Part shown: piece after piece, positions 1 to 64,000 of the stretch | Layout: every line of letters starts with the position of its first letter | Numbering within the stretch: position 1 is the stretch's first letter | Origin: Desulfobotulus alkaliphilus | Lineage (GTDB): Bacteria > Desulfobacterota > Desulfobacteria > Desulfobacterales > ASO4-4 | Assembly (NCBI RefSeq): GCF_007830435.1 | Contig: NZ_VLLC01000007.1 | Coordinates: forward strand, 1 to 64,000 | Length of the DNA: 64,000 nt | Reading direction: 5' to 3' | The notes under the pieces: model-generated | The model's input: the letters and a program-made list of their open reading frames with translations, nothing else | What the model was told of the DNA's origin: nothing | Databases searched by the model: none | Program-made: the position numbers and the translations under genes

Positions 1-84
1 CAAATAGCCTCGGAGCCTTGCAACAGTACGAAGCTGCTGCAATTACAGCATTGGCAGTTCGAAATAAATTGTGCTGAATAATTA
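1..84 (-). repeat. Truncated copy of the long inverted-repeat element (family R2)
   Basis: Read on the minus strand, this segment matches positions 33116-33199 at 77 of 84 bases in my alignment by eye. It starts with the terminal motif TAATTATTCAGCAC and ends at the GGCTATTTG block, where the window edge cuts it. It lies directly downstream of the glnE stop codon. Other copies or ends of the family are at 31786-31979, 33116-33455 and 35691-35704. Confidence 0.8.
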
Positions 85-118
85 ATACCTTGAAATATAA
101 ACTGGCAGACAGGCCCTG

Positions 119-3016
119 TCAATTTTTCTCCGGTACAGAATGACCTGTTCCCATGTATCGCTGCCAGATATGGCGAACCCCTTCCCTGAGTTTTTCAAAA
201 CGGAATTCCGGCACCCGGGAAGGCTGATTCTGCAGATTTTTCCGGTGCACGGCCACCCGGAAAAGCAGATAGGCACTGCGCAGAAAGGTGGCCTCCTCCG
301 GCCGCATCACCCCGGTTTCCGACAGGGTTTCCAGAATGCGGATGTTGTCCGTCCAGCGGGTGATGGCCGGGGTATCGTGGGCATGGGCCAGAACCATATA
401 CTGAACCAGAAACTCAATGTCCATGATACCGCCGGGATCCTGCTTGAGATCAAAAATCCCCGGCTCCGGCCGTGTATGGGCGCTGCGCAGTTTTTCCCGC
501 ATTTTTACAATTTCCGCCCGAAGGGGTTCACTCTCCCTTTTCTGGCAGAGCACTTCACGGCGGACGGCTTCAAAGCGTTCTGCCATGCGGTGATTGCCGC
601 AGACAGGCCGGGCCCGGACAAGGGCCTGATGCTCCCAGGTCCAGGCCTGACGGCGCTGATAATCTGCAAAGGCGGAAACGGGCACCACGAGAATACCCGA
701 ATTACCGTCGGGCCGCAGACGCAGGTCGGTCTCGTACAGGGTGCCCGCACGGGTGTGGGCCTTGAGACAGTGGATCACCCTCTGACCAAGGCGGGTAAAA
801 AACTGGGATGACAACAGGGGCTTTTCTCCCCCTTCGGTCATGCCTTCCGTATCTTCATGGAGAAAAACCAGATCCAGATCCGAACCATAGCCCAGCTCAA
901 GGCCGCCCAGCTTGCCATAGGCGATGACGGCAAATCCCCAGCCTTCCATGGCCTCTTCCTGACTGTCCAGCGGCCTGCCATGACGCCGGACCAGATCCCT
1001 GTGGGAAAAGTCCACAATCTCGTTCACCACGCACTCGGCTATTTCCGTCAGACGGTCGCTGACCTTCATCAGGGGAAATTCTCCCGTCACATCCGCCGCC
1101 GCCACCCGCAGAAGGCCGGACTGTTTGAAAACACAGAGGTTTTCCAGCCGGATTTCCAGATCTTCCAGGTCCAGTTCTTCCAGACGGCGGCGGAGATCTT
1201 CTTCCATTTCCCCGCGCTCCGGTGGACGGTAAAGGGTGCGGGGATCCAGCAGCTCATCCAGCAGCACGGGATGCTGAGAAAGAAAATCCATAATCCACGG
1301 GCTGGCATTGGCCAGACGCACCAGATGATCCAGAGCGGAAGGATATTCCAGAAAAAGGGCGAAATAGGTACTGCGGCGCTGGATGGCCCTCAGCAGATCC
1401 AGAATACGGCCAAGGGATTGTGCCGGATTTTCACCCCTGCCACAGGATTCCAGCAAAAGGGGCATCAGGGTATCCAGCCGCCGCTTCCCCTGACTGCTCA
1501 TGGCCTGACCCGGAAGGCTGTCACGGAAATACCTGAGCATGCGGAGGGCGGCGGACGGGTCCCTGTAACCGGCCTGGGCAAGAAGGCCCTCTGCCCTGTC
1601 CGGCTCCATGTGAGGCTGGGTCCACAGGGCCACCATGGGGCGAACGGATTCTTTGCTTTCATCCTCAACGGCAAGGAGCTTCCGGAAGTGATCGTGCACC
1701 CGCCGCCTGTGCTCTTCCAGTCCGGCCATGAAACAATCCCAGCTTTCAAAGCCCATGGCCGCAGCAAGGGCTTTCCGGGATGCGTCTTCCTTTGGCAGGA
1801 GATGGGTCTGCCGGTCTTCCCAGGCCTGAATGCGGTGCTCCGTATGACGCAAAAAGACATAGGCTGCCGTAAGATTATCCCTTGTCTCCGGAGGAATGAA
1901 GCGGAAGCGCACAAGGATTTTCAGGATTTTCAGAATTTCCCGCTGCTGAAGACCCGGCACCACCCCACCCCGGAGAAGCTGAAAGGCCTGACCAAAGAAT
2001 TCCACTTCCCGGATACCGCCGGAGCCGGTTTTGATGTTGTTCTCCATCCCTTTTCTTCGGATTTCCACCATGATGGACTGCTTCATTTCCCGCAGGCTGT
2101 CAAATACGCCAAAATCCAGATACCTCCGGAAGACAAAGGGTTTCAGCCTTTCCAGCAACTCGCTGCCGTCTTCCCTGTTGCCTGAGATGGGGCGGCATTT
2201 GATAAGGGCATAGCGTTCCCATTCCCGGCCCTGGGTCTGATAGTAAAACTCCATGGCATCAAAATGCATGACCATGGGACCGTTTTCGCCAAAGGGCCTC
2301 AGCCGTAAGTCCACACGGAAAAGGGGACCGCCGGTGTTGCCGCTGAAAACCGCCGTCAGCTTGCGGGCAAGGCGGGTAAAGAAGGTCTCATTGGCGATGA
2401 TATCCGGGCCGGTGGTTTCTCCCGGTTCAGGGTAGGTATAGATCAGATCAATGTCCGAAGAAAAATTCAGCTCACCGGCCCCAAGCTTCCCCATGGCCAG
2501 TACCACAAGACGCTGGGTTCTGCCGGATTCCTCCCCCACAGGCTCCCCATGGGTGGCAGCCATTTTTGTGTGAAGATAAGTGGCCGCTCCGTCCACAACA
2601 GCTTCGGCCAGCCCGGAAAGGGATGCCATGGTTTCTGTTAAGGAAGCCCTGCCGGAAAGATCCCTGAAACAGATGCCCATCATGGAAAGGTGGCGGATGT
2701 TTCTTAAACGCAAGGAAAGAAGGCTTTCCGAATCCACGGCCTGAAGTGCTTCCAGCACCCTTTCTCTGGCCGGAGCAGGGGGTGCTGTCAGGTATTTGCC
2801 CTCCATGAGATCCCCAAGGGTATCCGGGTCCCGGAGCAGGCCCCTTGCGAAAAAATCACTCATGGCGGCTACCCGGCGCAGGTCATTGCCAAGGCCTTCG
2901 GGAAGGGAGCCGGAAGTTTTTTCAAGGAAGGCAAGGGTGTCCGGATGGCGTTGTGCCAGAAGGTCCATAAGTTCCCCGGATACCACAGGAACGGGGGGGT
3001 GCATTTCTTCTGTCAT
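119..3016 (-). CDS. glnE: Bifunctional glutamine synthetase adenylyltransferase/deadenylase
   Basis: The cytoplasmic GlnE enzyme adds AMP to, and removes it from, glutamine synthetase according to nitrogen status, under control of PII protein. The 965-residue product is close to the usual length of about 945-1000. It has two nucleotidyltransferase domains, each with a G-x-x-SDxDL signature: GELNFSSDIDLIY near residue 185 and LELGYGSDLDLVF near residue 705, with helical regulatory regions between and after. The start is the first ATG of the frame. No strong ribosome binding site is visible, and an ATG four codons later is an alternative. The gene stands alone, with repeats or gene remnants on both sides. 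Confidence 0.96.
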   Translation of the reverse strand: MTEEMHPPVPVVSGELMDLLAQRHPDTLAFLEKTSGSLPEGLGNDLRRVAAMSDFFARGLLRDPDTLGDLMEGKYLTAPPAPARERVLEALQAVDSESLLSLRLRNIRHLSMMGICFRDLSGRASLTETMASLSGLAEAVVDGAATYLHTKMAATHGEPVGEESGRTQRLVVLAMGKLGAGELNFSSDIDLIYTYPEPGETTGPDIIANETFFTRLARKLTAVFSGNTGGPLFRVDLRLRPFGENGPMVMHFDAMEFYYQTQGREWERYALIKCRPISGNREDGSELLERLKPFVFRRYLDFGVFDSLREMKQSIMVEIRRKGMENNIKTGSGGIREVEFFGQAFQLLRGGVVPGLQQREILKILKILVRFRFIPPETRDNLTAAYVFLRHTEHRIQAWEDRQTHLLPKEDASRKALAAAMGFESWDCFMAGLEEHRRRVHDHFRKLLAVEDESKESVRPMVALWTQPHMEPDRAEGLLAQAGYRDPSAALRMLRYFRDSLPGQAMSSQGKRRLDTLMPLLLESCGRGENPAQSLGRILDLLRAIQRRSTYFALFLEYPSALDHLVRLANASPWIMDFLSQHPVLLDELLDPRTLYRPPERGEMEEDLRRRLEELDLEDLEIRLENLCVFKQSGLLRVAAADVTGEFPLMKVSDRLTEIAECVVNEIVDFSHRDLVRRHGRPLDSQEEAMEGWGFAVIAYGKLGGLELGYGSDLDLVFLHEDTEGMTEGGEKPLLSSQFFTRLGQRVIHCLKAHTRAGTLYETDLRLRPDGNSGILVVPVSAFADYQRRQAWTWEHQALVRARPVCGNHRMAERFEAVRREVLCQKRESEPLRAEIVKMREKLRSAHTRPEPGIFDLKQDPGGIMDIEFLVQYMVLAHAHDTPAITRWTDNIRILETLSETGVMRPEEATFLRSAYLLFRVAVHRKNLQNQPSRVPEFRFEKLREGVRHIWQRYMGTGHSVPEKN

Positions 3017-3077
3017 ACAAAATCTTTCTTGGCTTCCGTCATGCGGCAGGATGCCGGCTTTGTTGGTTTTGGCTTCG

Positions 3078-3212
3078 CTAGAAGGCTTTTTTCAGACAAT
3101 CTTCAAATTGCCTTTCAACAGCAGAGCGAAGATAGCCATCCTTGTCATATTCTTCGAAAGATCTGTTTTCGACAAATCGTTCTGTTTTTTTACAGGCATC
3201 CAAAGCGTCATA
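3078..3212 (-). pseudogene. HepT-like (DUF86) gene remnant
   Basis: A 44-codon open stretch on the minus strand, too short for a standard ORF call, reads like the middle of a HepT/DUF86 protein. It has YDALDACKKTERFVE, then SFEEYDKDGYLRS, then AVERQFEDCLKKAF and a stop. In intact members the AVERQFE block continues with IGEAL and about 50 more residues including the RxxxxHxY active site, all missing here. There is no start codon in frame before the upstream repeat. Intact HepT acts as the toxin of the HepT-MntA toxin-antitoxin pair. This piece should be inactive, and no MntA partner is present. Confidence 0.6.
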
Positions 3213-3218
3213 CTAAAA

Positions 3219-3278
3219 AGCAACCCACGCCGTGTTACGGCGTCTTGTCATAGAGTAACTTTTGAAGTTACTCAGAAG
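3219..3278. repeat. 60-bp double-hairpin repeat, copy 1 (family R1)
   Basis: The unit contains two hairpins: CGCCGT-gtt-ACGGCG and GAGTAACTT-ttg-AAGTTACTC. It matches the copy at 33456-33515 at 56 of 60 bases by eye. A degenerate copy follows immediately. Confidence 0.85.
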
Positions 3279-3412
3279 CAGCTCACGCCCTGCTAGGGCG
3301 TCTTGTCATAGAGTAACTTGTGCAGGATTCAAACTAATTTCGATCAGTGATGGATAATTGGTAATTTTTTAAGCTTTTGAATTAAAAGAACTAAATTCAA
3401 GTTACTCAGAAG
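3279..3412. repeat. Double-hairpin repeat, copy 2, opened by an insertion
   Basis: This copy has a compensated first hairpin (CGCCCT-gct-AGGGCG), so the stem is kept although the bases differ from copy 1. Its second hairpin is split: GAGTAACTT sits at about 3310-3319 and AAGTTACTCAGAAG at 3399-3412. About 80 bp of A+T-rich DNA lies between, in what would be the loop. Confidence 0.7.
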
Positions 3413-3448
3413 TTCAAATCCCACTCGATATGATGTATATTGCTGCTT

Positions 3449-3868
3449 ATGAAAAAACAAGACGCTAGAAAACTCGATCATAAGACCCGTGAGGCTATCC
3501 GCATACGCGCCGTGCAGCAGATAGAATCGGGTGAAAGCCCAGAGGTGATCGCCAGGGCTCTGGGTTACCATCGATCCGCAATTTACCAGTGGATAGCCAA
3601 ATACCGCAAAGGCGGCCTTGACGCTTTAAAGACGAAACCGATTCCAGGTCGGCCCGTTAAGTTCCAGACCAAAGATTTTGATGAGCTTTTCTGGAAGATT
3701 GCGGATAAAAATCCTATGGACTACGGATTTCCATTTGCGCTGTGGACCCGTGAAATGATTCGGGAGTTTATCAAAAAGGAGTTCGGAGTTTCCATAAGTA
3801 ATGCAAAAGCAAACCATAAAAGTTGCCAGTTTTTTAGAGAACAAAACACCCAGTATATTTTGGCTTAA
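3449..3868 (+). pseudogene. Truncated IS630-type transposase (N-terminal part)
   Basis: The 139 codons encode the DNA-binding half of an IS630/Tc1-like transposase. A helix-turn-helix (EVIARALGYHRSAIYQWIAKY) is followed by a basic GRP linker and the second winged-helix region ending in FGVSISNA. After that the sequence departs from the family (KANHKSCQFF) and stops, so the catalytic DDE domain is absent. The ATG at 3449 is used as the start, and an in-frame TTG lies nine bases upstream. It sits beside the R1 repeats and a HepT remnant, in a stretch of decayed mobile DNA. Confidence 0.8.
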
Positions 3869-3959
3869 TGTTAAATGCGTTATGAGCCCATTAGTAAATC
3901 GAAAATTGACCTTTAAAACAAACTGGTTTTACTCATCAGCTTTTGGGAAGCATTAAGGA

Positions 3960-4523
3960 ATGACACACAGAACATTGCCTAGCTGGAAAAAACGTATATT
4001 TTCTATCATAAATGCAGCCATAATGATTTTTTCATTACTGTTGTCTGTGGTTTTAATTGCCCAGTACTTTGTTGACAAAGAAGCCATAGCTGATTTTGCC
4101 TTAAAATTCGGATACATGGGAATTATGGTTTTCTCATTACTCTTAGAAGTTTCGTTTCAGCTAATCGGCCCCGATTTATTCATTGCTGTTGGCGTCGTAA
4201 TCAAGATGAACCCGTTTTACCTGTTAGCCAGTATTATTACCGGAAGTTTTCTTGCAGGTTTTATTGGTTATCATTTGGGCAGGGTATATGGTGAACCCAT
4301 ATTACACTACACATTAAAGAAACAAAATATGATGAAGGCAATCAATATCTTTCAAAAATATGGTAAATTTGGATTAACAATCCTGGCATTGACACCGTTA
4401 CCTTATTTTCCTATCTTAGGTGGAATTTTTAGATTAAGTCTTAAAGATTTTATGGTTTATGCATTGGTTCCTCGGGCAATTCGATACATCGGCCTTATGT
4501 GTATATTAAGTTATATCAGCTGA
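3960..4523 (+). CDS. DedA/TVP38-like (VTT domain) inner-membrane protein
   Basis: The 187-residue protein is largely hydrophobic, with about five membrane segments. It has the two hallmark blocks of the DedA/VTT superfamily: GSFLAGFIGYHLGRVYGEP near residue 99, and KYGKFGLTILALTPLPYFP near residue 137, with the re-entrant prolines. Members scramble or transport lipids or sustain membrane homeostasis, but the substrate here cannot be told. The gene is A+T-rich compared with its flanks and lies 68 bp upstream of a methyltransferase gene of similar composition. The two look like one acquired cargo unit. Confidence 0.7.
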   Translation: MTHRTLPSWKKRIFSIINAAIMIFSLLLSVVLIAQYFVDKEAIADFALKFGYMGIMVFSLLLEVSFQLIGPDLFIAVGVVIKMNPFYLLASIITGSFLAGFIGYHLGRVYGEPILHYTLKKQNMMKAINIFQKYGKFGLTILALTPLPYFPILGGIFRLSLKDFMVYALVPRAIRYIGLMCILSYIS

Positions 4524-4591
4524 CGTTTAAATCGATTAAAAAAATATAAAACGCCTTAAAAACAAAAGATTTTAAAGGATTAAATCAGAAA

Positions 4592-5206
4592 ATGAGAAAC
4601 CTGCTCTATAACTACATAGTCAATGATTTTACAGACCATAGCTATAAAAGTTGTTTAGAATATTTTCCGTTTGATTCAAACATTTTAGATATTGGAATCG
4701 GCAACGGCAAGATGCTAAAAACATTTCACCCTTTAATCAGATCCAAACAACTAAGCATAACAGGAGTAGATATCAATAAGGTTTATTTAAAGAATTGCAA
4801 GCGCCTAATCAAAAAATATCATCTTCAGGACCATCTAACAATTTATCATGAGCCTATTGAATATTTTTCCCCACCAAATAATGAGTATTATGATTTTGTC
4901 CTTTTTAGCATGAGCTTTATGCTGTTTAATAATCAGCCATTAATTTTAGATAAAGTAAAAAACTACCTTAATCCTAACGGCGAAATTGTATTTTTTCAAA
5001 CCATGTTTAAAAATAAATCCTGGTTATTAGACTTTACTAAACCAAAATTAAAATACATAACTACCATTGATTTTGGAAAAGCAACATATGAAAATGAATT
5101 CTTTACTTTATTAGAAAAACATAAACTATCAGTTTCACAAGACAAGGTGATACCAAAAAAGTTTGGCAAAGGGGAACACCGGATGATTGTGGCTAAACAA
5201 AATTAG
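4592..5206 (+). CDS. Class I SAM-dependent methyltransferase
   Basis: The 204-residue product has a Rossmann-type SAM-binding fold. Motif I is ILDIGIGNGKMLK near residue 29, an acidic residue ends beta-2 (ITGVDINKVYL), and the later block is YDFVLFSMSFMLFN. The substrate cannot be inferred. The ORF is strongly A+T-rich with AT-ending codons, like the preceding membrane-protein gene. Its TAG stop (5204-5206) overlaps the TAA stop of the convergent phosphopantetheinyl transferase gene (5203-5205), so the ends of the two genes interlock. Confidence 0.75.
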   Translation: MRNLLYNYIVNDFTDHSYKSCLEYFPFDSNILDIGIGNGKMLKTFHPLIRSKQLSITGVDINKVYLKNCKRLIKKYHLQDHLTIYHEPIEYFSPPNNEYYDFVLFSMSFMLFNNQPLILDKVKNYLNPNGEIVFFQTMFKNKSWLLDFTKPKLKYITTIDFGKATYENEFFTLLEKHKLSVSQDKVIPKKFGKGEHRMIVAKQN

Positions 5207-6060
5207 ACTGGTGGAATTATGTCCCCCTTACCATACAAAAGACTCAAAAGATGCCCCCCCTCTATATCGGCTGTCCAGCAGGAGACACCCGCCACATCCT
5301 TTCCGTGAACCCGCATCCCTCCCGGCAGAATTTCAAGCTTTTTCAGGGGCAGGTGAAAGCCCTGACCCACAAGCTTGAGCCCGGCCTCCTTTAAAGTCCA
5401 GTGACGGAGAATCTCCCGCTCCGGCTTTCCGGAAAGAAAGGCCCATTCCTCTTCGGAAAAAGCCATACGCCGCAGGGCTTCCGTGTCCCGCTTTTTGTCC
5501 GGCTCCAGATCCAGACCCAGCGCTCCCCCTTTTTCAAGGACCATGCCCGCCACGGCCAGATCGCCGCCATGGCTGATGGAAAGGGCATATTCGGGAAAAT
5601 CCGGCAGATAAGGAACCCCTTTTTCCGTATTCTCCACGGCTATGCCAGCCCCTGTTCTGCTATCCCCCAGAAAGGTCCGCACCAGCGCTTTCACAGCCAT
5701 GCGACCGCAAAGCCACTCCATCTGCCTCTTGGCTGCGGCAAAACCATGGAAACGGGCTTTTTCTGATACAGAAAAACCTTCAGGAAAAGCTTCTTCCGGA
5801 ACAAAAAGTTTTTTCCGGGTTCTCCACCCAATCCACTCTCCTTCTTCAGGAAAAAGGGATGCGACGGCATCCGGGATGCGGACCATATGCAGAGCCACGG
5901 GAATGCTCTCTAAACGAAAGGGAAAAGAAGATGCCCGTAGACTCAGGGGACGGGGTTGCCAGAGCTTTGCTGAGTTCATGAAATTTTTTCTTTTATGCTG
6001 CAGCATAGAAAAATGTGTATATTGCAGCTGCTCAGTGATATACTGATGAGTATTTGTCAC
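5203..6060 (-). CDS. 4'-phosphopantetheinyl transferase (Sfp type)
   Basis: Sfp-type enzymes transfer phosphopantetheine from CoA to carrier proteins. The protein shows the ordered family motifs: YALSISHGGDLAVAG, GALGLDLEP (metal-binding D-x-E), FSEEEWAFL and RHWTLKEAGLKLVGQG. The full frame is 285 residues. The first 27 do not look like the family, and an ATG at 5979 (protein beginning MNSAKLWQP) may be the true start. Neither candidate has a strong Shine-Dalgarno. No polyketide or peptide synthetase genes are nearby, so its carrier-protein partner is unknown. Confidence 0.88.
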   Translation of the reverse strand: MTNTHQYITEQLQYTHFSMLQHKRKNFMNSAKLWQPRPLSLRASSFPFRLESIPVALHMVRIPDAVASLFPEEGEWIGWRTRKKLFVPEEAFPEGFSVSEKARFHGFAAAKRQMEWLCGRMAVKALVRTFLGDSRTGAGIAVENTEKGVPYLPDFPEYALSISHGGDLAVAGMVLEKGGALGLDLEPDKKRDTEALRRMAFSEEEWAFLSGKPEREILRHWTLKEAGLKLVGQGFHLPLKKLEILPGGMRVHGKDVAGVSCWTADIEGGHLLSLLYGKGDIIPPV

Positions 6061-6183
6061 ACAGCTGTTTTTAATTCAAACACAGGCCATTCATGCAACG
6101 TCACATGGATACTTTCTCACAGTTTCAAAACGTAAGACAGATAATCGTTTGGAATATTGAATACCGTCTTCTTCAAAAGCAAA

Positions 6184-7653
6184 TCAACAATACTCCTTCC
6201 CAATAAAATCAGAATCTCTTTCCTGAAAAACAGACCTTCTTGGCATATCTTTTACCTGTGACTGAGGAATAATTTTACCAATATTTTCACTTGTAAAACT
6301 AAGGCCATAAGCTACAGCAAGGCGTTCGTATTCCTTTGGTACAAGCCCTTGCTCCTTAAAGCCAGAAGGAACTGGAATTGAATAAACATGAAACTTTCCC
6401 ATTCCATTTGCAGCAATACGCTCTCCTCGTTCATGAATGCCATCTCGATACAAAACTACCCTTGCCCCACCTCCGCAGATAAAAACAGGAAGTCCCTTTT
6501 TCCATTCAGGAGCGTATCCATAACGATCTTTATATGTATACTTAATCAATTCACCAATTTTTGCTGAGCACTGTTTCCAGAACTGCATATCTGACTTATT
6601 CATTTTTTCTATAAAATCATCTTCCTCAAAAAACACAAAGCCTTTTCTTCTTAAAAGATCAGCATAATATTCCGAGCCAGGAAAATGATCTTCAAAAAAT
6701 TGAGAAGCAAACAAATCAACCCCATATTCTTCTTTAAGGTGATTCATTCTGTTTTTATGAAGCATCATGGTGCCATATTTCACAACATCTGTTGCAAGTA
6801 TGGGATAGTGATTATCGCCATCATTCTCATGAATCATAAATGTTGCCATATCCACCGTGCTTCCTCCTATATCCACCAAAAAATGCATACCGTTTCTGCG
6901 CATAGGAGAATGAACATAGCCTGCAACCTCTGCAATTACCTCTGGATGCACCTGTACATTTTCTGTATGAAGCCACTGTGCCCCAAAATCCTTTTTACGA
7001 GCATTTTTTCCAATAATTTTAAACAGTATTTCAGCGGCCATATGAATTACTGCCTCTGCAAGAGTATTCTGAACCATAGCCATAGTCAAAGGTTCTGAAC
7101 TGCGAGAAAGTTTCCATGCTGCAAAAGCTATAGTACGAAAAACTCTTTCTTTTGAAGTTCTGTAATTCTTAGAAGCTATTCCGATATTCAAATCCCAGTT
7201 TATCAGGGTTTTTCTATAAACGGACTCTGTATGAACAAGAAACCATGACCTTGCATAACGAATTAAAAGGGCAAGATAGGCCGTAGCAAGCTCTGTTGGG
7301 GCAAAAGACTCAAGCTTATTCATGACACTGGATATTTTACGCCCCGCCATCTCCATAACAGCTGTTTTAAAATCTATATAAAAATCAAAGCCACTGGAAA
7401 GACTCAACAATCCTTCCTCAGTAACAAATAGACGGGTCGGCAACAAATAGGTTTCTTTTCCTCGATCAATATCCTCAAAAGAAACAGCATAAGCTTTTTG
7501 CAAGGCATTATCTTGTATGACAACCTTTGAAAATGATGTGCCAAAATCAAGCCCAAGAACAACATCACTCTCATCAAAATCATAATCCAAAGACTCACAG
7601 ATCTGATCTTTTCCATAAAAACGACGCAACTTTTCAGAACGCACCCTTCCCAT
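6184..7653 (-). CDS. Actin/Hsp70-fold (ASKHA) ATPase paired with SNF2-like helicase
   Basis: The 489-residue protein has the three nucleotide-binding motifs of the actin/Hsp70/sugar-kinase fold: VLGLDFGTSFSKVV (phosphate 1, residues 32-45), FLVDIGGSTVDMATF (phosphate 2, near 260) and VFICGGGARVV (adenosine, near 390). It lacks the Hsp70 substrate-binding domain. I choose the ATG at 7653 because AAGGTGAGG precedes it at proper spacing and it falls 16 bp after the helicase stop. A longer frame from 7770 would overlap the helicase by 101 bp. Close coupling to the helicase gene suggests joint function, perhaps defence-related. The exact family and role are unknown to me. Confidence 0.75.
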   Translation of the reverse strand: MGRVRSEKLRRFYGKDQICESLDYDFDESDVVLGLDFGTSFSKVVIQDNALQKAYAVSFEDIDRGKETYLLPTRLFVTEEGLLSLSSGFDFYIDFKTAVMEMAGRKISSVMNKLESFAPTELATAYLALLIRYARSWFLVHTESVYRKTLINWDLNIGIASKNYRTSKERVFRTIAFAAWKLSRSSEPLTMAMVQNTLAEAVIHMAAEILFKIIGKNARKKDFGAQWLHTENVQVHPEVIAEVAGYVHSPMRRNGMHFLVDIGGSTVDMATFMIHENDGDNHYPILATDVVKYGTMMLHKNRMNHLKEEYGVDLFASQFFEDHFPGSEYYADLLRRKGFVFFEEDDFIEKMNKSDMQFWKQCSAKIGELIKYTYKDRYGYAPEWKKGLPVFICGGGARVVLYRDGIHERGERIAANGMGKFHVYSIPVPSGFKEQGLVPKEYERLAVAYGLSFTSENIGKIIPQSQVKDMPRRSVFQERDSDFIGKEYC

Positions 7654-7669
7654 TAAAGACCTCACCTTA

Positions 7670-10600
7670 TTATAATAATCGAAGAACGCCCGCACATATC
7701 TCACGCTGCTCATGGACCAGCCTGCGCCCAGCTTCAAGTGCACGAAGCCTAGAACCCACTTTGGTTTCAAGCTTTGCCATTTTTCCCTTGACTGCCGGAA
7801 CCATCCTGCTCAGACCTTTCTCTTCATGCCCCTTTAAAACACGGCTCAAATTCTCTATCTGCCGTTCCATGTGCAGCTTTAGAGTTTTTTCCTGTAGATC
7901 AGCCCTGTCATTATTTTCATTTTCAAGCATCATGATATATTCATTATATCTATTTTCAAGATAAGAGACACAGTCGTCAAAAAGCCCCTCAAGCAAAACA
8001 GTATTCACGTCATTTTTTACACCAGGCCAATCTTTACCAAAACGTGCCGTAGCAACAACCAGCTTTTCTGCATCTTCATCCTTAAGCATACTGGACATAC
8101 CAAAAGGCTTGGCTGAAAAGGCCATCTTTTCAACATCCCGAATCCCTTTAACGCTCCATAGTTCAACATAAAAAAAATAATCACCAGAAGGCAGTTCTGG
8201 TATATAATCATGATCAAGAAAAACACCGACAAGAGGATGATAAACCCTTTGTCCACAACGAATTTTTTCTTTTATTTTATCACCTATGAATCGTATCAAA
8301 GGATGAAACTGATTAATGAATTCTATATTCCCTGCGTTATCATGCTGAACCTGATTTTTAAATTCACAGTAAAAAGGCATGTGTGTCTGAAGTATCCGAG
8401 TTTGGCCTGCAAGTCTGTGATCCTGCATAAAACGATCAAGATCATAATACGCCTTTTCTGACAGCCTCAGCTCAAAAACCGAATTATCCGATTCCAACTG
8501 ACGAAGAAGGCACCCCTTATAGTTGATTTCTAAAAAATCCCTAGTATAAATCCAAAGATCATTTCCCTGAATGGAACGGCCTATATCTCTGGCGGCCTGA
8601 ATTTGACGAAGAATAAAATCACCATGGGCCATTAAATTTCCAGCATCCCGCTCTAAACGATCTTCCTCAACCTTAAGATTATTAAGAGCCTGCGCTGTCT
8701 GCCTGATTCTGTCCTCTTCCTGTGACGGTGATAGCCTGTTTCCCATCAGGTCCAGGGTCATTTTTTTAATCTCTTCGCCAAGTACAGTCTCCATTCCACC
8801 AAGTGCATATTCAAATATTTTCAACCGTGAATACAACCGATCATAAATTCTTGCATCTATTGTGTTTTCATAAAACAAATTCCATACGGTTATCTTTGAT
8901 GATTCCTGTCCAAGCCGATCAATTCGGCCAATTCTCTGTTCAACTCTCATCGGATTCCATGGTAAATCATAATTAACAAGTATTCTGGCAAACTGGAGAT
9001 CAATTCCTTCACTGGCGACCTCTGATGCAAGGAGTAAGGATGGGCCTTGCGGGTCTTTAAACTCTTTCAAAATAAAATTTTTCTCTGTATCTGGCATTCC
9101 ACCAACCAACACAAGCCCTCTTATCCCATCCTGCATTAAGCGTTCATGCAAATAGTAAAGTGTTGGCCTGAAGTAAGAAAAAAGAACTATCTTTTCAAAA
9201 GGATATTCTTGAAGATGTTTTTTTATCAGCCCGAACAGGCGATGATATTTAGAATCATTTTCCCAAAGTACTTCAAGATTACCAAAATTAACCGTATCTC
9301 GAAGGAGAGATTGTACCAAAGGTCCAACATCACGCACATCTTCTACACTGCTGCCAATATCTTCATCCAGAGAAAAGCAGATTTTTTTTCTACGCTGCCA
9401 ATCCCTCAAGGCTGCTGGCATGGAACTTGATATTTGGCGCTGGGGCGTAACCATAAGAAAACCTTCATGGCCGCCACTTCTGGAACAATAGTCCCGAACA
9501 TGGCCTGTTACCCTTTCATAAAATTCTTCCTCAACCAATGTCATTGGAATGTTCTCTGCAACAGCTTCCCTGACTACCCGCCACTCAGTTACATCCCGCT
9601 TTCTGGTACGGGTAACAGCATGCCCAAGCAGATTGATTCCTTCCAGTCGATGGGCAAAATAGCTCCGTCGGGACCTGTCTTTAATCAAATCACTTTTCGG
9701 AACCTCATCCAAAATGGCCTGAAGCTGACGATTATTTTTTAACAGAACATGCTTTTTTGCTTCATTAATTTTTTTTACAAACAATGAAATGTCAGGATTC
9801 CCAGACAAAAGGATATCCCTTGCCGCAAGCAAGGGGGCGTTAGCATTAAGAATATCATCAAAAACATGGGGCTGATTGAAGGTGTCTTCATCAACAAGAT
9901 TTAAGAGGGCGTAAAGATCCTGACTCCTCAAATGAACAGGTGTCGCTGAAAGAAGAACTACATGCTCAGCAACATTACGCAGCAAACGACCAATCTGATA
10001 GGTCATACTGCCATGATTCCTGAGATAATGAGCTTCATCAATAATCAGAAGATCCAGCAAGTCTTCATCATAAGCCATATCATTTAAAATAAAAGCTAAT
10101 TCGTCCGATGCCGATGCAAATGAGTCCCTGCTTTTCTCCTCCCAATCTTTTCCGGGCCTTAATCCCTGCATACTTGCAATAATTGCAAAATCTCTCCGAT
10201 CCCCTTCTATGTATTCACAAAGAATTCGTTTCACTTGTGAAGCATCTGCAATCTGCGCATCAATACCAAAACGGCGCGCCAATTCCTGCCGCCATTTTGC
10301 ACCAAGCATCGCCGGACAAAGGACCAAAAGGCGGCGGGCATCATAACGGCTACGCAACTCTGTCCATATCAGCCCTGCTTCTATTGTTTTACCCAGCCCA
10401 ACCTCATCAGCAATAAGTATTCCTCTGCTCGGAGAGTCCAAAAAATTGAGAACGGGTTTGAACTGATAAGGGTAAAATGTTGTTAGCGTAGTTTCCATGC
10501 TGTAAATCAAATCAGCAAGCTTACCACTAAGGCGAATATGGGTAATACTACCCCGCAAATCACCAATTCTGCCGAACTTTTTTTTAAATAATAAATCAAG

Positions 10601-10780
10601 GGCATCTTCAGCTTCTTCAGGAAGATGTTCCAATTGTTTTTCAGCAACATAGCGAATGCCGTCCGGGAAACGTATCTGCCACGACACTCTGCCTCCACGA
10701 TTTCGACTTTTAACAACTGTCCCCATACTGCCTGGACTTGAGATGATACGCACAGAATCACCCGGAGAAAAAAAAGGCAT
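7670..10780 (-). CDS. RapA/SNF2-like DNA translocase/helicase
   Basis: The 1036-residue superfamily 2 ATPase begins with a small SH3-like beta domain (about residues 5-50). The SNF2 motor follows: Walker A ADEVGLGKTIEAGL (124-137), DEAH in LLIIDEAHYLRN near 248, LLSATPVH, and the second RecA lobe with SEVASEGIDLQF and NYDLPWNPMRVEQRIGR near 610. The C-terminal 400 residues are unassigned, with coiled-coil tendency near the end. Its motor resembles BrxHII in this same window, and DpdE- or DrmD-type defence helicases are comparable. The gene is A+T-rich relative to core genes and forms a two-gene unit with the ASKHA ATPase. No methylase or nuclease partner is adjacent. Confidence 0.85.
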   Translation of the reverse strand: MPFFSPGDSVRIISSPGSMGTVVKSRNRGGRVSWQIRFPDGIRYVAEKQLEHLPEEAEDALDLLFKKKFGRIGDLRGSITHIRLSGKLADLIYSMETTLTTFYPYQFKPVLNFLDSPSRGILIADEVGLGKTIEAGLIWTELRSRYDARRLLVLCPAMLGAKWRQELARRFGIDAQIADASQVKRILCEYIEGDRRDFAIIASMQGLRPGKDWEEKSRDSFASASDELAFILNDMAYDEDLLDLLIIDEAHYLRNHGSMTYQIGRLLRNVAEHVVLLSATPVHLRSQDLYALLNLVDEDTFNQPHVFDDILNANAPLLAARDILLSGNPDISLFVKKINEAKKHVLLKNNRQLQAILDEVPKSDLIKDRSRRSYFAHRLEGINLLGHAVTRTRKRDVTEWRVVREAVAENIPMTLVEEEFYERVTGHVRDYCSRSGGHEGFLMVTPQRQISSSMPAALRDWQRRKKICFSLDEDIGSSVEDVRDVGPLVQSLLRDTVNFGNLEVLWENDSKYHRLFGLIKKHLQEYPFEKIVLFSYFRPTLYYLHERLMQDGIRGLVLVGGMPDTEKNFILKEFKDPQGPSLLLASEVASEGIDLQFARILVNYDLPWNPMRVEQRIGRIDRLGQESSKITVWNLFYENTIDARIYDRLYSRLKIFEYALGGMETVLGEEIKKMTLDLMGNRLSPSQEEDRIRQTAQALNNLKVEEDRLERDAGNLMAHGDFILRQIQAARDIGRSIQGNDLWIYTRDFLEINYKGCLLRQLESDNSVFELRLSEKAYYDLDRFMQDHRLAGQTRILQTHMPFYCEFKNQVQHDNAGNIEFINQFHPLIRFIGDKIKEKIRCGQRVYHPLVGVFLDHDYIPELPSGDYFFYVELWSVKGIRDVEKMAFSAKPFGMSSMLKDEDAEKLVVATARFGKDWPGVKNDVNTVLLEGLFDDCVSYLENRYNEYIMMLENENNDRADLQEKTLKLHMERQIENLSRVLKGHEEKGLSRMVPAVKGKMAKLETKVGSRLRALEAGRRLVHEQREICAGVLRLL

Positions 10781-11340
10781 ATTTAGGTCTCATATCTTAA
10801 GAGAATCATTTAGCAATAAAACATCTTAGTATAAACTTGCCTTAAAAATAATTTATTAGAAAAACATATTCGCCATATCATAAAAATTATTTCCTTGAAA
10901 TCTTCAAATGTACAATTTAATTTTTTGCAACATGTTTTCCAGTAAAACATCCAGAATAAAATCCGAATATATTTGCAGAATAAATTTCCGCCACCAATAA
11001 GCAGCTCAAACCTGCAAGCAGACACCCATTCCAACACAGATCCGTAATAAAAACTTCGCAGAAGCAACGGATTTCAAGTCCCCATATTCGATGCTCAAGC
11101 TTTTTATAAATATCTGATTTATTAAATCAAATATAACGATTTGCAAGCATGCCGCTACTGTAAAACCCATAGACTAGACACTGCTACTGCTCAAGAAACC
11201 CTTGAAAACCGAAAAACTTGAACATCAAGTTACAAAATACAGCGACAGAGCCAAGGCAGCCTCACAGAAGACACTCTGTGGCATCACCTCCTGCCATCCT
11301 CATGGGAACGTCCCTGACAGGACATGGGCTGCTGTGGATT
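10781..11340. other. 560-bp A+T-rich intergenic region
   Basis: I see no convincing gene here. A minus-strand 85-codon frame (10810-11067) has no ribosome binding site and an unlikely composition. The segment should hold the promoter of the helicase-ASKHA pair. It contains a perfect 7-bp inverted repeat, AACTTGA-aca-TCAAGTT, near 11216-11232, of unknown role. Confidence 0.5.
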
Positions 11341-11751
11341 CTAATGACAATAAGCGCAACCGGTGGCGGATGACCTGACACTTCCTGTGGAAAAGAGGGA
11401 GGCACCGGCACCACTGCCAAAACCCATATTATGCCGCCCTCTCACCCAGTGCGGGCAGTCGAAATCCCGCATATCCTGCATGAGACAAGCCGATCTGGCA
11501 ATTGCGCATCCATCCAGGCAATCCATGTCGCCCGGAGGACAGAGGGCATCACACTGATCCCGCCTGTCATCGCAATGTCTCAGGATAACCCTGAAAGACT
11601 CATTGCAGCAGTTGTTGCAGGCTGGCAGATCCGGGCAGCCATGAATACAGTCAATGTAGGTACCCGTTTGACCATGGGAAACCGGCACGACCATGAAAAT
11701 CAGAACCAAAGCAAAAAGAGCGTTTAACAGCATGACTTTAACTTTTTTCAT
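11341..11751 (-). CDS. Secreted cysteine-rich protein ending in a CxxCH motif
   Basis: The 136-residue product starts at an ATG preceded by AGGAGAG. The longer reading from 11769 would place that site inside the gene. A signal peptide (hydrophobic residues 8-24) probably ends after VSHG. The mature part has 14 cysteines, mostly in pairs four residues apart (CIHGC, CNNCC, CDALC, CLDGC). The last five residues are CAYCH, which fits the c-type haem attachment motif CxxCH right at the C-terminus. I do not recognise a family. It could be a small metal-, haem- or disulphide-rich periplasmic protein. The gene is monocistronic, with a strong hairpin terminator upstream. Confidence 0.6.
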   Translation of the reverse strand: MKKVKVMLLNALFALVLIFMVVPVSHGQTGTYIDCIHGCPDLPACNNCCNESFRVILRHCDDRRDQCDALCPPGDMDCLDGCAIARSACLMQDMRDFDCPHWVRGRHNMGFGSGAGASLFSTGSVRSSATGCAYCH

Positions 11752-11831
11752 CTTCTCTCTCCTTTGCATTTATGGATAGTGTACCTGAATACCGAATAAG
11801 CCCAAAACAGAAGAAAGCCTTAAAAAATGAG

Positions 11832-11868
11832 GCCTCCCTGCGGAGGCATTGCAGGGAGGCTTTTTTTT
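11832..11868. terminator. Strong rho-independent terminator
   Basis: A perfect 10-bp stem GCCTCCCTGC/GCAGGGAGGC is followed on the plus strand by eight T. On the minus strand it is followed by a CATTTTTT run, so it could work both ways. It separates the Cys-rich gene from the tRNA region. Confidence 0.8.
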
Positions 11869-12141
11869 AGAATTGCATACTTTGTGCCAGACAGCAAAGG
11901 CCTTGATTCATAGCGATTACAAGAACAAGGCCTGCTTCCATGAAAGGCCCGTTTGCGCCCACAATTCTGGCGCCGCCAACTTCAGTCCCATGCTAGGCAA
12001 GTCCATGCCTAAAGCCCCTTAAAATGATGGCACAGAAACCAGACGGATCGCCTCACCGCCCTGTTTTTGACTGAGAATGCTCCCGCAACTCGAAAAAAGA
12101 GGGCGGGACTGAAGATAATCAAGCTGGATCAAAGAAGTCCC

Positions 12142-12170
12142 TTGCGCAATTCGGGCAGGCGTGCTAAACA
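12142..12170 (+). promoter_or_regulatory. Putative sigma-70 promoter of tRNA-Pro
   Basis: TTGCGC at 12142-12147 and TAAACA at 12165-12170 are 17 bp apart and end 14 bp before the tRNA. The rest of 11869-12141 shows no gene or other clear signal. Confidence 0.45.
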
Positions 12171-12184
12171 TTTTTTCTCTTTAT

Positions 12185-12261
<77 letters not shown>

Positions 12262-12270
12262 AAAAACAAA

Positions 12271-12306
12271 AAAACGCCCTGCACATGACAGGGCGTTTTC
12301 TTTTTA
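12271..12306. terminator. Bidirectional terminator between tRNA-Pro and the STAS gene
   Basis: The stem AAAACGCCCTG/CAGGGCGTTTT has a T-rich tail on the plus strand and an A-rich run on its left side that becomes a T-run on the minus strand. It can end both the tRNA and the convergent STAS transcript. Confidence 0.85.
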
Positions 12307-12328
12307 AATCAGACACCATTCTAAAGGT

Positions 12329-12640
12329 TCAGGATCCAAGGGGCTCTACGGAAAAATGCCGGTCCAGACGCATGGTACTGAACAGACTGTAAATATCTTT
12401 GGCCACATTCACAACCTTCAGCTTGCGCCCCTGCCGGTTCAGGGAGTTATGGGTAGCAATGATCACGCCGATACCGACAGAATCCACCATTTCCACACCG
12501 GCAAGATCCAGACAGATGTCTCCGCTGCTTTCCTGGATAAGATTCTGGAGTTCCGTACGAAAATCATTGGCCATGGACGCAACAATATCCACGCCGGGAA
12601 TGACAGTGGTCCAGTCCTGCTCCTTTACAATCTGACTCAT
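12329..12640 (-). CDS. STAS-domain anti-sigma factor antagonist (SpoIIAA/RsbV-like)
   Basis: Single-domain STAS proteins switch partners with GHKL anti-sigma kinases and are controlled by phosphorylation of a serine. The 103-residue protein covers the whole domain. The conserved loop is DLAGVEMVDSVGIGVI, whose DS serine is the expected phosphorylation site, followed by an amphipathic helix and KVVNVAKDIYSLF. I start at ATG 12640 because GGAG lies 8 bp upstream. The in-frame GTG at 12649 is too close to that site. No kinase or phosphatase partner is adjacent. Confidence 0.85.
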   Translation of the reverse strand: MSQIVKEQDWTTVIPGVDIVASMANDFRTELQNLIQESSGDICLDLAGVEMVDSVGIGVIIATHNSLNRQGRKLKVVNVAKDIYSLFSTMRLDRHFSVEPLGS

Positions 12641-12731
12641 GGCATGCACTCCGTATATTATAGAAAAAGAGATGCCGGGGCTCCGACAATGGGAATACTT
12701 AGAAATGGCGGGATTTCATAAGGGGCCTTGA

Positions 12732-14336
12732 ATGGCAAAACAAAAAAAACATAACATAAGACTCAAGGAATCTCAACGTGAATCTGCTCCTTTGACCGGA
12801 GAAAATACACCCCCGATTCTACCACCCGCGCTCACGGCAGCCCTCTGTGGCATGGCTGCCTTTGCCGCCTTCCCGCCCCTTGGACTCTGGCCCCTCCTTT
12901 TTATAAGCCTCGCCCTTCCCATACGCAGCGCCGCAGACATGGGTCAGGCTGGCAGGGCTTTCCGGCTGGGATTCATTTTCGGCCTTTTCTTTTTTTCTGC
13001 CACCCTGCACTGGCTGGCCGCCACCGTACAGACCTTCGGCGGCCTTCCCTGGCCCGCCGCTCTGGGGGCCCTCGGGCTTCTGGCCGCCTATCTGGCCCTG
13101 TATCCGGCCTTTTTCTTTCTTTTCATCCACCATCTTTACCGCAGGAAAAAAAATATTCTCCTCCTTGCCCCGGCCGCATGGACAGCCCTTGAGTTCCTAA
13201 GGGGGCATTTTTTTACGGGTTTTCCATGGGCGCAACTGGGCCACGGCCTTACCGGTGCGCCCCTTCTCATACAGTCCGCAGATATGGGCGGTGCCTTTCT
13301 TGTTTCCTTTGCCATTATTATGGTGAATACGGCACTGGCCTTTCCCGGGAAAAAAGGGAAAAATTTAGCCATCCCCCTCAGCATCTGGCTCTGCCTCGGA
13401 ATTTACGGACATTTCCGCATCAAAGACACCGAACAGACCATAGCCCAGGCCCCGGTCATTGACGTTTCCATCCTTCAGGGCAACCTCCCGCCGGATCAGA
13501 AATGGGATCCTGCCTTTCAGCGGGAAACCCTTGACCGCTACCACCGACTCATGGAAAAAGCCCCCGAAGGCGAAAACCGCCTTTTTCTCTGGCCGGAAAC
13601 CGCCACACCCTTTTATCTTTTCATGGATACGGCTCCCACCCGGCGGATTCTTGCCCACATAAAGGCATCCGGCGGATACCACCTCACGGGCACCCCCGTC
13701 TTTGAGAGAGACTCCCATGGAAAACCCCATCTCTTCAATACCAGCTACCTCATCAGCCCCCAAGGAGACATCCTTGCACGCTACGACAAGCAGCATCTCG
13801 TTCCCTTTGGTGAATACATTCCCCTTAAAAAACTTTTTCCCTTCATGGAAAAATTCATTATTCCCGCAGGAGAGTTCACCCCCGGCACCCAGCCACCGGT
13901 CCTTGCCTTTCAGGAAACCCTTCTCGCTCCCCTGATATGCTTTGAAAGCGTATTTCCCTATATTGCAAGGGAGGCCGTGGCAAAGGGGGCCGAACTCCTT
14001 GCCGTCCAGACCAATGACGCATGGTTCGGAAATACGGGAGGCCCTGCCCAGCACCTTGCCTTCAGTCAGTTCCGGGCCGTTGAGTTCCGGAGAGCTGTCA
14101 TACGCAGTGCCAACACCGGCATCAGCGCCCTCATTCTGCCCACGGGCCGGATAACAGAACAAACATCCATGAACACCAAAGCCATTCTCAGCGTTCAGGC
14201 ACCCCTGCTCAAAGAAAAAAGTATCTATGCCCGGTTCGGCGATTTTTTTGCATGGACCTGTCTCTTTGTGGTAGTATTCTATTTTGTGGCAGCCGCCCTG
14301 CCCGTCCACAGAAAGGGGGCGGACAGATCTGCCTGA
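12732..14336 (+). CDS. lnt: Apolipoprotein N-acyltransferase
   Basis: Lnt N-acylates the amino-terminal diacylglyceryl-cysteine of lipoproteins in the inner membrane, the last step of maturation in Gram-negatives. The 534-residue protein has about six N-terminal membrane segments (residues 30-225), a periplasmic nitrilase-like domain (240-490) and a final membrane helix. The catalytic triad is visible as E289 (FLWPETATP), K353 (YDKQHLVPFGEYIP) and C403 (PLICFESVFP). The start has AAGGGG at suitable spacing. Lipoprotein substrates in the window include the two metalloproteases at 40-45 kb. Confidence 0.95.
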   Translation: MAKQKKHNIRLKESQRESAPLTGENTPPILPPALTAALCGMAAFAAFPPLGLWPLLFISLALPIRSAADMGQAGRAFRLGFIFGLFFFSATLHWLAATVQTFGGLPWPAALGALGLLAAYLALYPAFFFLFIHHLYRRKKNILLLAPAAWTALEFLRGHFFTGFPWAQLGHGLTGAPLLIQSADMGGAFLVSFAIIMVNTALAFPGKKGKNLAIPLSIWLCLGIYGHFRIKDTEQTIAQAPVIDVSILQGNLPPDQKWDPAFQRETLDRYHRLMEKAPEGENRLFLWPETATPFYLFMDTAPTRRILAHIKASGGYHLTGTPVFERDSHGKPHLFNTSYLISPQGDILARYDKQHLVPFGEYIPLKKLFPFMEKFIIPAGEFTPGTQPPVLAFQETLLAPLICFESVFPYIAREAVAKGAELLAVQTNDAWFGNTGGPAQHLAFSQFRAVEFRRAVIRSANTGISALILPTGRITEQTSMNTKAILSVQAPLLKEKSIYARFGDFFAWTCLFVVVFYFVAAALPVHRKGADRSA

Positions 14337-14419
14337 GAAAAAAATTTTTCTGATTTTTTCAAAAAGTCCCGTTTCCCCTGCATGCCAAGGGGCTTCATTT
14401 AATTTTTAAGGAGAATGCC

Positions 14420-15533
14420 ATGTCCGCAGAACTGAAGCAGCGCACAAAGGATCAGCGCGCCCAACTCCTTCAGTTAAAGGGGTGTCTTTGACCTCGAACA
14501 CCTCAGCTACCGTTTAAGTGAAATTGAATCCATCATTGCCAATAAAGATTTCTGGGACAACCCCGAAGCCGCCAGACCCATTCTTCAGGAACGCACCCTC
14601 CTTTCAGGAAAGCTGGAAAGCTATCAAAAAATAGAAAACGCCATTGATGATGCGGAAATGCTTCTGGAAATGGCCGTGGAAGAAGGAGATGAGGAAACCG
14701 TAAAGGATGTGGCCCTTCAGATGGATGCGGTGGAAGAAAACCTCAGTGATCTTTCCTTAAAGCTCATGCTGGACGGAGAAGATGATTCTGCCACAGCCAT
14801 CATGTCCATCAATGCCGGTGCCGGAGGCACGGAAGCCCAGGACTGGGCGGAAATGCTCTTCCGCATGTACAGCCGCTGGGTGGAACGCAAGGGTTTTTCC
14901 ATGCAGATGGTAGATTATCAGCCCGGAGATGAGGCAGGCATTAAAGGTGTCACCTTTACCGTAAGCGGTGAGTTTGCCTTTGGCTATCTCAAAACCGAAT
15001 CCGGCGTACACAGGCTGGTACGCATTTCCCCCTTCAACGCCAACGGCAAAAGGCAGACTTCCTTTGCCTCGGTTTTTGTTTACCCTGAGGTGAATCAGGC
15101 AATCGAAATCGACATCGAAGACAAGGATCTGCGGGTGGATGTATTCCGGGCTTCCGGTGCAGGAGGCCAGCATGTGAACAAAACCAGCTCCGCCATCCGC
15201 ATCACCCATCTGCCCACAGGCATTGTGGTTTCCTGTCAGCAGGAAAAATCCCAGCACAGAAACCGGGAAATGGCCATGAAGGTTCTGCAGTCCCGCCTGT
15301 ATCAGCTGGAGAAACAGAAACAGGATGAAAAAATGCAGGAAATGCATGACAGCAAGGGAGAGATCGCCTGGGGCTCCCAGATCCGCTCCTATGTGCTCCA
15401 CCCCTACCAGATGATCAAGGACCACCGAACCAACCACGAGACCGGCAACAGCCAGGCCGTGCTGGACGGTTCTCTGGACGGCTTCATTCAGGCGGAACTG
15501 CTCCGCAGAAGCCACGCAAAGGGCAAGGCATGA
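14420..15533 (+). CDS. prfB: Peptide chain release factor 2, with programmed +1 frameshift
   Basis: RF2 reads UAA and UGA. The gene begins at ATG 14420 (AAGGAG upstream). It runs 23 codons to an in-frame TGA at 14489-14491, then continues in the +1 frame to 15533, giving about 370 residues. The downstream frame carries the SPF anticodon-like tripeptide (VRISPFNANG) and the GGQ peptidyl-hydrolysis motif (ASGAGGQHVNKTSSA). A search that ignores recoding sees only the part from 14658. The stop overlaps the ATG of the HD-ThiL gene (ATGA), so the two are translationally coupled. Confidence 0.96.
14476..14491 (+). promoter_or_regulatory. prfB +1 recoding site
   Basis: An internal Shine-Dalgarno-like AAAGGGG lies exactly three bases before the slippery CTT-TGA. 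This is the classic RF2 autoregulatory geometry. Low RF2 lets the ribosome slip from CTT to TTT and continue with GAC. The base triplet between the two elements is TGT instead of the commoner TAT. Confidence 0.93.
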
Positions 15534-17050
15534 ATCCAAAGATCCTGACAATTCTGGATCATTATTATCCCGAAGGCCACCCTGCAAGAGCCATTCTTTT
15601 GCAGCACTCCCGCATGGTGGCCCGCAAAGCACTGGATGCGGCTTTGCAGATCATGGAAGAAGGGCCGGATCTCAACTTCATTGCCGAAGCTGCCCTTCTC
15701 CATGATATCGGCATCGGCCTCACCCATGCCCCGGACATCGGCTGCCATGGGAAAGAGGCCTACATCTGCCACGGCTTTCTCGGCCACGACATACTGAAAA
15801 AAGAGGGCCTGCCCCGCCACGCCCTTGTTTGTGAACGCCACACGGGAACGGGCCTTTCAAAGGAAGAGATTCTGAAAAAAAAGCTGCCCCTGCCCCAGCG
15901 GGACATGCAGCCTGTCTCCCTTGAAGAGGAAATCATCTGCTATGCGGACAAATTTTTCTCCAAGAATCCGGGGGAGGCGGGCAGGGAAAAACCCCTTGAG
16001 GTCATCCGCAGCCAGCTGGCCCGTTTCGGAGACCAGCAGCTGGAACGCTTTGACAACTGGCACAGGCGCTTTGGCACAGCCAAAGAAAGATCCGCAGAAG
16101 AAAAAGCCTTTTGGGATGAATTCGGCCTGATCCGGAAGCTGACAGCAGATCAAAAAGACCCCGCCATACCCGTAGGCCCCGGAGATGATGCCGCCCTCCT
16201 GCCCTGCCTGCAAAGGCCCGTCATCTCCACCGACACCCAGAGGGAGGGGGTTCATTTCCTGAGAAACTGGATGTCCTTTGAAGAGCTGGGGTACAAAGCG
16301 GTTATGGCCGCTGCCAGTGACCTTGCCGCCTCCTTTGCAAGGCCCCTTGCCCTCTTTGTCAATCTGGGCCTGCCCCCCGGAGAAAAGGAAGCGGATATTC
16401 TGGCCCTGCAGCAGGGCATGCATCTGGCCCTGAAAGAAACGGGGGGAAGCATTGCCGGCGGCAATATCTGCAAAGCGGAAGTGTTGTGTGTGGATCTCTT
16501 TATGGCAGGGGAGGGAGGAGAAATCTTTCCCCGAAGGTCCCATGCAAAAAGCGGGGAAGGTATTTATGTGACAGGCTTTTCAGGGGATGCTGCCGCAGGC
16601 TGCCATGCCCTTCTTTCGGAAAACCCCAAAGGCGCAGAAAGCCTGATCCGCCGTTTCATTAAGCCCAAAGCCCGCTTCGATGCAGCAATCCTCCTTGCCG
16701 ATGCCGGTGTCCGCTGTCTCATGGACCTAAGCGACGGCCTTGCAGGGGATGCCCTGCATCTGGCAAAGGCATCGGGCCTCACCCTTGCCCTTGATCCCCA
16801 CGCCATTCCTTTGTCTCCTGAGCTTCTGGCCTACGCCAGCCGCTGCGGAAAAGATCCCCTTTTCTTTGCCCTCACCGGAGGGGAGGATTATGAGCTTCTT
16901 TTCACGGCGGAGGACAGCATAGCTGAAAAACTTCGCTCACAACTTCCCGGCATCACCCGCATTGGTACCTGCCTTGGGGCATCCGAAGGGAAAATCACAG
17001 GGCTTCCGGAATGGGCGACCCATGGATTTTCCCATGGAAAAAAAGCGTAG
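15530..17050 (+). CDS. thiL: HD-domain/thiamine-monophosphate kinase fusion
   Basis: The 506-residue protein joins two enzymes. Residues 1-180 are an HD-superfamily phosphohydrolase with H26, the HD pair in ALLHDIGIGLTH (58-59), H81/H85 and a later D140. Residues 196-506 form a full-length ThiL, which makes thiamine diphosphate from the monophosphate. Its motifs are VGPGDDAALL, STDTQREGVHF, AAASDLAASFA, GGNICKA and CLMDLSDGLAGD. ThiL is normally a stand-alone protein of about 320 residues. The HD part's substrate is unknown. The start overlaps the prfB stop by ATGA, and no other thiamine gene is nearby. Confidence 0.88.
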   Translation: MNPKILTILDHYYPEGHPARAILLQHSRMVARKALDAALQIMEEGPDLNFIAEAALLHDIGIGLTHAPDIGCHGKEAYICHGFLGHDILKKEGLPRHALVCERHTGTGLSKEEILKKKLPLPQRDMQPVSLEEEIICYADKFFSKNPGEAGREKPLEVIRSQLARFGDQQLERFDNWHRRFGTAKERSAEEKAFWDEFGLIRKLTADQKDPAIPVGPGDDAALLPCLQRPVISTDTQREGVHFLRNWMSFEELGYKAVMAAASDLAASFARPLALFVNLGLPPGEKEADILALQQGMHLALKETGGSIAGGNICKAEVLCVDLFMAGEGGEIFPRRSHAKSGEGIYVTGFSGDAAAGCHALLSENPKGAESLIRRFIKPKARFDAAILLADAGVRCLMDLSDGLAGDALHLAKASGLTLALDPHAIPLSPELLAYASRCGKDPLFFALTGGEDYELLFTAEDSIAEKLRSQLPGITRIGTCLGASEGKITGLPEWATHGFSHGKKA

Positions 17051-17069
17051 ATAAAAACAGGAGGTTTCC

Positions 17070-17687
17070 GTGCCTGATCTGATCCCCATGCACGGCGGCT
17101 ACCGGAAACTGAAAAGCTTTCAGATGGCACAGCTCGTCTATGATGTGACGGTCCGTTTCTGCAACCGCTATATTAACAAATTCAGCCGTACAAAAGACCA
17201 GATGGTGCAGGCAGCACGGTCAGGAACACAGAACATTGCCGAAGGCTCGCTGGCGTCGGCAACCTCCAAAAAGACCGAACTGAAACTTACGCAGGTCGCA
17301 CGGGCCAGTCTGGAAGAGCTGAAACTCGATTATGAAGACTTCCTCCGGCACCGGGATCTTCCCATGCTTGGCCCGGAACACCCCGCACTGATAAGATTCA
17401 AGCAGATAAAACCCCAAAGCCTTGATGCCTTTGCCCTGTGGGTACAAAGTGAAAGAAACACAGACATCCAAAGACTTACAGGGAGGGAGAGCCAGAACAG
17501 CCAAGGGCCCGGCCCCTTAAGCTCCGCCTGCCTTGCCGCCAATGGGGCACTCTCCCTGCTGAACCTGACCTGCTACCTCCTTGACCGCCAGGTAAAACGC
17601 CTGGCCGATGACTTTGAAAAGGAAGGCGGTTTCACAGAACGCATGTACCGTATTCGAACGGAACGGCGGCATAAACCCCGGAAGTGA
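17070..17687 (+). CDS. Four-helix-bundle protein (23S rRNA intervening-sequence family), copy 1
   Basis: This family (S23/IVP type) is encoded in rRNA intervening sequences and as scattered free genes. Its function is unsettled. The GTG start has AGGAGG five bases upstream. The core is recognisable by QMVQAARSGTQNIAEGS (residues 48-64) and the final helix SLLNLTCYLLDRQVKRL. At 205 residues it is longer than the common 115-130. Residues about 128-139 (SERNTDIQRLTGRE region) are encoded by a repeat (17451-17485) that recurs downstream, an in-frame insertion. A second member lies at 50350, also with flanking short repeats. Confidence 0.82.
   Translation: MPDLIPMHGGYRKLKSFQMAQLVYDVTVRFCNRYINKFSRTKDQMVQAARSGTQNIAEGSLASATSKKTELKLTQVARASLEELKLDYEDFLRHRDLPMLGPEHPALIRFKQIKPQSLDAFALWVQSERNTDIQRLTGRESQNSQGPGPLSSACLAANGALSLLNLTCYLLDRQVKRLADDFEKEGGFTERMYRIRTERRHKPRK
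17451..17485 (-). repeat. Decamer-type repeat inside the four-helix-bundle gene
   Basis: The segment matches 17709-17741 at 30 of 33 bases by eye. Read on the minus strand it shows 10-bp units GTCTTTGGAT and GTCTGTGTTT. It lies in frame inside the coding region. Confidence 0.75.
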
Positions 17688-17705
17688 GAAAGAAAAAGAA
17701 AGAAA

Positions 17706-17880
17706 GAAAAAGAAACACAGACATACAAAGACTGTCAGGGACAGACAGGGACAAACAGAAACAGGCAACCGTTTGCGCAGGCCTGTGACAATCCGTGCTG
17801 GTCCGTGACAGTCCGTGACAGTCCTTGTTAGTCCTTGTTAGTCCTTGTCAGTCCGTGTTAGTCCGTGTTAGTCCGCAAAA
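17706..17880. repeat. Inverted arrays of 10-bp tandem repeats
   Basis: From 17781 to 17880 the plus strand is ten consecutive 10-bp units close to GTCCNTGNNA, such as GTCCGTGACA, GTCCTTGTTA and GTCCGTGTTA. From about 17760 back to 17706 the minus strand carries the same kind of units (GTCCCTGTCT, GTCCCTGACA, GTCTTTGTAT, GTCTGTGTTT). The two arrays meet head to head around a short ACAGGC/GCCTGT stem. They lie between convergent genes. The period is one DNA turn and the units abut with no spacers, so this is not CRISPR. Confidence 0.9.
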
Positions 17881-17901
17881 GCCCGCACTTCCCCTAAGCC
17901 C

Positions 17902-18840
17902 CTACACAGGACTGAAAAAAAGCAAGGCCCCCATGCCTGTGATACACAGAGCCCCCGCAAGGACCGGAACCTGATACCACAGGGGCCTCACCCGCACACC
18001 GGAGCCCATGGCGGAAAAAGCCTTCCTTGCATAAAGGGACAGCACGCCAAAGGTGATGGTGGTCAGGGAAAGCCCCGCCGCCAGAAAGACCATGGCCAGT
18101 ACCCCTGCCAGCAGAATATCCAGTGAAATGGAAAAAAAGAGGATGAGCGCCGCACCGGGGCAGGGAACCATGCCCACGGCCAGACTCAGGGAAAGAAGGC
18201 TGCGCCTGTCGGAGTCGCTGGCACAGCAGGCACAATCCTCCCCTGCCCCATGTCCGTGAGTCATACCCCGAAAGGCCTTCCAGGCCATAAAGAGCCCCAC
18301 AAGCACAATCAGTCCGGCACTGAACTTCTGTATCTGTGAGCCTGCGCCGTCCATGGCACCGGGCCCTCCTGCTTTCAAAATAAAATAAAGAACAAAAACC
18401 AGTACAAGGGCAGATAAAACATGGAGAAAACCCATGAGTCCTCCCATGGCGATGGCCTGAGTCAGGCTGCCCCTTCTGCTTAAAAACCATGTACTCACAA
18501 AAACCTTGCCATGACCCGGCCCCAGGGCATGGACCACCCCATAGGCAAAGGCCAGCCCCATATAGGACCAGAAAGCCTTACCCCAGGGGTTCTCACGGAT
18601 CTGGCGGGCATACCCCCCCGCCTTCTGACGAAGCTGCACCTGCCAGACAAGAATCCTGCCCATGGCTTTGGAACCGGCATCCCGGACCCATGAAGGCAAA
18701 AGGTCTGCGGGTTTGAAGGATGATTCCTTCTCCGCTGGTGCGGCCTGCACAGACCGCTGAAAGGGACTGCTGGCAAAGGCCTCTCCGGCCATGACCAGCA
18801 GCACACACACAAGCATAAGCCATCCGGTTTTACCCATCAT
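17902..18840 (-). CDS. NicO-family nickel/cobalt permease
   Basis: The 312-residue membrane protein has a signal-like first segment and about six later membrane helices. Typical NicO/RcnA blocks are ALGPGHGKVFVSTWFLSRRG near residue 105, a loop with His and Cys (THGHGAGEDCACCASD, near 195) and VGMVPCPGAALILFF near 223. Such proteins move Ni2+ or Co2+, and direction cannot be told. The start ATG overlaps the TGA of the upstream DUF1007 gene, so both are one operon and probably one metal-handling unit. Confidence 0.85.
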   Translation of the reverse strand: MMGKTGWLMLVCVLLVMAGEAFASSPFQRSVQAAPAEKESSFKPADLLPSWVRDAGSKAMGRILVWQVQLRQKAGGYARQIRENPWGKAFWSYMGLAFAYGVVHALGPGHGKVFVSTWFLSRRGSLTQAIAMGGLMGFLHVLSALVLVFVLYFILKAGGPGAMDGAGSQIQKFSAGLIVLVGLFMAWKAFRGMTHGHGAGEDCACCASDSDRRSLLSLSLAVGMVPCPGAALILFFSISLDILLAGVLAMVFLAAGLSLTTITFGVLSLYARKAFSAMGSGVRVRPLWYQVPVLAGALCITGMGALLFFSPV

Positions 18841-19442
18841 TGTATTTTCACCTCAAAGCGAAGCGCCACAGGCGTCATGAATCCATAATAGTAGGCAAGA
18901 TCCGGTCTTTCCTCGGGGGCGGACACCACTTTCCAGCCATGGTCCTTTTTTCTTATTCCCACATTTTCCGGCGGAAAAAAGAGATGACAGAAAAAGGACT
19001 CATCATAAACCGCCACATGGAATGTTGCCGTATCTTCTTCCGGGGAAAGGACAAAGGGAATAAAAAAGGAATAGACCGCATGGCCTTCTTCAATCTCCAC
19101 GGAGAAATGCTCTATTCTTTTAACGGGAACCTTCCTGCCATCCTTCAGGATCGTCGTAAAAAAGCCAAAGTTTTCTAAATTCTGAAAGGTTTCCTCGTAA
19201 ACGGTCTTCAACTCCTTTTCACAGAAGACCCCATCTGCATTCTTATCAAAATCTTCGATAACCCAGGCACTGAAATACTCATCAAAGGCCCATCTCTGCC
19301 ATATGCCCCGCACCCCCTTTTCGTCCAGCTCCAGCTCAAGGGCCGTCTGCACAAAAACATGGGGATGGGCCAGTGCCTGCGCTCCCCATAAAAGACCTGT
19401 CAGGAGAAGCAAAAACATCCAGCATCTGCCTGTCATCTTCAT
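18837..19442 (-). CDS. DUF1007 periplasmic protein, partner of the NicO permease
   Basis: The 201-residue protein has a signal peptide ending at QALA, so the mature protein begins HPHVFV. A His at the new N-terminus is typical of DUF1007, which often sits beside NicO permeases and is thought to bind the metal. An EF-hand-like loop, DFDKNADGVFCEKEL, is visible. I start at ATG 19442 because AAGGGAGA directly precedes it. The frame extends eight codons upstream without a good site. The coupling to the permease supports a nickel or cobalt role. Confidence 0.83.
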   Translation of the reverse strand: MKMTGRCWMFLLLLTGLLWGAQALAHPHVFVQTALELELDEKGVRGIWQRWAFDEYFSAWVIEDFDKNADGVFCEKELKTVYEETFQNLENFGFFTTILKDGRKVPVKRIEHFSVEIEEGHAVYSFFIPFVLSPEEDTATFHVAVYDESFFCHLFFPPENVGIRKKDHGWKVVSAPEERPDLAYYYGFMTPVALRFEVKIQ

Positions 19443-19478
19443 TCTCCCTTCTTTTTTTCTCATCAAATATCCTGCCCC

Positions 19479-19964
19479 CTACCATCCATGGCCGGGATCC
19501 CTTCCCCTGAGGCTCTCAAAGAGCCCGATACCAACGGCGGTGGAAAGGTTCAGGGAACGGATGCTGTCATGGATGGGAATATGCACATGCTGCCCCGTAA
19601 AGGATGCCAGAATGTCAGGGGGAAGTCCTTTGGATTCAGAACCGAAGACAAGAATCATCCGGTCCAGAGGGGTGATCTCCCGAAATGTCCGGCTGGCGGT
19701 TTTGCTAAAAAAAAGCAGTTCTTCCTGAACGGGCTTCATGTAATCCATAAAAGAGGCAAAATCAGGCCACACCTTTAAAGAAACCCTTGGCCAGTAATCA
19801 AGGCCCGCCCGCTTTACCTCCTTTGCGCTTAAGGAAAAACCCAAAGGCTCCACCAGATGCAGTGTGGCCCCCACTCCCAGACAGCTCCGGCCCACACAGC
19901 CCGTATTCCATGGAATTTCCGGATGAACCAGTACAATGTGACGTTCTGCGCTGACCCTCTTCAT
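19479..19964 (-). CDS. trmL: tRNA (cytidine/uridine-34 2'-O)-methyltransferase
   Basis: TrmL methylates the wobble ribose of certain leucine tRNAs. The protein shows the SPOUT/TrmH knot signatures in order: NTGCVGRSCLGVG, LVFGSESKGLP and SLNLSTAVGIGLFE. Starting at the ATG at 19964 gives 161 residues, close to the usual 155-160. The open frame runs 46 codons further upstream (to 20102), but that part has no family resemblance. The ribosome binding site is weak. The gene is divergent from the amidohydrolase gene at 20132. Confidence 0.88.
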   Translation of the reverse strand: MKRVSAERHIVLVHPEIPWNTGCVGRSCLGVGATLHLVEPLGFSLSAKEVKRAGLDYWPRVSLKVWPDFASFMDYMKPVQEELLFFSKTASRTFREITPLDRMILVFGSESKGLPPDILASFTGQHVHIPIHDSIRSLNLSTAVGIGLFESLRGRDPGHGW

Positions 19965-20131
19965 TTTCTTATAGCCCGTCTTTTCTTTCCTGAGTTGCCT
20001 GTAATTTTTCCGGTTAAGACCGGCCTGACCGAATGGGTGTGGCAATAAAAATCCATTTAGGCCATACTTGAAATCCGGTATCCGAATACGCACCAACGGC
20101 ATCTTTTAATCAGAAAATCCGGAAAAAATCC

Positions 20132-20992
20132 ATGCGCATCGACTGCCACACCCATATTTTTCCCGAGAGCGTTCAGAAAAACCGCAAAGCATTTCTGAAT
20201 GATCCCGCCTTTGCCCTTCTGTATGAAAATCCCGCATCCATCCTTCAGGGGCCTGAGGCCCTCCTTGCCTCCATGGATGCAAACGCCATAGATATCTCCC
20301 TTGCCTGCGGATTCCCCTGGCGCAGCAGACAGCGCCTTCGGCAGCACAACGATTTTCTCATGGAAACCAGCCGCAGATATCATGGCCGCATCCTTGCCCT
20401 CTGCTGTGTCCATCCTGAAGATTCATGGGCCGCAGAAGAAGCGGAACGCTGCCTTGGGGCCGGGGCCTTTGGCATCGGAGAGCTGGCCTGCTACCACAGG
20501 GATTTTGACAAAGACCTTCTGGAAAAGCTCAGCCCCGTCATGGCACTTTGCAGACAGTTTCAGGCCCCCATCCTCATACACACCAACGATCCCATAGGCC
20601 ACAGCTATCCGGGAAAAGCGCCCATTTCCCTTGAAGGCATTGAAAAACTCCTGCAGCACTTTCCGGATAACCGCATGATTCTTGCCCACGGTGGCGGGGG
20701 CTACCCCTTTTACAGCCTGATGAAAAAGGGCGTCACCGGGAAAAAAAACCTTGTTGCCTATGACACGGCGGCCTTCCCCTACCTTTATAAAAATGAAGCC
20801 TACGCCTTTTTGCTCCGGTTATCGGAAAATCCGCTTCTTTTCGGCTCGGACTGGCCCCTTCTTTCCCCTGCCCGCTACTTCAAAGACATGGAAGAGGCAG
20901 GCCTTTCCACGGAAGACATCCTGAACCTCTGCGGAAAAAATGCAGCCCGCTTTCTCTGGCCCCACACTTCTTTGCGTCAGCCTTCAAGATAA
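20132..20992 (+). CDS. Metal-dependent amidohydrolase (Amidohydro_2/ACMSD-like)
   Basis: The 286-residue TIM-barrel hydrolase has the N-terminal metal motif DCHTHIF, strand-4 and -5 ligands in PILIHTNDPIGH, LAHGGGGYPFYS, and a C-terminal catalytic aspartate in LLFGSDWPLL. These fit the Amidohydro_2 clan (ACMSD and TIM-barrel decarboxylases or hydrolases). The substrate is unknown. It is followed 157 bp later by hemC on the same strand. Confidence 0.8.
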   Translation: MRIDCHTHIFPESVQKNRKAFLNDPAFALLYENPASILQGPEALLASMDANAIDISLACGFPWRSRQRLRQHNDFLMETSRRYHGRILALCCVHPEDSWAAEEAERCLGAGAFGIGELACYHRDFDKDLLEKLSPVMALCRQFQAPILIHTNDPIGHSYPGKAPISLEGIEKLLQHFPDNRMILAHGGGGYPFYSLMKKGVTGKKNLVAYDTAAFPYLYKNEAYAFLLRLSENPLLFGSDWPLLSPARYFKDMEEAGLSTEDILNLCGKNAARFLWPHTSLRQPSR

Positions 20993-21149
20993 AAACCTGT
21001 GAAAAATGAAGGATGCTTTTGATTTAGCGCTTATTTCTGTTATAGAGCCATGGTATCCGGCATGTTTTTTTAAGTGTATCCGGAAGAAAGCCCTCATTAA
21101 AACATATATCTGGCAATCCGTTCAGATACAGATTCCCCAAGGAGTTCCG

Positions 21150-22085
21150 ATGTCCCCCATTCGCATAGGCACCCGAAAAAGCAAGCTGGCCCTCTGGCAG
21201 GCAGAATACGTTGCGGATCTTCTGCAGAAAGCTGGCATGGAGACCGAACTGATTCCTCTGGAAACCAAGGGAGATAAAATACTGGATGTCTCCATTGCCA
21301 AAATAGGTTCCAAGGGTGTGTTCACCGAAGAAATCGAAGCAGCCCTGGCCTCCGGAGAAATGGATATTGCCGTGCACAGCGCCAAGGACATGCAGTCCGT
21401 TCTCCCCGAAGGCTTTGAGCTGATTGCCTTCACAGACCGGGAATATCCGGGCGACGTGCTTGTCAGCAGAAAGAAGGATGCCAGCCTCAGCAAGGGAGAA
21501 AAACCCCTCACCGTTGGAACCTCATCGGTACGGCGGGTGGCCCTCTTAAAGCATCACTTCCCCCATGTGAAGGTCGTGGATATGCGGGGCAACCTGCAGA
21601 CCCGTATCCGTAAAATGGATGAAGGCCAGTGCGATGCCCTCATTCTCGCCTTTGCCGGTGTGCACCGCATGGGCTACGATGATCTGATAACAGAAAAACT
21701 CCCCTTAACCCTTTTCATTCCGCCCGTGGGTCAGGGATGCATTGCCATTGAAGCCTTTACCCATCTGGACCCGGAGCGCAGAAAAAAAATCCGTGCCGCC
21801 CTCAATCATCTGCCCACGGAAACCCGGCTTCTGGCAGAACGGGCCTTTCTCCGCCGCCTCGAAGGGGGATGCAGCATTCCTGCCTTTGCCTTTGCAGAGC
21901 TGGATGGGGACAGACTCTGCATTTCTGCCGGTATCATTGATCCCATGGGGCAGAAGCGGATTCACAGAGAGCTTGAAGGTGATGCCAAAAATGCCGAAAA
22001 TCTGGGCCACAGCCTTGCAGGGGAGATCCTTGCGGCAGGGGGCCGGGAAATTCTGGATGACATTCACAGACAAAAGAATATCTGA
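21150..22085 (+). CDS. hemC: Porphobilinogen deaminase (hydroxymethylbilane synthase)
   Basis: HemC polymerises four porphobilinogens in tetrapyrrole synthesis. The 311-residue product has IRIGTRKSKLALWQA at the N-terminus, the arginine-rich TSSVRRVALL block and RRLEGGCSIPAFA, whose cysteine carries the dipyrromethane cofactor. The start is ATG 21150 with AAGGAG at six bases. The reading frame is open for 48 codons upstream, but those residues are not family-like. No other haem gene is adjacent. Confidence 0.95.
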   Translation: MSPIRIGTRKSKLALWQAEYVADLLQKAGMETELIPLETKGDKILDVSIAKIGSKGVFTEEIEAALASGEMDIAVHSAKDMQSVLPEGFELIAFTDREYPGDVLVSRKKDASLSKGEKPLTVGTSSVRRVALLKHHFPHVKVVDMRGNLQTRIRKMDEGQCDALILAFAGVHRMGYDDLITEKLPLTLFIPPVGQGCIAIEAFTHLDPERRKKIRAALNHLPTETRLLAERAFLRRLEGGCSIPAFAFAELDGDRLCISAGIIDPMGQKRIHRELEGDAKNAENLGHSLAGEILAAGGREILDDIHRQKNI

Positions 22086-22150
22086 TTACCACTGTCTTTC
22101 AGCCATATAAGCCTTAATCATGGAAATTATATGACCAGATTTTACGAATG

Positions 22151-22232
22151 TTGCGGGCACCCGTAAAGGGTGCCCCTACACAAAACAGGGCCGTAAAAGC
22201 CATTCGTAGGGGCAGGCCTTGCGCCTGCCCGT
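22151..22232. repeat. Two REP-like palindromes
   Basis: GGGCACCC-gtaaa-GGGTGCCC (22155-22175) and GGGCAGGC-cttgc-GCCTGCCC (22210-22230) are two hairpins about 35 bp apart, both joined to GTAGGGG/CCCCTAC. Such paired motifs are common dispersed repeats in bacterial genomes. Confidence 0.6.
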
Positions 22233-22458
22233 ATTAAAGCCCGCACCATGGGCCTACCAACAACCGGACCAGCAGGCTGTGGCTGAGTCAGGGTAGTAAT
22301 CAGAAAAGAATATCTGACCTCCGAACCGGCCATGGCCCGAAAACAGTGGCCGGGTCAGGGTGGCAGTCAAAGCATAAAATGCACCGCAGCATACATCGCA
22401 TCCTTTAGATATACCCCCGGACAGCCCCCCTTTTCACGTCATTATTTTGACGTTTTCC

Positions 22459-22487
22459 TTGACAAGACCCCCTCACCCGGTTAGTCT
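22459..22487 (+). promoter_or_regulatory. Putative promoter of the ectoine aspartate kinase operon
   Basis: A perfect TTGACA (22459-22464) and TAGTCT (22482-22487) are separated by 17 bp. The -10 is weak. The sequence cannot show whether it is osmotically regulated. Confidence 0.45.
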
Positions 22488-22685
22488 TTTTTGGATGTTA
22501 CCCTGACAGCCATATCAAATATTTCTCTGGAAGAGAACATATGGAACCAGTGAACCCCATGGACAGGCATCCAAACCGGATACCACACCACCCGGACACA
22601 GACCTAATCCATAAACATTCCAGATCAAAAACAGGGATCTTTTCCACCAGGAAGAGGCTCTTTCAGGAGACACAAAGGAATAGCA

Positions 22686-24143
22686 ATGAAAACAAAGCAT
22701 ACCGTTGAAAAAATCGGGGGCACGTCCATGTCCCGTTTCAGCGATGTCCTGCAAAACATCATCCTGGGCCAGCGCAGCCCCGAAGATCTTTACCACCGCA
22801 TCTTTGTGGTCTCTGCCTATGGGGGTATCACCGACCTGCTTCTGGAGCATAAAAAAACAAGGGAACCCGGTGTTTACGGCCTTTTTGCCAATGACGACGT
22901 CTCATGGGCCTGGGGGGATGCCCTCAACCGGGTGGCAGAACGCATGATTGCCATCAATGCCGAACTGGCCCCCTTAGGGCTGGACCTCATGACCGCAGAC
23001 CGCTTTGTGCGGGAACGCATTGAGGGTGCCCGGAGCTGCCTGCTGGATCTCACAAGACTCTGCTCCTTCGGGCACTTTCAGCTGGAAGAACACCTCATGA
23101 CCGTGCGGGAAATGCTCAGTGCCGTTGGCGAGGCCCACAGCGCCTTCAATACGGTGCAGATCCTCCAGAACTACGGCATCAATGCCCGGCTTGTGGATCT
23201 TTCCGGATGGATGGAAGAATGTGCCCTGCCCATTGATGAAAAAATCCAGTCGGTTTTCTCAGAAATTGATGTGACCCAGGAAATGCCCGTTGTCACAGGA
23301 TACACCCGGTGCAAGGAAGGCCTGATGGCCACCTTTGACCGGGGCTACTCAGAAATCACCTTCAGCAAGGTTGCCTGCCTTACGGGGGCCAGCGAAGCCA
23401 TCATCCACAAGGAATTTCATTTAAGTTCCGGAGACCCCAAACTCATGGGCCCGGAAAACGTGGCACCCATGGGCCGCACCAGTTATGACGTGGCAGATCA
23501 GCTTTCCGATCTGGGCATGGAGGCCATTCACCCCCAGGCAGCCAAAGGCCTGCGCCAGGCGGGCATTCCAATCCGTGTAAAAAACACCTTTGAGCCGGAT
23601 CATCCGGGAACAGTGATCGATGGCCAGTACCGGAGCAAGGAAGCCTGCGTGGAAATTATTGCGGGCCGGGAAAGTGTTCTGGCCATAGAAATTTTTGATC
23701 AGGACAGGGTAGGCTACCACGACAGGGAGGCGGCGGTCTGTGATGTTTTCCGCAGGTTCAGAATGCAGTCCATCGCCAAAAACCTGAACGCCAACACCAT
23801 CATCCATTATGTGGACAGCTCCCTCAAGCGGGCCAACCGGCTCACCGAGGCTCTGGAGGAAACCTTTCCCGGAGCAGAGGTTACCATACGCAAAGTGGCC
23901 CTCATTGCCGCCATCGGCAGCAATATGAAGGTTCCCGGATTTCTCGCAAAGGCAACGGGGGCGCTGCTTGAAGCAGGCGTCAACATTCTTGCAGTGCAAC
24001 AATCCATGAGACAGGTTGACATGCAGTTCATTGTAGCGGAAGAAGACTATGCAAGGGCTGCCAAAGCCCTCCACAAGCGGCTTGTGGAGGACGAAGCCCA
24101 CAAAGAAAACGCTGCAACCGGGGCCGGTGCCATGGCCCCATAA
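22686..24143 (+). CDS. ask_ect: Ectoine-pathway aspartate kinase
   Basis: This aspartate kinase isoform (Ask_Ect) feeds aspartyl phosphate into ectoine synthesis and escapes lysine/threonine feedback. The 485-residue protein has KIGGTSM at the N-terminus, the kinase core to about residue 320 with MGRTSYDVAD, and a C-terminal ACT pair (VALIAAIGSN, GVNILAVQQS). The assignment rests on its resemblance to Ask_Ect and on ectABC 1 kb downstream. The YitT-family gene follows at 11 bp. Confidence 0.9.
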   Translation: MKTKHTVEKIGGTSMSRFSDVLQNIILGQRSPEDLYHRIFVVSAYGGITDLLLEHKKTREPGVYGLFANDDVSWAWGDALNRVAERMIAINAELAPLGLDLMTADRFVRERIEGARSCLLDLTRLCSFGHFQLEEHLMTVREMLSAVGEAHSAFNTVQILQNYGINARLVDLSGWMEECALPIDEKIQSVFSEIDVTQEMPVVTGYTRCKEGLMATFDRGYSEITFSKVACLTGASEAIIHKEFHLSSGDPKLMGPENVAPMGRTSYDVADQLSDLGMEAIHPQAAKGLRQAGIPIRVKNTFEPDHPGTVIDGQYRSKEACVEIIAGRESVLAIEIFDQDRVGYHDREAAVCDVFRRFRMQSIAKNLNANTIIHYVDSSLKRANRLTEALEETFPGAEVTIRKVALIAAIGSNMKVPGFLAKATGALLEAGVNILAVQQSMRQVDMQFIVAEEDYARAAKALHKRLVEDEAHKENAATGAGAMAP

Positions 24144-24154
24144 CCGGAGTCTGC

Positions 24155-25015
24155 ATGTTCTTCAAACGTGACGTCAGCTACACCGTATGGTGGAACCTTT
24201 TTCTCATCACCTTCGGCGCCATCATGTACGCCATCGCCATCAAGGGCATTGCCACACCCCACGCCTTTGTACCCGGCGGGCTTTTCGGCCTTGCTTCCCT
24301 GATTTACTATCTTACCGGCCTTCTTGAACCGGGCATCATCTTCCTTGTTCTTAACATTCCCCTCATGACTCTGGGGGGAATGCTGCTGAGCAAACGCTTT
24401 GTCCTCTATACCATCTGGGCCATTCTTGTGACCACAGGGGCCTTTGCCCTTTACCCCTATACCATCCCCATTGAAGACCAGCTCTATGCGGCCATCAGCT
24501 GCGGGGTCATCTCCGGCATGGGTGCGGGCATTGTCCTCCGCTCCTTAGGATCCAACGGCGGCCTGGATATTGTAGCCCTGCTGCTTCTGCAGCGCTACAA
24601 TATCGGACTTGGAAAATCCTACTTCGCCTTTAATCTTATTTTATACTTCATCAGCTTCATCGCCTTTGAAACGGACCTTGTCATTGCCTCCATCATTATG
24701 GTCTTTGTGGCCTCGGCCACCATGGAATACAGCCTTTCCATGTTCAACCAGCGCAAGGTGGTTTTCATTATTTCCAACGAAGCCGATGCCATTGCCCGCA
24801 GGGTCATTGACGAGCTGGGCATGAGCTCCACCCTCATCCCTGCGGTGGGTGCCTATCTCCGCACGGAACGCCAGGTACTCATGACCGTCATCAACAACGT
24901 ACAGCTGAAAAAGCTTGAGGAAATCGTTTTTACGGAAGATGAGAACTCCCTGTTCATCGTGGAAAACACCTTCTCCGTCATGGGAGCCTCCTTTTCCAAG
25001 CGCAAGATCTACTGA
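24155..25015 (+). CDS. YitT-family membrane protein (DUF2179)
   Basis: The 286-residue protein has about five or six membrane helices (residues 10-190), then a soluble C-terminal DUF2179-type domain (residues 200-286, KVVFIISNEADAIARRVI onward). Its function is unknown. It starts 11 bp after the aspartate kinase stop (CGGAG upstream), so it is co-transcribed with ask_ect. That position suggests a link to osmotic adaptation, for example solute movement, but this is inference. A hairpin with a T-run follows it. Confidence 0.82.
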   Translation: MFFKRDVSYTVWWNLFLITFGAIMYAIAIKGIATPHAFVPGGLFGLASLIYYLTGLLEPGIIFLVLNIPLMTLGGMLLSKRFVLYTIWAILVTTGAFALYPYTIPIEDQLYAAISCGVISGMGAGIVLRSLGSNGGLDIVALLLLQRYNIGLGKSYFAFNLILYFISFIAFETDLVIASIIMVFVASATMEYSLSMFNQRKVVFIISNEADAIARRVIDELGMSSTLIPAVGAYLRTERQVLMTVINNVQLKKLEEIVFTEDENSLFIVENTFSVMGASFSKRKIY

Positions 25016-25037
25016 AAACCCACAAACAGTCAAAAAC

Positions 25038-25078
25038 TTGACAGGCAAATCATAGCATGCTATGGTTTGCCTGTTTTT
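25038..25078 (+). promoter_or_regulatory. Overlapping terminator and ectA promoter/operator palindrome
   Basis: A near-perfect palindrome with arms ACAGGCAAA and TTTGCCTGT around CATAGCATGCTATG ends in TTTTT, which looks like a terminator for ask-yitT. The same bases contain TTGACA (25038-25043) and TATGGT (25061-25066) 17 bp apart, which looks like a promoter for ectABC. The symmetric centre lies between -35 and -10, a suitable place for a repressor such as a MarR-type EctR. No such regulator is in the window. Confidence 0.6.
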
Positions 25079-25201
25079 ATCTGAAAGAGGTCCGTCGCAG
25101 AGCCTGCTTTGCCTAAAGGAAGCAGAGACACTTCACTTTTACACACTCAAACCCAAGGAGGAAACGAGCCTCAGAATCTGTGCCCTGATCCAGCGAGGCC
25201 G

Positions 25202-25702
25202 ATGATGAAACCCGACAGCTTCCCCTACACATTCCGCCATCCCGAAGCAAAAGACGGAGGAACCCTCTGGCAGATGGTCAAAGAAACGCCAGCGCTGGAT
25301 CTGAACTCCGCCTATTACTATATCTATTTTGGACATGCCTTTTCCAAAACATCCCTTATCGCAGAGAAAAACGGGCACCCCGCCGGTTTTATTACAGGCC
25401 TGACACCACCCGGTGACCCGGACTGTCTTTTTATCTGGCAGGTCTGTGTGGCCGCCTCCTGCCGGGGAGAGGGACTGGGCCTTGCCATGCTCAGTGAACT
25501 GAGCCGAAGGGTGAATCCCCTTCGGGTAGAAGCAACGGTCACTCCCTCCAACAAGGCCTCCATTGCCCTTTTTACGGCACTGGCCCGGCACCATAATGCG
25601 CCATGGCGCTTTGAAGAGGAAATTTTCCCGGCTTCCTGCTTTGGAAAGGCTTCCCATGAGCCGGAAATTCTGTTTCGCATTGGCCCCCTCGTACCGGAAT
25701 AA
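25202..25702 (+). CDS. ectA: Diaminobutyrate acetyltransferase
   Basis: EctA acetylates L-2,4-diaminobutyrate at the gamma-nitrogen, the second ectoine step. The 166-residue protein is a GNAT enzyme with the acetyl-CoA loop VAASCRGEGLGLAML and family-typical LDLNSAYYYIYFGHAF and EATVTPSNKAS blocks. Two adjacent ATG codons (25202 and 25205) follow CGAGG, and either may be used. The frame is open upstream to 25109 without homology. ectB follows at 142 bp. Confidence 0.93.
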   Translation: MMKPDSFPYTFRHPEAKDGGTLWQMVKETPALDLNSAYYYIYFGHAFSKTSLIAEKNGHPAGFITGLTPPGDPDCLFIWQVCVAASCRGEGLGLAMLSELSRRVNPLRVEATVTPSNKASIALFTALARHHNAPWRFEEEIFPASCFGKASHEPEILFRIGPLVPE

Positions 25703-25844
25703 AGGGCTTTTTCAAAAGCCCGTACAAAATGCTACAGATAAGAGGGACTGCCATTGATCCTGAAATGTGAATTTTTCAGGATGCCGATCCAGCCCCTGAC
25801 ATATGGATAAAAGAATCTTCCACATTAAAAAACAGGAGAACAAG

Positions 25845-27104
25845 ATGCGTATATTTGAAGCCCTCGAATCCCAGGTCCGCGGATATATCCGCTCCTTTCC
25901 CACCATATTCGCCACTTCCAAGGGTGCTATTCTTACGGATGAATATGGCAAAAATTACATCGACTTCTTTGCCGGTGCCGGGACCCTCAATTACGGACAC
26001 AACAACGACAGAATCTCCAAAGCCATGATTGAGTATATTCAGTCCGACGGCATTATCCACGGCCTGGACATGGCAACAACAGCCAAGCGGAATTTCCTGG
26101 AAAAATTTTCTTCCACCATTCTGGAGCCAAGGAACATGGACTATAAAATCCAGTTCACCGGCCCTACGGGAACCAATGCCGTTGAAAGTGCCCTGAAACT
26201 GGCCAGAACCGTCAAGGGACGCTCCAATGTGGTTTCCTTTACCAATGGCTACCATGGTCTTTCCATGGGTGCCCTTGCCGTAACGGGCAATACCTTTTAC
26301 AGGGACGAGGCCCATATCAGCCGCTCCAACGTCAGCTTCATGCCCTTTGAGAACTACTTTGGTGACAGCGTGGACTCTCTGGCCTGCCTGAGAAAAATGA
26401 TTGAAGATACAAGCTCAGGCCTTGACCTTCCCGCAGCCGTCATCGTGGAAACCATACAGGCCGAGGGTGGCATCAATGTGGCTTCCGCAGAATGGCTGAA
26501 GGGGCTTTCCGATCTCTGCCGCGAATTTGATATCCTTCTCATCATTGACGACATTCAGGTGGGCAACGGCCGGACTGGCAGCTTCTTCAGTTTCGAATTC
26601 GCAGACATCAAACCGGACATCATCACTCTGTCCAAGGCCATCGGCGGCGGCCTTCCCATGGCCGTCGTTCTCATGCGGCCCGACCTCGACCAGTGGAAAC
26701 CCGGTGAGCATACGGGTACCTTCCGGGGGAACAACCTTGCCTTTGTGGCCTGCACCGAAGCCCTGTCCTACTGGGACAACAACGCCTTAAGCGAATCCAT
26801 ACAGTACAAGGGCAATCTCATGTATGAAGGTCTGGATGTCATCCGGACCACATGGCCGGAACTTGAGGCCACCATTCGCGGCCGGGGCATGATCTGGGGC
26901 CTTGATATTCCTGAACGGGGCATGGCAAGGGAAATTACCCAGAAATGCTTTGAAAAGGGCCTTGTCATGGAGCTGGCCGGTGCGGAAAAACAGGTTCTCA
27001 AACTGCTGCCGCCCCTTGTCATTGAAGAAGAGCTTCTCAAGGAAGGGCTTGCCATCATTGCAGAGAGCGTGAAGGAAGTCCTCAAGGAAAGGGAAATTGC
27101 TTAA
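25845..27104 (+). CDS. ectB: Diaminobutyrate-2-oxoglutarate aminotransferase
   Basis: EctB converts aspartate semialdehyde and glutamate into diaminobutyrate using PLP. The 419-residue protein is a class III aminotransferase with TGPTGTNAVESALKLAR, the acidic strand LLIIDDIQVGNGRTG and the PLP lysine in TLSKAIGGGLPM. AGGAG before ATG 25845 fixes the start, and the open frame begins 14 codons earlier. Two small hairpins (25706-25723 and 25756-25781) lie in the ectA-ectB gap. Confidence 0.95.
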   Translation: MRIFEALESQVRGYIRSFPTIFATSKGAILTDEYGKNYIDFFAGAGTLNYGHNNDRISKAMIEYIQSDGIIHGLDMATTAKRNFLEKFSSTILEPRNMDYKIQFTGPTGTNAVESALKLARTVKGRSNVVSFTNGYHGLSMGALAVTGNTFYRDEAHISRSNVSFMPFENYFGDSVDSLACLRKMIEDTSSGLDLPAAVIVETIQAEGGINVASAEWLKGLSDLCREFDILLIIDDIQVGNGRTGSFFSFEFADIKPDIITLSKAIGGGLPMAVVLMRPDLDQWKPGEHTGTFRGNNLAFVACTEALSYWDNNALSESIQYKGNLMYEGLDVIRTTWPELEATIRGRGMIWGLDIPERGMAREITQKCFEKGLVMELAGAEKQVLKLLPPLVIEEELLKEGLAIIAESVKEVLKEREIA

Positions 27105-27186
27105 AAAAATGCAGCCCCCCACCGGGGCTGCCTGCAAAAATTCTTTCCATCTGAATATCGGGCATTAAAAAAAGCAGGAGAGATTG

Positions 27187-27594
27187 ATGATTGTTCGTAC
27201 ATTAAAGGAAATCACCGGAACGGATCGGGATAAAAAGGCTGCCAACGGCAACTGGGTCAGCCGCCGCTTTCTTCTGGCAAAGGATGGCATGGGTTTTTCT
27301 TTCCATGAAACCACCATATTTGCAGGTACGGAAACCCGTATCTGGTACAAAAACCATCTGGAAGCCGTCTACTGCGTTGGCGGCAGGGGTGAGCTGGAAA
27401 GACTGGACACCGGAGAAATCATCCCCATATCCGATGGCACCATGTACGCCCTTAACGGGCATGAGCCCCATCTCTTAAGGGCCTCTGAAGACATGCGCCT
27501 TGTCTGCGTTTTCAACCCTGCTCTGGTGGGCACCGAAGATCACAACAAGGACGGAGTCTACGCAACACCGGAAGAGGAAACCGGCAGGGCCTGA
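27187..27594 (+). CDS. ectC: Ectoine synthase
   Basis: EctC cyclises N-acetyl-diaminobutyrate to the compatible solute ectoine. The 135-residue cupin begins MIVRTLKEITGT and contains WVSRRFLLAKDGMGFSFHET, AVYCVGGRGELE and LNGHEPHLLRA, all typical. ATG 27187 has AGGAG at seven bases, and a TTG directly before it is less likely. A GCAGCCCC/GGGGCTGC hairpin (27111-27131) lies between ectB and ectC. No ectD hydroxylase follows, so the product should be ectoine, not hydroxyectoine, unless ectD lies elsewhere. Confidence 0.95.
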   Translation: MIVRTLKEITGTDRDKKAANGNWVSRRFLLAKDGMGFSFHETTIFAGTETRIWYKNHLEAVYCVGGRGELERLDTGEIIPISDGTMYALNGHEPHLLRASEDMRLVCVFNPALVGTEDHNKDGVYATPEEETGRA

Positions 27595-27606
27595 TTCCTG
27601 CCAAAA

Positions 27607-27640
27607 GGGTCTGCCAAAAGGGGGCAGCCCTTCCTTTTTC
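27607..27640 (+). terminator. Terminator of the ectoine operon
   Basis: A GGGTCTGCC/GGCAGCCC stem is followed by TTCCTTTTTC. It ends directly at the convergent Fic gene's stop. Confidence 0.65.
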
Positions 27641-28251
27641 TACGAAGACAGATCCTCCGTTTTATATTGGCTGTAGCCTTCATAATAATAACTCACATCA
27701 ATCCCCTTCATAAAAAGGGGACGGTCATCAATTTGATGTGTGAGAGCTTGTTTGAGGAGAACTTTAATTTCAATGTCTTTGACAACACTGCGTTCCATGG
27801 CAGAGAGATACTCATCTTTATCCACCAGATTCCAGTCGATCACCTGCCTGATTTCTTTTTTGAGCATAAGGTCAAGCCAGATACGGGTGGCCCGTCCGTT
27901 CCCTTCACGAAAGGGATGGGCAATGTTCATTTCCACATATTTTTCCATGATCTGGTCAAATGTACTTTGGGGCATGGAATCTATATGTGCAAGGGATTGT
28001 ACTAAATACATCACCGGCGCAAACCGGAAATTTCCTTTGGCAATATTTTTCGTACGGATTTGCCCTGCGAAGTCATAAATATCTTCAAAGAGATACGCAT
28101 GAATAAATGCAAGCCCTTCAAAGTACCCCACCCTGACCTTGGCAATGTCACCAGAGTCAAAGAGCTGAATGGCCTTTTGCTTACTGATTTTTTCTTCGGC
28201 TCTGGCAAGCTCAACCTGATGGGTGATATTCAGCTTATTTTCTAATATCAT
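27640..28251 (-). CDS. Fic-domain AMPylase, class III
   Basis: Fic enzymes transfer AMP or other nucleotides to target proteins. The 203-residue protein has the intact active-site motif HPFREGNGR (residues 112-120) and the inhibitory motif S/T-x-x-x-E-G/N at its own C-terminus (SYYYEG, 187-192), which defines class III self-inhibited Fic proteins. No separate antitoxin gene is needed, and none is seen. The ATG at 28251 has AGGAAA upstream. It stands alone, convergent with ectC. Confidence 0.9.
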   Translation of the reverse strand: MILENKLNITHQVELARAEEKISKQKAIQLFDSGDIAKVRVGYFEGLAFIHAYLFEDIYDFAGQIRTKNIAKGNFRFAPVMYLVQSLAHIDSMPQSTFDQIMEKYVEMNIAHPFREGNGRATRIWLDLMLKKEIRQVIDWNLVDKDEYLSAMERSVVKDIEIKVLLKQALTHQIDDRPLFMKGIDVSYYYEGYSQYKTEDLSS

Positions 28252-28598
28252 TACATATTTCCTTCACTAAAATATGACAGCCCCTAAAAAAAGATGCTCC
28301 CACCATAAACCATGGGAACATCAGGAAACAAGCCTTCCGTTTTAAAAAAAAGATCTGCAGGCCTTCTTTTTTAGCGTAAAGGCTGCCCCCTTTCCCTTTA
28401 AAGATCTGCGGTTTTTTATTTTACGCCCTTTTCCTGTCCATTTTCTTTACAAAGACGCAACCATACCGACAGACAAATGGGGCAGATACGGCCATAATAC
28501 AGGAAAAATCCTTCAGGCATGCTTATTGCTATTTCAGATCTGTTGGCACACCTCTTCTGCTGTCAGGCACCAGCCCCTTTTCTTATCCGGGAAGTGTT
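28252..28598. other. Intergenic region between fic and the PHP-like gene
   Basis: No gene is visible. An imperfect direct repeat, AAAGATCTGC followed by T-rich DNA and GCGTAAA or TTTACGC, occurs near 28348 and 28402. The region must contain both divergent promoters. I cannot place them with confidence. Confidence 0.4.
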
Positions 28599-31500
28599 AT
28601 GGAAAAAAAATTCGAAAAATGCATGTTTGATCCGGCAGATTACCACCTGCTGGAAATCATCAGAGATATCCGGAACCGCCAGAAAAAACAAAAGGATCTC
28701 CGCCAGCGCATCGGACCCTACCTGCACCCCAGAGGCATCAAGGAAATGGCTGCACCAAGGGAGCTTCGCATGGCCTATGCCATTGGCCATCTCCTGGACA
28801 GTCTGGACGAGGGAAGGGTGGAAGACCGGCTGACAGCCCTGCAGTCCCTTGTGGATGAAGTCATGAATTCCACGGAAGGCAATCTGCGCAAAAATACGGC
28901 GAGGGTTCTTCTCCAGCTGATGAAGGAACTGATCCGCTGTGATGAAAGGGATACCCGCCGACAGCTGGCCCTTGCCCATGATTTCAGAAGGGCTGCCGTG
29001 GGCAGACCCAGAGTCATCCGCAAACTCCTCAGCCACTATCATCTCCTTGAAATGCCGGAAGAATGGAATCAGGTCAGCTTTGACGACCATGTCCATGATG
29101 CCAACACCAAAGGCAGAAAAAATCCCTGTCACCTCATCATGGATGCCTGGATCAAAGGCATACGGGAAATCCGGGTAATTTATTACAATCACATCCCAAA
29201 ACAGGCACTGGCCGAGCTCATGAACGCCGCCGCCATCATGGGAATTAAAGCCTCCATAGGCATTGAGTACGAAGTGTTCTTCCGGGGACGCATGGTTTCC
29301 TTTATCTGGGCGCCTGCGGGACTGGATACGGCAGATGCCATGGTCAGATTTTTCAGCCTGCCGGAAGTGGATGCCTTCATGGAAAAAGGCAGGGCCGTTT
29401 CCTCCCACAGATCCGCTCTGGTACTGAAAAGCCTGCACCATTTCAACCGGGTTCACCGGCCTGCCATGGAAAGGGAGCTGGGCATTCCCCTGCCCGAAGT
29501 AAGGGAGAAGGACTTTCTGGCCATGGTGGGTCTGGGGCAGCCCTCCACCCTTCACCTCTCCGCCTATCTCCACAGGCTTTTAACAGGGGCCTTAAACAAA
29601 GCCCTTTCAGAAGTTGAAGACTCCCGGCAAGGGCTCCCGCAGGCCAGCCCTCTCCCGGAAGGAGACACAGGAACTTCCCCCCTCAGCAAGGCACCCGAGC
29701 CCCTGTCGCCGGGCCCCAAAAACGGGGAAACGAATTTTCCTGCGGCGGCCCTGTCTGCAAAGCGCAGGGAAATCCTTGAAAAACTAACCCCTGAAATGAT
29801 CGAAAAAGACTGTCTTCTTCCGGAAAATCTGCCCCCTGCCCAGCCTGACGAAAAAGAGCTGCCGGAACTCCTCACCCTTTCGCCGGAAACACTGTGCGAA
29901 AAACTCTCCGGCCTGCACCCATCCTTCTCCCTGACCCTCAATCTTAAACACCTCAGGACAGAAGATGTGGCGGAGCTGCTTTTTCTGGGTCAGGGCAGAA
30001 TAACTCACCTTGAAATTTTCAATCTCAAAGATCAGGCCATGGGAAAAGCCCTTGCCTACAAAGAGATCAATGCATTGCAACTGGCCCTGAATCAGGGCAA
30101 CATCATCACCCTGAAACGCATGCTCACGGACTGCTGCCACAGGCTTGAGGAGTGCTCAGACTCCGATGCCCGGAATCAGTCGGCAACCTTAGAAAACATC
30201 ATCAGCCAACTGGGCCATATGGTTGCCCCCTACGCCCACCGCCCCCTGAAAACCCGTATAGGAACGGACTCCACGGGCAATTCCCCCCGTTTTTTCGGAA
30301 TGGGCCTTGTCCTCCGGGATACCCTGCCCTTCCGCACCCGTCGCTATTTACATAAAAAAATAGGCATCCATCACCACAGACCGGGAATCCGCATCCCTGT
30401 TCTGCCCCATATCACATGGATACCCAAAAAACCGCCCTTAAAAAAACTGGCCCCCCTGATGTATCGCCTGCGCTATGCAAAAATACTGCGGCCCGTCACC
30501 CACAGCAAACATCAGGACTATATCATCCGGAAAAGTGCCGTGCGTCTGGAGTCCAGAGGCAATGTTATTACTCTGGGCGGCACCATGAACGGCGAGCGGA
30601 CAGAAAAGAACGCCGCCAGAAACAGGGAAGCTGTTTTCCGTTTCCACCGGGTGGCCTATCTCAACACATCGCTCACCCAGTTTCTGAAAGTAGCCATCGG
30701 CTTTATTCCTGCTTTTTTAACCTTTGCCCTGACAAAGGACTGGTGGCTGCTGGCCTATTTCGGTGCCGTAATCTGGTTTGTCATCACGGGGCTGCGCAAT
30801 ATCCTGCAATCCGTGCTGGGCGGAGGCGGCATTCGCCGTTCCCCCCTTCTGAAGTGGCACGACCATGTCCGCTGGAGCCGTGTGGCAGATTCCCTTCTCT
30901 TTACAGGCTTTTCCGTTCCCCTGCTGGATTATGTGGTCAAGACCAGAATTCTTGACGAAACCCTTGCCATTACCACATCCAGCAATCCCATTGCCCTTTA
31001 TGCCTGCATGGGACTTGCAAACGGTATTTATATTTCCACCCATAATTTTTTCAGGGGGCTTCCCAGAGCGGCTGTGATCGCTAATTTTTTCAGAAGCCTT
31101 CTCGCCATTCCCGTCGCTGTCCTCTTTAATGGTATCTGCGGACAGATCCTTTCCGGCACAGGCCACGGCAATCCGGACGAAGCCCTGCAGAAATGGGCGG
31201 CCATCATATCCAAAACCGCATCGGATACGGTTGCGGGCATCATCGAAGGTCTGGCGGACCGTTTTCACAACCTTGCTCTGAGGGCACAGGACTACAGAAA
31301 AAAAATGCGGCAGGTCTTTACAACCTGTATGGATCTGGAGCTGGCCTTTCCCAAATCCGACATTCTCTCCCTGCTCTCAGACCCCGAACGCCGGAGTCTC
31401 CCGGAAACTCACCCCCACTCCGGGCTCAGCACAAAGGTAATCATCAATGCCCTGGATTTTCTCTACTTTTTCATGTACCAGCCCAGAGCAGGGGTGGCCC

Positions 31501-31760
31501 TGAAAAAAAGGCTGCTGCGCATGTCAGAGGAAGAGCGCCGGATTTTTTATGCCTATCATCTGGTGCTGAAAGAAGAAAAATATGTGAGTACCCTGCTGAT
31601 CAACGGACTGATCGGTAAAAACTTCGGACCGGGCCTTTCCTTTTATCTGGCCAACTACCGCCACTACCTTCAGACCCTCAGCCGCTGGATACCGGAAAGC
31701 TCTGGCCATGCGCCATCGGAGAAAAACGAGGGGAATGCAGCCCCTCCTGTTCCCGGATAA
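28599..31760 (+). CDS. Large membrane protein with degenerate PHP-like domain
   Basis: I do not recognise this 1053-residue protein as a named family. Residues 161-225 resemble a PHP phosphoesterase: DDHVHDANTKGRKNP, then an A-x-x-x-G-I-x-x-I strand (DAWIKGIREIRVIYYNHI) and IKASIGIEYE. The order matches the D-x-H-x-H start and the GIE strand of PHP domains. Residues about 340-400 are a low-complexity Pro/Glu-rich linker. Residues about 690-880 contain four to six membrane segments (VAIGFIPAFLTFAL, LLAIPVAVLFNGI). Function is unknown. It is a single gene, followed by an R2 repeat. Confidence 0.6.
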   Translation: MEKKFEKCMFDPADYHLLEIIRDIRNRQKKQKDLRQRIGPYLHPRGIKEMAAPRELRMAYAIGHLLDSLDEGRVEDRLTALQSLVDEVMNSTEGNLRKNTARVLLQLMKELIRCDERDTRRQLALAHDFRRAAVGRPRVIRKLLSHYHLLEMPEEWNQVSFDDHVHDANTKGRKNPCHLIMDAWIKGIREIRVIYYNHIPKQALAELMNAAAIMGIKASIGIEYEVFFRGRMVSFIWAPAGLDTADAMVRFFSLPEVDAFMEKGRAVSSHRSALVLKSLHHFNRVHRPAMERELGIPLPEVREKDFLAMVGLGQPSTLHLSAYLHRLLTGALNKALSEVEDSRQGLPQASPLPEGDTGTSPLSKAPEPLSPGPKNGETNFPAAALSAKRREILEKLTPEMIEKDCLLPENLPPAQPDEKELPELLTLSPETLCEKLSGLHPSFSLTLNLKHLRTEDVAELLFLGQGRITHLEIFNLKDQAMGKALAYKEINALQLALNQGNIITLKRMLTDCCHRLEECSDSDARNQSATLENIISQLGHMVAPYAHRPLKTRIGTDSTGNSPRFFGMGLVLRDTLPFRTRRYLHKKIGIHHHRPGIRIPVLPHITWIPKKPPLKKLAPLMYRLRYAKILRPVTHSKHQDYIIRKSAVRLESRGNVITLGGTMNGERTEKNAARNREAVFRFHRVAYLNTSLTQFLKVAIGFIPAFLTFALTKDWWLLAYFGAVIWFVITGLRNILQSVLGGGGIRRSPLLKWHDHVRWSRVADSLLFTGFSVPLLDYVVKTRILDETLAITTSSNPIALYACMGLANGIYISTHNFFRGLPRAAVIANFFRSLLAIPVAVLFNGICGQILSGTGHGNPDEALQKWAAIISKTASDTVAGIIEGLADRFHNLALRAQDYRKKMRQVFTTCMDLELAFPKSDILSLLSDPERRSLPETHPHSGLSTKVIINALDFLYFFMYQPRAGVALKKRLLRMSEEERRIFYAYHLVLKEEKYVSTLLINGLIGKNFGPGLSFYLANYRHYLQTLSRWIPESSGHAPSEKNEGNAAPPVPG

Positions 31761-31785
31761 AACAAGGACAAATATTTCTTTCAGA

Positions 31786-31979
31786 GTAACTATTCAGCAC
31801 GATTTTCCTTTGACAAATCGAAAACTTACAATCAGACATATAGACAACCGAGCCATTTGCTCGTGACGCAATCCGAAACGATTGCAATGTCACTCACAAA
31901 CCGCTCGATTGTCTTTTATTTGAACCAAGATCCCGAAATTAAAGAACTTTTTTCAGAATAAAATGTACTGAATAATTAC
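31786..31979. mobile_element. 194-bp miniature inverted-repeat element (family R2)
   Basis: Terminal repeats GTAACTATTCAGCAC (31786-31800) and GTACTGAATAATTAC (31965-31979) are inverted and match at 13 of 15 bases. Inside lies a second palindrome, GTGACGCAATC-cgaaac-GATTGCAATGTCAC. No coding capacity is seen. The element fills the gap between the PHP-like gene and the VKOR gene. Confidence 0.75.
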
Positions 31980-31982
31980 CTT

Positions 31983-33029
31983 TCAGAAGCCGCAGACGCC
32001 CCTGTCTGAAGGGTCGCCTGTGGAAGGACAGAGAACCGTATCCCCCGATGGCAGGCGGTTATGAAACCAGTCCGCAGTAGCTGCAGGACGGCCCCTGTCC
32101 GGAATAAGCTCTTTGATAATTTCAGCTATCTGCTCCTGATTCCGGGCGGTCCATCCCGTAAAATGACGGATATCCCCGTCACGTACAAGACGGATCATTG
32201 GCGTCTGCAACGGTGAACCCTGAATATCGGCAAGCTCTTTTTCATTCTGCAGAATATAACATTCTGCCATTTTCAAGGCCGCAGGCGAAAGATCTCCATA
32301 AATGCCCATGGCCACATTTTCAACGGCCCTGCGCCTTGACTGGGCATTCAGTCCCACATGCTTGATACGAATGGATACCTTAAGATTGTTTTCATACAGA
32401 ACACCTGAAAAATAAGAAACAGCGGCCTCGCAAAAGGGGCAGTCCGGTGAAACAAAAACCTCTATGCGAAGGAGATCCTTGCCTGTCTTTTTTTCCGTAA
32501 GGCATATGGGCAGACCTTCGGCAAGGATTCTTTCCGGAAAAAACGGCGGGAACAAAACCATATGAAACACCAGCATAAAAACAAAGGCAGGAAAGCATTT
32601 TGCGGGCAACTCCCGAAGACGGGCAGGAGGCTTTAAGAAAAAATCCTGAACCAGAGTAACGATGTAAATCATGAAAACCATGGCTGCAAAAATCAGGCAG
32701 GAAGTACAGAATTCCCTGAAATAAAAAAACTGCAGCAGAATCAGATACAGCTCAGCCCCTGCCATGGCAGATATGATCCAAAAACTTATTTTCTCAAAGC
32801 CTCTGATCCGTAAAATCCAGAAAACAAGAAGCCCCAGAAAACCCAGCAGAGAGAGGGGAATACCATATAAAATACCGATACTGGATTCATGCAGGGAGGT
32901 ACAGGCTGTTTCGCAACCCGTCACGGCGGAAGGAGACAGAAAGGGCATGGAAAACAAATCATTGGCGGCAATCCATGCGCTGAAAAAAAGAGCGGTTGCA
33001 AGCAGCAGGTGAAAGATCTTTTTTATCAT
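31983..33029 (-). CDS. VKOR-thioredoxin (DsbA-like) fusion, periplasmic disulphide formation
   Basis: VKOR-family enzymes pass electrons from thiol proteins to quinone. The protein (about 348 residues from ATG 33029, GAGG upstream) has four or five membrane helices with the loop cysteines C39 and C43 (GCETACTSLHESS) and the active-site CTSC (108-111, FREFCTSCLIF). A periplasmic thioredoxin-fold domain follows with CPFC in VFVSPDCPFCEAAVSYF. The fused arrangement allows direct oxidation of substrates. A second thioredoxin-like gene lies 520 bp upstream, and inverted repeats flank the gene on both sides. Confidence 0.88.
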   Translation of the reverse strand: MIKKIFHLLLATALFFSAWIAANDLFSMPFLSPSAVTGCETACTSLHESSIGILYGIPLSLLGFLGLLVFWILRIRGFEKISFWIISAMAGAELYLILLQFFYFREFCTSCLIFAAMVFMIYIVTLVQDFFLKPPARLRELPAKCFPAFVFMLVFHMVLFPPFFPERILAEGLPICLTEKKTGKDLLRIEVFVSPDCPFCEAAVSYFSGVLYENNLKVSIRIKHVGLNAQSRRRAVENVAMGIYGDLSPAALKMAECYILQNEKELADIQGSPLQTPMIRLVRDGDIRHFTGWTARNQEQIAEIIKELIPDRGRPAATADWFHNRLPSGDTVLCPSTGDPSDRGVCGF

Positions 33030-33115
33030 TGTCCCAACCTCGGTTCCTGTTTTCAAAACCCCTTAAAATCCTAAAACAAAACACCAGACATACAATCAAG
33101 TACGCTAAAAAAATG

Positions 33116-33455
33116 TAATTATTCAGCACAGTTTGTTTTGAACTGTCAATGCTGTAATTACAGCAGCTTCGTACTATTGCAAGGCTCCGTGGCTATTTGC
33201 AAGTGACATTGCAATCGTTTCGGATCAGAGATTTGCAGGCCTGTGCGAAAGAAGCGGCAAACTGTCTGAGCCGCCACAAAGGCAGCGTACTTAAGCCTGC
33301 TATGACAATCAAAAAGCTTATCCTGCCTGTGGCGGGGAGTTTTTGCCGCTTCCGCACAGGGCAAGAAGCTCCCGAATAAGATTGCGTCACGGGCAAATAG
33401 CCTGGGGCCTGTGCGTCTGTCTTGCAGCTATGGTACTTGGAAAACTGTGCTGAAC
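33116..33455. mobile_element. 340-bp element of three concentric inverted repeats (family R2)
   Basis: The outer arms are TTCAGCACAGTTT (33122-33134) and its complement ending at 33454. The middle arms start GGCTATTTGC and contain GTGAC (33191-33216 and 33380-33402). The inner arms are CCTGTGCG...AAGCGGCAAA...CCGCCACA..GGCAG (33240-33285 and 33323-33362). The whole segment can fold into one long hairpin. The left 84 bp recur at 1-84, and the GTGAC palindrome recurs at 31863-31893. There is no transposase. Confidence 0.8.
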
Positions 33456-33515
33456 AGCAACCCACGCCGTGTTACGGCGCTTTGTCATAAAGTAACTTTT
33501 GGAGTTACTCAGAAG
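33456..33515. repeat. 60-bp double-hairpin repeat, copy 3 (family R1)
   Basis: The copy matches 3219-3278 at 56 of 60 bases and directly abuts the R2 element. It keeps the CGCCGT/ACGGCG stem and the AGTAACTT/AGTTACT stem. Confidence 0.85.
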
Positions 33516-33551
33516 TTACAAAAAAATTAAAGACTTAAAAAAATACCATGC

Positions 33552-33962
33552 TCACTTTTCCACATCTGCCTTTTTCAGCACTTCAACAAACTCATCCGGC
33601 GGCAGATAACCAGACTGACGGGAAATCTCCTCCCCTTCCGCTGAAAAAAAGATGCTTGTGGGTACAAGGGTGACGCCAAGGCTTTCAGCCTGCGCCCTGT
33701 TCTGTGCAGCATGTACCCGGGTGCTGAAAAAAGAAGCATTGAGCATACGGATCACTTCCGGATCCTTCAGGGTATTTTCTCCCATAATCTGGCACGATGG
33801 ACAGGATGGGGTATAAAAATAATAATATATCTTTTTACCTTCCGCCGCAGCCCTTTCCACGGCCTGATCCTTTGACAGCCAGACAATCTCATCCCCGGCA
33901 AGGGCCGCTGAAGCAGTCCAGAACAGTAAAAAAGAAACAGTCATCATGCGAAAAACCTGCAT
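33552..33962 (-). CDS. Periplasmic thioredoxin-like protein
   Basis: The 136-residue protein has a signal peptide (residues 1-22, ending SAALA) and a thioredoxin fold with active site CPSC (YTPSCPSCQIMGE). The cis-proline segment is TLVPTSIFF. It resembles thioredoxin_7/DUF255-type or SoxW-like oxidoreductases. The start ATG at 33962 has GGAGG five bases upstream. It lies between the VKOR fusion and the arsenite efflux gene and might serve either. The sequence does not decide this. Confidence 0.82.
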   Translation of the reverse strand: MQVFRMMTVSFLLFWTASAALAGDEIVWLSKDQAVERAAAEGKKIYYYFYTPSCPSCQIMGENTLKDPEVIRMLNASFFSTRVHAAQNRAQAESLGVTLVPTSIFFSAEGEEISRQSGYLPPDEFVEVLKKADVEK

Positions 33963-34056
33963 ACAAAACCTCCATCGGCTCAGGGTTTAGAGAATCTGCT
34001 TTCATAAACATCCCGAACCACATTAAAGAAAGTACGGCCCGAGGTAAAGAAGGGAT

Positions 34057-34105
34057 TAAAAAAAGGGCATGGAAACAGAAGCACCTGCCCTGCACCTCCA
34101 TGCCC
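34057..34105 (-). terminator. Terminator of the ACR3 gene
   Basis: On the minus strand a GGGCATGGA/TCCATGCCC stem is followed by seven T (34058-34064). It lies just downstream of the ACR3 stop. Confidence 0.7.
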
Positions 34106-34118
34106 CACCTGAACAGCA

Positions 34119-35186
34119 TCAGGCCTTGGGTGCCTTTTCAGGCTCAGACGGGAAAAATGCCTTTGTTCTGAGACAAAAACGCACCAGAGCCAGCATGATG
34201 GGCACTTCAATTAAAAGTCCCACAACCGCAGCCAGGGCAGCACCGGAGCTGACACCAAACATGGTGATGGCAACAGCAATGGCCACCTCAAAATGATTGG
34301 AGGCACCGATCATGGAAGTGGGCGCTGCGTCTTCATAGGAAATCCCCAGAAAACGGCAGATCACATAGCCAAGGCCAAAAATGGCAAAGGTCTGGATGAT
34401 AAGGGGAATGGCAATCATCACGATGACAAGGGGAGACCGCAGAATAACATCCCCCTGCAGAATAAAGAGGGAAACAAGGGTCGCCAGCAGAGCGATGATG
34501 GAAACCTTTCCCCATTTGGCCACATACACCGTATCAAACCAGTCTTTCCCTTTTTTATGAATCAGATAACGCCTGGAAAGCCAGCCCGCCACAAGGGGAA
34601 CGCCCACATAAAAACCAACGGTGAGACTCAGTGTAACAAAGGGAATGGGCAGGGCCACGCCAAGCAGAACACTGCCCAGAGGGGCATAAAGAACCAGCAT
34701 GGTCAGGGAGTTAATGGCTACCATGACAAGGGTAAGGCCCATGTTTGCCCGGGACAGATAGCTCCAGACAAAAACCATGGCCGTACAGGGCGCAATACCT
34801 AAAAGCACCATGCCTGCAAAGTATTCACTGGCCATATCTGCGGGGATAAAAGGGGCCCAGATGAAAAACATGAAGATCCAGGCAAAAAACGTCATGGTAA
34901 AGGGCTTGATTCCCCAGTTGATCACAAGGGTTGTCAGCACAGGCCTCGGCGTTTTGAAGGCCTGGGCAACCTGAGGAAAATCAATCTGAATCATGATGGG
35001 ATAAATCATCAGAAAAAGCAGAAGACCTATGGGAAGGTTCACCTGCTCTATGGACATGGCATTGATGACTTTGGCCATTCCCGGAAAAAGAAAACCAATC
35101 AGAATACCTGCCACCATGCACAGGGCCACCCAGAGGGTGAGATACCTTTCAAAAAAACCCAGCGGTCTGCTTTCTTTGGCTGTCAT
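34119..35186 (-). CDS. arsB: Arsenite efflux transporter ACR3
   Basis: ACR3 exports As(OH)3. The 355-residue, ten-helix protein has the family blocks GIAPCTAMVFVWSYLSRAN, with the essential cysteine in helix 4, and TSMIGASNHFEVAIAVAITMFG in helix 9. The start has AAGGAG upstream. The ArsR gene lies 61 bp upstream on the same strand and probably controls it. A terminator follows. Confidence 0.95.
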   Translation of the reverse strand: MTAKESRPLGFFERYLTLWVALCMVAGILIGFLFPGMAKVINAMSIEQVNLPIGLLLFLMIYPIMIQIDFPQVAQAFKTPRPVLTTLVINWGIKPFTMTFFAWIFMFFIWAPFIPADMASEYFAGMVLLGIAPCTAMVFVWSYLSRANMGLTLVMVAINSLTMLVLYAPLGSVLLGVALPIPFVTLSLTVGFYVGVPLVAGWLSRRYLIHKKGKDWFDTVYVAKWGKVSIIALLATLVSLFILQGDVILRSPLVIVMIAIPLIIQTFAIFGLGYVICRFLGISYEDAAPTSMIGASNHFEVAIAVAITMFGVSSGAALAAVVGLLIEVPIMLALVRFCLRTKAFFPSEPEKAPKA

Positions 35187-35247
35187 GGACGTCTCCTTCT
35201 GGCATATGATTTTTAAATTTTTTCTCTGGATCCCTGTGGATCAGAAT

Positions 35248-35610
35248 TCAAAACGATGCACAAACCCCTTCTTCACACGCCATCTTTTCCGGTACCCGAT
35301 TGCGGATAAACTCACGGTCCGCACGAATCACCTCATTTTCCGGCATGTGGACCTGCATCCAGGAAAGGATGGTATCGGTCTTGAGATTACCGGTACAAAG
35401 GGTGTAGTGGGTCCATTTCCCACACTTTCTGGCATCCACAAGACCGGCCTGCCGGAGCAGACCCATGTGGCGGGATACCGTTGCACCTGTCACGCCCAGC
35501 ATTTCCGTCAGATGACAGGCACAGAGATGGGGTCTTTCCGTCAGGGCCATGAGAACCCGAAGCCGGTTGGCATCGGAAAGGGCCTTTGTAATGGCCAGCA
35601 GCTTTTCCAT
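35248..35610 (-). CDS. arsR: ArsR-family repressor with C-terminal cysteine pair
   Basis: The 120-residue winged-helix regulator has the recognition helix VTGATVSRHMGLLRQAGLV. It has two possible As(III)-binding sites: C30 and C32 (HLCACHL), as in the classical alpha-3 site, and C112/C117 (CEEGVC) at the C-terminus. GGAGG precedes the start. It is transcribed with ACR3 and is divergent from a second ArsR gene at 35857. The inverted TTAG...CTAA near 35635-35650 may be part of its operator. Confidence 0.92.
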   Translation of the reverse strand: MEKLLAITKALSDANRLRVLMALTERPHLCACHLTEMLGVTGATVSRHMGLLRQAGLVDARKCGKWTHYTLCTGNLKTDTILSWMQVHMPENEVIRADREFIRNRVPEKMACEEGVCASF

Positions 35611-35690
35611 ACCTCCTCCTTGCTTTTACACTTAGCCAACAATCTAAACGTAGCAGCCCTCCTGTTTTCTGCCAAGGATTTTTTTCAGCC

Positions 35691-35704
35691 GTAATTATTC
35701 AGCA
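35691..35704. repeat. Isolated terminal motif of the R2 element
   Basis: The 14-base GTAATTATTCAGCA is the same terminal sequence as in the R2 elements. No second end is visible nearby, so it may be a remnant between the two divergent arsR genes. Confidence 0.5.
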
Positions 35705-35797
35705 AGTTTCCCCTTACCCTCCGGGCTGGGTTTGGGTGAGGAAAGAAAGTCGTAAAAAACCGTATCCATTGCTTGTCAGGCCATGAAAAAAATGTCC

Positions 35798-35843
35798 TTG
35801 ACAATCCCAAGCCAGAAATACATATTGCCATATGTCGATATGG
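35798..35843 (+). promoter_or_regulatory. Promoter and likely ArsR operator of the arsR2-arsP operon
   Basis: TTGACA (35798-35803) and CATATT (35821-35826) are 17 bp apart. Just after the -10 lies a perfect inverted repeat CCATAT-gtcg-ATATGG (35828-35843), which overlaps the expected transcription start. This is the usual position of an ArsR/SmtB operator. Confidence 0.7.
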
Positions 35844-35856
35844 AGGACGCAAAAAA

Positions 35857-36222
35857 ATGAAACATCTGATCAAAGTCATGAAAGCCCTTTCCGATCCCGG
35901 CAGGCTGAAAATTTTAAAGGCCTTAGAAAATCGAAAGCTCTGTGTCTGTGAGCTGCAGGAAGTCATGGGGCTTGCCCAGTCCACCGTAAGCAAGCACCTG
36001 AAAATTCTGGAAGAAGCAGGCCTTGTCCATTGGGAAAAGGAAGGACCATGGGTGAACTATGCTCTTGATAAAACAACGGATAATCCCTATGCCGCAGAAA
36101 TGCTTGCCAAGATGAAAAACTGGCTGGAAGACGATGCCACGGTTTCAGAAATGCGGTTTCTCCTCCCGGAAATCCACAGGGACCGTATCCGAAAATCTCT
36201 TCCCGACCGGACGACATCCTAA
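35857..36222 (+). CDS. arsR: ArsR-family repressor with alpha-3 CxC site
   Basis: The 121-residue protein carries ALSDPGRLKIL and KLCVCELQEVMG, where C29 and C31 match the As(III)-sensing CxC of E. coli-type ArsR, then the recognition helix AQSTVSKHLKILEEAGLV. ATG 35857 follows GGAGG at ten bases, and the frame upstream of it covers the operator and is not translated. It heads an operon with the permease and small redox protein. Confidence 0.92.
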   Translation: MKHLIKVMKALSDPGRLKILKALENRKLCVCELQEVMGLAQSTVSKHLKILEEAGLVHWEKEGPWVNYALDKTTDNPYAAEMLAKMKNWLEDDATVSEMRFLLPEIHRDRIRKSLPDRTTS

Positions 36223-36338
36223 AGGGCCTGCTGCCCATGACAAAATGGATACATCAGAACCAGACCTGAATTTTTAAGAAAATCCCTGCCCGCCAGATGA
36301 CGGACAGCATCCTCCATCCGTTACATAAGGAGAAAGTC

Positions 36339-37511
36339 ATGCAGGAAAGAAGCAAGCTTTTATGGATCATCGGACTATTTATTGCCGCATATTTCATTCC
36401 ATGGGACCATGAAATCATGCGCAGATCCGGCCTTGAAGCCTTTCTCATGCTGCAGGACTACGCAAGGGAGCATGTGCTCACCTGCCTGATCCCAGCCTTT
36501 TTCATCGCAGGCGGAATCTCTGTCTTTGTATCCCAGGCGGCGGTGCTCAGGTACTTCGGTGCAAAGGCCAAAAAAGTCCTTGCCTATTCCGTGGCTTCCG
36601 TGTCCGGCTCCATCCTTGCTGTATGCTCCTGCACGGTTCTGCCCCTTTTTGCAGGCATTTACATGCGGGGGGCGGGCATTGGCCCTGCAACGGCCTTTCT
36701 CTACTCCGGCCCTGCCATCAATGTGCTGGCCATTGTACTCACAGCCCGGGTGCTGGGCTGGCAGATGGGCCTTGCACGGGCCATTGCTGCCATCCTTTTT
36801 GCCCTTGTCATCGGTCTCATGATGGCCTTTATTTTCAGAAAGGAAGATACTGCGCGCACCACAGGTCAGCTCCACCTTCCCGATGAAGAAGAAACAGGCC
36901 GCAGCCTCTGGCAGGATGGCGGCTTCATGCTGGTCATGGTACTGATCCTTCTGGCCGCCACCCTGGCACCGCCTGCTGCGGGAAGCACAGGTGTTTTTGC
37001 CCTTTTATTCAGCATTAAATGGTACCTTGTGGCAGGGCTTCTGGGGATTCTTGCATGGATGCTCAAGGTATGGTTCATTCAGGAAGAAAGAAAAGCATGG
37101 GTGGCGTCCACCTGGGACTATGTGAAACTCATTGCTCCTCTCCTTGCCATTGGTGTACTGGCTGCGGGTTTTTTCCTCGGTCGCCCCGGCCATCCCGCCC
37201 TGATCCCCGAATCATGGATCGCAGGACTTGTGGGCGGTAACTCCTTTGGGGCCAACCTTTTTGCCGCCCTTGCCGGTGGCCTGATGTATTTTGCCACCCT
37301 AACGGAAATCCCCATCCTTCAGGGTCTCATGGGATCAGGCATGGGTGAAGGCCCGGCACTGGCCCTTCTTCTGGCAGGACCTGCCATCTCCCTTCCCAAT
37401 ATGCTGGTGGTTTCCGGTGTGCTTGGGGTGAAAAAAACAGCGGTTTTCAGCTTCCTGGTCATTGCCATGTCCACGGCGGCAGGCATGATTTATGGCAGTT
37501 TTTTCGTATAA
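36339..37511 (+). CDS. arsP: ArsP/DUF318-type permease
   Basis: The 390-residue membrane protein has about ten helices and the family motif VCSCTVLPLFAGIYMRGAG with its cysteine pair (C96, C98), plus FLYSGPAINVL. A second half contains GGLMYFATLTEIPILQGL. ArsP members export trivalent organoarsenicals. Other members of the same permease family are of unknown function, so the symbol is tentative. AAGGAG precedes ATG 36339. It lies between arsR and a small thioredoxin-like gene, a frequent trio. Confidence 0.8.
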   Translation: MQERSKLLWIIGLFIAAYFIPWDHEIMRRSGLEAFLMLQDYAREHVLTCLIPAFFIAGGISVFVSQAAVLRYFGAKAKKVLAYSVASVSGSILAVCSCTVLPLFAGIYMRGAGIGPATAFLYSGPAINVLAIVLTARVLGWQMGLARAIAAILFALVIGLMMAFIFRKEDTARTTGQLHLPDEEETGRSLWQDGGFMLVMVLILLAATLAPPAAGSTGVFALLFSIKWYLVAGLLGILAWMLKVWFIQEERKAWVASTWDYVKLIAPLLAIGVLAAGFFLGRPGHPALIPESWIAGLVGGNSFGANLFAALAGGLMYFATLTEIPILQGLMGSGMGEGPALALLLAGPAISLPNMLVVSGVLGVKKTAVFSFLVIAMSTAAGMIYGSFFV

Positions 37512-37548
37512 ATTTTCACAGGATGTTTTTAAAAAAAGGAGAACAGTG

Positions 37549-37779
37549 ATGGAAATTAAAATTCTCGGACCGGGCTGCGCCAAATGTGGTCAGGCAGAAA
37601 AAGTGGTGAGGGAAGCCGTAGCAGAAGCAGGCGTTGACGCTTCCGTCGAAAAAGTATCTGATCTGCTCAAAATTGCAGGATATGGGGTTTTCGGAACCCC
37701 GGCCGTAATCATTGACGGAGATGTAAAAATGGTGGGCAAGGTACCCAAAAAAGAGGAGGTGTTGGGCTGGCTCCAATGA
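37549..37779 (+). CDS. Small thioredoxin-like redox protein (MTH895 type)
   Basis: The 76-residue protein is a minimal glutaredoxin/thioredoxin fold with CAKC in KILGPGCAKCGQAEKVV and the cis-proline GTPAVIIDGDV. AGGAG precedes ATG 37549, 37 bp after the permease. Such proteins are common next to ArsP-type permeases and are thought to supply thiols for metalloid handling. That role is inferred from context. Confidence 0.85.
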   Translation: MEIKILGPGCAKCGQAEKVVREAVAEAGVDASVEKVSDLLKIAGYGVFGTPAVIIDGDVKMVGKVPKKEEVLGWLQ

Positions 37780-37786
37780 AAAAGCA

Positions 37787-37830
37787 GGGAAAGGAGTTAT
37801 TTTTTAAGGCCTTACTCCCTCCTTTCCCGT
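37787..37830 (+). terminator. Weak hairpin terminator after the arsR2 operon
   Basis: A 10-bp stem GGGAAAGGAG/CTCCTTTCCC is followed only by GTTTCC, so its strength is uncertain. Confidence 0.45.
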
Positions 37831-38135
37831 TTCCATACCATATCAGCAAAAAGAAGAAAATACACTTGACCTGCATACCCCCCTGTGTTAGTCAGATTCG
37901 GTTTTTTTAGGGCTTTTTTCCAGCCCGCCAATTATCAACCTGAGAATGGAGACCCGTAACAGAAATGGACGAAGGCAGTAGTTGCTCTAAAACATTTCGC
38001 TTTCCCAACAAGCCATTGGCCACATCCGTACGTCTGGGTGCGGAAAGGACGGCAGTTCTCCTGACAGGCTCTTAGCCCTCTCACGGTTCCCTCCGCCGCC
38101 CCTTCCATGTGCGGCGTGCATTTTTGAGGTGAACC
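37831..38135 (+). other. mgtE upstream region and leader
   Basis: No gene is seen. A TTGACC lies near 37866, and several short inverted segments follow. MgtE genes often have an M-box or other Mg2+ riboswitch. I looked for its conserved core and could not recognise it, so I make no riboswitch call. Confidence 0.35.
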
Positions 38136-39515
38136 ATGAAAAATCATTCCATTTATCCCACCATTCAGACCTTCATCAGCAGCAACAATGAAAGGGAGCT
38201 GGTCCGCTTCTGCGCCAGACAGCACCCTGCCGATCTGGCTGCGGCCTTCGAAGAGGCCCTGACCCAGGACATGCACTTTGTCATGACCCGCCTGAATCCG
38301 GGGACAGCATCAAAAATCCTTTCCCACATGGCACCGGAGCTGCAGTCCAAACTGCTGATTGTGCTCTCCGATGAAGAGCTGAGCGCAATGATTCAGGCAA
38401 TGTATGCCGATGACCGGGTGGACCTCATCCGCAACATTCCCGATATCCGCAAAGACAGGCTGCTGCACATGCTGGCAAAGGCTGAAAGGCAGGATATCCT
38501 TAAACTGGAATCCTATGCCGAAGGTACGGCCGGTGCCATCATGACATCGGACTATGCTGCCCTGCCTGCGGATATCACCGTAAGGGAAGCCCTTGAAAAA
38601 CTGCGGCTGGAAGCACCGGACAAGGAAACCATCTATTATGCCTATGTCATTAACAAAAACCGCAGCCTCATTGGTTCCGTTTCCCTGAGGGAACTGATTC
38701 TCGCCCGTCCGGAAACAAGGCTTCAGGATATCATGCATATGGAGCCCGTGCGGGCCAAGGTCGAAGAGGATCAGGAAGAGGTGGCCAGAAAAATCCTTAA
38801 GTATGATCTTCTGGCCATCCCCGTGACCAATGGCAATGAGGTACTGGTGGGCATCATCACCCACGATGACGTGGCCGATGTCCTTCAGGAAGAAGCCACG
38901 GAAGACTTTCACCGCTTTGGGGCCATGAGCCATAAAGTCCCTGATCTCAGCCTCAATATCCGGGATGCCGGCTTTTTTACCATGCTTCAGAAACGCCTTC
39001 CCTGGCTTCTGGTCCTTGTATTCATGAATATCTTTTCCGGTGCGGGCATTGCAGTCTTTGAGGACACCATTGCAGCTGTTGTCTCCCTTGTTTTCTTTCT
39101 TCCCCTGCTCATAGACAGCGGCGGTAATGCAGGATCCCAGTCCGCCACCCTGATGGTAAGGGCTCTGGCTGTGGGGGATGTCAAACTTAGCGACTGGCTC
39201 AAGCTGCTGAAAAGGGAGATCGGCGTAGCCATTGGGATAGGCCTTTGCATGGGACTTGCCGTCTCCATGATCGGTATTTTCCGCGCAGGCCCGGATGTGG
39301 CTGTGGTGGTGGCCATGACCATGGTGCTCACCGTACTCTTCGGCAGCCTTGTGGGGATGAGCCTGCCCTTCCTTCTCACCCGTTTCCGTCTGGATCCGGC
39401 CACGGCCAGTGCGCCGCTCATCACATCCATTGCGGATATCGGCGGTGTTCTGATCTATTTCAGCATTGCAACCTGGTACCTGAAGGATATCATAGCCGCT
39501 GCCGGTGCTGCATAA
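38136..39515 (+). CDS. mgtE: Magnesium transporter MgtE
   Basis: The 459-residue protein has the MgtE N-domain (about residues 20-125), two CBS domains (about 135-255, with TAGAIMTSDYAALP and GIITHDDVADVL), the plug helix and five membrane helices. The pore motif LLIDSGGNAGSQSATLMVRAL is present (near 330), as is TSIADIGGVLIYFSIA at the end. The gating domains sense intracellular Mg2+. GAGGTG precedes the ATG. The gene separates arsC from the other arsenic genes. Confidence 0.95.
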   Translation: MKNHSIYPTIQTFISSNNERELVRFCARQHPADLAAAFEEALTQDMHFVMTRLNPGTASKILSHMAPELQSKLLIVLSDEELSAMIQAMYADDRVDLIRNIPDIRKDRLLHMLAKAERQDILKLESYAEGTAGAIMTSDYAALPADITVREALEKLRLEAPDKETIYYAYVINKNRSLIGSVSLRELILARPETRLQDIMHMEPVRAKVEEDQEEVARKILKYDLLAIPVTNGNEVLVGIITHDDVADVLQEEATEDFHRFGAMSHKVPDLSLNIRDAGFFTMLQKRLPWLLVLVFMNIFSGAGIAVFEDTIAAVVSLVFFLPLLIDSGGNAGSQSATLMVRALAVGDVKLSDWLKLLKREIGVAIGIGLCMGLAVSMIGIFRAGPDVAVVVAMTMVLTVLFGSLVGMSLPFLLTRFRLDPATASAPLITSIADIGGVLIYFSIATWYLKDIIAAAGAA

Positions 39516-39628
39516 AGCAGCCCTTTGGCTGAAGGACAAAAACAGAAGGCTCATCCATTCCTAACATTGGGTCTTTAAAATTACACCGGTTAAGCGTGCT
39601 TTTAATAACTTCATCAAGGAGGCTCTCC

Positions 39629-40066
39629 ATGTCCGCTCACAAGCGTTTTGTTATTTTTCTCTGCAATGGCAACACCATCCGCAGCCAGATGGCCGAAGGC
39701 CTGCTCAACCATATGGGCGGCGATCGTTTTACGGCCGTCAGCGCAGGGGTTGAACCCGGAGAAAAGGTACACCCCATGGCCATTGCCGTGCTTGCGGAAG
39801 AAGGAATTGACATCAGCCACCACAAGCCCAAAGCCATAGGAACCTATCTGGGAAAGGAAGCCATCCTCCATATGATTACTGTATGCGACAAGGCTCAGCA
39901 GACCTGTCCCAGGGTCTGGCCGGGTCTGCCGGAAGGCAACCGCCACCACTGGATGCTGGATAATCCTTCTGCCACAGAGGGTAGTGAAGAAGAAAAACTC
40001 AAGGCCTTCAGAAACGTAAGGGATGATCTGAAGGAAAAAATTAAGAACTGGCTCAAAGAAGTATAA
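39629..40066 (+). CDS. arsC: Arsenate reductase, thioredoxin-type (LMW phosphatase fold)
   Basis: The 145-residue protein has the LMW-phosphatase P-loop FLCNGNTIRSQMAEGLL with the catalytic cysteine and the later cysteine pair in CDKAQQTCPRVWPG that relays the disulphide. The end block HHWMLDNPSA contains the conserved D-x-P. It reduces As(V) to As(III), which ACR3 then exports. GGAGG precedes the ATG. It is monocistronic with its own terminator. Confidence 0.88.
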   Translation: MSAHKRFVIFLCNGNTIRSQMAEGLLNHMGGDRFTAVSAGVEPGEKVHPMAIAVLAEEGIDISHHKPKAIGTYLGKEAILHMITVCDKAQQTCPRVWPGLPEGNRHHWMLDNPSATEGSEEEKLKAFRNVRDDLKEKIKNWLKEV

Positions 40067-40070
40067 AAAC

Positions 40071-40099
40071 CACAGGGGCAGGTTTGCCCCTGTAGTTTT
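40071..40099 (+). terminator. Terminator of arsC
   Basis: The stem ACAGGGGCA/TGCCCCTGT has a 4-base loop and is followed by AGTTTTC. Confidence 0.75.
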
Positions 40100-40354
40100 C
40101 GGTAAGCCCCCATCAGATGCCTTGCCTCCCCTCTTTTTCCCCCTGATTACCGGCAGGAAGAATCTTCCACTCATTCAAAAATACAAAACTCTTGATCTGG
40201 CGGGCCAAAAAAGGCTAAATAAAAACATCGTTTTATACATCGGACGCTTTTCAGGCAGTTTTTTTACCGTTCCCGAAGGCGAATATACGGCTGCCTTTGC
40301 CATCCATGGTAAAATCCCTACCCTTACAAATGAAAACAAGCCCAAGGGGGAAAA

Positions 40355-42931
40355 ATGAAAAAAACACCGGCTGCCCAGAGACGGATCTCCGGTCTGCAGA
40401 GAATTCACGCCTGCCGCCTGCTGCTTCTCATCATGCTGCCCATGCTTATGCTTCTTCCCTCCTGCAGCAGCAGCGGAGCCAAGCCTGCCGATCCCGATGT
40501 AAGGGTATCCCTGCGCACCATCGAAAAGGACGGCGAAGCAACTATTGCCATTTCAAAGGAGGCCCTGAACAGGGAATTTCTCTTTCAGGGCAACAATGTG
40601 ATTCTGGATCAGGCCGATTACTTCACTGGACTGAAAAGCCGCATTGTGACCTTTCAGCGCAAGGGTTCACGCCTTTTCATGCTGGAATCCCCAAAAGGCC
40701 ACACCGTAACACCGGACAGCTCCTTTGCCCTCATCCTTGCGGAATTTCCCATTCTAAAGGATGAAGGCGGCTGGATTACCTTTGATTTCAATGGGGGCAT
40801 GTCAAAGATTTTCATGACCGGGGACATATATGGATCGGATTTCGAAGGTAATAACTATAAGCCGTCCTTTAAAGCGGCACAGGTGCGGCAAAGCTTTCTC
40901 AAGCGTGCGGACGTAAAAAATTTAAACCGCATGTCCATTCAGCAGGCAGCCCAGATAGAGGATAAAGACGGCAGCATCATCCATGCGGAGGTGCATTACT
41001 ACATCTCCCCCTACAGGCCGGACCCGGACTTTGAGCCTACGCCCTCACCGGGTTTTTCCCATGCAGGTTATTTTGAGGTGATGCCCCAGCTTCAACCCGG
41101 CGGAGAGACACAAACCTTTGCCATGAAGTGGAATATCAACAAAGGCCCCATTACCTATTCCATGTCCGCCAACACACCGGAAGAATTCCGTGAGGTCATC
41201 CGGAACGGCGTACTTTACTGGAATGCGGCCCTTGGTAAAGAAGTCTTTGCCGTGGATGTGGCACCTGAAGGCGTCAGTGCTCCGGATATGGACAGAAATA
41301 TCATCCAGTGGGTGGACTTTGACAAGGCATCTGCCGCCTATGCAGACATGCAGGCAGACCCGAGAACCGGCGAGATTCTCCACAGCCAGATTTTTCTTTC
41401 CAGTATGTGGGCCGTATCAGGCCGAAAATCAGCCTGGCGCTTTGTCTACCAGAATAAAAATACCAATCACAGACACCACAGCGCCGACATCCACCTTGCC
41501 AATTTTCACACCTCCCATATTTGTTCCATCAAACCCGAAGACAGAATGATGGCAAGCATGACCCGCCTTCTGGCATCCGATGCCACAGACGATATGTTTC
41601 TCAGGGCTGCCCAGGCGGAAATGCAGGAAACCATCACCCATGAGGTGGGCCACACCCTTGGCCTGCGCCACAACTTTGCAGGAAATCTTCAGGCGGATTT
41701 AGATCACCATGACAGGGAAGAGCTGTATCAACTCTTTCTGGACCGGGGGGCCTATTATTCCGTCATCCCCAGCACCAGCATCATGGACTACAACCTGCAT
41801 TACGAGTCCGCCCTGAACTCCCGGCGTTATAATAAGGAAGGAAAGGCTCTTCCCCATGATATCAGTGCCATGCGTTATCTGTATCTGAATGAACCCATGG
41901 ATAAAAATTTATTTTTCTGCACGGATACAGACAATCCAAATACCATGGTAGACTGCCTCCGCTTTGCCCATGGAAAATCTCCCATTGCATACGGATCTTC
42001 GGAACTGTATCAGAGGCTGCAACCTGAAAATCTTGCAAGGGAGCTTTATCTCCGGATGGTGCTGGAGATCCTTGACGGAACCCCCATTGATAAACTCTAT
42101 GTGGACCCTCAAAACCTTGCCAATTCCGTCCTTTCATTCAAACAGAGATTCCTTAAGCCCTTTACGGAAAACGCATTTTATGTCCGTGCCCTTAAAAGTC
42201 TTTATTCTGATCCCCGCAGTGTCAATCCTGTACAGAAACGAAAAGACACCCGTCCCCTTGTGGAAACAGATCTGGAAGACTGGCTGCGCAACAACCCCTA
42301 CGGACTTGATTCCATTGAAAAAATGTTAATGATCACTGATCCTTCCTGGGAAAAGGAATGGAAAGAGGAATTCAGCAGGATTCTCGATGATCCCCTTTTT
42401 TACAATATTAACATCCATGAAGGCGGCACCCTCCAGCTTTCTGAAACAGAAAGACAAAAGCTTAAGGAAATGGGCAATACCTTCTTTTCAGAACTGATTT
42501 CTGCGCTGGTCTCAATGGATATGGAACTCCTCAGCGAAATACAGGGCATAGATATTGTGGACAGCCCCGCAGGGGACCATCTGCTGGCTGCCTTTGAAGC
42601 AACCAGCCGTACCTATCTGATGGAAAAAACCGAATCCGTCCTCAACGTTTCCGTAGGTGGAAAAGCCCTTTCTCTGCCTGTTTTCAGATACGACTGGCAG
42701 GTCAGGGGGGAAGCCATGAGCCTTCTCAGTGACAGAGCCGTACCTTCGGCATTGTGGTGGGGCATACAGGAATCTGAAACCATCAGAATGAGTTTATTTA
42801 ATATTCTTGAAAATGCAGTTGCACCTCAGGAATTCGGCAGCTCCGAGCTTTATTATGATTTCATGGAGTCTGAAAAACCGGCCTTCCAGTGGTATCTGGA
42901 AAACTGCAAGCTGGCCGGATGCAGGCACTGA
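40355..42931 (+). CDS. Zinc-metalloprotease lipoprotein, copy 1
   Basis: The 858-residue protein has a long signal peptide with lipobox LLPS-C37, and the serine after the cysteine favours outer-membrane sorting. The metzincin-type motif HEVGHTLGLRHNF is at 429-441, with H429, H433 and H439 as zinc ligands and E430 as catalytic base. A SIMDY Met-turn-like segment follows about 40 residues later. It resembles the large zinc-dependent proteases with DUF5117/DUF4953-type regions. AGGGGG precedes the ATG. The substrate is unknown. A paralogue follows 171 bp downstream. Confidence 0.85.
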   Translation: MKKTPAAQRRISGLQRIHACRLLLLIMLPMLMLLPSCSSSGAKPADPDVRVSLRTIEKDGEATIAISKEALNREFLFQGNNVILDQADYFTGLKSRIVTFQRKGSRLFMLESPKGHTVTPDSSFALILAEFPILKDEGGWITFDFNGGMSKIFMTGDIYGSDFEGNNYKPSFKAAQVRQSFLKRADVKNLNRMSIQQAAQIEDKDGSIIHAEVHYYISPYRPDPDFEPTPSPGFSHAGYFEVMPQLQPGGETQTFAMKWNINKGPITYSMSANTPEEFREVIRNGVLYWNAALGKEVFAVDVAPEGVSAPDMDRNIIQWVDFDKASAAYADMQADPRTGEILHSQIFLSSMWAVSGRKSAWRFVYQNKNTNHRHHSADIHLANFHTSHICSIKPEDRMMASMTRLLASDATDDMFLRAAQAEMQETITHEVGHTLGLRHNFAGNLQADLDHHDREELYQLFLDRGAYYSVIPSTSIMDYNLHYESALNSRRYNKEGKALPHDISAMRYLYLNEPMDKNLFFCTDTDNPNTMVDCLRFAHGKSPIAYGSSELYQRLQPENLARELYLRMVLEILDGTPIDKLYVDPQNLANSVLSFKQRFLKPFTENAFYVRALKSLYSDPRSVNPVQKRKDTRPLVETDLEDWLRNNPYGLDSIEKMLMITDPSWEKEWKEEFSRILDDPLFYNINIHEGGTLQLSETERQKLKEMGNTFFSELISALVSMDMELLSEIQGIDIVDSPAGDHLLAAFEATSRTYLMEKTESVLNVSVGGKALSLPVFRYDWQVRGEAMSLLSDRAVPSALWWGIQESETIRMSLFNILENAVAPQEFGSSELYYDFMESEKPAFQWYLENCKLAGCRH

Positions 42932-43102
42932 AAAGCAGACTGCACGGGATTACACCCGAAAACAAAAACAGCAATTCAGGTCTCTGCCCCAAAAAAAAGC
43001 CTGACAGCTTCGGATAAGAAAGATGACAGACGCTCCGGAGCTGTCACCCTTCATCCTCACCCACAAAAAGCTCTGAACCAGCTACAAAAACAAGGGGGAA
43101 AA

Positions 43103-45691
43103 ATGAAAACAGATACCATATGCTCCGGTTACAGAACAATTACGGGCCCGCATCATAAATACAGACACAGCCTGCTGCTTCTCCTCATGCTGCCCTTCCT
43201 TATGCTTCTTCCCTCCTGCAGCAACAGCGGAGCCAAGCCTGCCGATCCCGATGTTATGGTATCCCTGCGCACCATCGAAAAGGACGGCGAAGCAGCCATT
43301 GCCATTTCAAAGGGTGCCCTGAACCGGGAATTTCTTTTTCAGGGCAACAGGGTGATTCTGGATGAGACCGCTAACTTTCAGGGCCTGAAAAGCCGCATTG
43401 TGACCTTTCAGCGCAAGGGTTCACGCCTTTTCATGCTGGAATCCCCCAAGGGCCATACCGTGACACCGGACAGCTCCTTTGCCCTCATCCTTGCAGAATT
43501 CCCCATCCTGAAAGATGAAGACGGCTGGATTACCTTTGATTTCAATGCGGGTATGTCAAAGATTTTCATAACCGAGGAGTTGATGTATGCATCGGATTAT
43601 GAAAGCGAAAATTATCAGCCCTCATTTAAAACGGCAAAGGTAAGGCAAAGCTTTCTGAAGCGGACAGATGTAAGGCACCTCAACCGCCTGTCCATTCAGC
43701 AGGCAGCCCAGATAGAGGATAAAGACGACAGAATCATCCATGCGGAAGTGCATTATTACATCTCCCCCTACAGACCGGATCCGGATTTTGAACCCACCCT
43801 TTCACCGGGTTTTTCCCATGCAGGCTATTTTGAGGTGATGCCCCAGCTTCAACCTGGCGGTGAGACGGAAATCTTTGCCATGAAGTGGAATATCAACAAA
43901 GGCCCCATCACCTATTCCATGTCCGCCAACACGCCGGAAGAATTCCGTGAGGCCGTTCGCAACGGCGTCCTTTACTGGAATGCAACCCTTGGTCAGGAAA
44001 TTTTTGCTGTGGATGTGGCCCCTGAAGACGCCAGCGCTCCGGATATGGACCGGAATATCATTCAATGGGTAGAAAATGATAAGGCGGCATCGGCCTATGC
44101 AGACATGCAGGCGGACCCGAGAACGGGCGAGATTCTCCACAGCCAGATTTTCATGCCCAATGCATGGAACATTGTCAGCCGGAAAGCAGCCTGGCGCTTT
44201 GTATATCAGAACAGAAAAACAGCTCATCAGCACCACAGTGCCGATATCCTTCTTGCCAATTTTCACAAACCCCGTATCTGTGCCATCAAATCTGAAGATC
44301 TCGTGCTAAAGGGCATGGGTCAGCTTCTGACATCCGATGCCACAGACGATGTATTTTTAAGGGCAGCTCAGGCTTATGTACAGGCTGTGGTTACCCATGA
44401 GGTAGGTCATACCATGGGGCTGCGTCACAATTTTGCAGGGAATATGCAGGCGGACTGGAAGGGACACAACCGGAAAGAACGGTATCAGGCCTTCCTTGAA
44501 AACAGAACTTACCTGCCCGGCATTCCCACCACCAGTATCATGGATTACAGCGAACCGCCCGAATTCACCATGAGCGCCTGGCGATTCAATGTGGAAAATC
44601 TGGCCCTTCCCCATGACATCAGCGCCATGCGCTATCTTTATCTGAATGAGCCCATGGATAAAAGCCTGTACTTCTGCACGGATTCGGATGCGGACTCCAT
44701 GGCGGACTGCCACCGCTTTGCCCATGGAAAATCTCCCATTGCCTACGGATCTTCGGAACTGTATCAGAGGCTGCAACCTGAAAATATTGCAAGGGAGCTT
44801 TATCTTCGGATGGTACTGAAGATCCTTGACGGAACCCCCATTGATAAACTCTATGTGGACCCGCAAAACCTTGCCAGTTCCATCCTTCCATTCAAACAGA
44901 GATACCTTGAGCCCTTTACGGAACAGGCTTTCTATGCCCGTGCCCTTAAAAGCCGTTATCCTGATCCCCGCAGTGTCAGTCCGACACAGAAGCGAAGGGA
45001 CACCCTCCCCCTTGTGGAAAAGGATCTGGATGACTGGCTGGAAAACAACCCCTACGGGTTTAAGTCCATTGAAGATATGTTCATGGTTATAGATCCGGCA
45101 TGGGAAGTTGAGTGGAAAAATGAATTCAACAAAATTCTCGATGATCCCCTTTTTTACACCATTGAAACCTATGAGGGCGGCACCCGGCAGCTTTCTGAAG
45201 CAGAAAGACAGACGCTCAAGAATATCGGGAAAAACTATTTTGAAGAGCTGGTTAACGCACTGGTTTCAGAGGATGTGGCTATGCTTTCAGGAATGCCTGC
45301 CATAGATATTGTGGAAAATAAGGCTGGCGAGGGCCTGCTGGCAGCCTTTGAAAAAACCAGCCGTACCTATCTGATGCAGGATACCGGCACCTTCCTCAAC
45401 TTTCCCGTCGGTGGAAAAGATCTTTCTCTGCCCGTTTTCAGATACGACTGGCAGGTCAGGGGGGAAGCCATGAGCCTTCTCAGTGACAGGGCCGTACCTT
45501 CGGCACTGTGGTGGGGCAAACGGGAATCACGGGATATTTATCTGAATATGATGGATGTTCTGGATGATGCGGTGGCCCCAACGAGTGCAGAGTTTCTTGA
45601 TTCCCTGCTCTATGACGAGTTTCTCGATTCCACAAAACCAGCCTTCCAGTGGTATCTGGAAAACTGCAATCTTGCCGGATGCAGGCACTGA
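43103..45691 (+). CDS. Zinc-metalloprotease lipoprotein, copy 2
   Basis: The 862-residue protein is a tandem paralogue of the preceding gene and is alignable end to end. It has lipobox LLPS-C39, zinc motif HEVGHTMGLRHNF (432-444) and TSIMDYS. Identity is high throughout (for example in YGSSELYQRLQPEN), but the segment just after the zinc motif (QADWKGHNRKERYQAF) and the extreme N-terminus diverge. Each copy has its own ribosome binding site. A strong terminator closes the pair. Confidence 0.85.
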   Translation: MKTDTICSGYRTITGPHHKYRHSLLLLLMLPFLMLLPSCSNSGAKPADPDVMVSLRTIEKDGEAAIAISKGALNREFLFQGNRVILDETANFQGLKSRIVTFQRKGSRLFMLESPKGHTVTPDSSFALILAEFPILKDEDGWITFDFNAGMSKIFITEELMYASDYESENYQPSFKTAKVRQSFLKRTDVRHLNRLSIQQAAQIEDKDDRIIHAEVHYYISPYRPDPDFEPTLSPGFSHAGYFEVMPQLQPGGETEIFAMKWNINKGPITYSMSANTPEEFREAVRNGVLYWNATLGQEIFAVDVAPEDASAPDMDRNIIQWVENDKAASAYADMQADPRTGEILHSQIFMPNAWNIVSRKAAWRFVYQNRKTAHQHHSADILLANFHKPRICAIKSEDLVLKGMGQLLTSDATDDVFLRAAQAYVQAVVTHEVGHTMGLRHNFAGNMQADWKGHNRKERYQAFLENRTYLPGIPTTSIMDYSEPPEFTMSAWRFNVENLALPHDISAMRYLYLNEPMDKSLYFCTDSDADSMADCHRFAHGKSPIAYGSSELYQRLQPENIARELYLRMVLKILDGTPIDKLYVDPQNLASSILPFKQRYLEPFTEQAFYARALKSRYPDPRSVSPTQKRRDTLPLVEKDLDDWLENNPYGFKSIEDMFMVIDPAWEVEWKNEFNKILDDPLFYTIETYEGGTRQLSEAERQTLKNIGKNYFEELVNALVSEDVAMLSGMPAIDIVENKAGEGLLAAFEKTSRTYLMQDTGTFLNFPVGGKDLSLPVFRYDWQVRGEAMSLLSDRAVPSALWWGKRESRDIYLNMMDVLDDAVAPTSAEFLDSLLYDEFLDSTKPAFQWYLENCNLAGCRH

Positions 45692-45743
45692 TATCCTGAT
45701 AAGCCTTAGAATCATAGCTTAAAAAATCTAACTACACCGCCCC

Positions 45744-45793
45744 AAAAAAAGGTATAAGCCGATCAAACTTCCAAAGGCTTCATACCTTTTTTT
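45744..45793. terminator. Strong bidirectional terminator before the BREX operon
   Basis: The stem AAAAAAAGGTAT..AAGCC / GGCTT..ATACCTTTTTTT has A- and T-tracts built into the arms, so it can work both ways. Confidence 0.85.
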
Positions 45794-45811
45794 GTTTGAG
45801 AGGAAAGCCAT

Positions 45812-45841
45812 TTGACAAAGGCACCCATTCTTCACTAAAAG
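45812..45841 (+). promoter_or_regulatory. Possible BREX promoter
   Basis: TTGACA (45812-45817) is followed 18 bp later by TAAAAG (45836-45841). A second -10-like TATACT occurs near 45862. This is the only promoter-like segment between the terminator and brxF. Confidence 0.35.
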
Positions 45842-45954
45842 CAAAGACTGTTGGGATTATACTGCAAAATCCAGATAAAACTGCAGGCGGTTCGGCAGAT
45901 ACGTCCGAAAGGCCTGCAATCACGATATATTCAAGCATATGTTCAGGGGTAGCC

Positions 45955-46491
45955 ATGGTTGAAGCCATGCATCATAAAATCAGAGAATCCATGGAGTCCG
46001 CAGAAGGTCTGTATTACCGCCTTGTGCTGCTGACGGGTAAAAGCGGTTCGGGCAAGACCAGGGTTCTTCGGGATATGGCTGAGGAATACAAAACCACCAT
46101 CCTCAATATCAATCTCCTTCTTTCGGGCAGGCTGCTGGAGCTTTCGGAAAAACAGCGGACACTCAGGCTACCCGGCATCCTTGAAGAAATAATCCGATCT
46201 GAAGAGCATAATAATGATGACAGGCATAGGGGAGCTGGTACGCCCCTTATCCTCGATAATACAGAGATCCTGTTTGATAAGAATCTGAAACAGAATCCCC
46301 TGCGGCTTCTGCAGAGTATTTCCAGAAACAGGCTGATTCTGGCTTCATGGAACGGAACCCTTGTCCGTGGTAAACTGCAATATGCCGAAATCGGTCACCC
46401 TGAGTACCAAAGCTATGATTCGGACGATATACTTATTGTGGACATGGAAGCAGGGGCCAAAAAGGATTTACCCGCAGGGGACCGGTCATAA
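45955..46491 (+). CDS. brxF: BREX type 3 protein BrxF (P-loop ATPase)
   Basis: BrxF is specific to type 3 BREX phage-defence loci. The 178-residue protein has Walker [15 protein letters not shown] (near residue 26) and a Walker B-like [12 protein letters not shown] choose ATG 45955 because CAGGGG lies five bases upstream and the protein then starts just ahead of the P-loop domain. The open frame runs 53 codons further upstream without resemblance. It is the first gene of the plus-strand BREX operon. Confidence 0.85.
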
Positions 46492-46532
46492 AAGGCCCGT
46501 CATCAAAAAAACACCAGAGAGGCAGGACAGGC

Positions 46533-49500
46533 ATGAAATACGGAGACCTTATTCAGTTCGATCCCATTGAGTCTGTGGTTCAGCTGCGTGATGCGGACAG
46601 ATCTGCCGCTGCTCAGAGCCTTGTGAACACCTATGTTATTTCCGATGAAATGGCCGAACGGCTCACACAGCTTGTCATTCCTCAAATGCAGTTCGATCAG
46701 CCTATGGACAATAAGGGACTGCTGGTGGTCGGAAACTACGGAACGGGTAAATCGCACCTCATGTCTGTGATCTCCAGTATTGCCTCAGATGCTTCTCTGC
46801 TGGATGCATTGAAAAATGATAAGGTGCGTGAATCTGCATCCCAGATTGCAGGACGGTTCAAGGTCATCCGGACAGAGATTGGAGCCACCACCATGTCCCT
46901 GCGGGATATCCTTGTGGCAGAACTGGAAGAGCATCTCGAAAAACTTGGTGTGGAATATGTTTTCCCTGAAGCAGACACCATCAGCAGTCACAAGCGGGCC
47001 TTTGAAGATATGATGGACAGGTTCAGCACTACTTTTCCTGACCAGGGCCTGCTGCTGGTGGTCGATGAGCTGCTTGACTACCTACGCACCCGAAAGGATC
47101 AGGAATTGATTCTTGATCTCAACTTCCTCCGTGAGGTTGGTGAGGTCTGCAAGGATCTGCGCTTTCGCTTCATGGCCGGTGTCCAGGAGGCCATTTTTGA
47201 CAGCCCCCGCTTTGCATTTGTTGCCGACAGCATCCGCCGGGTAAAGGATCGTTTTGAACAGATCCTCATTGCCCGCAATGATGTGAAGTTTGTTGTGGCC
47301 GAACGCCTGCTCAAAAAAAACGCCGAGCAACAGGCTAAAATCCGGGACTACCTGATGCCCTTTGCCAGATATTACGGCAATCTTAACGAACGCATGGATG
47401 AGTTTGTCCGACTCTTTCCCGTCCATCCGGATTACATTGATACCTTTGAACGGGTGACCGTGGTGGAAAAACGGGAGGTCTTAAAAACCCTGTCCGTTGG
47501 AATGAAAGGCATCATAGATAAGGACGTGCCGCAGGACGAACCCGGCCTGATCGCCTTCGACAGCTATTGGGGTACCCTCAAGCAGAACGCTTCGTTCCGC
47601 GCCATTCCCGAAATCCGGGCAGTCATTGATTGCAGCCAGGTTCTGGAATCCCGCATCGAGAACGCCATCACCCGCAAACAATACAAGCCGATGGCGCTAC
47701 GCCTGATCCATGCTCTGTCCGTCCACCGCCTTACCACTGGCGACATCTTTGCCCCCATGGGCGCATCCGCCGAGGAACTGCGCGACCGTCTCTGCCTGTT
47801 TGATCCGCTGATCGCCGAGCTGGGTAGCGACGAACCCGACAAGGATCTCCAGACCCATGTGGAAACGGTCCTGCGCGAGATCCACAAGACAGTCAGCGGC
47901 CAGTTCATCTCCTTCAATGCTGACAACCGCCAGTTCTATCTTGACCTGAAGAAGACCGATGACTTCGACGCCCTGATCGACAAGCGGGCCGAAAGCTTGG
48001 GGCAGGCTCAGCTCGACCGCTTCTATTACGAGGCGCTCAAGCGGGTCATGGAATGCCAGGACGCCACCTATGTAACCGGCTATAAGATATGGCAACACGA
48101 ACTTCTGTGGCATGAGCGTAAGGCAGCCCGCACCGGCTATCTCTTTTTCGGTGCTCCCAATGAGCGCTCCACCGCCGTGCCTCAGCGGGACTTCTACCTC
48201 TATTTTATTCAGCCCAACGATCCGCCCCGCTTCAAGGACGACAAGGTCAATGACGAGGTCTTTTTCCGCCTGAAAGGCACAGACGAGGAATTCCAAACCG
48301 CGCTGAAGAGTTATGCGGCCGCCCTGGACCTTGCCGCCACCTCATCGGGCCACGCCAAGGCCACCTATGAATCGAAGGCCAACGGCTTCCTGAAGAAGCT
48401 GGTCCAGTGGCTGCAGAAGCACATGAGCGATGCCTTCGAGGTCACCTATCAGGGCCGCTCCAAGTCCATGACCGGATGGGCCAAGGGGAAATCCATCCGT
48501 GATCTGTCCGGCTTGTCGCCCCACGAGACCATCAACTTCCGTGACCTGGTGAACACCATCGCCGGTGTCTGCCTGGCTCCGAACTTCGAGAACCAGGCCC
48601 CGGACTACCCGTTCTTCTCGGTTCTGATCACCGGCAACAACCGGGCCCAGGCCGCGCAGGACGCCCTGCGGGCCATCGCCGGGCAGAACCGCACCAAGCA
48701 GGCCACGGCCGTACTGGACGCCCTGGAGCTGCTCGACGGCGAGAAGATCGACCCCTACAAGTCGAAGTACACCAAGTTCATCCTCGATGCCGTCAAGGCC
48801 AAGGGGCACGGCCAGGTAGTGAACCGCAGCGAGATCATCCAGGACGACCACGGGCTGGAATACATGAACCCCGGCGGTGGTCGGCTTGAGCCGGAATGGG
48901 TGGCGGTCATCCTGGCTTCGCTGGTCTATTCCGGCGACATCGTGCTCGCCATTCCGGGCAAAAAGTTTGACGCCACCGGACTACAGCAGCTTGCCGCGAC
49001 CGGCATGGACGAGCTGGTCCGCTTCAAGCACCTGGAGCAGCCCAAGGAATGGAACCTGCCCGCGCTCAAGGCGCTGTTTGAACTGCTCGGCATGACGCCG
49101 GGCATGGCCCAGCTCGTCACCCAGGGCAAGGACGAGCCGGTGCAGAACCTGCAACAAGCGGTGGGCAAGATCGTCAAGCGCATCGTCATGACCCAGCAGA
49201 CCCTGCGCGAAGGGCTCTCCTTCTGGGGCCTAAACCTGCTTGCGGGAACCGACCTGGCCAGCCAGGCCAGCGGGCTGATTGATGCCAAGGGCTTCTTTGA
49301 ATCGCTCCAGGCTTACTCCTCGCCGGGCAAGCTGAAAAACTTCCGCTACAGCGCTCCCGAAGTGCTGGCCCATGAAAAGGCCGTGAAGGCGCTCGATGAG
49401 TTGGACGCCCTGCGTGAGTTCATCATGGACCACAGCCCGACGGCCTCCTGGCTCTCCACCGCCGAGGCGGTGCTGCTCGCCGAGCATGACTGGGTGGATC

Positions 49501-50264
49501 GCATGAAGACCACCCGGCAGGATGTGCTGGATGCCCTCAAGCAGGCCGACCTGACCGAGCTGGCCAGCCAGTCCCAGTCCATCGGGGCCAAGCTGCAAAA
49601 GCTGAAAAAGGATTACACCGTCGCCTACATCGGCCTGCACACCAAGGCCCGGCTGGGGGTGAACGACGACAAGCGCAAGGCAGGACTGCTGGGCGACCAG
49701 CGGCTGCAAACCCTGCTCAAACTGGCCGGTATCGACCTGATGCCCCGGCAGCAGCTCACCGATTACCAGAATCGCCTGGCCGGACTGAAAAGCTGCTTTG
49801 CCCTGACCGAGCAAAACCTCGACGCCTCGCCCATCTGCCCGCATTGCGGGTTCCGGCCTTCGGTGGAAACAGGTGCGGCGGCAGGCTCGCAGATGATCGA
49901 CCAGATGGACGCCCAGCTCGACGCCATGGTGACGGCCTGGACCTCCACCATCCTCAGCAACCTGGAGGACCCGATCACCCAGGCCAACATGGATCTGCTG
50001 AAGATCGACGACCGCGAACCGCTGGAGGCCTTCATCAAATCGAAGGAACTGCCGGTGCCGCTGGACAGCAACTTTGTCCACGCCCTGAAGGAAGTGCTCT
50101 CCGGTCTGGTGAAAGTCACCGTCAAGGCGCAGGAGCTGCAACAGGCTCTGCAGGTTACCGACGGCCCGGCCACCCCGGCGGAGATGAAGAAACGCTTTGA
50201 GGAGTACATCGATCAGCTCACCAAGGGCAAGGACCCGGCCAAGGTGCGGATCGTTATGGAATAG
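46533..50264 (+). CDS. brxC: BREX protein BrxC (DUF6079-type AAA+ ATPase)
   Basis: BrxC is the large conserved ATPase of BREX systems. The 1243-residue protein has Walker [14 protein letters not shown] (residues 66-78), Walker [13 protein letters not shown] near 177 and a zinc-knuckle-like CPHC near 1108. Base composition changes inside the gene. Up to about 47.55 kb it is like the host (26 of 60 G+C at 46621-46680). From about 47.6 kb to the end it is G+C-rich with G/C-ending codons (40 of 60 at 48601-48660 and again at 49501-49560). This suggests a recombined or donor-derived 3' part. The frame is intact. Confidence 0.88.
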
Positions 50265-50268
50265 AAAA

Positions 50269-50327
50269 GTCACGGGTCGCGAGTCATGAGTCACGAGTCT
50301 ATGACCCAAGACCCGCGACTCGGGACC
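50269..50327. repeat. Inverted array of 7-bp repeats, array A
   Basis: The first half reads GTCACGG, GTCGCGA, GTCATGA, GTCACGA on the plus strand. The second half reads GTCCCGA, GTCGCGG, GTCTTGG on the minus strand. The consensus is GTCNCGR with no spacers. It starts five bases after the brxC stop and ends 22 bp before the four-helix-bundle gene. Confidence 0.88.
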
Positions 50328-50349
50328 AGATGACCTGAGCGGAGCGAAT

Positions 50350-50811
50350 ATGGCAAGGATTGAAAAGTTTGAAGATATCGAGGCATGGCAGCGGGCAAGA
50401 CAGCTCGCCAAAGCCGTGTATGCCGTCACATCGGAAGGAAGGTTCGCTCGCGATTTCGGACTGCGTGACCAGATTCAAAGAGCAGCCGTTTCGGTAATGT
50501 CCAACATTGCCGAAGGCTTTGAGCGTGGTGGCGATGTTGAATTCCGACGATTCCTTGCCATCGCAAAAGGCTCTGCCGGTGAAGTCAAAGCGCAGCTTTA
50601 TGTGGCTCTCGATGCCGGGTTGATTGACCAGACTGCTTTTGACTCGCTTTACAAATCAGCCACAGAAACAGGAAACCTCATTGGCGGTTTCATGCGCTAT
50701 CTGAGTCGAGGCCAGAAGAGTCGCGAGTCTCGGGTCTCGGGTCACGAGTCAGCGAGTCAAAATAGAACCCAAGGACTCGGGACCCGCGACTCGAAACCCG
50801 CGACCTCTTAG
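50350..50811 (+). CDS. Four-helix-bundle protein (23S rRNA intervening-sequence family), copy 2
   Basis: The 153-residue protein has the family core FEDIEAWQRARQLAKAVY, LRDQIQRAAVSVMSNIAEGF and FLAIAKGSAGEVKAQL, ending near residue 119 (MRYLSRG). The remaining 34 residues, rich in Arg, Ser and Glu, are encoded by the 7-bp repeat array B. They are therefore probably an accidental tail. GCGGAG precedes the ATG. This gene does not belong to canonical type 3 BREX. It sits inside the operon in the same orientation, with repeats on both sides, like a small mobile unit. Confidence 0.85.
   Translation: MARIEKFEDIEAWQRARQLAKAVYAVTSEGRFARDFGLRDQIQRAAVSVMSNIAEGFERGGDVEFRRFLAIAKGSAGEVKAQLYVALDAGLIDQTAFDSLYKSATETGNLIGGFMRYLSRGQKSRESRVSGHESASQNRTQGLGTRDSKPATS
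50720..50805. repeat. Inverted array of 7-bp repeats, array B
   Basis: Plus-strand units GTCGCGA, GTCTCGG, GTCTCGG and GTCACGA are followed by minus-strand units GTCCCGA, GTCGCGG, GTTTCGA and GTCGCGG, again head to head. The array overlaps the 3' end of the four-helix-bundle gene and ends about 20 bp before the pglXI start. Confidence 0.88.
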
Positions 50812-50827
50812 AGAATCGGAGTAATTC

Positions 50828-53656
50828 ATGAGCGACAAATACGGACAGCAACAGACGATGTTCGAGACAGAAGAACCCGCGACCCGCGACTCGGGACCCG
50901 TGACCTGCTTAGGCATGACCTTCGAGAACGACGAGGCCCGCCGTGCCCACTTTACCGAGGAACTGCGCAAGAAGCTGCAAGAGCCGGAGTTCCGCAAGAT
51001 CGAAGGATTTCCCATCGGCAGCGACGAGGACATCCTGAACCTGAGTGATCCGCCGTATTACACCGCCTGCCCGAACCCGTGGATCGCTGACTTCATTGCC
51101 GAATGGGAGACGCAAAAGCCGGAAAAGCCTGAGGGCTATCACTACCACCGTGAACCTTTTGCTTCTGATGTTGGCGAGGGTAAATACGATCCTTTTTACA
51201 AAATGCATCCTTATCCGACCAAAGTTCCTCATAAAGCTATTATGAAGTACATACTTCATTATACCGAGCCCGGGCATATCGTATTCGACGGATTTTGCGG
51301 CACAGGGATGACTGGAGTTGCTGCACAAATGTGTGGCGATCGTGATGCAGTTGTTTCACTTGGGTTTCAGGTAAAACCCGACGGTACAATTCTTCGTGAG
51401 GAAACTGAAGACAGTGGCAAGAAGACCTGGGTTCCTTTCTCTAAGATTGGCGCGCGGCGAGCCGTTTTAAACGATCTTTCTCCTGCGGCAGGCTTTATTT
51501 CTTATAATTACAATACACCTATCGACATCTCATCCTTTGAGAAAGAATCAAATCGCATCCTGAAAGAGGTCGAAAAAGAGTGTTCGTGGATGTATGAAAC
51601 AAAACACTCTGACGGCCGCACTGGAAAAATTAACTATACCGTTTGGTCAGATGTTTTTGTTTGTCAAGAATGTCTTTGTGAGGTGATATTCTGGGACTCA
51701 GCCGTCAATAAAGAACAGGGAACTGTTAATGATAAATTCCCGTGCCCTCATTGCTCATCTCAGTTAACGAAGAGAAATATGGAGAGAGCATGGATCACAA
51801 GATTTGACCCTCATCTGAAAGAAACAATACGACAAGCAAAGCAGGCTCCTGTCAAAATAAACTACTCTCTAGGTGGTAACCGGTTTGAAAAAAGACCAGA
51901 TGCAGATGATCTGGCCAGAATTGAAAAATCAGAGAGTATGCAGATACCACACTGGTTTCCGGTAGCGGCACTGCCTGACGGGTTCAATACATCACAGCCA
52001 ATTCGCTCTCATGGCATTACGCATCTCCATCATTTTTATTCTAACAGGAACCTTTGCGCTCTTGCGTCATATTTAAGCAGATGCACGACTCCAGCGCTTC
52101 GATTGGTTTTGACAAAAGTTTCTGGACAAATCACCAAAAGGTATCGCTTTACTTACCAGTCAGGTGTTTGGGGGGCAGGCGGAGGACCACAATCAGGTAC
52201 TTTATATGTTCCATCTTTGATTAAAGAGCTCAATATCATTGAGCAAATGAAAAGCGCCATCAGAGATCGGATTAAGTCTGGCTCGCCTTTCAAATCAAAG
52301 CTCAGCACAATATCAACCTCATCTGCAACAAACTTCCGAGACGAGTGTAATGCTGTTCTTGACTATGTATTTATAGATCCACCATTCGGCTCTAATATTA
52401 TGTATTCAGAGCTTGCGCTGCTTTGGGAAGAGTGGCTTGGTGTAAAAACGAATAATGAAAAAGAAGCCATCGAAAATAGTGTTCAAAACAAGGGGTCCGA
52501 CGAATATCGCAAGCTGATGTCTTCTGCATTCAGAAGAGCTTTTGAGCTACTCAAGCCAGGCCGCTGGATGACCGTTGAATTTTCAAACACTAAGGCAAGT
52601 GTTTGGAATAACATTCAAAGCGCTATGGCCGAAGCCGGGTTTATTGTTGCAAATGTATCTGCTTTAGATAAGAAAAAAGGTAGTTTTAAAGCGGTAACAA
52701 CCCCAACGGCAGTCAAACAAGACCTCGTTATCTCAGCCTACAAACCCAATGGTGGTTTTGAAGAACGCTTTCAGAACGAGGCGCAAACCGAAGCAGGCGT
52801 TTGGGATTTTGTCCGCACCCATTTGAAGTATCTGCCGGTCACGAAACAACAAGGAGCCTTGCTGCAGTTCGTCCCGGAACGCGATCCCCGCATTCTGTTC
52901 GACCAGATGGTAGCCTACTACGTCCGCAAGGGCTACCCCGTGCCGATCTCGAGCCAGGAGTTCCAGATTGGGCTGTCGCAGCGTTTCATCGAGCGCGATG
53001 GCATGTATTTCCTGCCGGACCAGGTGGCCGAATACGACCGCAAGAAGATGACCTCCGGTGCCCCACAGCAGCTTTCGATGTTCGTCTCTGACGAGGCATC
53101 TGCGATCCAATGGCTGCGACAGCTCATCAAGGAAAAGCCACAGACCTTCTCCGACATCAACCCTCAGTTCATGCAGCAGCTTGGCGGCTGGAGCAAGAAC
53201 GAGGCCCAGCTCGACCTGCGCGAACTGCTAAACCAGAACTTCCTCTGCTACGACGGCAAAGGCCCGGTGCCCGAGCAGATCCACGCCTACCTTTCCACCA
53301 ACTGGAAAGAGCTGCGCAACCTGCCCAAGGATGACCCGGCGCTGGTGACCAAAGCCCGTGACCGGTGGTATGTGCCCGATCCCAACAAGGCGGGCGACCT
53401 GGAGAAGCTGCGCGAGAAGGCACTGCTCAAGGAGTTTGAGGAGTACAAAGAGGTCAAGAAGAAACTCAAAGTTTTCCGTCTGGAGGCCGTCCGCGCCGGA
53501 TTCAAGAAAGCCTGGCAGGAGCGCGACTACGCCGTCATCGTCGCCGTGGCCGATAAGATCCCCAACAACGTCCTGGAAGAAGATCCCAAACTGCTCATGT
53601 GGTACGATCAGGCAGTAACAAGATCAGGAGATAACAGCGGAGGAGGGCTTTTATGA
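50828..53656 (+). CDS. pglXI: BREX type 3 adenine-specific DNA methyltransferase PglXI
   Basis: PglX marks host DNA in BREX. The 942-residue protein has SAM motif I VFDGFCGTGMTGVA (near residue 153), the catalytic DPPF in VFIDPPFGSN (near 517), a further DPPYY near 76 and a zinc ribbon CQEC...CPHC (about 280-320). Residues 16-26 (EPATRDSGPVT) are encoded by a 33-bp block of 7-bp repeats, in frame. Composition is mosaic: both ends are G+C-rich, while the middle (about 51.13-52.76 kb) is A+T-richer (26 of 60 G+C at 51661-51720). The middle includes the presumed specificity region. CGGAG precedes the ATG. Confidence 0.88.
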   Translation: MSDKYGQQQTMFETEEPATRDSGPVTCLGMTFENDEARRAHFTEELRKKLQEPEFRKIEGFPIGSDEDILNLSDPPYYTACPNPWIADFIAEWETQKPEKPEGYHYHREPFASDVGEGKYDPFYKMHPYPTKVPHKAIMKYILHYTEPGHIVFDGFCGTGMTGVAAQMCGDRDAVVSLGFQVKPDGTILREETEDSGKKTWVPFSKIGARRAVLNDLSPAAGFISYNYNTPIDISSFEKESNRILKEVEKECSWMYETKHSDGRTGKINYTVWSDVFVCQECLCEVIFWDSAVNKEQGTVNDKFPCPHCSSQLTKRNMERAWITRFDPHLKETIRQAKQAPVKINYSLGGNRFEKRPDADDLARIEKSESMQIPHWFPVAALPDGFNTSQPIRSHGITHLHHFYSNRNLCALASYLSRCTTPALRLVLTKVSGQITKRYRFTYQSGVWGAGGGPQSGTLYVPSLIKELNIIEQMKSAIRDRIKSGSPFKSKLSTISTSSATNFRDECNAVLDYVFIDPPFGSNIMYSELALLWEEWLGVKTNNEKEAIENSVQNKGSDEYRKLMSSAFRRAFELLKPGRWMTVEFSNTKASVWNNIQSAMAEAGFIVANVSALDKKKGSFKAVTTPTAVKQDLVISAYKPNGGFEERFQNEAQTEAGVWDFVRTHLKYLPVTKQQGALLQFVPERDPRILFDQMVAYYVRKGYPVPISSQEFQIGLSQRFIERDGMYFLPDQVAEYDRKKMTSGAPQQLSMFVSDEASAIQWLRQLIKEKPQTFSDINPQFMQQLGGWSKNEAQLDLRELLNQNFLCYDGKGPVPEQIHAYLSTNWKELRNLPKDDPALVTKARDRWYVPDPNKAGDLEKLREKALLKEFEEYKEVKKKLKVFRLEAVRAGFKKAWQERDYAVIVAVADKIPNNVLEEDPKLLMWYDQAVTRSGDNSGGGLL
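50873..50905. repeat. 7-bp repeat block inside pglXI, array C
   Basis: On the minus strand the units are GTCACGG, GTCCCGA, GTCGCGG and GTCGCGG. The block is 33 bp, exactly 11 codons, so the reading frame is kept. It has one orientation only, unlike arrays A and B. Confidence 0.85.
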
Positions 53657-54729
53657 CAAAAAACCAAAAAATCCCCGTAAAAATAAGACGGATAAGCATT
53701 CGCAATTACAAGGGCATTGATACACTTGAAATGGATTTTCCCGCCCCCCGAATGCCCGATGATCCGGATATCCTGATTATGGGCAGCCAAAACGGCTTGG
53801 GCAAGTCCTCCATTATTGAGTGCTGTGCCTTGCTCTTGCTATCACTGACTCAAAGGGAAGAGAGGTTCAAACTGCGTGACCGTTACACCATTGTGAATGT
53901 ACCGGATTTGCTCATTAAATCTGGCTGTCATTTTGCGGAAATAAGCGGTGATATTGTTATTGGTGATGAAACCAGTACTGTTCATGTTAGAATAGATCGT
54001 AATGGTGTAATAAAAATATCAGGAGAAATACTCCGAGAAAAAATTATCGAAAATGAACTTTTTAATTCCGAGACTGAAGTTGAAGACTTCATTAAGGCAA
54101 TATGTGGCTTTACACCCAACCCTGTTATGGAAAACAAATTTCTTCTTTTCCACAGCTATAGGAAAGTCCAGGAGGGCAATCCTGAATTAGGAATGATGGT
54201 AGAGGGACGTTCACCAAAACGCCCTCCATTTCAGCGTTATGAAACACCAATGAGCACCTTCAAACTAAGAATTCTGCGCTCTCTGATGGGGCAGGCCAAT
54301 CTGTTTGAGCTTGGAGATGACGAAGATCCGGCGGAAACCATAGAAAAGCTCAACGAGCTGGTTCGATTTTATGCCCATGGTACCATCAGCAAGCTGAGGC
54401 CATCACCGGATAATACCGTTGACTTTCGCATAAAGCCCGTAAACGGTGAAGGCTCCTTTACCTTTGACGGACTGAGTTCCGGTCAAAAGGAAATCATTTC
54501 CACGCTGTTTCTCGTCTGGTACCACACCCGAAACAACCCCTCTGTAATCTTCATTGATGAACCGGAGCTGCACCTCAATGCCCAGTGGCACCGGAGTTTT
54601 GTCAAAATGCTTTTGCAAATGTCTCCGCAGAACCAGTACATCATGGCAACCCACTCCGAAGATATTATGGATTCGGTAAGCGAAGATCGCCGTGTTCTCC
54701 TTCTGGGCAAGGATGAGGGGGAGCTATGA
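53653..54729 (+). CDS. ABC-type AAA ATPase (SMC/OLD-like), first gene of the cassette inserted in BREX
   Basis: The 358-residue ATPase opens with the RecF/SMC-like IRRISIRNYKGIDTLEMDF, then Walker A GSQNGLGKSS (44-53), the ABC signature DGLSSGQKEI, Walker B VIFIDEPELHL and the H-loop MATHSEDI. No TOPRIM or other nuclease domain is fused, unlike OLD proteins. It may work with another cassette protein, as PtuA-like ATPases do. The ATG overlaps the pglXI stop (ATGA). Composition falls sharply from the G+C-rich pglXI 3' end. It is not part of canonical type 3 BREX. Confidence 0.8.
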   Translation: MTKNQKIPVKIRRISIRNYKGIDTLEMDFPAPRMPDDPDILIMGSQNGLGKSSIIECCALLLLSLTQREERFKLRDRYTIVNVPDLLIKSGCHFAEISGDIVIGDETSTVHVRIDRNGVIKISGEILREKIIENELFNSETEVEDFIKAICGFTPNPVMENKFLLFHSYRKVQEGNPELGMMVEGRSPKRPPFQRYETPMSTFKLRILRSLMGQANLFELGDDEDPAETIEKLNELVRFYAHGTISKLRPSPDNTVDFRIKPVNGEGSFTFDGLSSGQKEIISTLFLVWYHTRNNPSVIFIDEPELHLNAQWHRSFVKMLLQMSPQNQYIMATHSEDIMDSVSEDRRVLLLGKDEGEL

Positions 54730-54821
54730 TCCGTGTAAAAACAGGTATCCGTGCCGAAGAAGTCCGGCTGAAAAGCCAGCATTTGCTTTTTCAGGCGGTA
54801 ACACGGATGGGAGGGGAGTAA
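54726..54821 (+). CDS. Small ORF of 31 codons between the ATPase and GHKL genes
   Basis: The ORF begins at an ATG overlapping the ATPase stop (ATGA) and ends at a TAA just before the GHKL gene's GTG. It carries GGGAGGGGAG at its 3' end, which is also that gene's ribosome binding site. The product, MIRVKTGIRAEEVRL plus 16 residues, is basic. It fills the gap exactly and could couple translation, be a small component, or be the remnant of a partner such as a DUF4435 protein. Confidence 0.4.
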   Translation: MIRVKTGIRAEEVRLKSQHLLFQAVTRMGGE

Positions 54822-54824
54822 CCA

Positions 54825-55697
54825 GTGAAGCTCAACCTTGGCACAATCAGAAGCAATTGCAGTGGTTTTGAAGGTATAGCCCATATTGCCGACAAGACGA
54901 AGAATATTTGCTATGATTCCATTGAACTGGATTTTTCATCCTGCAGTTTTTTTGAAGCCAATATGGCGGCACCCCTATATGCCGTTATTGCACGACTTCG
55001 TGATGAGCTGAATGATGTGACCATTGCCAATGTGCCATCAGGAGTAAGTAGGATTCTCCGGAAAAACAAATTTCTGAGCATATTTAATCAACCTGATTTA
55101 TTGGACATCAATCAGACAACACTTCCCTTCAAGATTTTCAAACTACATGCAGGCGAGCAGTTTAATGATTATCTCGACACCTACATGAAAGGAAGGGGGA
55201 TTCCGACCATGTCTAAGGCCTTAACAAAACGCTTTAGACAGAGTCTGTTCGAAATATTTCTCAACGCAACTATCCATTCTCAGTCTTCATCGGGAATTTT
55301 TGTGTGCGGGCAATTTTATCCAAATAAACATCGGTTGGATTTTACCATTGCTGATGCCGGAGTCGGCATTCGGGAAAATGTACGCAGATATACAGGGAAG
55401 GCAACACTCAACTCCTGCAAGGCCATTGAATGGGCCATGACAGATGGTAATACCACAAAAACCGGGAATCAGCCGGGGGGTCTTGGGTTGAAGCTGATCA
55501 AAGATTTTATTCGAATGAATGGTGGAAAAATTCAGCTTGTATCAAGGTTTGGATATTATGAATTTTCTGCAAACGGTGAGGCTATTCAAAAAATGGATAA
55601 TGATTTTCCAGGAACCTGCATAAATATTGAAATTAACACAGATGATACAGGTAGTTACTGCTTAAAATCAGAGCTGAAAAACGAAGATATTTTTTAA
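54825..55697 (+). CDS. STAS-like/GHKL ATPase (anti-sigma-kinase-like)
   Basis: The 290-residue protein has an N-terminal STAS-like region (about 1-100, with SIELDFSSCSFFEANMAAP) and a C-terminal histidine-kinase-type ATP-binding domain. The N-box is FEIFLNATIHS (E143, N147, H151), the G1 box DAGVG (177-181) and the G2 box PGGLGLKLI (217-225). No histidine phosphorylation domain is present. The start is GTG with GGGAGGGGAG upstream. It precedes a DUF4325 STAS-like protein, so the two resemble a partner-switching pair. Targets are unknown. Confidence 0.82.
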   Translation: MKLNLGTIRSNCSGFEGIAHIADKTKNICYDSIELDFSSCSFFEANMAAPLYAVIARLRDELNDVTIANVPSGVSRILRKNKFLSIFNQPDLLDINQTTLPFKIFKLHAGEQFNDYLDTYMKGRGIPTMSKALTKRFRQSLFEIFLNATIHSQSSSGIFVCGQFYPNKHRLDFTIADAGVGIRENVRRYTGKATLNSCKAIEWAMTDGNTTKTGNQPGGLGLKLIKDFIRMNGGKIQLVSRFGYYEFSANGEAIQKMDNDFPGTCINIEINTDDTGSYCLKSELKNEDIF

Positions 55698-55714
55698 AAT
55701 ATAAGGAATCTACT

Positions 55715-56071
55715 ATGGGTGATCAAATTAAAATAAAGGTAGCGGATCTGATAGGCAGTCCGCTCTGCATATCCGCTGAGGACGGCCAGAAAGTATTTGA
55801 CAAGATCGAACAACTCCTAAGAGCTGGAAAACAGGTTAGCATTTCCTTTGAGAATGTAAGCATGTTGATCTCACTTTTTCTGAATGTTGCAATTGGGCAG
55901 CTCTATGGCTCTTTTAGCGAGGATGAGATTCGGACTCAGTTGAAAGTTGAAGGACTTTCTTCCGATGACATGGAACTGCTCAAGCATGTTGTGGATAATG
56001 CCAAGAAGTATTATTCCAACAAAAAATCTTATGATGATGCATGGCTGGAGGAAAACAACAATGAGGAATAA
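55715..56071 (+). CDS. DUF4325 STAS-like protein
   Basis: The 118-residue protein has the DUF4325 signature ISFENVSMLISLFLNVAIG (43-61), which matches the STAS-like fold in which a D/S-E-G-V strand is followed by the S-F-L-N helix. Proteins of this type are often encoded beside GHKL ATPases. It starts 17 bp after the GHKL gene and overlaps the PIN gene by 11 bp, so the three genes are translationally linked. A role as switch between the ATPase and the nuclease is inferred. Confidence 0.8.
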   Translation: MGDQIKIKVADLIGSPLCISAEDGQKVFDKIEQLLRAGKQVSISFENVSMLISLFLNVAIGQLYGSFSEDEIRTQLKVEGLSSDDMELLKHVVDNAKKYYSNKKSYDDAWLEENNNEE

Positions 56072-56612
56072 GGCCTATGATCTTTCTTCCTATTCCTTCA
56101 GTTCGGATGAACAGATTCTTGTGGATACAAATGTCTGGCTTTATCTGTTCCCGGCACCAACTGGCTCATCAAATAAATTGGCGGCTCAATACTCGACCGC
56201 TTTCTCAAACCTTGTTTCTGCGAAAGCTCAACCCGTACTTGATCCAATAGTGTTAAGTGAATACCTGAATCGCTATGTAAGAATTGAGTGGGAGGGAAAC
56301 TACAAATCCCGACATCCGAAATTTAAAGATTTCAGAAATTCATCGGATTTCTCAACAGTTGCATCGGTAGCAGAAGCATTTTCCAAAAAAATCCTAAGTT
56401 TCTGCCAAATTCATTCCATACCTGCCAATGAACTGGATCTGAATCAGGCACTGGCTGATTTTTCGGCTGGAAAAGTCGATTTCAACGATGCAATACTGGT
56501 GGATATCTGCAAAAAAAGAAATCTTAAGTTAATGACCAATGACGGTGATTTTCAGAACGGTGGCATCAAGGTTTTAACCTCAAATCCAAGACTTTTGAGA
56601 GCCTGCCCATGA
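56061..56612 (+). CDS. PIN-domain ribonuclease
   Basis: PIN domains are Mg2+-dependent RNases, many of them toxins. The 183-residue protein keeps the acidic set: D22 (ILVDTNVWLYLF), E67 (VLSEYLNRY), D143 (FNDAILVDIC) and D161/D163 (MTNDGDF). GGAGG lies nine bases before ATG 56061. The longer frame from 55947 overlaps the DUF4325 gene and is unlikely. No VapB-like antitoxin gene is adjacent, so the preceding STAS/GHKL pair may serve as the control device. Confidence 0.85.
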   Translation: MRNKAYDLSSYSFSSDEQILVDTNVWLYLFPAPTGSSNKLAAQYSTAFSNLVSAKAQPVLDPIVLSEYLNRYVRIEWEGNYKSRHPKFKDFRNSSDFSTVASVAEAFSKKILSFCQIHSIPANELDLNQALADFSAGKVDFNDAILVDICKKRNLKLMTNDGDFQNGGIKVLTSNPRLLRACP

Positions 56613-56676
56613 TGCACAGCTACTTTTGTGTTTTTCATTGTCCATCTGTAGCACCCGATAATAGACGGCATAAATA

Positions 56677-59535
56677 ATGGCTGACTGGAAATACAGCACT
56701 ATACACAAAAGTGCGTGCAAGGTTGTTGATGAACAGACCCTTTGGGGGCAAACGGTATGTCGTGTCTGGTTGCCGAACCAGGATGCAGTGGTGCGTGTCC
56801 ACCGCTCAAGCCTGAGACCACTAAATGCGGATCTTCAGCCAGAAACAGAGGCCTTTCGCATAAGCTATGTAGCTTCTGCCGCCAAGGTGGCTGAGGTGCT
56901 GGAAGGCTCCAGAAGGCCAAAGGATGGCCATGTATTGCTGGCTCCCATGGAGTCCAGCGTTATTCCCCTGCCGCACCAGATCCATGCCCTTTCCAGGGCC
57001 ATATCCGGAGACAGGGTGCGCTACCTGCTGGCCGACGAGGTGGGGCTGGGCAAGACCATCGAAGCCGGTCTGATCCTGCGTGAACTCAAACTGCGGGGTC
57101 TGGTTCTCCGTACCCTGATTGTGGCCCCCAAGAGCCTTGCCCTTCAGTGGCAGGCTGAAATGAGCACCCATTTCAATGAGGGCTTTGCACTGGTCAATGC
57201 ATCGGATCTTGAAGCCTATGAAAGGATGATGCCCTTAAAAGCCGGAGCAGGCTCTAATCCATGGCATCATTTTCCCCAGGCAATCATCACCACAGATGCC
57301 TTCAAGCCCATCACCAGGCGCAGGGGTTGGAGCAGGGAAGCCGTCCAGCGTTACAACCTGCTTCGCCATGACCGGCTGGTTACAGCCCAGTGGGATCTGG
57401 TTATTGTTGACGAAGCCCACCGCCTTGGAGGCGCAACGGATAGTGTCGCCCGTTATAAACTGGGACAGGGCCTTGCGGAATCTGCCCCCTATCTGCTGCT
57501 TTTGTCTGCCACCCCGCACCAGGGAAAATCCGATGCCTTTGCCAGGCTGATGGGTTTGTTGGATGCCTCAAATTTTCCTGATTCCGAAAGTATCAAGCGG
57601 GACCGTGTGGCTCCCTTTGTCATCCGCACCGAAAAAAGATCGGCAGTTACGGCAAAGGGGGAGCCCCTTTTCAAGCCAAGAACCACACGCACACTGGCCG
57701 TTGACCTGAACAACTTCCCGGATCAGTTGAAGCTTTACGAAGAAGTGACAGATTATGTCAGGTTCGGTTATAATCTGGCACTGCATAACCGTTCCCCATT
57801 CATTGTCTTCCTTATGATTCTGCTACAGAGGATCGCATCTTCCAGTACAAGGGCCATTCGTTCAACCCTTGAAAGACGCCTTGAAAAACTTGAAGACATG
57901 AAGGATCAGGACAGATCCGGCATTGAACTGCTGATTGAAGATCTTGAGGACTTGACGGGTCAGGAGCTTCTCGATGAACTGCTGGATGTGAATGAACCCG
58001 GCAGAAAAAACGAAGTGGAACAGGTTCACTACCTTTTATCACTGGCAAAACAGGTTGAAACCGCAGGGCCTGATGCCAAGGTACTTCGTCTGATGGAGCT
58101 GATTTATCAGCTTCAGGGCGAAGAAAAGGATGATCATCTCAAGCTCCTTATTTTTACGGAATTCATCGGCACTCAGAAGATGCTGCAGGAATTTTTGCAG
58201 GAACGAGGTTTTATCTGTGCCACCATCAATGGTTCCATGGAAATGGAAGAGCGAAAAAAAGAGCAGCGCAGCTTTGCCGAAGAAGCACGGATAATGATTT
58301 CTACGGACGCAGGGGGGGAGGGTTTGAACCTGCAGTTTGCCCATGTGGTCATCAATTATGACCTTCCATGGAATCCGATGCGGGTGGAACAGCGCATCGG
58401 CCGTGTGGATCGTATTGGTCAGCCAAAGATTGTCCGGGCTTTCAACTTTGTTTTCCAAAACTCCGTTGAGTCCCGTGTGCTGGAAGTGATTGAGGAAAAG
58501 CTTTCCGTTATTCTCGAAGATACCGGAATCGACAAGACCCACGACATTCTGGACACTCCAATGGCAGGAGAGCTTTATGAGCAGATGATGACCCGTATTG
58601 TGATGGAAAACCGGGAAATCAGCCCTGAAGTAGAAAATATGCTTTCTGCCATAGAACAGGAAAGGGTGGAACTGCGGGAGCACAGCCCCGTTTATGGCAT
58701 AAAGGAAACTCCGGATATAGATGCGGCAGCAAGCCTGCAGGCACATCCCCTGCCGGAATGGGTTGAGCAGATGACTCTCAGTTATCTCCATTTAAAGGGT
58801 GGAGATGCCATCAAAAATGCCAATGGGTGGAAGCTGAGTTGGCCCGATGGTGAAGAGATGAATGGCTGTTTATTCAGGCAGAGGGAGTCTGAGCCCCTTT
58901 CCGACAGGTCTTGTCTTCTGAACCTTGAAAACAGCCGTATCCGTGGATTGGCCCTGAATTTGCCACAGATTGCCGCCGGGCAGCCCATCCCATGCGTAAG
59001 AATAAATGGATTGCCAGCCACCATTTCAGGTTTATGGGGGCTGTTTGAGATCCGTCTTCAGATTGAAATGCTCCATAAAATGCAGTTTATCCGAATCCCA
59101 ATGATACGGAAGGCTCATGCCTGTGCATTCTTAAGCGAGGAAGGCAGGCTGTTTATGCCCACTGCCAGGCATATCTGGGACACCCTGCCCACAGCAGAAA
59201 TCAAGGTACTGAATATGCTGAATCAGGATGATTCCACAAAAGCCCATCTGCTTTTGCAGGAAGCCATTGAGCAGGCCGGGCAGGAAATTTTTCATAGCCT
59301 TGAGCAGGCCCACCTTGCATCCTTAACCCATGAAAAGGAGCGGGCAGCTGTATCCTTTGCCTCACGGAGAACGGCCATTAAACGGGTAGGCCTCCCGGAA
59401 GTCAGGCAGTTCAGACTTTCCCGTCTTAAAGCAGAAGAAAATCAATGGAAAGAGGAACTGCTCTCAGCGCAGGAGACAATACCGGAAGTAAGGCCTTTGC
59501 TGATGATGAAAATTGAAAAAACACAGAAAAACTGA
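56677..59535 (+). CDS. brxHII: BREX type 3 helicase BrxHII (SNF2/RapA-like)
   Basis: The 952-residue SF2 translocase has Walker A LLADEVGLGKTIEAGL (117-132), DEAH in LVIVDEAHRLGG near 243, LLSATPHQGK, and in the second lobe MISTDAGGEGLNLQF and NYDLPWNPMRVEQRIGR. BrxHII is the helicase of type 3 BREX. Composition is host-like, unlike pglXI upstream. The ATG has no strong ribosome binding site. Its motor closely parallels the separate helicase at 7670-10780. Confidence 0.9.
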   Translation: MADWKYSTIHKSACKVVDEQTLWGQTVCRVWLPNQDAVVRVHRSSLRPLNADLQPETEAFRISYVASAAKVAEVLEGSRRPKDGHVLLAPMESSVIPLPHQIHALSRAISGDRVRYLLADEVGLGKTIEAGLILRELKLRGLVLRTLIVAPKSLALQWQAEMSTHFNEGFALVNASDLEAYERMMPLKAGAGSNPWHHFPQAIITTDAFKPITRRRGWSREAVQRYNLLRHDRLVTAQWDLVIVDEAHRLGGATDSVARYKLGQGLAESAPYLLLLSATPHQGKSDAFARLMGLLDASNFPDSESIKRDRVAPFVIRTEKRSAVTAKGEPLFKPRTTRTLAVDLNNFPDQLKLYEEVTDYVRFGYNLALHNRSPFIVFLMILLQRIASSSTRAIRSTLERRLEKLEDMKDQDRSGIELLIEDLEDLTGQELLDELLDVNEPGRKNEVEQVHYLLSLAKQVETAGPDAKVLRLMELIYQLQGEEKDDHLKLLIFTEFIGTQKMLQEFLQERGFICATINGSMEMEERKKEQRSFAEEARIMISTDAGGEGLNLQFAHVVINYDLPWNPMRVEQRIGRVDRIGQPKIVRAFNFVFQNSVESRVLEVIEEKLSVILEDTGIDKTHDILDTPMAGELYEQMMTRIVMENREISPEVENMLSAIEQERVELREHSPVYGIKETPDIDAAASLQAHPLPEWVEQMTLSYLHLKGGDAIKNANGWKLSWPDGEEMNGCLFRQRESEPLSDRSCLLNLENSRIRGLALNLPQIAAGQPIPCVRINGLPATISGLWGLFEIRLQIEMLHKMQFIRIPMIRKAHACAFLSEEGRLFMPTARHIWDTLPTAEIKVLNMLNQDDSTKAHLLLQEAIEQAGQEIFHSLEQAHLASLTHEKERAAVSFASRRTAIKRVGLPEVRQFRLSRLKAEENQWKEELLSAQETIPEVRPLLMMKIEKTQKN

Positions 59536-59538
59536 GAA

Positions 59539-61557
59539 ATGAAAAGCTGGAGAGACTCTATACTAAAAGATTTTATTCCCCATGTCAGTAGGCTGACCCT
59601 GGTTGCTGATCCGGATTGCCTGCTGACAGAAGAAAAAATGGGGATGGAACTTCGTGATCGTGGATTCGAGCTGATTGAATTCAATGACCCCGTTGAGTTC
59701 AGATATGCCTATGAATCAAGGTTCCGCTCCATTTGGGACCGGGGAGAGCACACCGATCTTGTGGTGATTCTTCGTCTTGATGATGCGGATCTGGAATCTT
59801 TGCCCTATGACCTGCTCCAGGCAGGGCGACAGCTTGCCTTCAATCTTGGTGATCTTTTTCCCAGCATGAGCTACCCGGTTATTGAAAAACTTGACAGAAC
59901 ACTTCTTGATAAACTCTTTGATGCCCAGCACAGATTGCAGCCAGAGCGCATGGGAGATAGGGCCACAAAGGATTTTATCCTCCGCCATGTCTTTGGTATT
60001 GCCCCAGAGCTTATAACAGAAGATGTGGCGCTGTTTCATACCCTTCTCAGGCTGCATTATGGCAAGGTCAGAATGCCTGAAGAACTTGCTGACAGGCTCA
60101 TAGAGATTCTAAAAAATGATGCGTTCAGGAGCTGGCCCCTTTCAGAAGTGGTGCCCGATGATAAGGCTTTTTTTGCTTTTCTTCAGGAACGCTGGCCGGT
60201 GTTTCTGGCAGGGATAAAAGTCGATGAACACGGTATCAAAACAGTTTCTGAAAAATTGTCTTCATTTATCAGTGAACCATTAAATTTACTTTATTCCGGG
60301 CCTGCCCACCTGCCCTTTGGTCATCAGGATATCAGGATTTACATTGACAATCTTTTTCTGGAAGGAAAATTGTCACCCATAGAAGCCCAGGGTATGGAAG
60401 CGGATGCCGGTTCATGGATCCGAAGCGGCATTGTCATACCCGGTCATGATGATACCGACCTTCGGTTTTCCCGTCTGTTTGAGCTCATCGAAAAAGAATG
60501 GCCCACAGCAGAAACACGGCACTCCGGCTGGATTGCTTTTGCCCTGAAATGGGCAGAACTCTCTTCACTGGTTCATTGTAGTTGCAATGAATCTTATCAG
60601 GCACGGCTTCATGGGCTGGGGGATACCCTGAATCTTTGCTTTGCGAGCTGGCTGGATGCACATTATTCCGGCCTGAGCACCCTGCCACCAACACAGCCCG
60701 CCATGCTGCACCATGTACCCCGTCGTCTGGCACAGGTAATTGAAGTATCGGCCAAGGGGCGCATTGCCCTGCTTGTAGTTGATGGCCTACCTCTGGATCA
60801 GTGGGTAAGTATCCGCCCTGTTCTGCAAGCACAAAACAATCATCTGCTCATGCGTGAATCCGCAGTCTTTGCGTGGATACCAACTCTGACATCCGTATCA
60901 AGGCAGGCGGTTTTTTCAGGAAAACCACCCATCTTTTTTCCAACATCCATACACTCAACGGGCAATGAGGAAAAGCTCTGGAAGCAGTTCTGGGAAAACC
61001 ATGGAATCTCCCGTCAGGATGTGGTTTACCAGCGTGGGCTGGGAGACGGAGATGTATCTGCCCTGCTTGAAGATTTGATCCATCCGGGCAAAACCCGAGT
61101 GGTGGGGCTTGTTGTGGACAAGGTGGATAAAATTATGCACGGTATGCAGCTTGGTTCAGCCGGGATGCACAACCAGATCCGACAATGGTGCCAGCACGGA
61201 TTTCTTGCGACCCTGATCGACCGGTTACAGGATGATGGTTATGAAGTCTGGCTGACTTCCGATCACGGCAACATCCAGTGTGAAGGCAGAGGAAGACCTT
61301 CTGAGGGTGCGATTGCCGAAACCCGTGGAGAGCGGGTTCGTGTCTATCCCACACCAGAACTGAGGTATCGGGTAGCAGAAAGCTTTCCCTTTGCTCATGA
61401 ATGGAAACCGACCGGATTGCCGTCGGGTTATTTTCCTCTGATAGCGGGTGGCCGTGATGCATTTGTAAGGCAGGGGGATAAGATTGTAGGCCATGGCGGT
61501 GCATCCATTGAAGAAGTCATCGTTCCCCTGATAAAATTTGAAAGAAAGACAAGTTAA
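59539..61557 (+). CDS. pglZ: BREX phosphatase-fold protein PglZ
   Basis: The 672-residue protein carries the alkaline-phosphatase-superfamily core in its C-terminal half: LLVVDGLPLDQW (near residue 414), PTLTSVSRQAVFSG, VGLVVDKVDKIMHG, WLTSDHGNIQ and VGHGGASIEEVIVP, which hold the metal-binding Asp and His residues. PglZ is the hallmark protein of all BREX types. It starts three bases after the brxHII stop and overlaps brxA by one base. Confidence 0.92.
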   Translation: MKSWRDSILKDFIPHVSRLTLVADPDCLLTEEKMGMELRDRGFELIEFNDPVEFRYAYESRFRSIWDRGEHTDLVVILRLDDADLESLPYDLLQAGRQLAFNLGDLFPSMSYPVIEKLDRTLLDKLFDAQHRLQPERMGDRATKDFILRHVFGIAPELITEDVALFHTLLRLHYGKVRMPEELADRLIEILKNDAFRSWPLSEVVPDDKAFFAFLQERWPVFLAGIKVDEHGIKTVSEKLSSFISEPLNLLYSGPAHLPFGHQDIRIYIDNLFLEGKLSPIEAQGMEADAGSWIRSGIVIPGHDDTDLRFSRLFELIEKEWPTAETRHSGWIAFALKWAELSSLVHCSCNESYQARLHGLGDTLNLCFASWLDAHYSGLSTLPPTQPAMLHHVPRRLAQVIEVSAKGRIALLVVDGLPLDQWVSIRPVLQAQNNHLLMRESAVFAWIPTLTSVSRQAVFSGKPPIFFPTSIHSTGNEEKLWKQFWENHGISRQDVVYQRGLGDGDVSALLEDLIHPGKTRVVGLVVDKVDKIMHGMQLGSAGMHNQIRQWCQHGFLATLIDRLQDDGYEVWLTSDHGNIQCEGRGRPSEGAIAETRGERVRVYPTPELRYRVAESFPFAHEWKPTGLPSGYFPLIAGGRDAFVRQGDKIVGHGGASIEEVIVPLIKFERKTS

Positions 61558-62312
61558 TGGGCAAGCGCCACGAAACCATCGGTATCAAACAGACAATCCG
61601 TTTCGACTGGATGCAGAAAACCGTTAATCTGCTGATGGCAGGGCTTGACCAGAAAGCTGTCCGGCAGGAACTCCATGATTACCTTTCTGAAAAAAAAGGA
61701 AGCGGGGCTGAAGAAGAGCGGGGCAAGACCTCCAGGTCACAGGCTGTCAATATACTCATGAATATCTGGGTTTCTCCGGATCAGGAACTGCTTTTATTCA
61801 GAGATGCTGCCCTTACCTTTCTTCGTGAACATCCATCCCTTGAACTTGCAGCACACTGGGCAATGATCTCTGCCGCCTATCCTTTCTGGTTTAATGTTGC
61901 CCGCCAGACGGGTCGCCTTCTGGCCCTGCAGGATCAGGTGACCCATAAACAGATTTCTACCCGTTTAAAAGAACAGTATGGAGACAGAGAAACCGTCAGC
62001 CGCTATGCCCGCTACGTCATACGCTCCTTTGTTGCATGGGGTGTGTTGAAGGATTTACAGGTCAAAGGATGCTATGGAAAAAACCCTGTGCTAAAAATCG
62101 AAGATGCCAGGTCTGCAGGCCTCATATTCGAATCCGCACTTCTGGCAACACCTGAGGCAAAAATACCCATGGGGCTCCTTTTAAACAACCCTGCCTTTTT
62201 CCCGTTTCAGGTTCCGGTCGTTACCGGTGATTCTATCTCCCGGAGCTATGACCGGATCGAACTAATTCGTTATGGTCTGGATGATGAACTATTGAAACTG
62301 TACTCTGCCTGA
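61557..62312 (+). CDS. brxA: BREX protein BrxA (DUF1819)
   Basis: BrxA is a small helical DNA-binding BREX protein. The 251-residue product fits in size and in blocks such as FLREHPSLELAAHWAMISAAYPFW, quoted here only as LREHPSLELAAHWAM and AAYPFWFNVARQTG. The start overlaps the pglZ stop (TAATG). It completes the order F-C-X-H-Z-A expected for type 3. An A/T-rich weak hairpin follows at about 62328-62375. Confidence 0.88.
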   Translation: MGKRHETIGIKQTIRFDWMQKTVNLLMAGLDQKAVRQELHDYLSEKKGSGAEEERGKTSRSQAVNILMNIWVSPDQELLLFRDAALTFLREHPSLELAAHWAMISAAYPFWFNVARQTGRLLALQDQVTHKQISTRLKEQYGDRETVSRYARYVIRSFVAWGVLKDLQVKGCYGKNPVLKIEDARSAGLIFESALLATPEAKIPMGLLLNNPAFFPFQVPVVTGDSISRSYDRIELIRYGLDDELLKLYSA

Positions 62313-62363
62313 AAAAAGCTGGAGAGATGCCACAGAGAGTATAAAATTGATATTCAAAAAAAT

Positions 62364-63422
62364 TTATACCCTGTCTCCATGAACAAAAAAACGTAACTCA
62401 GAACCCGTGACCGTACTGCGGCCCGTATAGAAAAAAGTAAGAATCCAGAGGATAAAAAGTCCTGTCAATACTTCCGGTGTCCAGAGCAGGGCCACCCCGG
62501 CCTTAAGATCCGGTACAAAGACCATCTTTTCAGAAAAAACAGGGAGTTTCAGGCATAAAAAGATATAGGGAAGCGTGGAAAGGGCCATGATCTGATAGGC
62601 AGAAAAAACCTGCTCTCCCCTGTAATCCGCCCGAAGGAATTCGGAAAGCACACGCCAGATCTGGGTACCACCAAGGCACAGAAAGAGTGCCCACAGGGGC
62701 TTTCCGCCAAGAAAAAGCCCCAGACCTGCGAGACAGAGGAAGATATGGATAAAGAGGGTGAGGGCCTGAACCGGCAGGACAGCTTCTCCGTCTGACTGGT
62801 GGGCATAGCTGATTTTTTTGGTTTTCCCATGAAAAATGATGGCCATGGGCTTAAAAAACCGGGCCATTTCAGGAGAAAGACTGCGGATGGGTTTCCCATA
62901 GCAGCAGCCGAAACTCAGGCAGGCAAGTCTTCCCATGCCTTCCCCGCAGGTATAGGCCAGGGCCATGGCAGCCAGTGCGGAAACCGCCGGAATTGACGGA
63001 TACCCGTAACGGGTGATCAGCATATTCACGCAGACCAGAACCCATGGAGCCAGAAGTATTCCCAGAAAGGAAGCTCCCCCAACGGTAAAGGTATGGCGCT
63101 TGCCCTCAACAATCCTTGCAATCCAGCGGGATGCGGGAACACAGATACAAAGCAGCACCATGGCAGTGAGGCCGCAGGCCCACAAAGGCGCTCCCGATGC
63201 CCGGAGAAGCACAAGCCCCAGAGCCGTACCCAGAACATAGGCCGATGCGCTCAGCAATCCGTACCAGGTAAGATTCATGCCCTTCCACAAACCGTTTTCA
63301 AGGTGCTGCACAGGACAGGCAGCCAGCATCTGATACTTCTCCGATGGCAGACTGCGCACCCCCCAGATGGCAGGAACCAGCAGGATAATGGCCAGAACAA
63401 GCATAAAAAACAATGAAAACAT
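62364..63422 (-). CDS. Lgt-related (prolipoprotein diacylglyceryl transferase family) membrane protein
   Basis: The 352-residue protein has about nine membrane helices and two blocks of the Lgt superfamily: GMGRLACLSFGCCYGKP (in place of the GRxGNFxNxE of true Lgt) and PVQALTLFIHIF followed by SEFLRADYRG. The GCCYG variant is typical of Lgt-like proteins whose reaction is unproven. AAAGGAAG precedes ATG 63422. The ATG at 63440 has no such site. It is convergent with the BREX operon. Confidence 0.7.
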   Translation of the reverse strand: MFSLFFMLVLAIILLVPAIWGVRSLPSEKYQMLAACPVQHLENGLWKGMNLTWYGLLSASAYVLGTALGLVLLRASGAPLWACGLTAMVLLCICVPASRWIARIVEGKRHTFTVGGASFLGILLAPWVLVCVNMLITRYGYPSIPAVSALAAMALAYTCGEGMGRLACLSFGCCYGKPIRSLSPEMARFFKPMAIIFHGKTKKISYAHQSDGEAVLPVQALTLFIHIFLCLAGLGLFLGGKPLWALFLCLGGTQIWRVLSEFLRADYRGEQVFSAYQIMALSTLPYIFLCLKLPVFSEKMVFVPDLKAGVALLWTPEVLTGLFILWILTFFYTGRSTVTGSELRFFVHGDRV

Positions 63423-63498
63423 GAATCTTCCTTTCGACATTCAATGAAAGCCTCTACCACCGTCCGCTGGAACGGGGAGCAAAACTGCCATCCTCAAG

Positions 63499-63607
63499 GC
63501 CCCCTCTCCCTCTGGGAGGGTTGCCTGCCCGGCACACAGGCCTTCTGCATAGCTTTTTATAATGCCATGGTTTCTTTTGCCTGTGTGCGGGGGGGGTGAG
63601 GGGTCCA
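63499..63607. repeat. Inverted repeat with C- and G-rich outer arms
   Basis: GCACACAGGC (63532-63541) pairs with GCCTGTGTGC (63579-63588). Outside these are CCCCCTCTCCC and GGGTGAGGGG tracts. Similar CCCT/GGGTGAGG tracts occur near 35709-35741. It lies between two minus-strand genes and may be a dispersed repeat. Confidence 0.5.
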
Positions 63608-63642
63608 TAAAAATATTCTCACCCAAGGTGAAAAAAACAGAC

Positions 63643-64000
63643 CTACGCCTGTAAACCCCTTCCTATGCTTTCCCTCACCCTAACCTCGGTTTCCACAAGG
63701 CTTAAGCCAAAGCCTTTGCTGAAACAGCTTGTTACATCCCTGCGCAGGCTGTTGGATACAAGATCCCTGTCAAATTCCATACGATCCTTTTCAAACAAAA
63801 GAACAACGGTGGAGCTGCCCGGATAAAACAGACTTTTGGGGCACCCCCTATGGACGAACATGCCGGGAAGAAGTGCTTTGGGATGATCGTAAGCCCTTTC
63901 GCTGCAGGCCTGACGGATACCACCGATCATGAGGGCCACCACTTCGGCCATGGCCACAAGACCCATCCCGCTGCCACCGGGTACATCGGTGTTGATGAGG
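63643..64000 (-). CDS. Phosphatidylserine decarboxylase-like protein, C-terminal part
   Basis: Only the last 118 codons are in the window. The frame continues past the edge through INTDVPGGSGMG. The sequence GLVAMAEVVALMIGGI and YPGSSTVVLLFEK fits phosphatidylserine decarboxylases, which cleave themselves at the G-S-(S/T) site to form a pyruvoyl group. The tail after this motif (about 50 residues) is longer than in the short bacterial enzymes. The assignment is by eye from a fragment. Confidence 0.6.
   Translation of the reverse strand, partial: LINTDVPGGSGMGLVAMAEVVALMIGGIRQACSERAYDHPKALLPGMFVHRGCPKSLFYPGSSTVVLLFEKDRMEFDRDLVSNSLRRDVTSCFSKGFGLSLVETEVRVRESIGRGLQA

Follow-up and report, generated by a model that had tools for sequence, protein, structure and literature searches.

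A RapA-type SNF2 translocase and an Hsp70-type ATPase, encoded by two adjacent genes, are proposed to form an undescribed two-gene defence module that spreads horizontally and in which the ATPase would gate the translocase. We consider this reading as likely to be wrong as right (probability about 0.5): the defence role is inferred from genome context without any phage data, and the mechanism is likewise inferred. Both genes were located in the window, i.e. the whole stretch of 64,000 nucleotides that was analysed.

The helicase gene (window 7670..10780 including the stop, minus strand) was defined from its ORF and translation and encodes a RapA-type SNF2 translocase of 1036 aa. Pfam detected SNF2-rel_dom and Helicase_C, i.e. 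the SNF2 N- and C-lobes, and the motor motifs were identified as Walker A DEVGLGKT (125-132), DEAH (248-251) and motif VI QRIGRIDR (615-622). Across 51 loci, DEVGLGKT, D248/E249/H251 and QR.GR.DR were invariant or nearly so. In comparisons using the structural model (pLDDT 82), the only full-length match was E. coli RapA, residues 59-1036 of the helicase being aligned with residues 110-966 of RapA (Z 23.4, 775 residues, 21% identity), with a large rmsd explained by domains that are placed differently. A small N-terminal beta-barrel was delimited at residues about 1-56 (10613..10780, minus strand), on the basis of the model strands (9-52) and of the BrxHII/RapA architecture comparison (PMC12839542). 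The C-terminal part, residues about 736-1036 (7673..8575, minus strand), was delimited using the model, the match to the RapA C-terminus and truncated homologues, and is modelled as an alpha/beta domain with a long helical hairpin (927-1019) and a last strand. The motor and C-terminal domains are shared with RapA and the layout after the N-terminus is RapA-like, whereas RapA has a tandem pair of N-terminal barrels and the window helicase a single one. A PD-(D/E)xK nuclease was sought in the helicase C-terminus and no convincing conserved motif was obtained; as neither the helicase nor the ATPase has a recognised nuclease domain, direct DNA cutting is not proposed.

The ATPase gene (6184..7653, minus strand; coding 6187-7653 from an ATG, with the stop at 6184) encodes a protein of 489 aa, considered as an Hsp70-type (ASKHA) ATPase reduced to its nucleotide-binding domain (NBD) on the basis of translation, model and profile match. 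The 16-bp gap between the helicase stop and this ATG contains the ribosome binding site AAGGTGAGG (7660..7668, minus strand, read from the sequence), and because this site is strong, the ATG was preferred over the longer TTG start returned by the ORF caller (7770, 528 aa), which overlaps the helicase. The motifs are phosphate-1 DFGTS (36-40), K96, E238, phosphate-2 DIGGSTVD (261-268) and GGG (394-396), and residues D36, G38, T39, K43, K96, E238, D261, G263 and GGG 394-396 were invariant or nearly so over the 51 loci. The model (pLDDT 86, pTM 0.87) matched DnaK with Z 26.5 over 317 residues, the profile match to DnaK reached E 4e-7, and D36, E238, D261, T266 and D268 were aligned with D8, E171, D194, T199 and D201 of DnaK. 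The Hsp70 alignment covers only residues 28-458 of the 489, and no Hsp70 substrate-binding domain is present, the protein stopping about 31 residues past the NBD, with a pLDDT near 63 for the last 20 residues. Fold and ATPase residues are thus common to this protein and the DnaK NBD, but it differs from Hsp70/DnaK by the missing substrate-binding domain, by extra N- and C-terminal tails and by its helicase neighbour. No family was assigned to the ATPase by Pfam and NCBIfam searches, and the top structural rows included no actin-type fold, although this alone does not exclude one. Active sites that are intact and folds that are predicted were thereby shown by computation for both proteins; that both hydrolyse ATP is expected, an inference from the conserved residues.

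The preliminary description, made from sequence alone, had reported an SNF2-type translocase of 1036 residues followed 16 bp on by an ASKHA ATPase that is preceded by a strong ribosome binding site and has complete nucleotide motifs and no Hsp70 substrate domain. All of this held (ORFs, conserved residues and model), while its actin/Hsp70-fold partner was refined to one clearly of Hsp70 type, and its comparison of the motor with BrxHII was refined as well, the closest labelled family being DISARM DrmD and BrxHII falling outside the clade.

The tails of the ATPase are variable among loci. A C-terminal tail motif was enriched (25/55 against 33/640 other proteins), although it is clade-bound and the pattern was picked after the tails had been viewed. 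The ATPase of locus L015 (8710-10272) ends with two CxxCxGxG motifs resembling a DnaJ zinc finger, and that of L053 also has a cysteine-rich tail. The profile of the PADLOC candidate PDC-M61B gave partial matches (20 bits over 33 positions for the window protein, 17 bits over 59 for L011), and the PDC-M61 family was absent from all 192 class genomes searched.

Conservation of the pair was shown using the ATPase alignment alone as a query against about 85,000 species genomes, which returned 54 loci; this is at least the number present, since the scan relied on two short conserved motifs. An adjacent helicase of the window-helicase family, or a derivative of it, was present in 53 of the 54 (47 full length, 2 cut by contig ends, 2 fragments and 2 motor-less), so that chance is excluded. 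The exception, L066, is a weak match belonging to another ATPase family; at this Rhodobacterales locus (7319-10413), an unidentified protein of 485 aa is encoded immediately upstream of an Hsp70-type ATPase of 545 aa with DFGTSFSK. In the reverse check, all six plasmid helicases with at least 32% identity adjoin the ATPase. The co-occurrence that the preliminary description had asked to have checked is thus nearly obligatory. Gaps between the two genes are mostly -47 to +45 bp, with a few of 165-520 bp, and no natural helicase-ATPase fusion was met among the loci. Gene order is reversed at 13 cyanobacterial loci, where the ATPase is extended at its N-terminus by a long stretch, which in L032 comprises a hydrophobic segment and then a coiled coil. 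Distances of helicase and ATPase were correlated (r 0.95; permuted maximum 0.24 in 2000 permutations), which shows a shared history; joint inheritance alone would suffice for this, and contact is not proven.

The pair ranges over bacteria and one archaeon, from Cyanobacteriota to Methanosarcinaceae, with a patchy distribution (291 genomes of the window's class yielded 1 intact copy), and some copies are on plasmids. In a genome of the same order (G033), only the last 53 ATPase codons are left, near an integrase-type transposase ORF that is IS21-like by eye, a remnant indicating that the system comes and goes. No relatives were found in phage records or in IMG/VR viral contigs.

The next helicases (28-30% identity) are those of plasmids of Methanomethylovorans, Rhizobium and Ensifer and of four genomes of the window's class; the protein encoded downstream of them measures about 1000-1110 aa. 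Two of these downstream proteins were tested and contain an ATPase domain of sacsin/Hsp90 type (Pfam SACS, 66-67 bits); the remaining ones were assigned by a shared N-terminal sequence pattern. An alternative, Hsp90-like partner was thus shown by computation. These sister units, SNF2 helicase then sacsin/Hsp90-type ATPase, were recorded in L101 (6758-13242), L102 (6659-12995), L103 (6635-12955) and L105-L108 (archaeal plasmid, rhizobial plasmids and class genomes); they have the two-gene layout of the window pair with a GHKL/sacsin-type partner instead, and no name was found for them either. A tree built from 67 helicases gave full support to each of two clades, the main one with Hsp70-type partners (50 rows) and one with sacsin-type partners (7 rows). 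Both were joined with four deeper rows in one clade (99), apart from helicases beside DNA methyltransferases (DISARM DrmD, BREX-5, BrxHII and others). The deepest joins are unsure on account of long branches. From these two partnered clades, the motor has seemingly been combined with two different chaperone-fold ATPases.

At two cyanobacterial loci (L056 7599-10431 and L058 3362-6232), an intact ATPase that retains its motifs adjoins a motor-less helicase of 457 and 478 aa, respectively. These helicases, 32% identical to one another over 370 aa, retain their N-terminal part and some of the C-terminal domain, with the first lobe left in degenerate form, and lack Walker A, DEAH and the second lobe. 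It is this truncation that hints most strongly at the ATPase working with regions of the helicase outside the motor, an interaction that remains inferred.

A rival explanation, which is possible, is that of a chaperone-like sensor: the Hsp70-type (or Hsp90/sacsin-type) ATPase would bind a phage or misfolded client and release or activate the helicase as effector. It is favoured by the two unrelated partner folds of common chaperone origin, by the ATPase being the faster-evolving partner (35% identity to the nearest relative, L014, against 52% for the helicase) and by its variable tails (the DnaJ-like CxxCxGxG zinc motif of L015 and the N-terminal coiled-coil extension of L032). Against it, the Hsp70 client-binding domain is absent and fast evolution has other causes.

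The genes of the pair lie in a region of G+C 0.38-0.42 (6-11 kb), compared with 0.50-0.58 in most of the flanks. Conservation with two genomes of the same genus ends near window 3030-3090 and resumes near 12130, with a tRNA-Pro gene 55 bp further on, and the two flanks are not neighbours in these relatives; from these breaks on both sides, the block is accessory, without a clean empty site. The A+T-rich accessory region claimed in the preliminary description is thereby confirmed, and the transposon remnants claimed beside the pair were inspected by eye only. A simple insertion at tRNA-Pro was considered and rejected, the flanks not being adjacent in sister species and no clean empty site being found. 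By eye, positions 3190-3870 contain repeated GGCGTCTTGTCATAGAGTAACTT motifs beside a short, truncated transposase-like helix-turn-helix ORF, probably an IS remnant. Separately, positions 1-84 hold a dispersed repeat of 84 bp, of which this genome has about 40 or more copies (90-100% identical) and a genome of the same genus has as many. No recognised defence gene is directly beside the window pair, the adjoining genes encoding a phosphopantetheinyl transferase, a small non-DNA-type methyltransferase and a VTT protein; type 3-looking BREX genes (brxC, pglXI, a BrxH-type SNF2 helicase and pglZ) were identified by PADLOC at 46533-61557, about 36 kb away.

Defence genes were found at related loci. 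In L014, the order on one strand is brxA-brxB-brxC-[helicase-ATPase]-pglX-Hypoth_ymh-AbiLi/AbiLii-like-pglZ, the helicase being separated from brxC by 20 bp. A complete BREX-1 operon surrounds the pair only there, most loci having no adjoining BREX gene, which shows that the two genes are not BREX core genes. In L015, drmB-drmA are followed by the pair, which is on the opposite strand, and beyond it by a UG19 reverse transcriptase gene, drmMI and drmD; L019 has drmMI, a 205 aa protein, a Dsr1-like protein and the pair; and the order in L021 is drmA-drmB-NERD helicase-pair. Restriction or modification genes occur in L018 (GmrSD-HsdR-pair), L016 (Eco57I-type methylase, LmuB-like, pair) and L027 (type III methylase nearby), and on plasmid pAA03 restriction genes precede the pair and Hachiman and AbiEii follow it. 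HmaC is ahead of the pair in L040, and PDC-S68 comes after it in L046. A RecD-like helicase (PADLOC candidate PDC-S68, 1255-1275 aa) follows the pair at three Rhizobiales loci (L040 10366-14193, L043 10394-14209, L046 10392-14159), where it is possibly a third component.

Defence genes were among the nearest six at 7 of 11 first-set loci, against about 1 of 12 random 12-kb stretches of class genomes (Fisher p 0.009; 0.036 if 2/12). The link to defence islands put forward for checking in the preliminary description was thus shown for this sample, with a control that is small and not taxon-matched, and defence itself is still inferred. The limits of the defence reading are the lack of phage data, the cyanobacterial loci, which by eye (no defence-gene scan) are mostly among ordinary genes, the absence of a defence gene beside the window pair and the absence from viral records.

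A second rival, also possible, is a cellular, non-immune role, the helicase being a RapA paralogue with a regulator that serves RNA polymerase recycling, DNA repair or plasmid maintenance. RapA as sole full-length structural match, the ordinary surroundings of the cyanobacterial loci and the plasmid copies speak for it. Against it stand the very patchy distribution, the insertion inside BREX and DISARM operons and the RapA equivalog model PRK04914, which gave 165 bits for a cut-off of 576; unlike RapA, the helicase has a fixed Hsp70-type neighbour and an accessory, patchy distribution. The preliminary description had offered as a refutation that the pair be a known housekeeping unit; this failed, the pair being patchy, on plasmids, and in or beside BREX, DISARM and R-M loci.

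A third rival reads the helicase as the DrmD of DISARM and the locus as a remnant or a variant of that system; it is very unlikely and already contradicted. In its favour, the PADLOC DrmD model PDLC02623 matched the helicase over its full length with 903 bits, DISARM genes are beside the pair in L015, L019 and L021, and DISARM DrmD is likewise an SNF2 helicase of similar length. However, the NCBIfam DrmD models were below their cut-offs (NF038317: 420 bits for 610; NF038318: 154 bits for 950), and no match to DrmA (PDLC02575) or DrmB (PDLC02583) was obtained in the genome (G000, assembly 98% complete) at E 0.001. In addition, L015 encodes a distinct DrmD of its own (PDLC02621: 771 bits; PDLC02623: 84 bits), an annotated DISARM DrmD is outside the clade of the pair's helicases, and the window partner is an ATPase rather than a methyltransferase. 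drmMI is absent from the genes beside the window pair (locus only). DISARM membership was rejected on the missing DrmA and DrmB, the NCBIfam scores and the separate DrmD of L015. The same pair occurs in BREX and R-M loci, which suggests that the PDLC02623 label is neighbourhood-derived, likely from the pair sitting near DISARM genes in several genomes.

BrxHII of BREX, also present in the window (56677-59535), is another RapA-like SNF2 motor of a defence locus, but it shares about 30% identity in the motor only and works with BREX genes. Paralogy with the window helicase was rejected on this motor-only similarity and on the position of BrxHII outside the clade. The RapA-like architecture of BrxHII and auxiliary nucleases in BREX have been described (PMC12839542); Hsp70, ASKHA and chaperone were not found mentioned in the main text of that paper. 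CoCoNuT CnuD is an Hsp70-like ATPase in a predicted restriction system with McrBC (PMC11090510), but it has an NBD plus SBD, reportedly degenerate ATP motifs, and McrBC in place of an SNF2 motor (PMC11090510). No named two-gene system corresponding to the pair was found in PADLOC-DB 2.0.0, and no description of it was found in the open-access literature searched (subscription papers and most preprints being outside the scope), which supports the earlier statement that no named defence system with just this pair was known to its author.

SNF2 enzymes translocate along double-stranded DNA and remodel the complexes that proteins form with it, RapA acting on RNA polymerase, and Hsp70 ATPase domains alter their shape with the nucleotide. 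In the preferred reading, a gated defence module, the helicase would be a RapA-type SNF2 motor tracking along double-stranded DNA and the ATPase, without a substrate domain, would open and close with ATP. Most likely they would form one complex, with the ATPase docked on the helicase outside its motor, at the N-terminal barrel, the C-terminal domain and the helical arm; both complex and docking site are inferred. The ATPase would be a nucleotide-driven switch or clamp that keeps the motor idle, or else loads it, up to the encounter with invading DNA or with a protein complex linked to infection. On the invading DNA, the motor may then strip or block protein-DNA complexes (those of RNA polymerase, replication or packaging), the DNA target and the anti-phage effect being inferred as well. 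The pair would work by itself or in support of an adjacent system based on modification (BREX, DISARM or R-M); any cutting would come from the neighbours, which may explain its nesting in methylation-based systems.

RapA-like SNF2 helicases recur in anti-phage systems, and those compared here adjoin DNA methyltransferases. The helicase class was already known in defence, unlike the partner and the pairing. PDLC02623 is suggested to collect a different system, so that DISARM counts relying on it may be inflated. The two-gene size makes the module easy to test. A clade with a near-obligate Hsp70- or Hsp90-type ATPase neighbour suggests that chaperone folds can switch DNA motors in immunity. A bolder reading, which we hold tentatively and would not yet bet on, is a family of prokaryotic immune modules built from one RapA-type DNA motor and a chaperone-fold regulator of Hsp70 or Hsp90/sacsin type. 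Eukaryotic Snf2-actin/Arp remodelling modules combine a Snf2-family motor with a regulator of the actin/Hsp70 superfamily; the likeness is an analogy only, the window partner being of Hsp70 rather than actin type and neither complex nor docking being shown. If the bolder reading is true, these modules would be a bacterial parallel to the Snf2-actin/Arp modules, in which a chaperone fold has been turned into the gate of a DNA translocase.

Follow-up and report, generated by a model that had tools for sequence, protein, structure and literature searches.

The window analysed here is a stretch of 64,000 nucleotides from Desulfobotulus alkaliphilus, and its forward strand encodes a type 3 BREX operon, as the original prediction had stated. 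All six core genes were recognised by profile. These are brxF (45796..46491; PADLOC BrxF 5.6e-53, matching residues 57-219), the real start of which probably lies downstream of the listed TTG, brxC/pglY (46533..50264; PADLOC BrxC, 2160 bits), the methyltransferase gene pglXI (50828..53656; PADLOC PglXI, 1493 bits), the helicase gene brxHII (56677..59535; PADLOC BrxHI/BrxHII, 1291 bits), type 3 pglZ (59539..61557; NF033449 1.6e-258) and brxA (61557..62312; PADLOC BrxA 2.8e-106). The interval between brxC and pglXI holds an accessory gene (50350..50811, forward strand) for a four-helix 23S rRNA IVP-like protein (PF05635 5.4e-35), for which no PADLOC match was found.

A second interval, the cargo slot, is bounded by the 3' end of pglXI on one side and by the 5' end of brxHII on the other. 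The open reading frames within it lie where they were predicted: an ATPase gene (53653-54729), a 31-codon ORF (54726-54821), a GHKL gene (54825-55697), a DUF4325 gene (55715-56071) and a PIN gene ending at 56612. They overlap or nearly touch and all run in the operon direction, and the predicted overlap of the first cargo gene with the pglXI stop was found as well. Between 50200 and 56800 promoter-like sites are not in excess (6 against a shuffle mean of 8.3), while 12 terminator-like sites compare with a shuffle mean of 7.3 (sd 2.8). From the operon position, and judging by the gene overlap, the cargo genes that we describe below as vapKSC should be co-expressed with BREX.

The first cargo gene (53653..54729, forward strand) encodes a full-length OLD/ABC ATPase, which is AriA-like and the orphan half of a PARIS-like pair. 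Its ATG overlaps the pglXI stop, and Pfam assigns it to AAA_15 (1.8e-16). The PADLOC match to AriAB (1.4e-22) is narrowly ahead of that to PtuA (1.6e-21). In the PDB search retron ATPases were matched as well as AriA (1.8e-5), and the PARIS-like label therefore rests mainly on the partner gene. The ATPase is 61% and 57% identical, over nearly its whole length, to the ATPases of intact pairs in loci L161 and L167, respectively, where an AriB-like gene follows the ATPase homologue. In L049 a gene with the same start follows the ATPase homologue. In the window only the first 22 codons of such a partner gene are found, MIRVKTGIRAEEVRLKSQHLLF (54726..54791, forward strand), of which 43-49 of 66 nucleotides are identical to the partner-gene starts of L161, L167 and L049. 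The AriB-like assignment is weak, as DUF4435 scores below the Pfam cut-off and the L161 partner gene has no AriB match in the PDB. PARIS requires both an intact AriA and an intact AriB; here an AriA-like protein is present and the AriB-like gene is reduced to 22 codons. The AriB-like effector, if rightly assigned, appears to be lost, and the ATPase to be one half of another two-gene module. The AriA-like protein could act in some other way.

The last three cargo genes are, judged by their sequences, a VapKSC toxin-antitoxin. The operon (54825-56612) is complete, lies on one strand and has the order kinase, STAS protein and PIN nuclease. VapK (54825..55697, forward strand; 290 aa) is predicted to combine an N-terminal STAS domain (about residues 1-90) with a SpoIIAB-like GHKL kinase domain; nothing lies N-terminal of the STAS domain, hence there is no N-terminal HTH. 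Pfam recognised HATPase_c (9.6e-7), while the STAS half gave no Pfam match at E 0.01 and the kinase no PDB sequence match at E 0.1. A comparison of the VapK and VapS profiles by hhalign found no match (probability 0.55%), therefore the fold was used for the STAS half. In the structure comparison of the full AF2 model (pLDDT 90.8) SpoIIAB ranked first for the kinase half with a modest Z of 9.7. When residues 1-96 were modelled separately, the structure matched STAS domains with a best Z of 10.8, which agrees with the STAS half proposed earlier for the GHKL protein. Because the profile comparison fails and Foldseek gave a best E of just 0.034 for the STAS half, this assignment rests on structure prediction and alignment.

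VapS (55715..56071, forward strand; 118 aa) has DUF4325 as its sole Pfam match (7.4e-19) and matches Escherichia VapS in a sequence search (PDB 9z7o_A, 2.9e-18). The putative phosphoacceptor of this STAS antitoxin, Ser53, aligns opposite Escherichia Ser48 once the chain numbering is corrected for an inferred excess of 18 residues in the deposited chain. VapC (56061..56612, forward strand) is a predicted PIN-domain RNase toxin (PIN 2.9e-9) and matches Escherichia VapC (PDB 9z7o_C, 5.4e-6), with Asp22 opposite Asp28 of that protein; as its start the ATG at 56061 is best taken, in preference to an upstream TTG at 55947. The catalytic residues of the GHKL and PIN proteins had been described as intact, and the residue survey, which left out stretches with a length that is not a multiple of three, bears this out. 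The acidic residues of VapC, Asp22, Glu67, Asp143 and Asp161, are found in 78, 77, 78 and 78 of 79 proteins, respectively, the remainder being gaps, and E143, N147, D177, G179, G219 and G221 of VapK are each present in 82/82. Of 84 proteins, 75 have Ser and the other 9 have Thr at position 53 of VapS. Position 42 of VapK, Phe42 here, is aromatic in 81/82 and was matched to Escherichia Phe54 by context. Two other assignments were considered and rejected. VapBC does not apply, for the gene 5' of vapC has DUF4325 as its only Pfam match and the gene 3' is brxHII. Transcription control of the CapK-CapS kind was discarded, as VapS with its 118 aa comprises DUF4325 only and no winged HTH; in CapS the winged HTH spans residues 112-184 (PMC13373217).

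The 31-codon ORF consists of the AriB-like start of 22 codons joined to a second pglXI 3' end. The latter (54792..54824, forward strand) also provides a GA-rich, ribosome-binding-site-like stretch before vapK, and 32 of its 33 nucleotides agree with the end of the pglXI gene that directly precedes vapK in L039; further upstream the identity is lost abruptly. The best match in the L039 pglXI gene is 32/36, whereas none of 30 shuffles exceeded 21/36. The scar is short (33 nucleotides), and the blastn match covers 21 bp (E 7e-4). A small antitoxin or regulator was considered for this ORF and rejected, given this fusion of an AriB-like start with the end of pglXI. We infer from the nucleotide identities that it is a chimeric scar of one recombination event at the slot edges.

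Directly after pglXI, with no ATPase between, vapKSC is found in L039, L040 and L160, and in L162 just an IVP gene lies between them. Among the 80 related loci kept, nine have a pglXI 3' end within 600 nucleotides upstream of vapK and 71 do not. A SNF2-type helicase lies upstream in 12 of the 80, the one profiled (L055) being HmaA; L089, with a weaker helicase match, and L048, where the gene is far off and on the other strand, are not among the twelve. By these two counts the trio is not scattered without any association with defence. Intact vapKSC operons are also found beside the ruins of BREX: L043 keeps only stubs of pglXI and brxA, and in L104 BREX is reduced to a frameshifted 3' remnant of pglXI. 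The draft genomes of these two loci gave no PglXI match (G017 at E 1e-100 and G414 at E 1e-80, respectively). In the VapK tree, from which the frame-broken rows L049 and L115 were dropped beforehand, the BREX-slot proteins form one supported cluster. Their contigs are assigned to several phyla, mostly as metagenome bins. These contexts suggest that vapKSC probably acts on its own, co-expressed with BREX.

The slot itself was surveyed in type 3 BREX operons, for which 20 of 33 PglXI places were taken in addition to G036 and the window; L169 and L190 were left out, as their sequences end too early to judge. In canonical type 3 BREX the slot had been assumed to hold nothing, an idea which has to be corrected: cargo of 0.5-10.8 kb is present in 28 of the 31 operons with both edges judged. 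A recognised defence family was found in 17 of the 28 filled slots, and the cargo types comprise VapKSC, PARIS-like, IetAS, AbiU, HEC-01, Menshen-like and a type III-D CRISPR effector. Five of the 24 slots searched contain an additional 3' end of pglXI, two of them also an additional brxHII 5' end, and the other 19 show no scar; eight further filled slots revealed none beyond matches as weak as the controls. L168, L170, L049 and the window are among the loci with scars. Control 150-mers from within pglXI matched only in L040, which carries a second whole pglXI. The brxHII 5' end (codons 1-80) is not specially conserved, with 0.55-0.64 nucleotide identity. The core BREX genes have diverged in step with one another (Spearman 0.77-0.93), therefore wholesale shuffling of the operon is not indicated. 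The extra pglXI and brxHII ends suggest that recombination at the edges of the slot may stack modules, exchange them and lead to their loss. We see about an even chance that the slot is a dock loaded by homologous recombination, in which the pglXI 3' end travels with each cargo, can also supply the ribosome-binding site of the next gene, and modules are stacked, exchanged and trimmed as the BREX core is kept. If that is true, BREX would be able to gather suicide effectors with no mobile element involved.

By analogy to the Escherichia homologue, the VapC RNase would be kept inactive by VapS. VapK, once activated, by ssDNA in the published model (PMC13373217), would phosphorylate VapS at Ser53; phosphorylated VapS would release VapC, and the free VapC would cut RNA, so that growth stops and the population is protected. 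For Escherichia, VapC toxicity, its neutralisation by VapS, a 2:2 complex and phage protection were demonstrated, and a phosphomimic of VapS Ser48 abolishes neutralisation; that VapK phosphorylates VapS, that ssDNA is the trigger and which RNA is cut are not directly demonstrated there (PMC13373217). The partner switch of STAS and GHKL proteins with an RNase as output, as it was originally envisaged, corresponds to a mechanism proposed and in part demonstrated for VapKSC (PMC13373217), and the residues concerned are kept here.

Our preferred reading, in which we have good confidence, is that the pglXI-brxHII interval contains two separate defence cargos in tandem, an orphan AriA-like ATPase and a complete VapKSC that would work by the switch outlined above. 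The original prediction had instead taken all five ORFs as one back-up abortive cassette, which senses the failure of BREX and fires the PIN RNase. The tight spacing of the genes and their common direction fit such a unit; in addition, back-up effectors in BREX, including OLD-ABC ATPases with PIN RNases, are proposed by Rakesh and Krishnan, who point to PARIS as a system that senses anti-restriction proteins (PMC12839542). A single cassette is rejected nevertheless, because its two halves occur apart: the BREX-3 operons L039, L040, L160 and L162 have the trio in the same place without the ATPase, and L161 and L167 have the ATPase with an AriB-like partner and no trio. The reading of the 31-codon ORF as a scar and the 71/80 related loci that lack pglXI 3' DNA near vapK speak against it too, which leaves it very improbable. 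A dependence of VapKSC on BREX is not supported and a back-up role is unproven; the published trigger model has VapK sensing ssDNA or DNA damage and not BREX failure (PMC13373217).

Another idea is that VapC is triggered by the orphan ATPase, which would have been taken on as an additional sensor. The ATPases of intact pairs can be aligned with it nearly from end to end, its gene immediately precedes vapK, and its frame is open despite the loss of the partner; a recent deletion, however, would leave the ATPase intact too, and the order ATPase, stub and vapK is found only in the window among the loci compared, so that we give this idea hardly any weight. It is unlikely, but deserves some consideration, that vapKSC is mainly an addiction (stabilisation) module which prevents loss of the BREX locus from the genome, and not primarily an effector against phage. 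As a toxin-antitoxin that stays intact where BREX is ruined (L043, L104) it would suit this role. Against it stand the about 2-log protection which the Escherichia operon gives against one phage, requiring VapC, VapS Ser48 and VapK Phe54 (PMC13373217), and the conservation of these residues here (Phe54 being matched by context). One role does not preclude the other.

In the two-cargo reading the odd five-gene cassette is resolved into two modules that can be named and whose proposed mechanism is open to experiment. Chambers et al. (2026, EMBO J, PMC13373217) described VapKSC as a toxin-antitoxin that acts against phage, and the locus agrees with that description in gene order, domain make-up, phosphoacceptor Ser, kinase box and PIN acidic residues; the aromatic residue at the likely ssDNA site (Escherichia Phe54 / CapK Trp68) may correspond too, by a context match. 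VapS and VapC also match the solved VapSC complex 9z7o by sequence. The locus differs in its position inside a type 3 BREX operon. For 103/289 vapKSC a PADLOC defence gene is reported at a distance of up to 10 kb. The main text of that paper mentions BREX three times (once in the introduction, otherwise in the references), in no case about vapKSC; its supplementary dataset may list BREX cases (PMC13373217). In the literature searched, the combination of vapKSC with the BREX slot, the scars and a slot survey were not found. The newly described system has settled recurrently in one host operon type, as a cluster of related sequences, and the scars offer evidence from the nucleotide sequence itself for the way in which embedded defence genes may enter or leave a BREX operon.

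The kinase fold of VapK is shared, by structure comparison, with the partner switches SpoIIAB/SpoIIAA and RsbW/RsbV. The STAS phosphoacceptor logic is common to these switches and VapKSC. The output differs, being an RNase in VapKSC and a sigma factor in the two switches; that VapKSC shares their phosphoacceptor logic is also stated in PMC13373217. With PARIS (AriA-AriB), the ATPase and stub match AriA/AriB-like pairs in the same slot elsewhere, but the AriB-like gene is truncated here after 22 codons. In the account of Rakesh and Krishnan 2026, BREX operons contain OLD-ABC ATPases and PIN RNases that would serve as back-up effectors; the words STAS, GHKL, DUF4325 and recombination are absent from its main text (PMC12839542). 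A precedent for the position is BxaP, one gene that in 21 of 7308 BREX MAGs lies between PglXI and BrxHII of a type 3 operon (PMC10799925). It shares the slot and the accessory nature with the cargo here, and its independent protection and likely abortive action resemble what is expected of VapKSC, but it is another protein, and the passages on it in PMC10799925 contain neither VapKSC nor recombination scars. Both the toxin-antitoxin and the kind of position that it occupies are therefore already known.

The BREX operon of the window is of type 3, with six of the six core genes present. Between pglXI and brxHII, an interval called the slot here, the five ORFs of the original prediction were recovered as listed: an ABC-type ATPase (AriA-like OLD/ABC gene, 53653-54729), a 31-codon ORF (54726-54821) and three genes for STAS-GHKL, DUF4325 and PIN proteins. 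These last three (54825-56612) are vapKSC, and 56061 is the best choice for the start of the PIN gene. In phmmer searches against the PDB the DUF4325 protein (VapS, 2.9e-18) and the PIN protein (VapC, 5.4e-6) match 9z7o, the Escherichia VapSC complex; no sequence match was found there for the kinase VapK. The AF2 model of VapK (pLDDT 90.8) ranks SpoIIAB on top (Z 9.5-9.7), followed by other anti-sigma kinases (Z 8.6-7.6; best other row 7.4). Residues 1-96, modelled separately (pLDDT 88.4), align structurally to STAS domains with Z 10.8 downward, and their top Foldseek rows are STAS proteins, with a best E of only 0.034 and the unrelated ClpP among the lower rows. The window counterparts of the VapKSC key residues are conserved, also family-wide in the residue survey.

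The original prediction took the slot to be normally empty, which is contradicted by 28 filled slots out of 31 judged. Within the window's class PglXI is encoded at 33 places in 25 of the 389 sampled genomes, and 20 of these places were fetched as related loci (L-numbers) together with genome G036 and the window. Both slot edges are judgeable in 21 class loci, L169 being left out because it ends too early, and 20 are filled, with 0.5-10.8 kb from pglXI to the next core gene. The slot of L171 is empty and brxHII is also absent there; pglZ is the next core gene found in L161 and L172, and brxHII is reduced to a fragment in L164 and L173. In other groups 8 of 10 judgeable loci are filled and two are empty (L198, 60 bp; L199, 39 bp), in a sample that is not random, since L191, L192 and L193 were reached via genomes with vapK elsewhere.

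Recognised cargo families are found in 17 of the 28 filled slots: vapKSC (window, L040, L160, L162), a PARIS-like pair (L161, L167), IetAS (L159, L166), AbiU (L155, L204), PDC-S19 (L156), HEC-01 (L040, L163, L204), HEC-02 (L197), Menshen NsnB-like proteins (L165, L168), an AriA/OLD-like protein (L203) and a type III-D CRISPR effector operon (L172). By Pfam only, a Schlafen-like protein (L192), AAA_15/AAA_21 ATPases (L170, L191, L193) and IVP (L157) were assigned. The proteins tested from L158, L164, L195 and L196 gave no family match, and the slots of L154 and L173 hold no convincing gene in operon direction; the PADLOC scan covered the slots other than those of L154, L157, L170, L173, L191, L192 and L193.

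The L172 operon (G337:C99, about 7948-17588, between pglXI and pglZ) is a CRISPR system within a BREX operon, with matches to Csx1, Cas10, Cas5, Cas7 and Csx19. Schlafen AlbA_2 plus HATPase_c_4 proteins occur as BREX-3 cargo in L029 (13278-15119), L163 and L192; the L029 gene lies between brxC and pglXI, which makes this interval a second cargo site. Small four-helix 23S rRNA IVP-like proteins recur in BREX-3 operons (window 50350-50811, L157, L162, L197), some between brxC and pglXI and others between pglXI and brxHII. Upstream of brxF the window carries tandem paralogues of about 860 aa each (40355-42931 and 43103-45691) that start like lipoproteins and match Met-zincin (DUF4953).

The five ORFs had been read as one cassette, and the window ATPase is probably a leftover. 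In L161, L167 and L049 relatives of the ATPase are followed by a gene beginning M-[VI]-x-V-x-x-x-IR-[AP]-EEVR. In L161 and L167 this partner matches AriAB/AriB of PADLOC (1.6e-11 and 1.2e-9) and scores slightly below the Pfam cut-off for DUF4435; the L161 protein has no AriB match in the PDB. The window copy stops after 22 codons and continues into 33 nt of pglXI-like DNA, which are identical at 32 of 33 positions to the pglXI 3' end directly before vapK in L039, the identity ceasing upstream of this stretch. A pglXI 3' end therefore probably preceded vapKSC in an ancestor; the ATPase module, which today follows the intact pglXI, would have been gained and subsequently trimmed. L049 shows the mirror order (pglXI, vapKSC, pglXI 3' remnant, ATPase with neighbour gene, brxHII), and in L040 the order is pglXI, vapKSC, another complete pglXI and HEC-01. 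The slots of L168 and L170 contain a brxHII 5' fragment and then a pglXI 3' fragment; defence-like genes flank these on both sides in L168, and the first slot part of L170 is without a long gene in operon direction.

By blastn an inner pglXI 3' copy is present in 5 and an inner brxHII 5' copy in 2 of 24 slots, five of which were found through VapK. The window copy is a 21-bp match (E 7e-4), and an additional 21-bp match in L049 (E 0.008) is at chance level. Control 150-mers from the pglXI interior match only L040, as expected from its second whole pglXI, and eight further filled slots gave no inner copies above matches at E 0.008, equal to controls. Within pglXI the final 100 codons belong to the best-conserved DNA (identity 0.71-0.75, like the catalytic region; centre 0.41-0.45), and the 5' end of brxHII shows no special conservation in nucleotide identity. 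The BREX core genes diverge together (Spearman 0.77-0.93, 22-25 loci), and L166 and L165, whose full-length BrxC proteins are most similar to that of the window (96% and 90%), both carry different cargo, so that cargo turnover seems faster than that of the core.

Scanning the genome contigs with a VapK alignment gave 166 relatives. Among the best 80 of these VapS was found in all and a PIN match in 78, the contigs of the other two (L067, L099) ending about 260 bases or less from vapS. A pglXI 3' end or remnant lies directly at vapK in 9 of the 80 (L039, L040, L042-L046, L049, L104); exactly these nine, and none of the other 71, have pglXI 3' DNA within 600 nt upstream. A SNF2-type helicase is upstream in 12 of the 80, and the sole profiled one (L055) is HmaA, as is the C-terminal helicase part preceding the trio in L033 from another search. 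In the window's class VapK (E <= 1e-30) is found in 14 of 389 sampled genomes, with pglXI 3' DNA beside it in 5 of the 13 other than the window (flanks up to 1.5 kb read); the adjoining pglXI DNA of the window vapK is its 33-nt scar. The VapK tree (82 sequences) places the ten BREX-slot rows inside one supported set of 16 (100/98), and the BREX label needs one change, ungrouped rows uncounted; in the fetched DNA of the set's other six rows, some of them on contigs of 3-4 kb, no BREX gene was found. Many loci stem from metagenome bins, so that taxon labels (e.g. Nitrosomonas, Actinobacteria) may be binning errors, and some of the slots lie on draft contigs.

Several variants were seen besides. 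In L034 (999-3836, minus strand) VapK forms the C-terminal part of a fusion protein in which some 650 preceding residues weakly match AAA_22, perhaps as another sensor; L113 is of the same length and apparently the same contig. This extension is the longest among the best 80 of 166, followed by L058 (229 codons) and L062 (101). L087 (8955-10870), with the order vapS-vapC-vapK, is the only such case in that set. A stand-alone vapKSC with an HTH regulator gene ahead is found in L002 (Deinococcus gobiensis plasmid P5, 14447-16799).

Intact vapKSC is present in L043 (G017) and L104 (G414), whose genomes have no PglXI match at E 1e-100 and 1e-80, respectively, which speaks against a need of VapKSC for BREX. 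It would act as an independent growth-arrest module triggered by ssDNA or damage and co-expressed with BREX, for which the proposed back-up role is possible. The literature searched gave no report of VapKSC as recurrent BREX-3 cargo, of slot occupancy or of slot scars. VapKSC itself is known since June 2026: Chambers et al. (PMC13373217) found VapC to be toxic and to be bound and neutralised by VapS, a phosphomimic at VapS Ser48 to abolish this, and the operon to shield E. coli against one phage by about 2 logs, while activation of VapK by ssDNA is the authors' model from CapK and AlphaFold, for which according to them no direct test was possible. A defence gene inserted at exactly this BREX-3 position is already known with BxaP (PMC10799925), as are back-up effectors embedded in BREX (PMC12839542).
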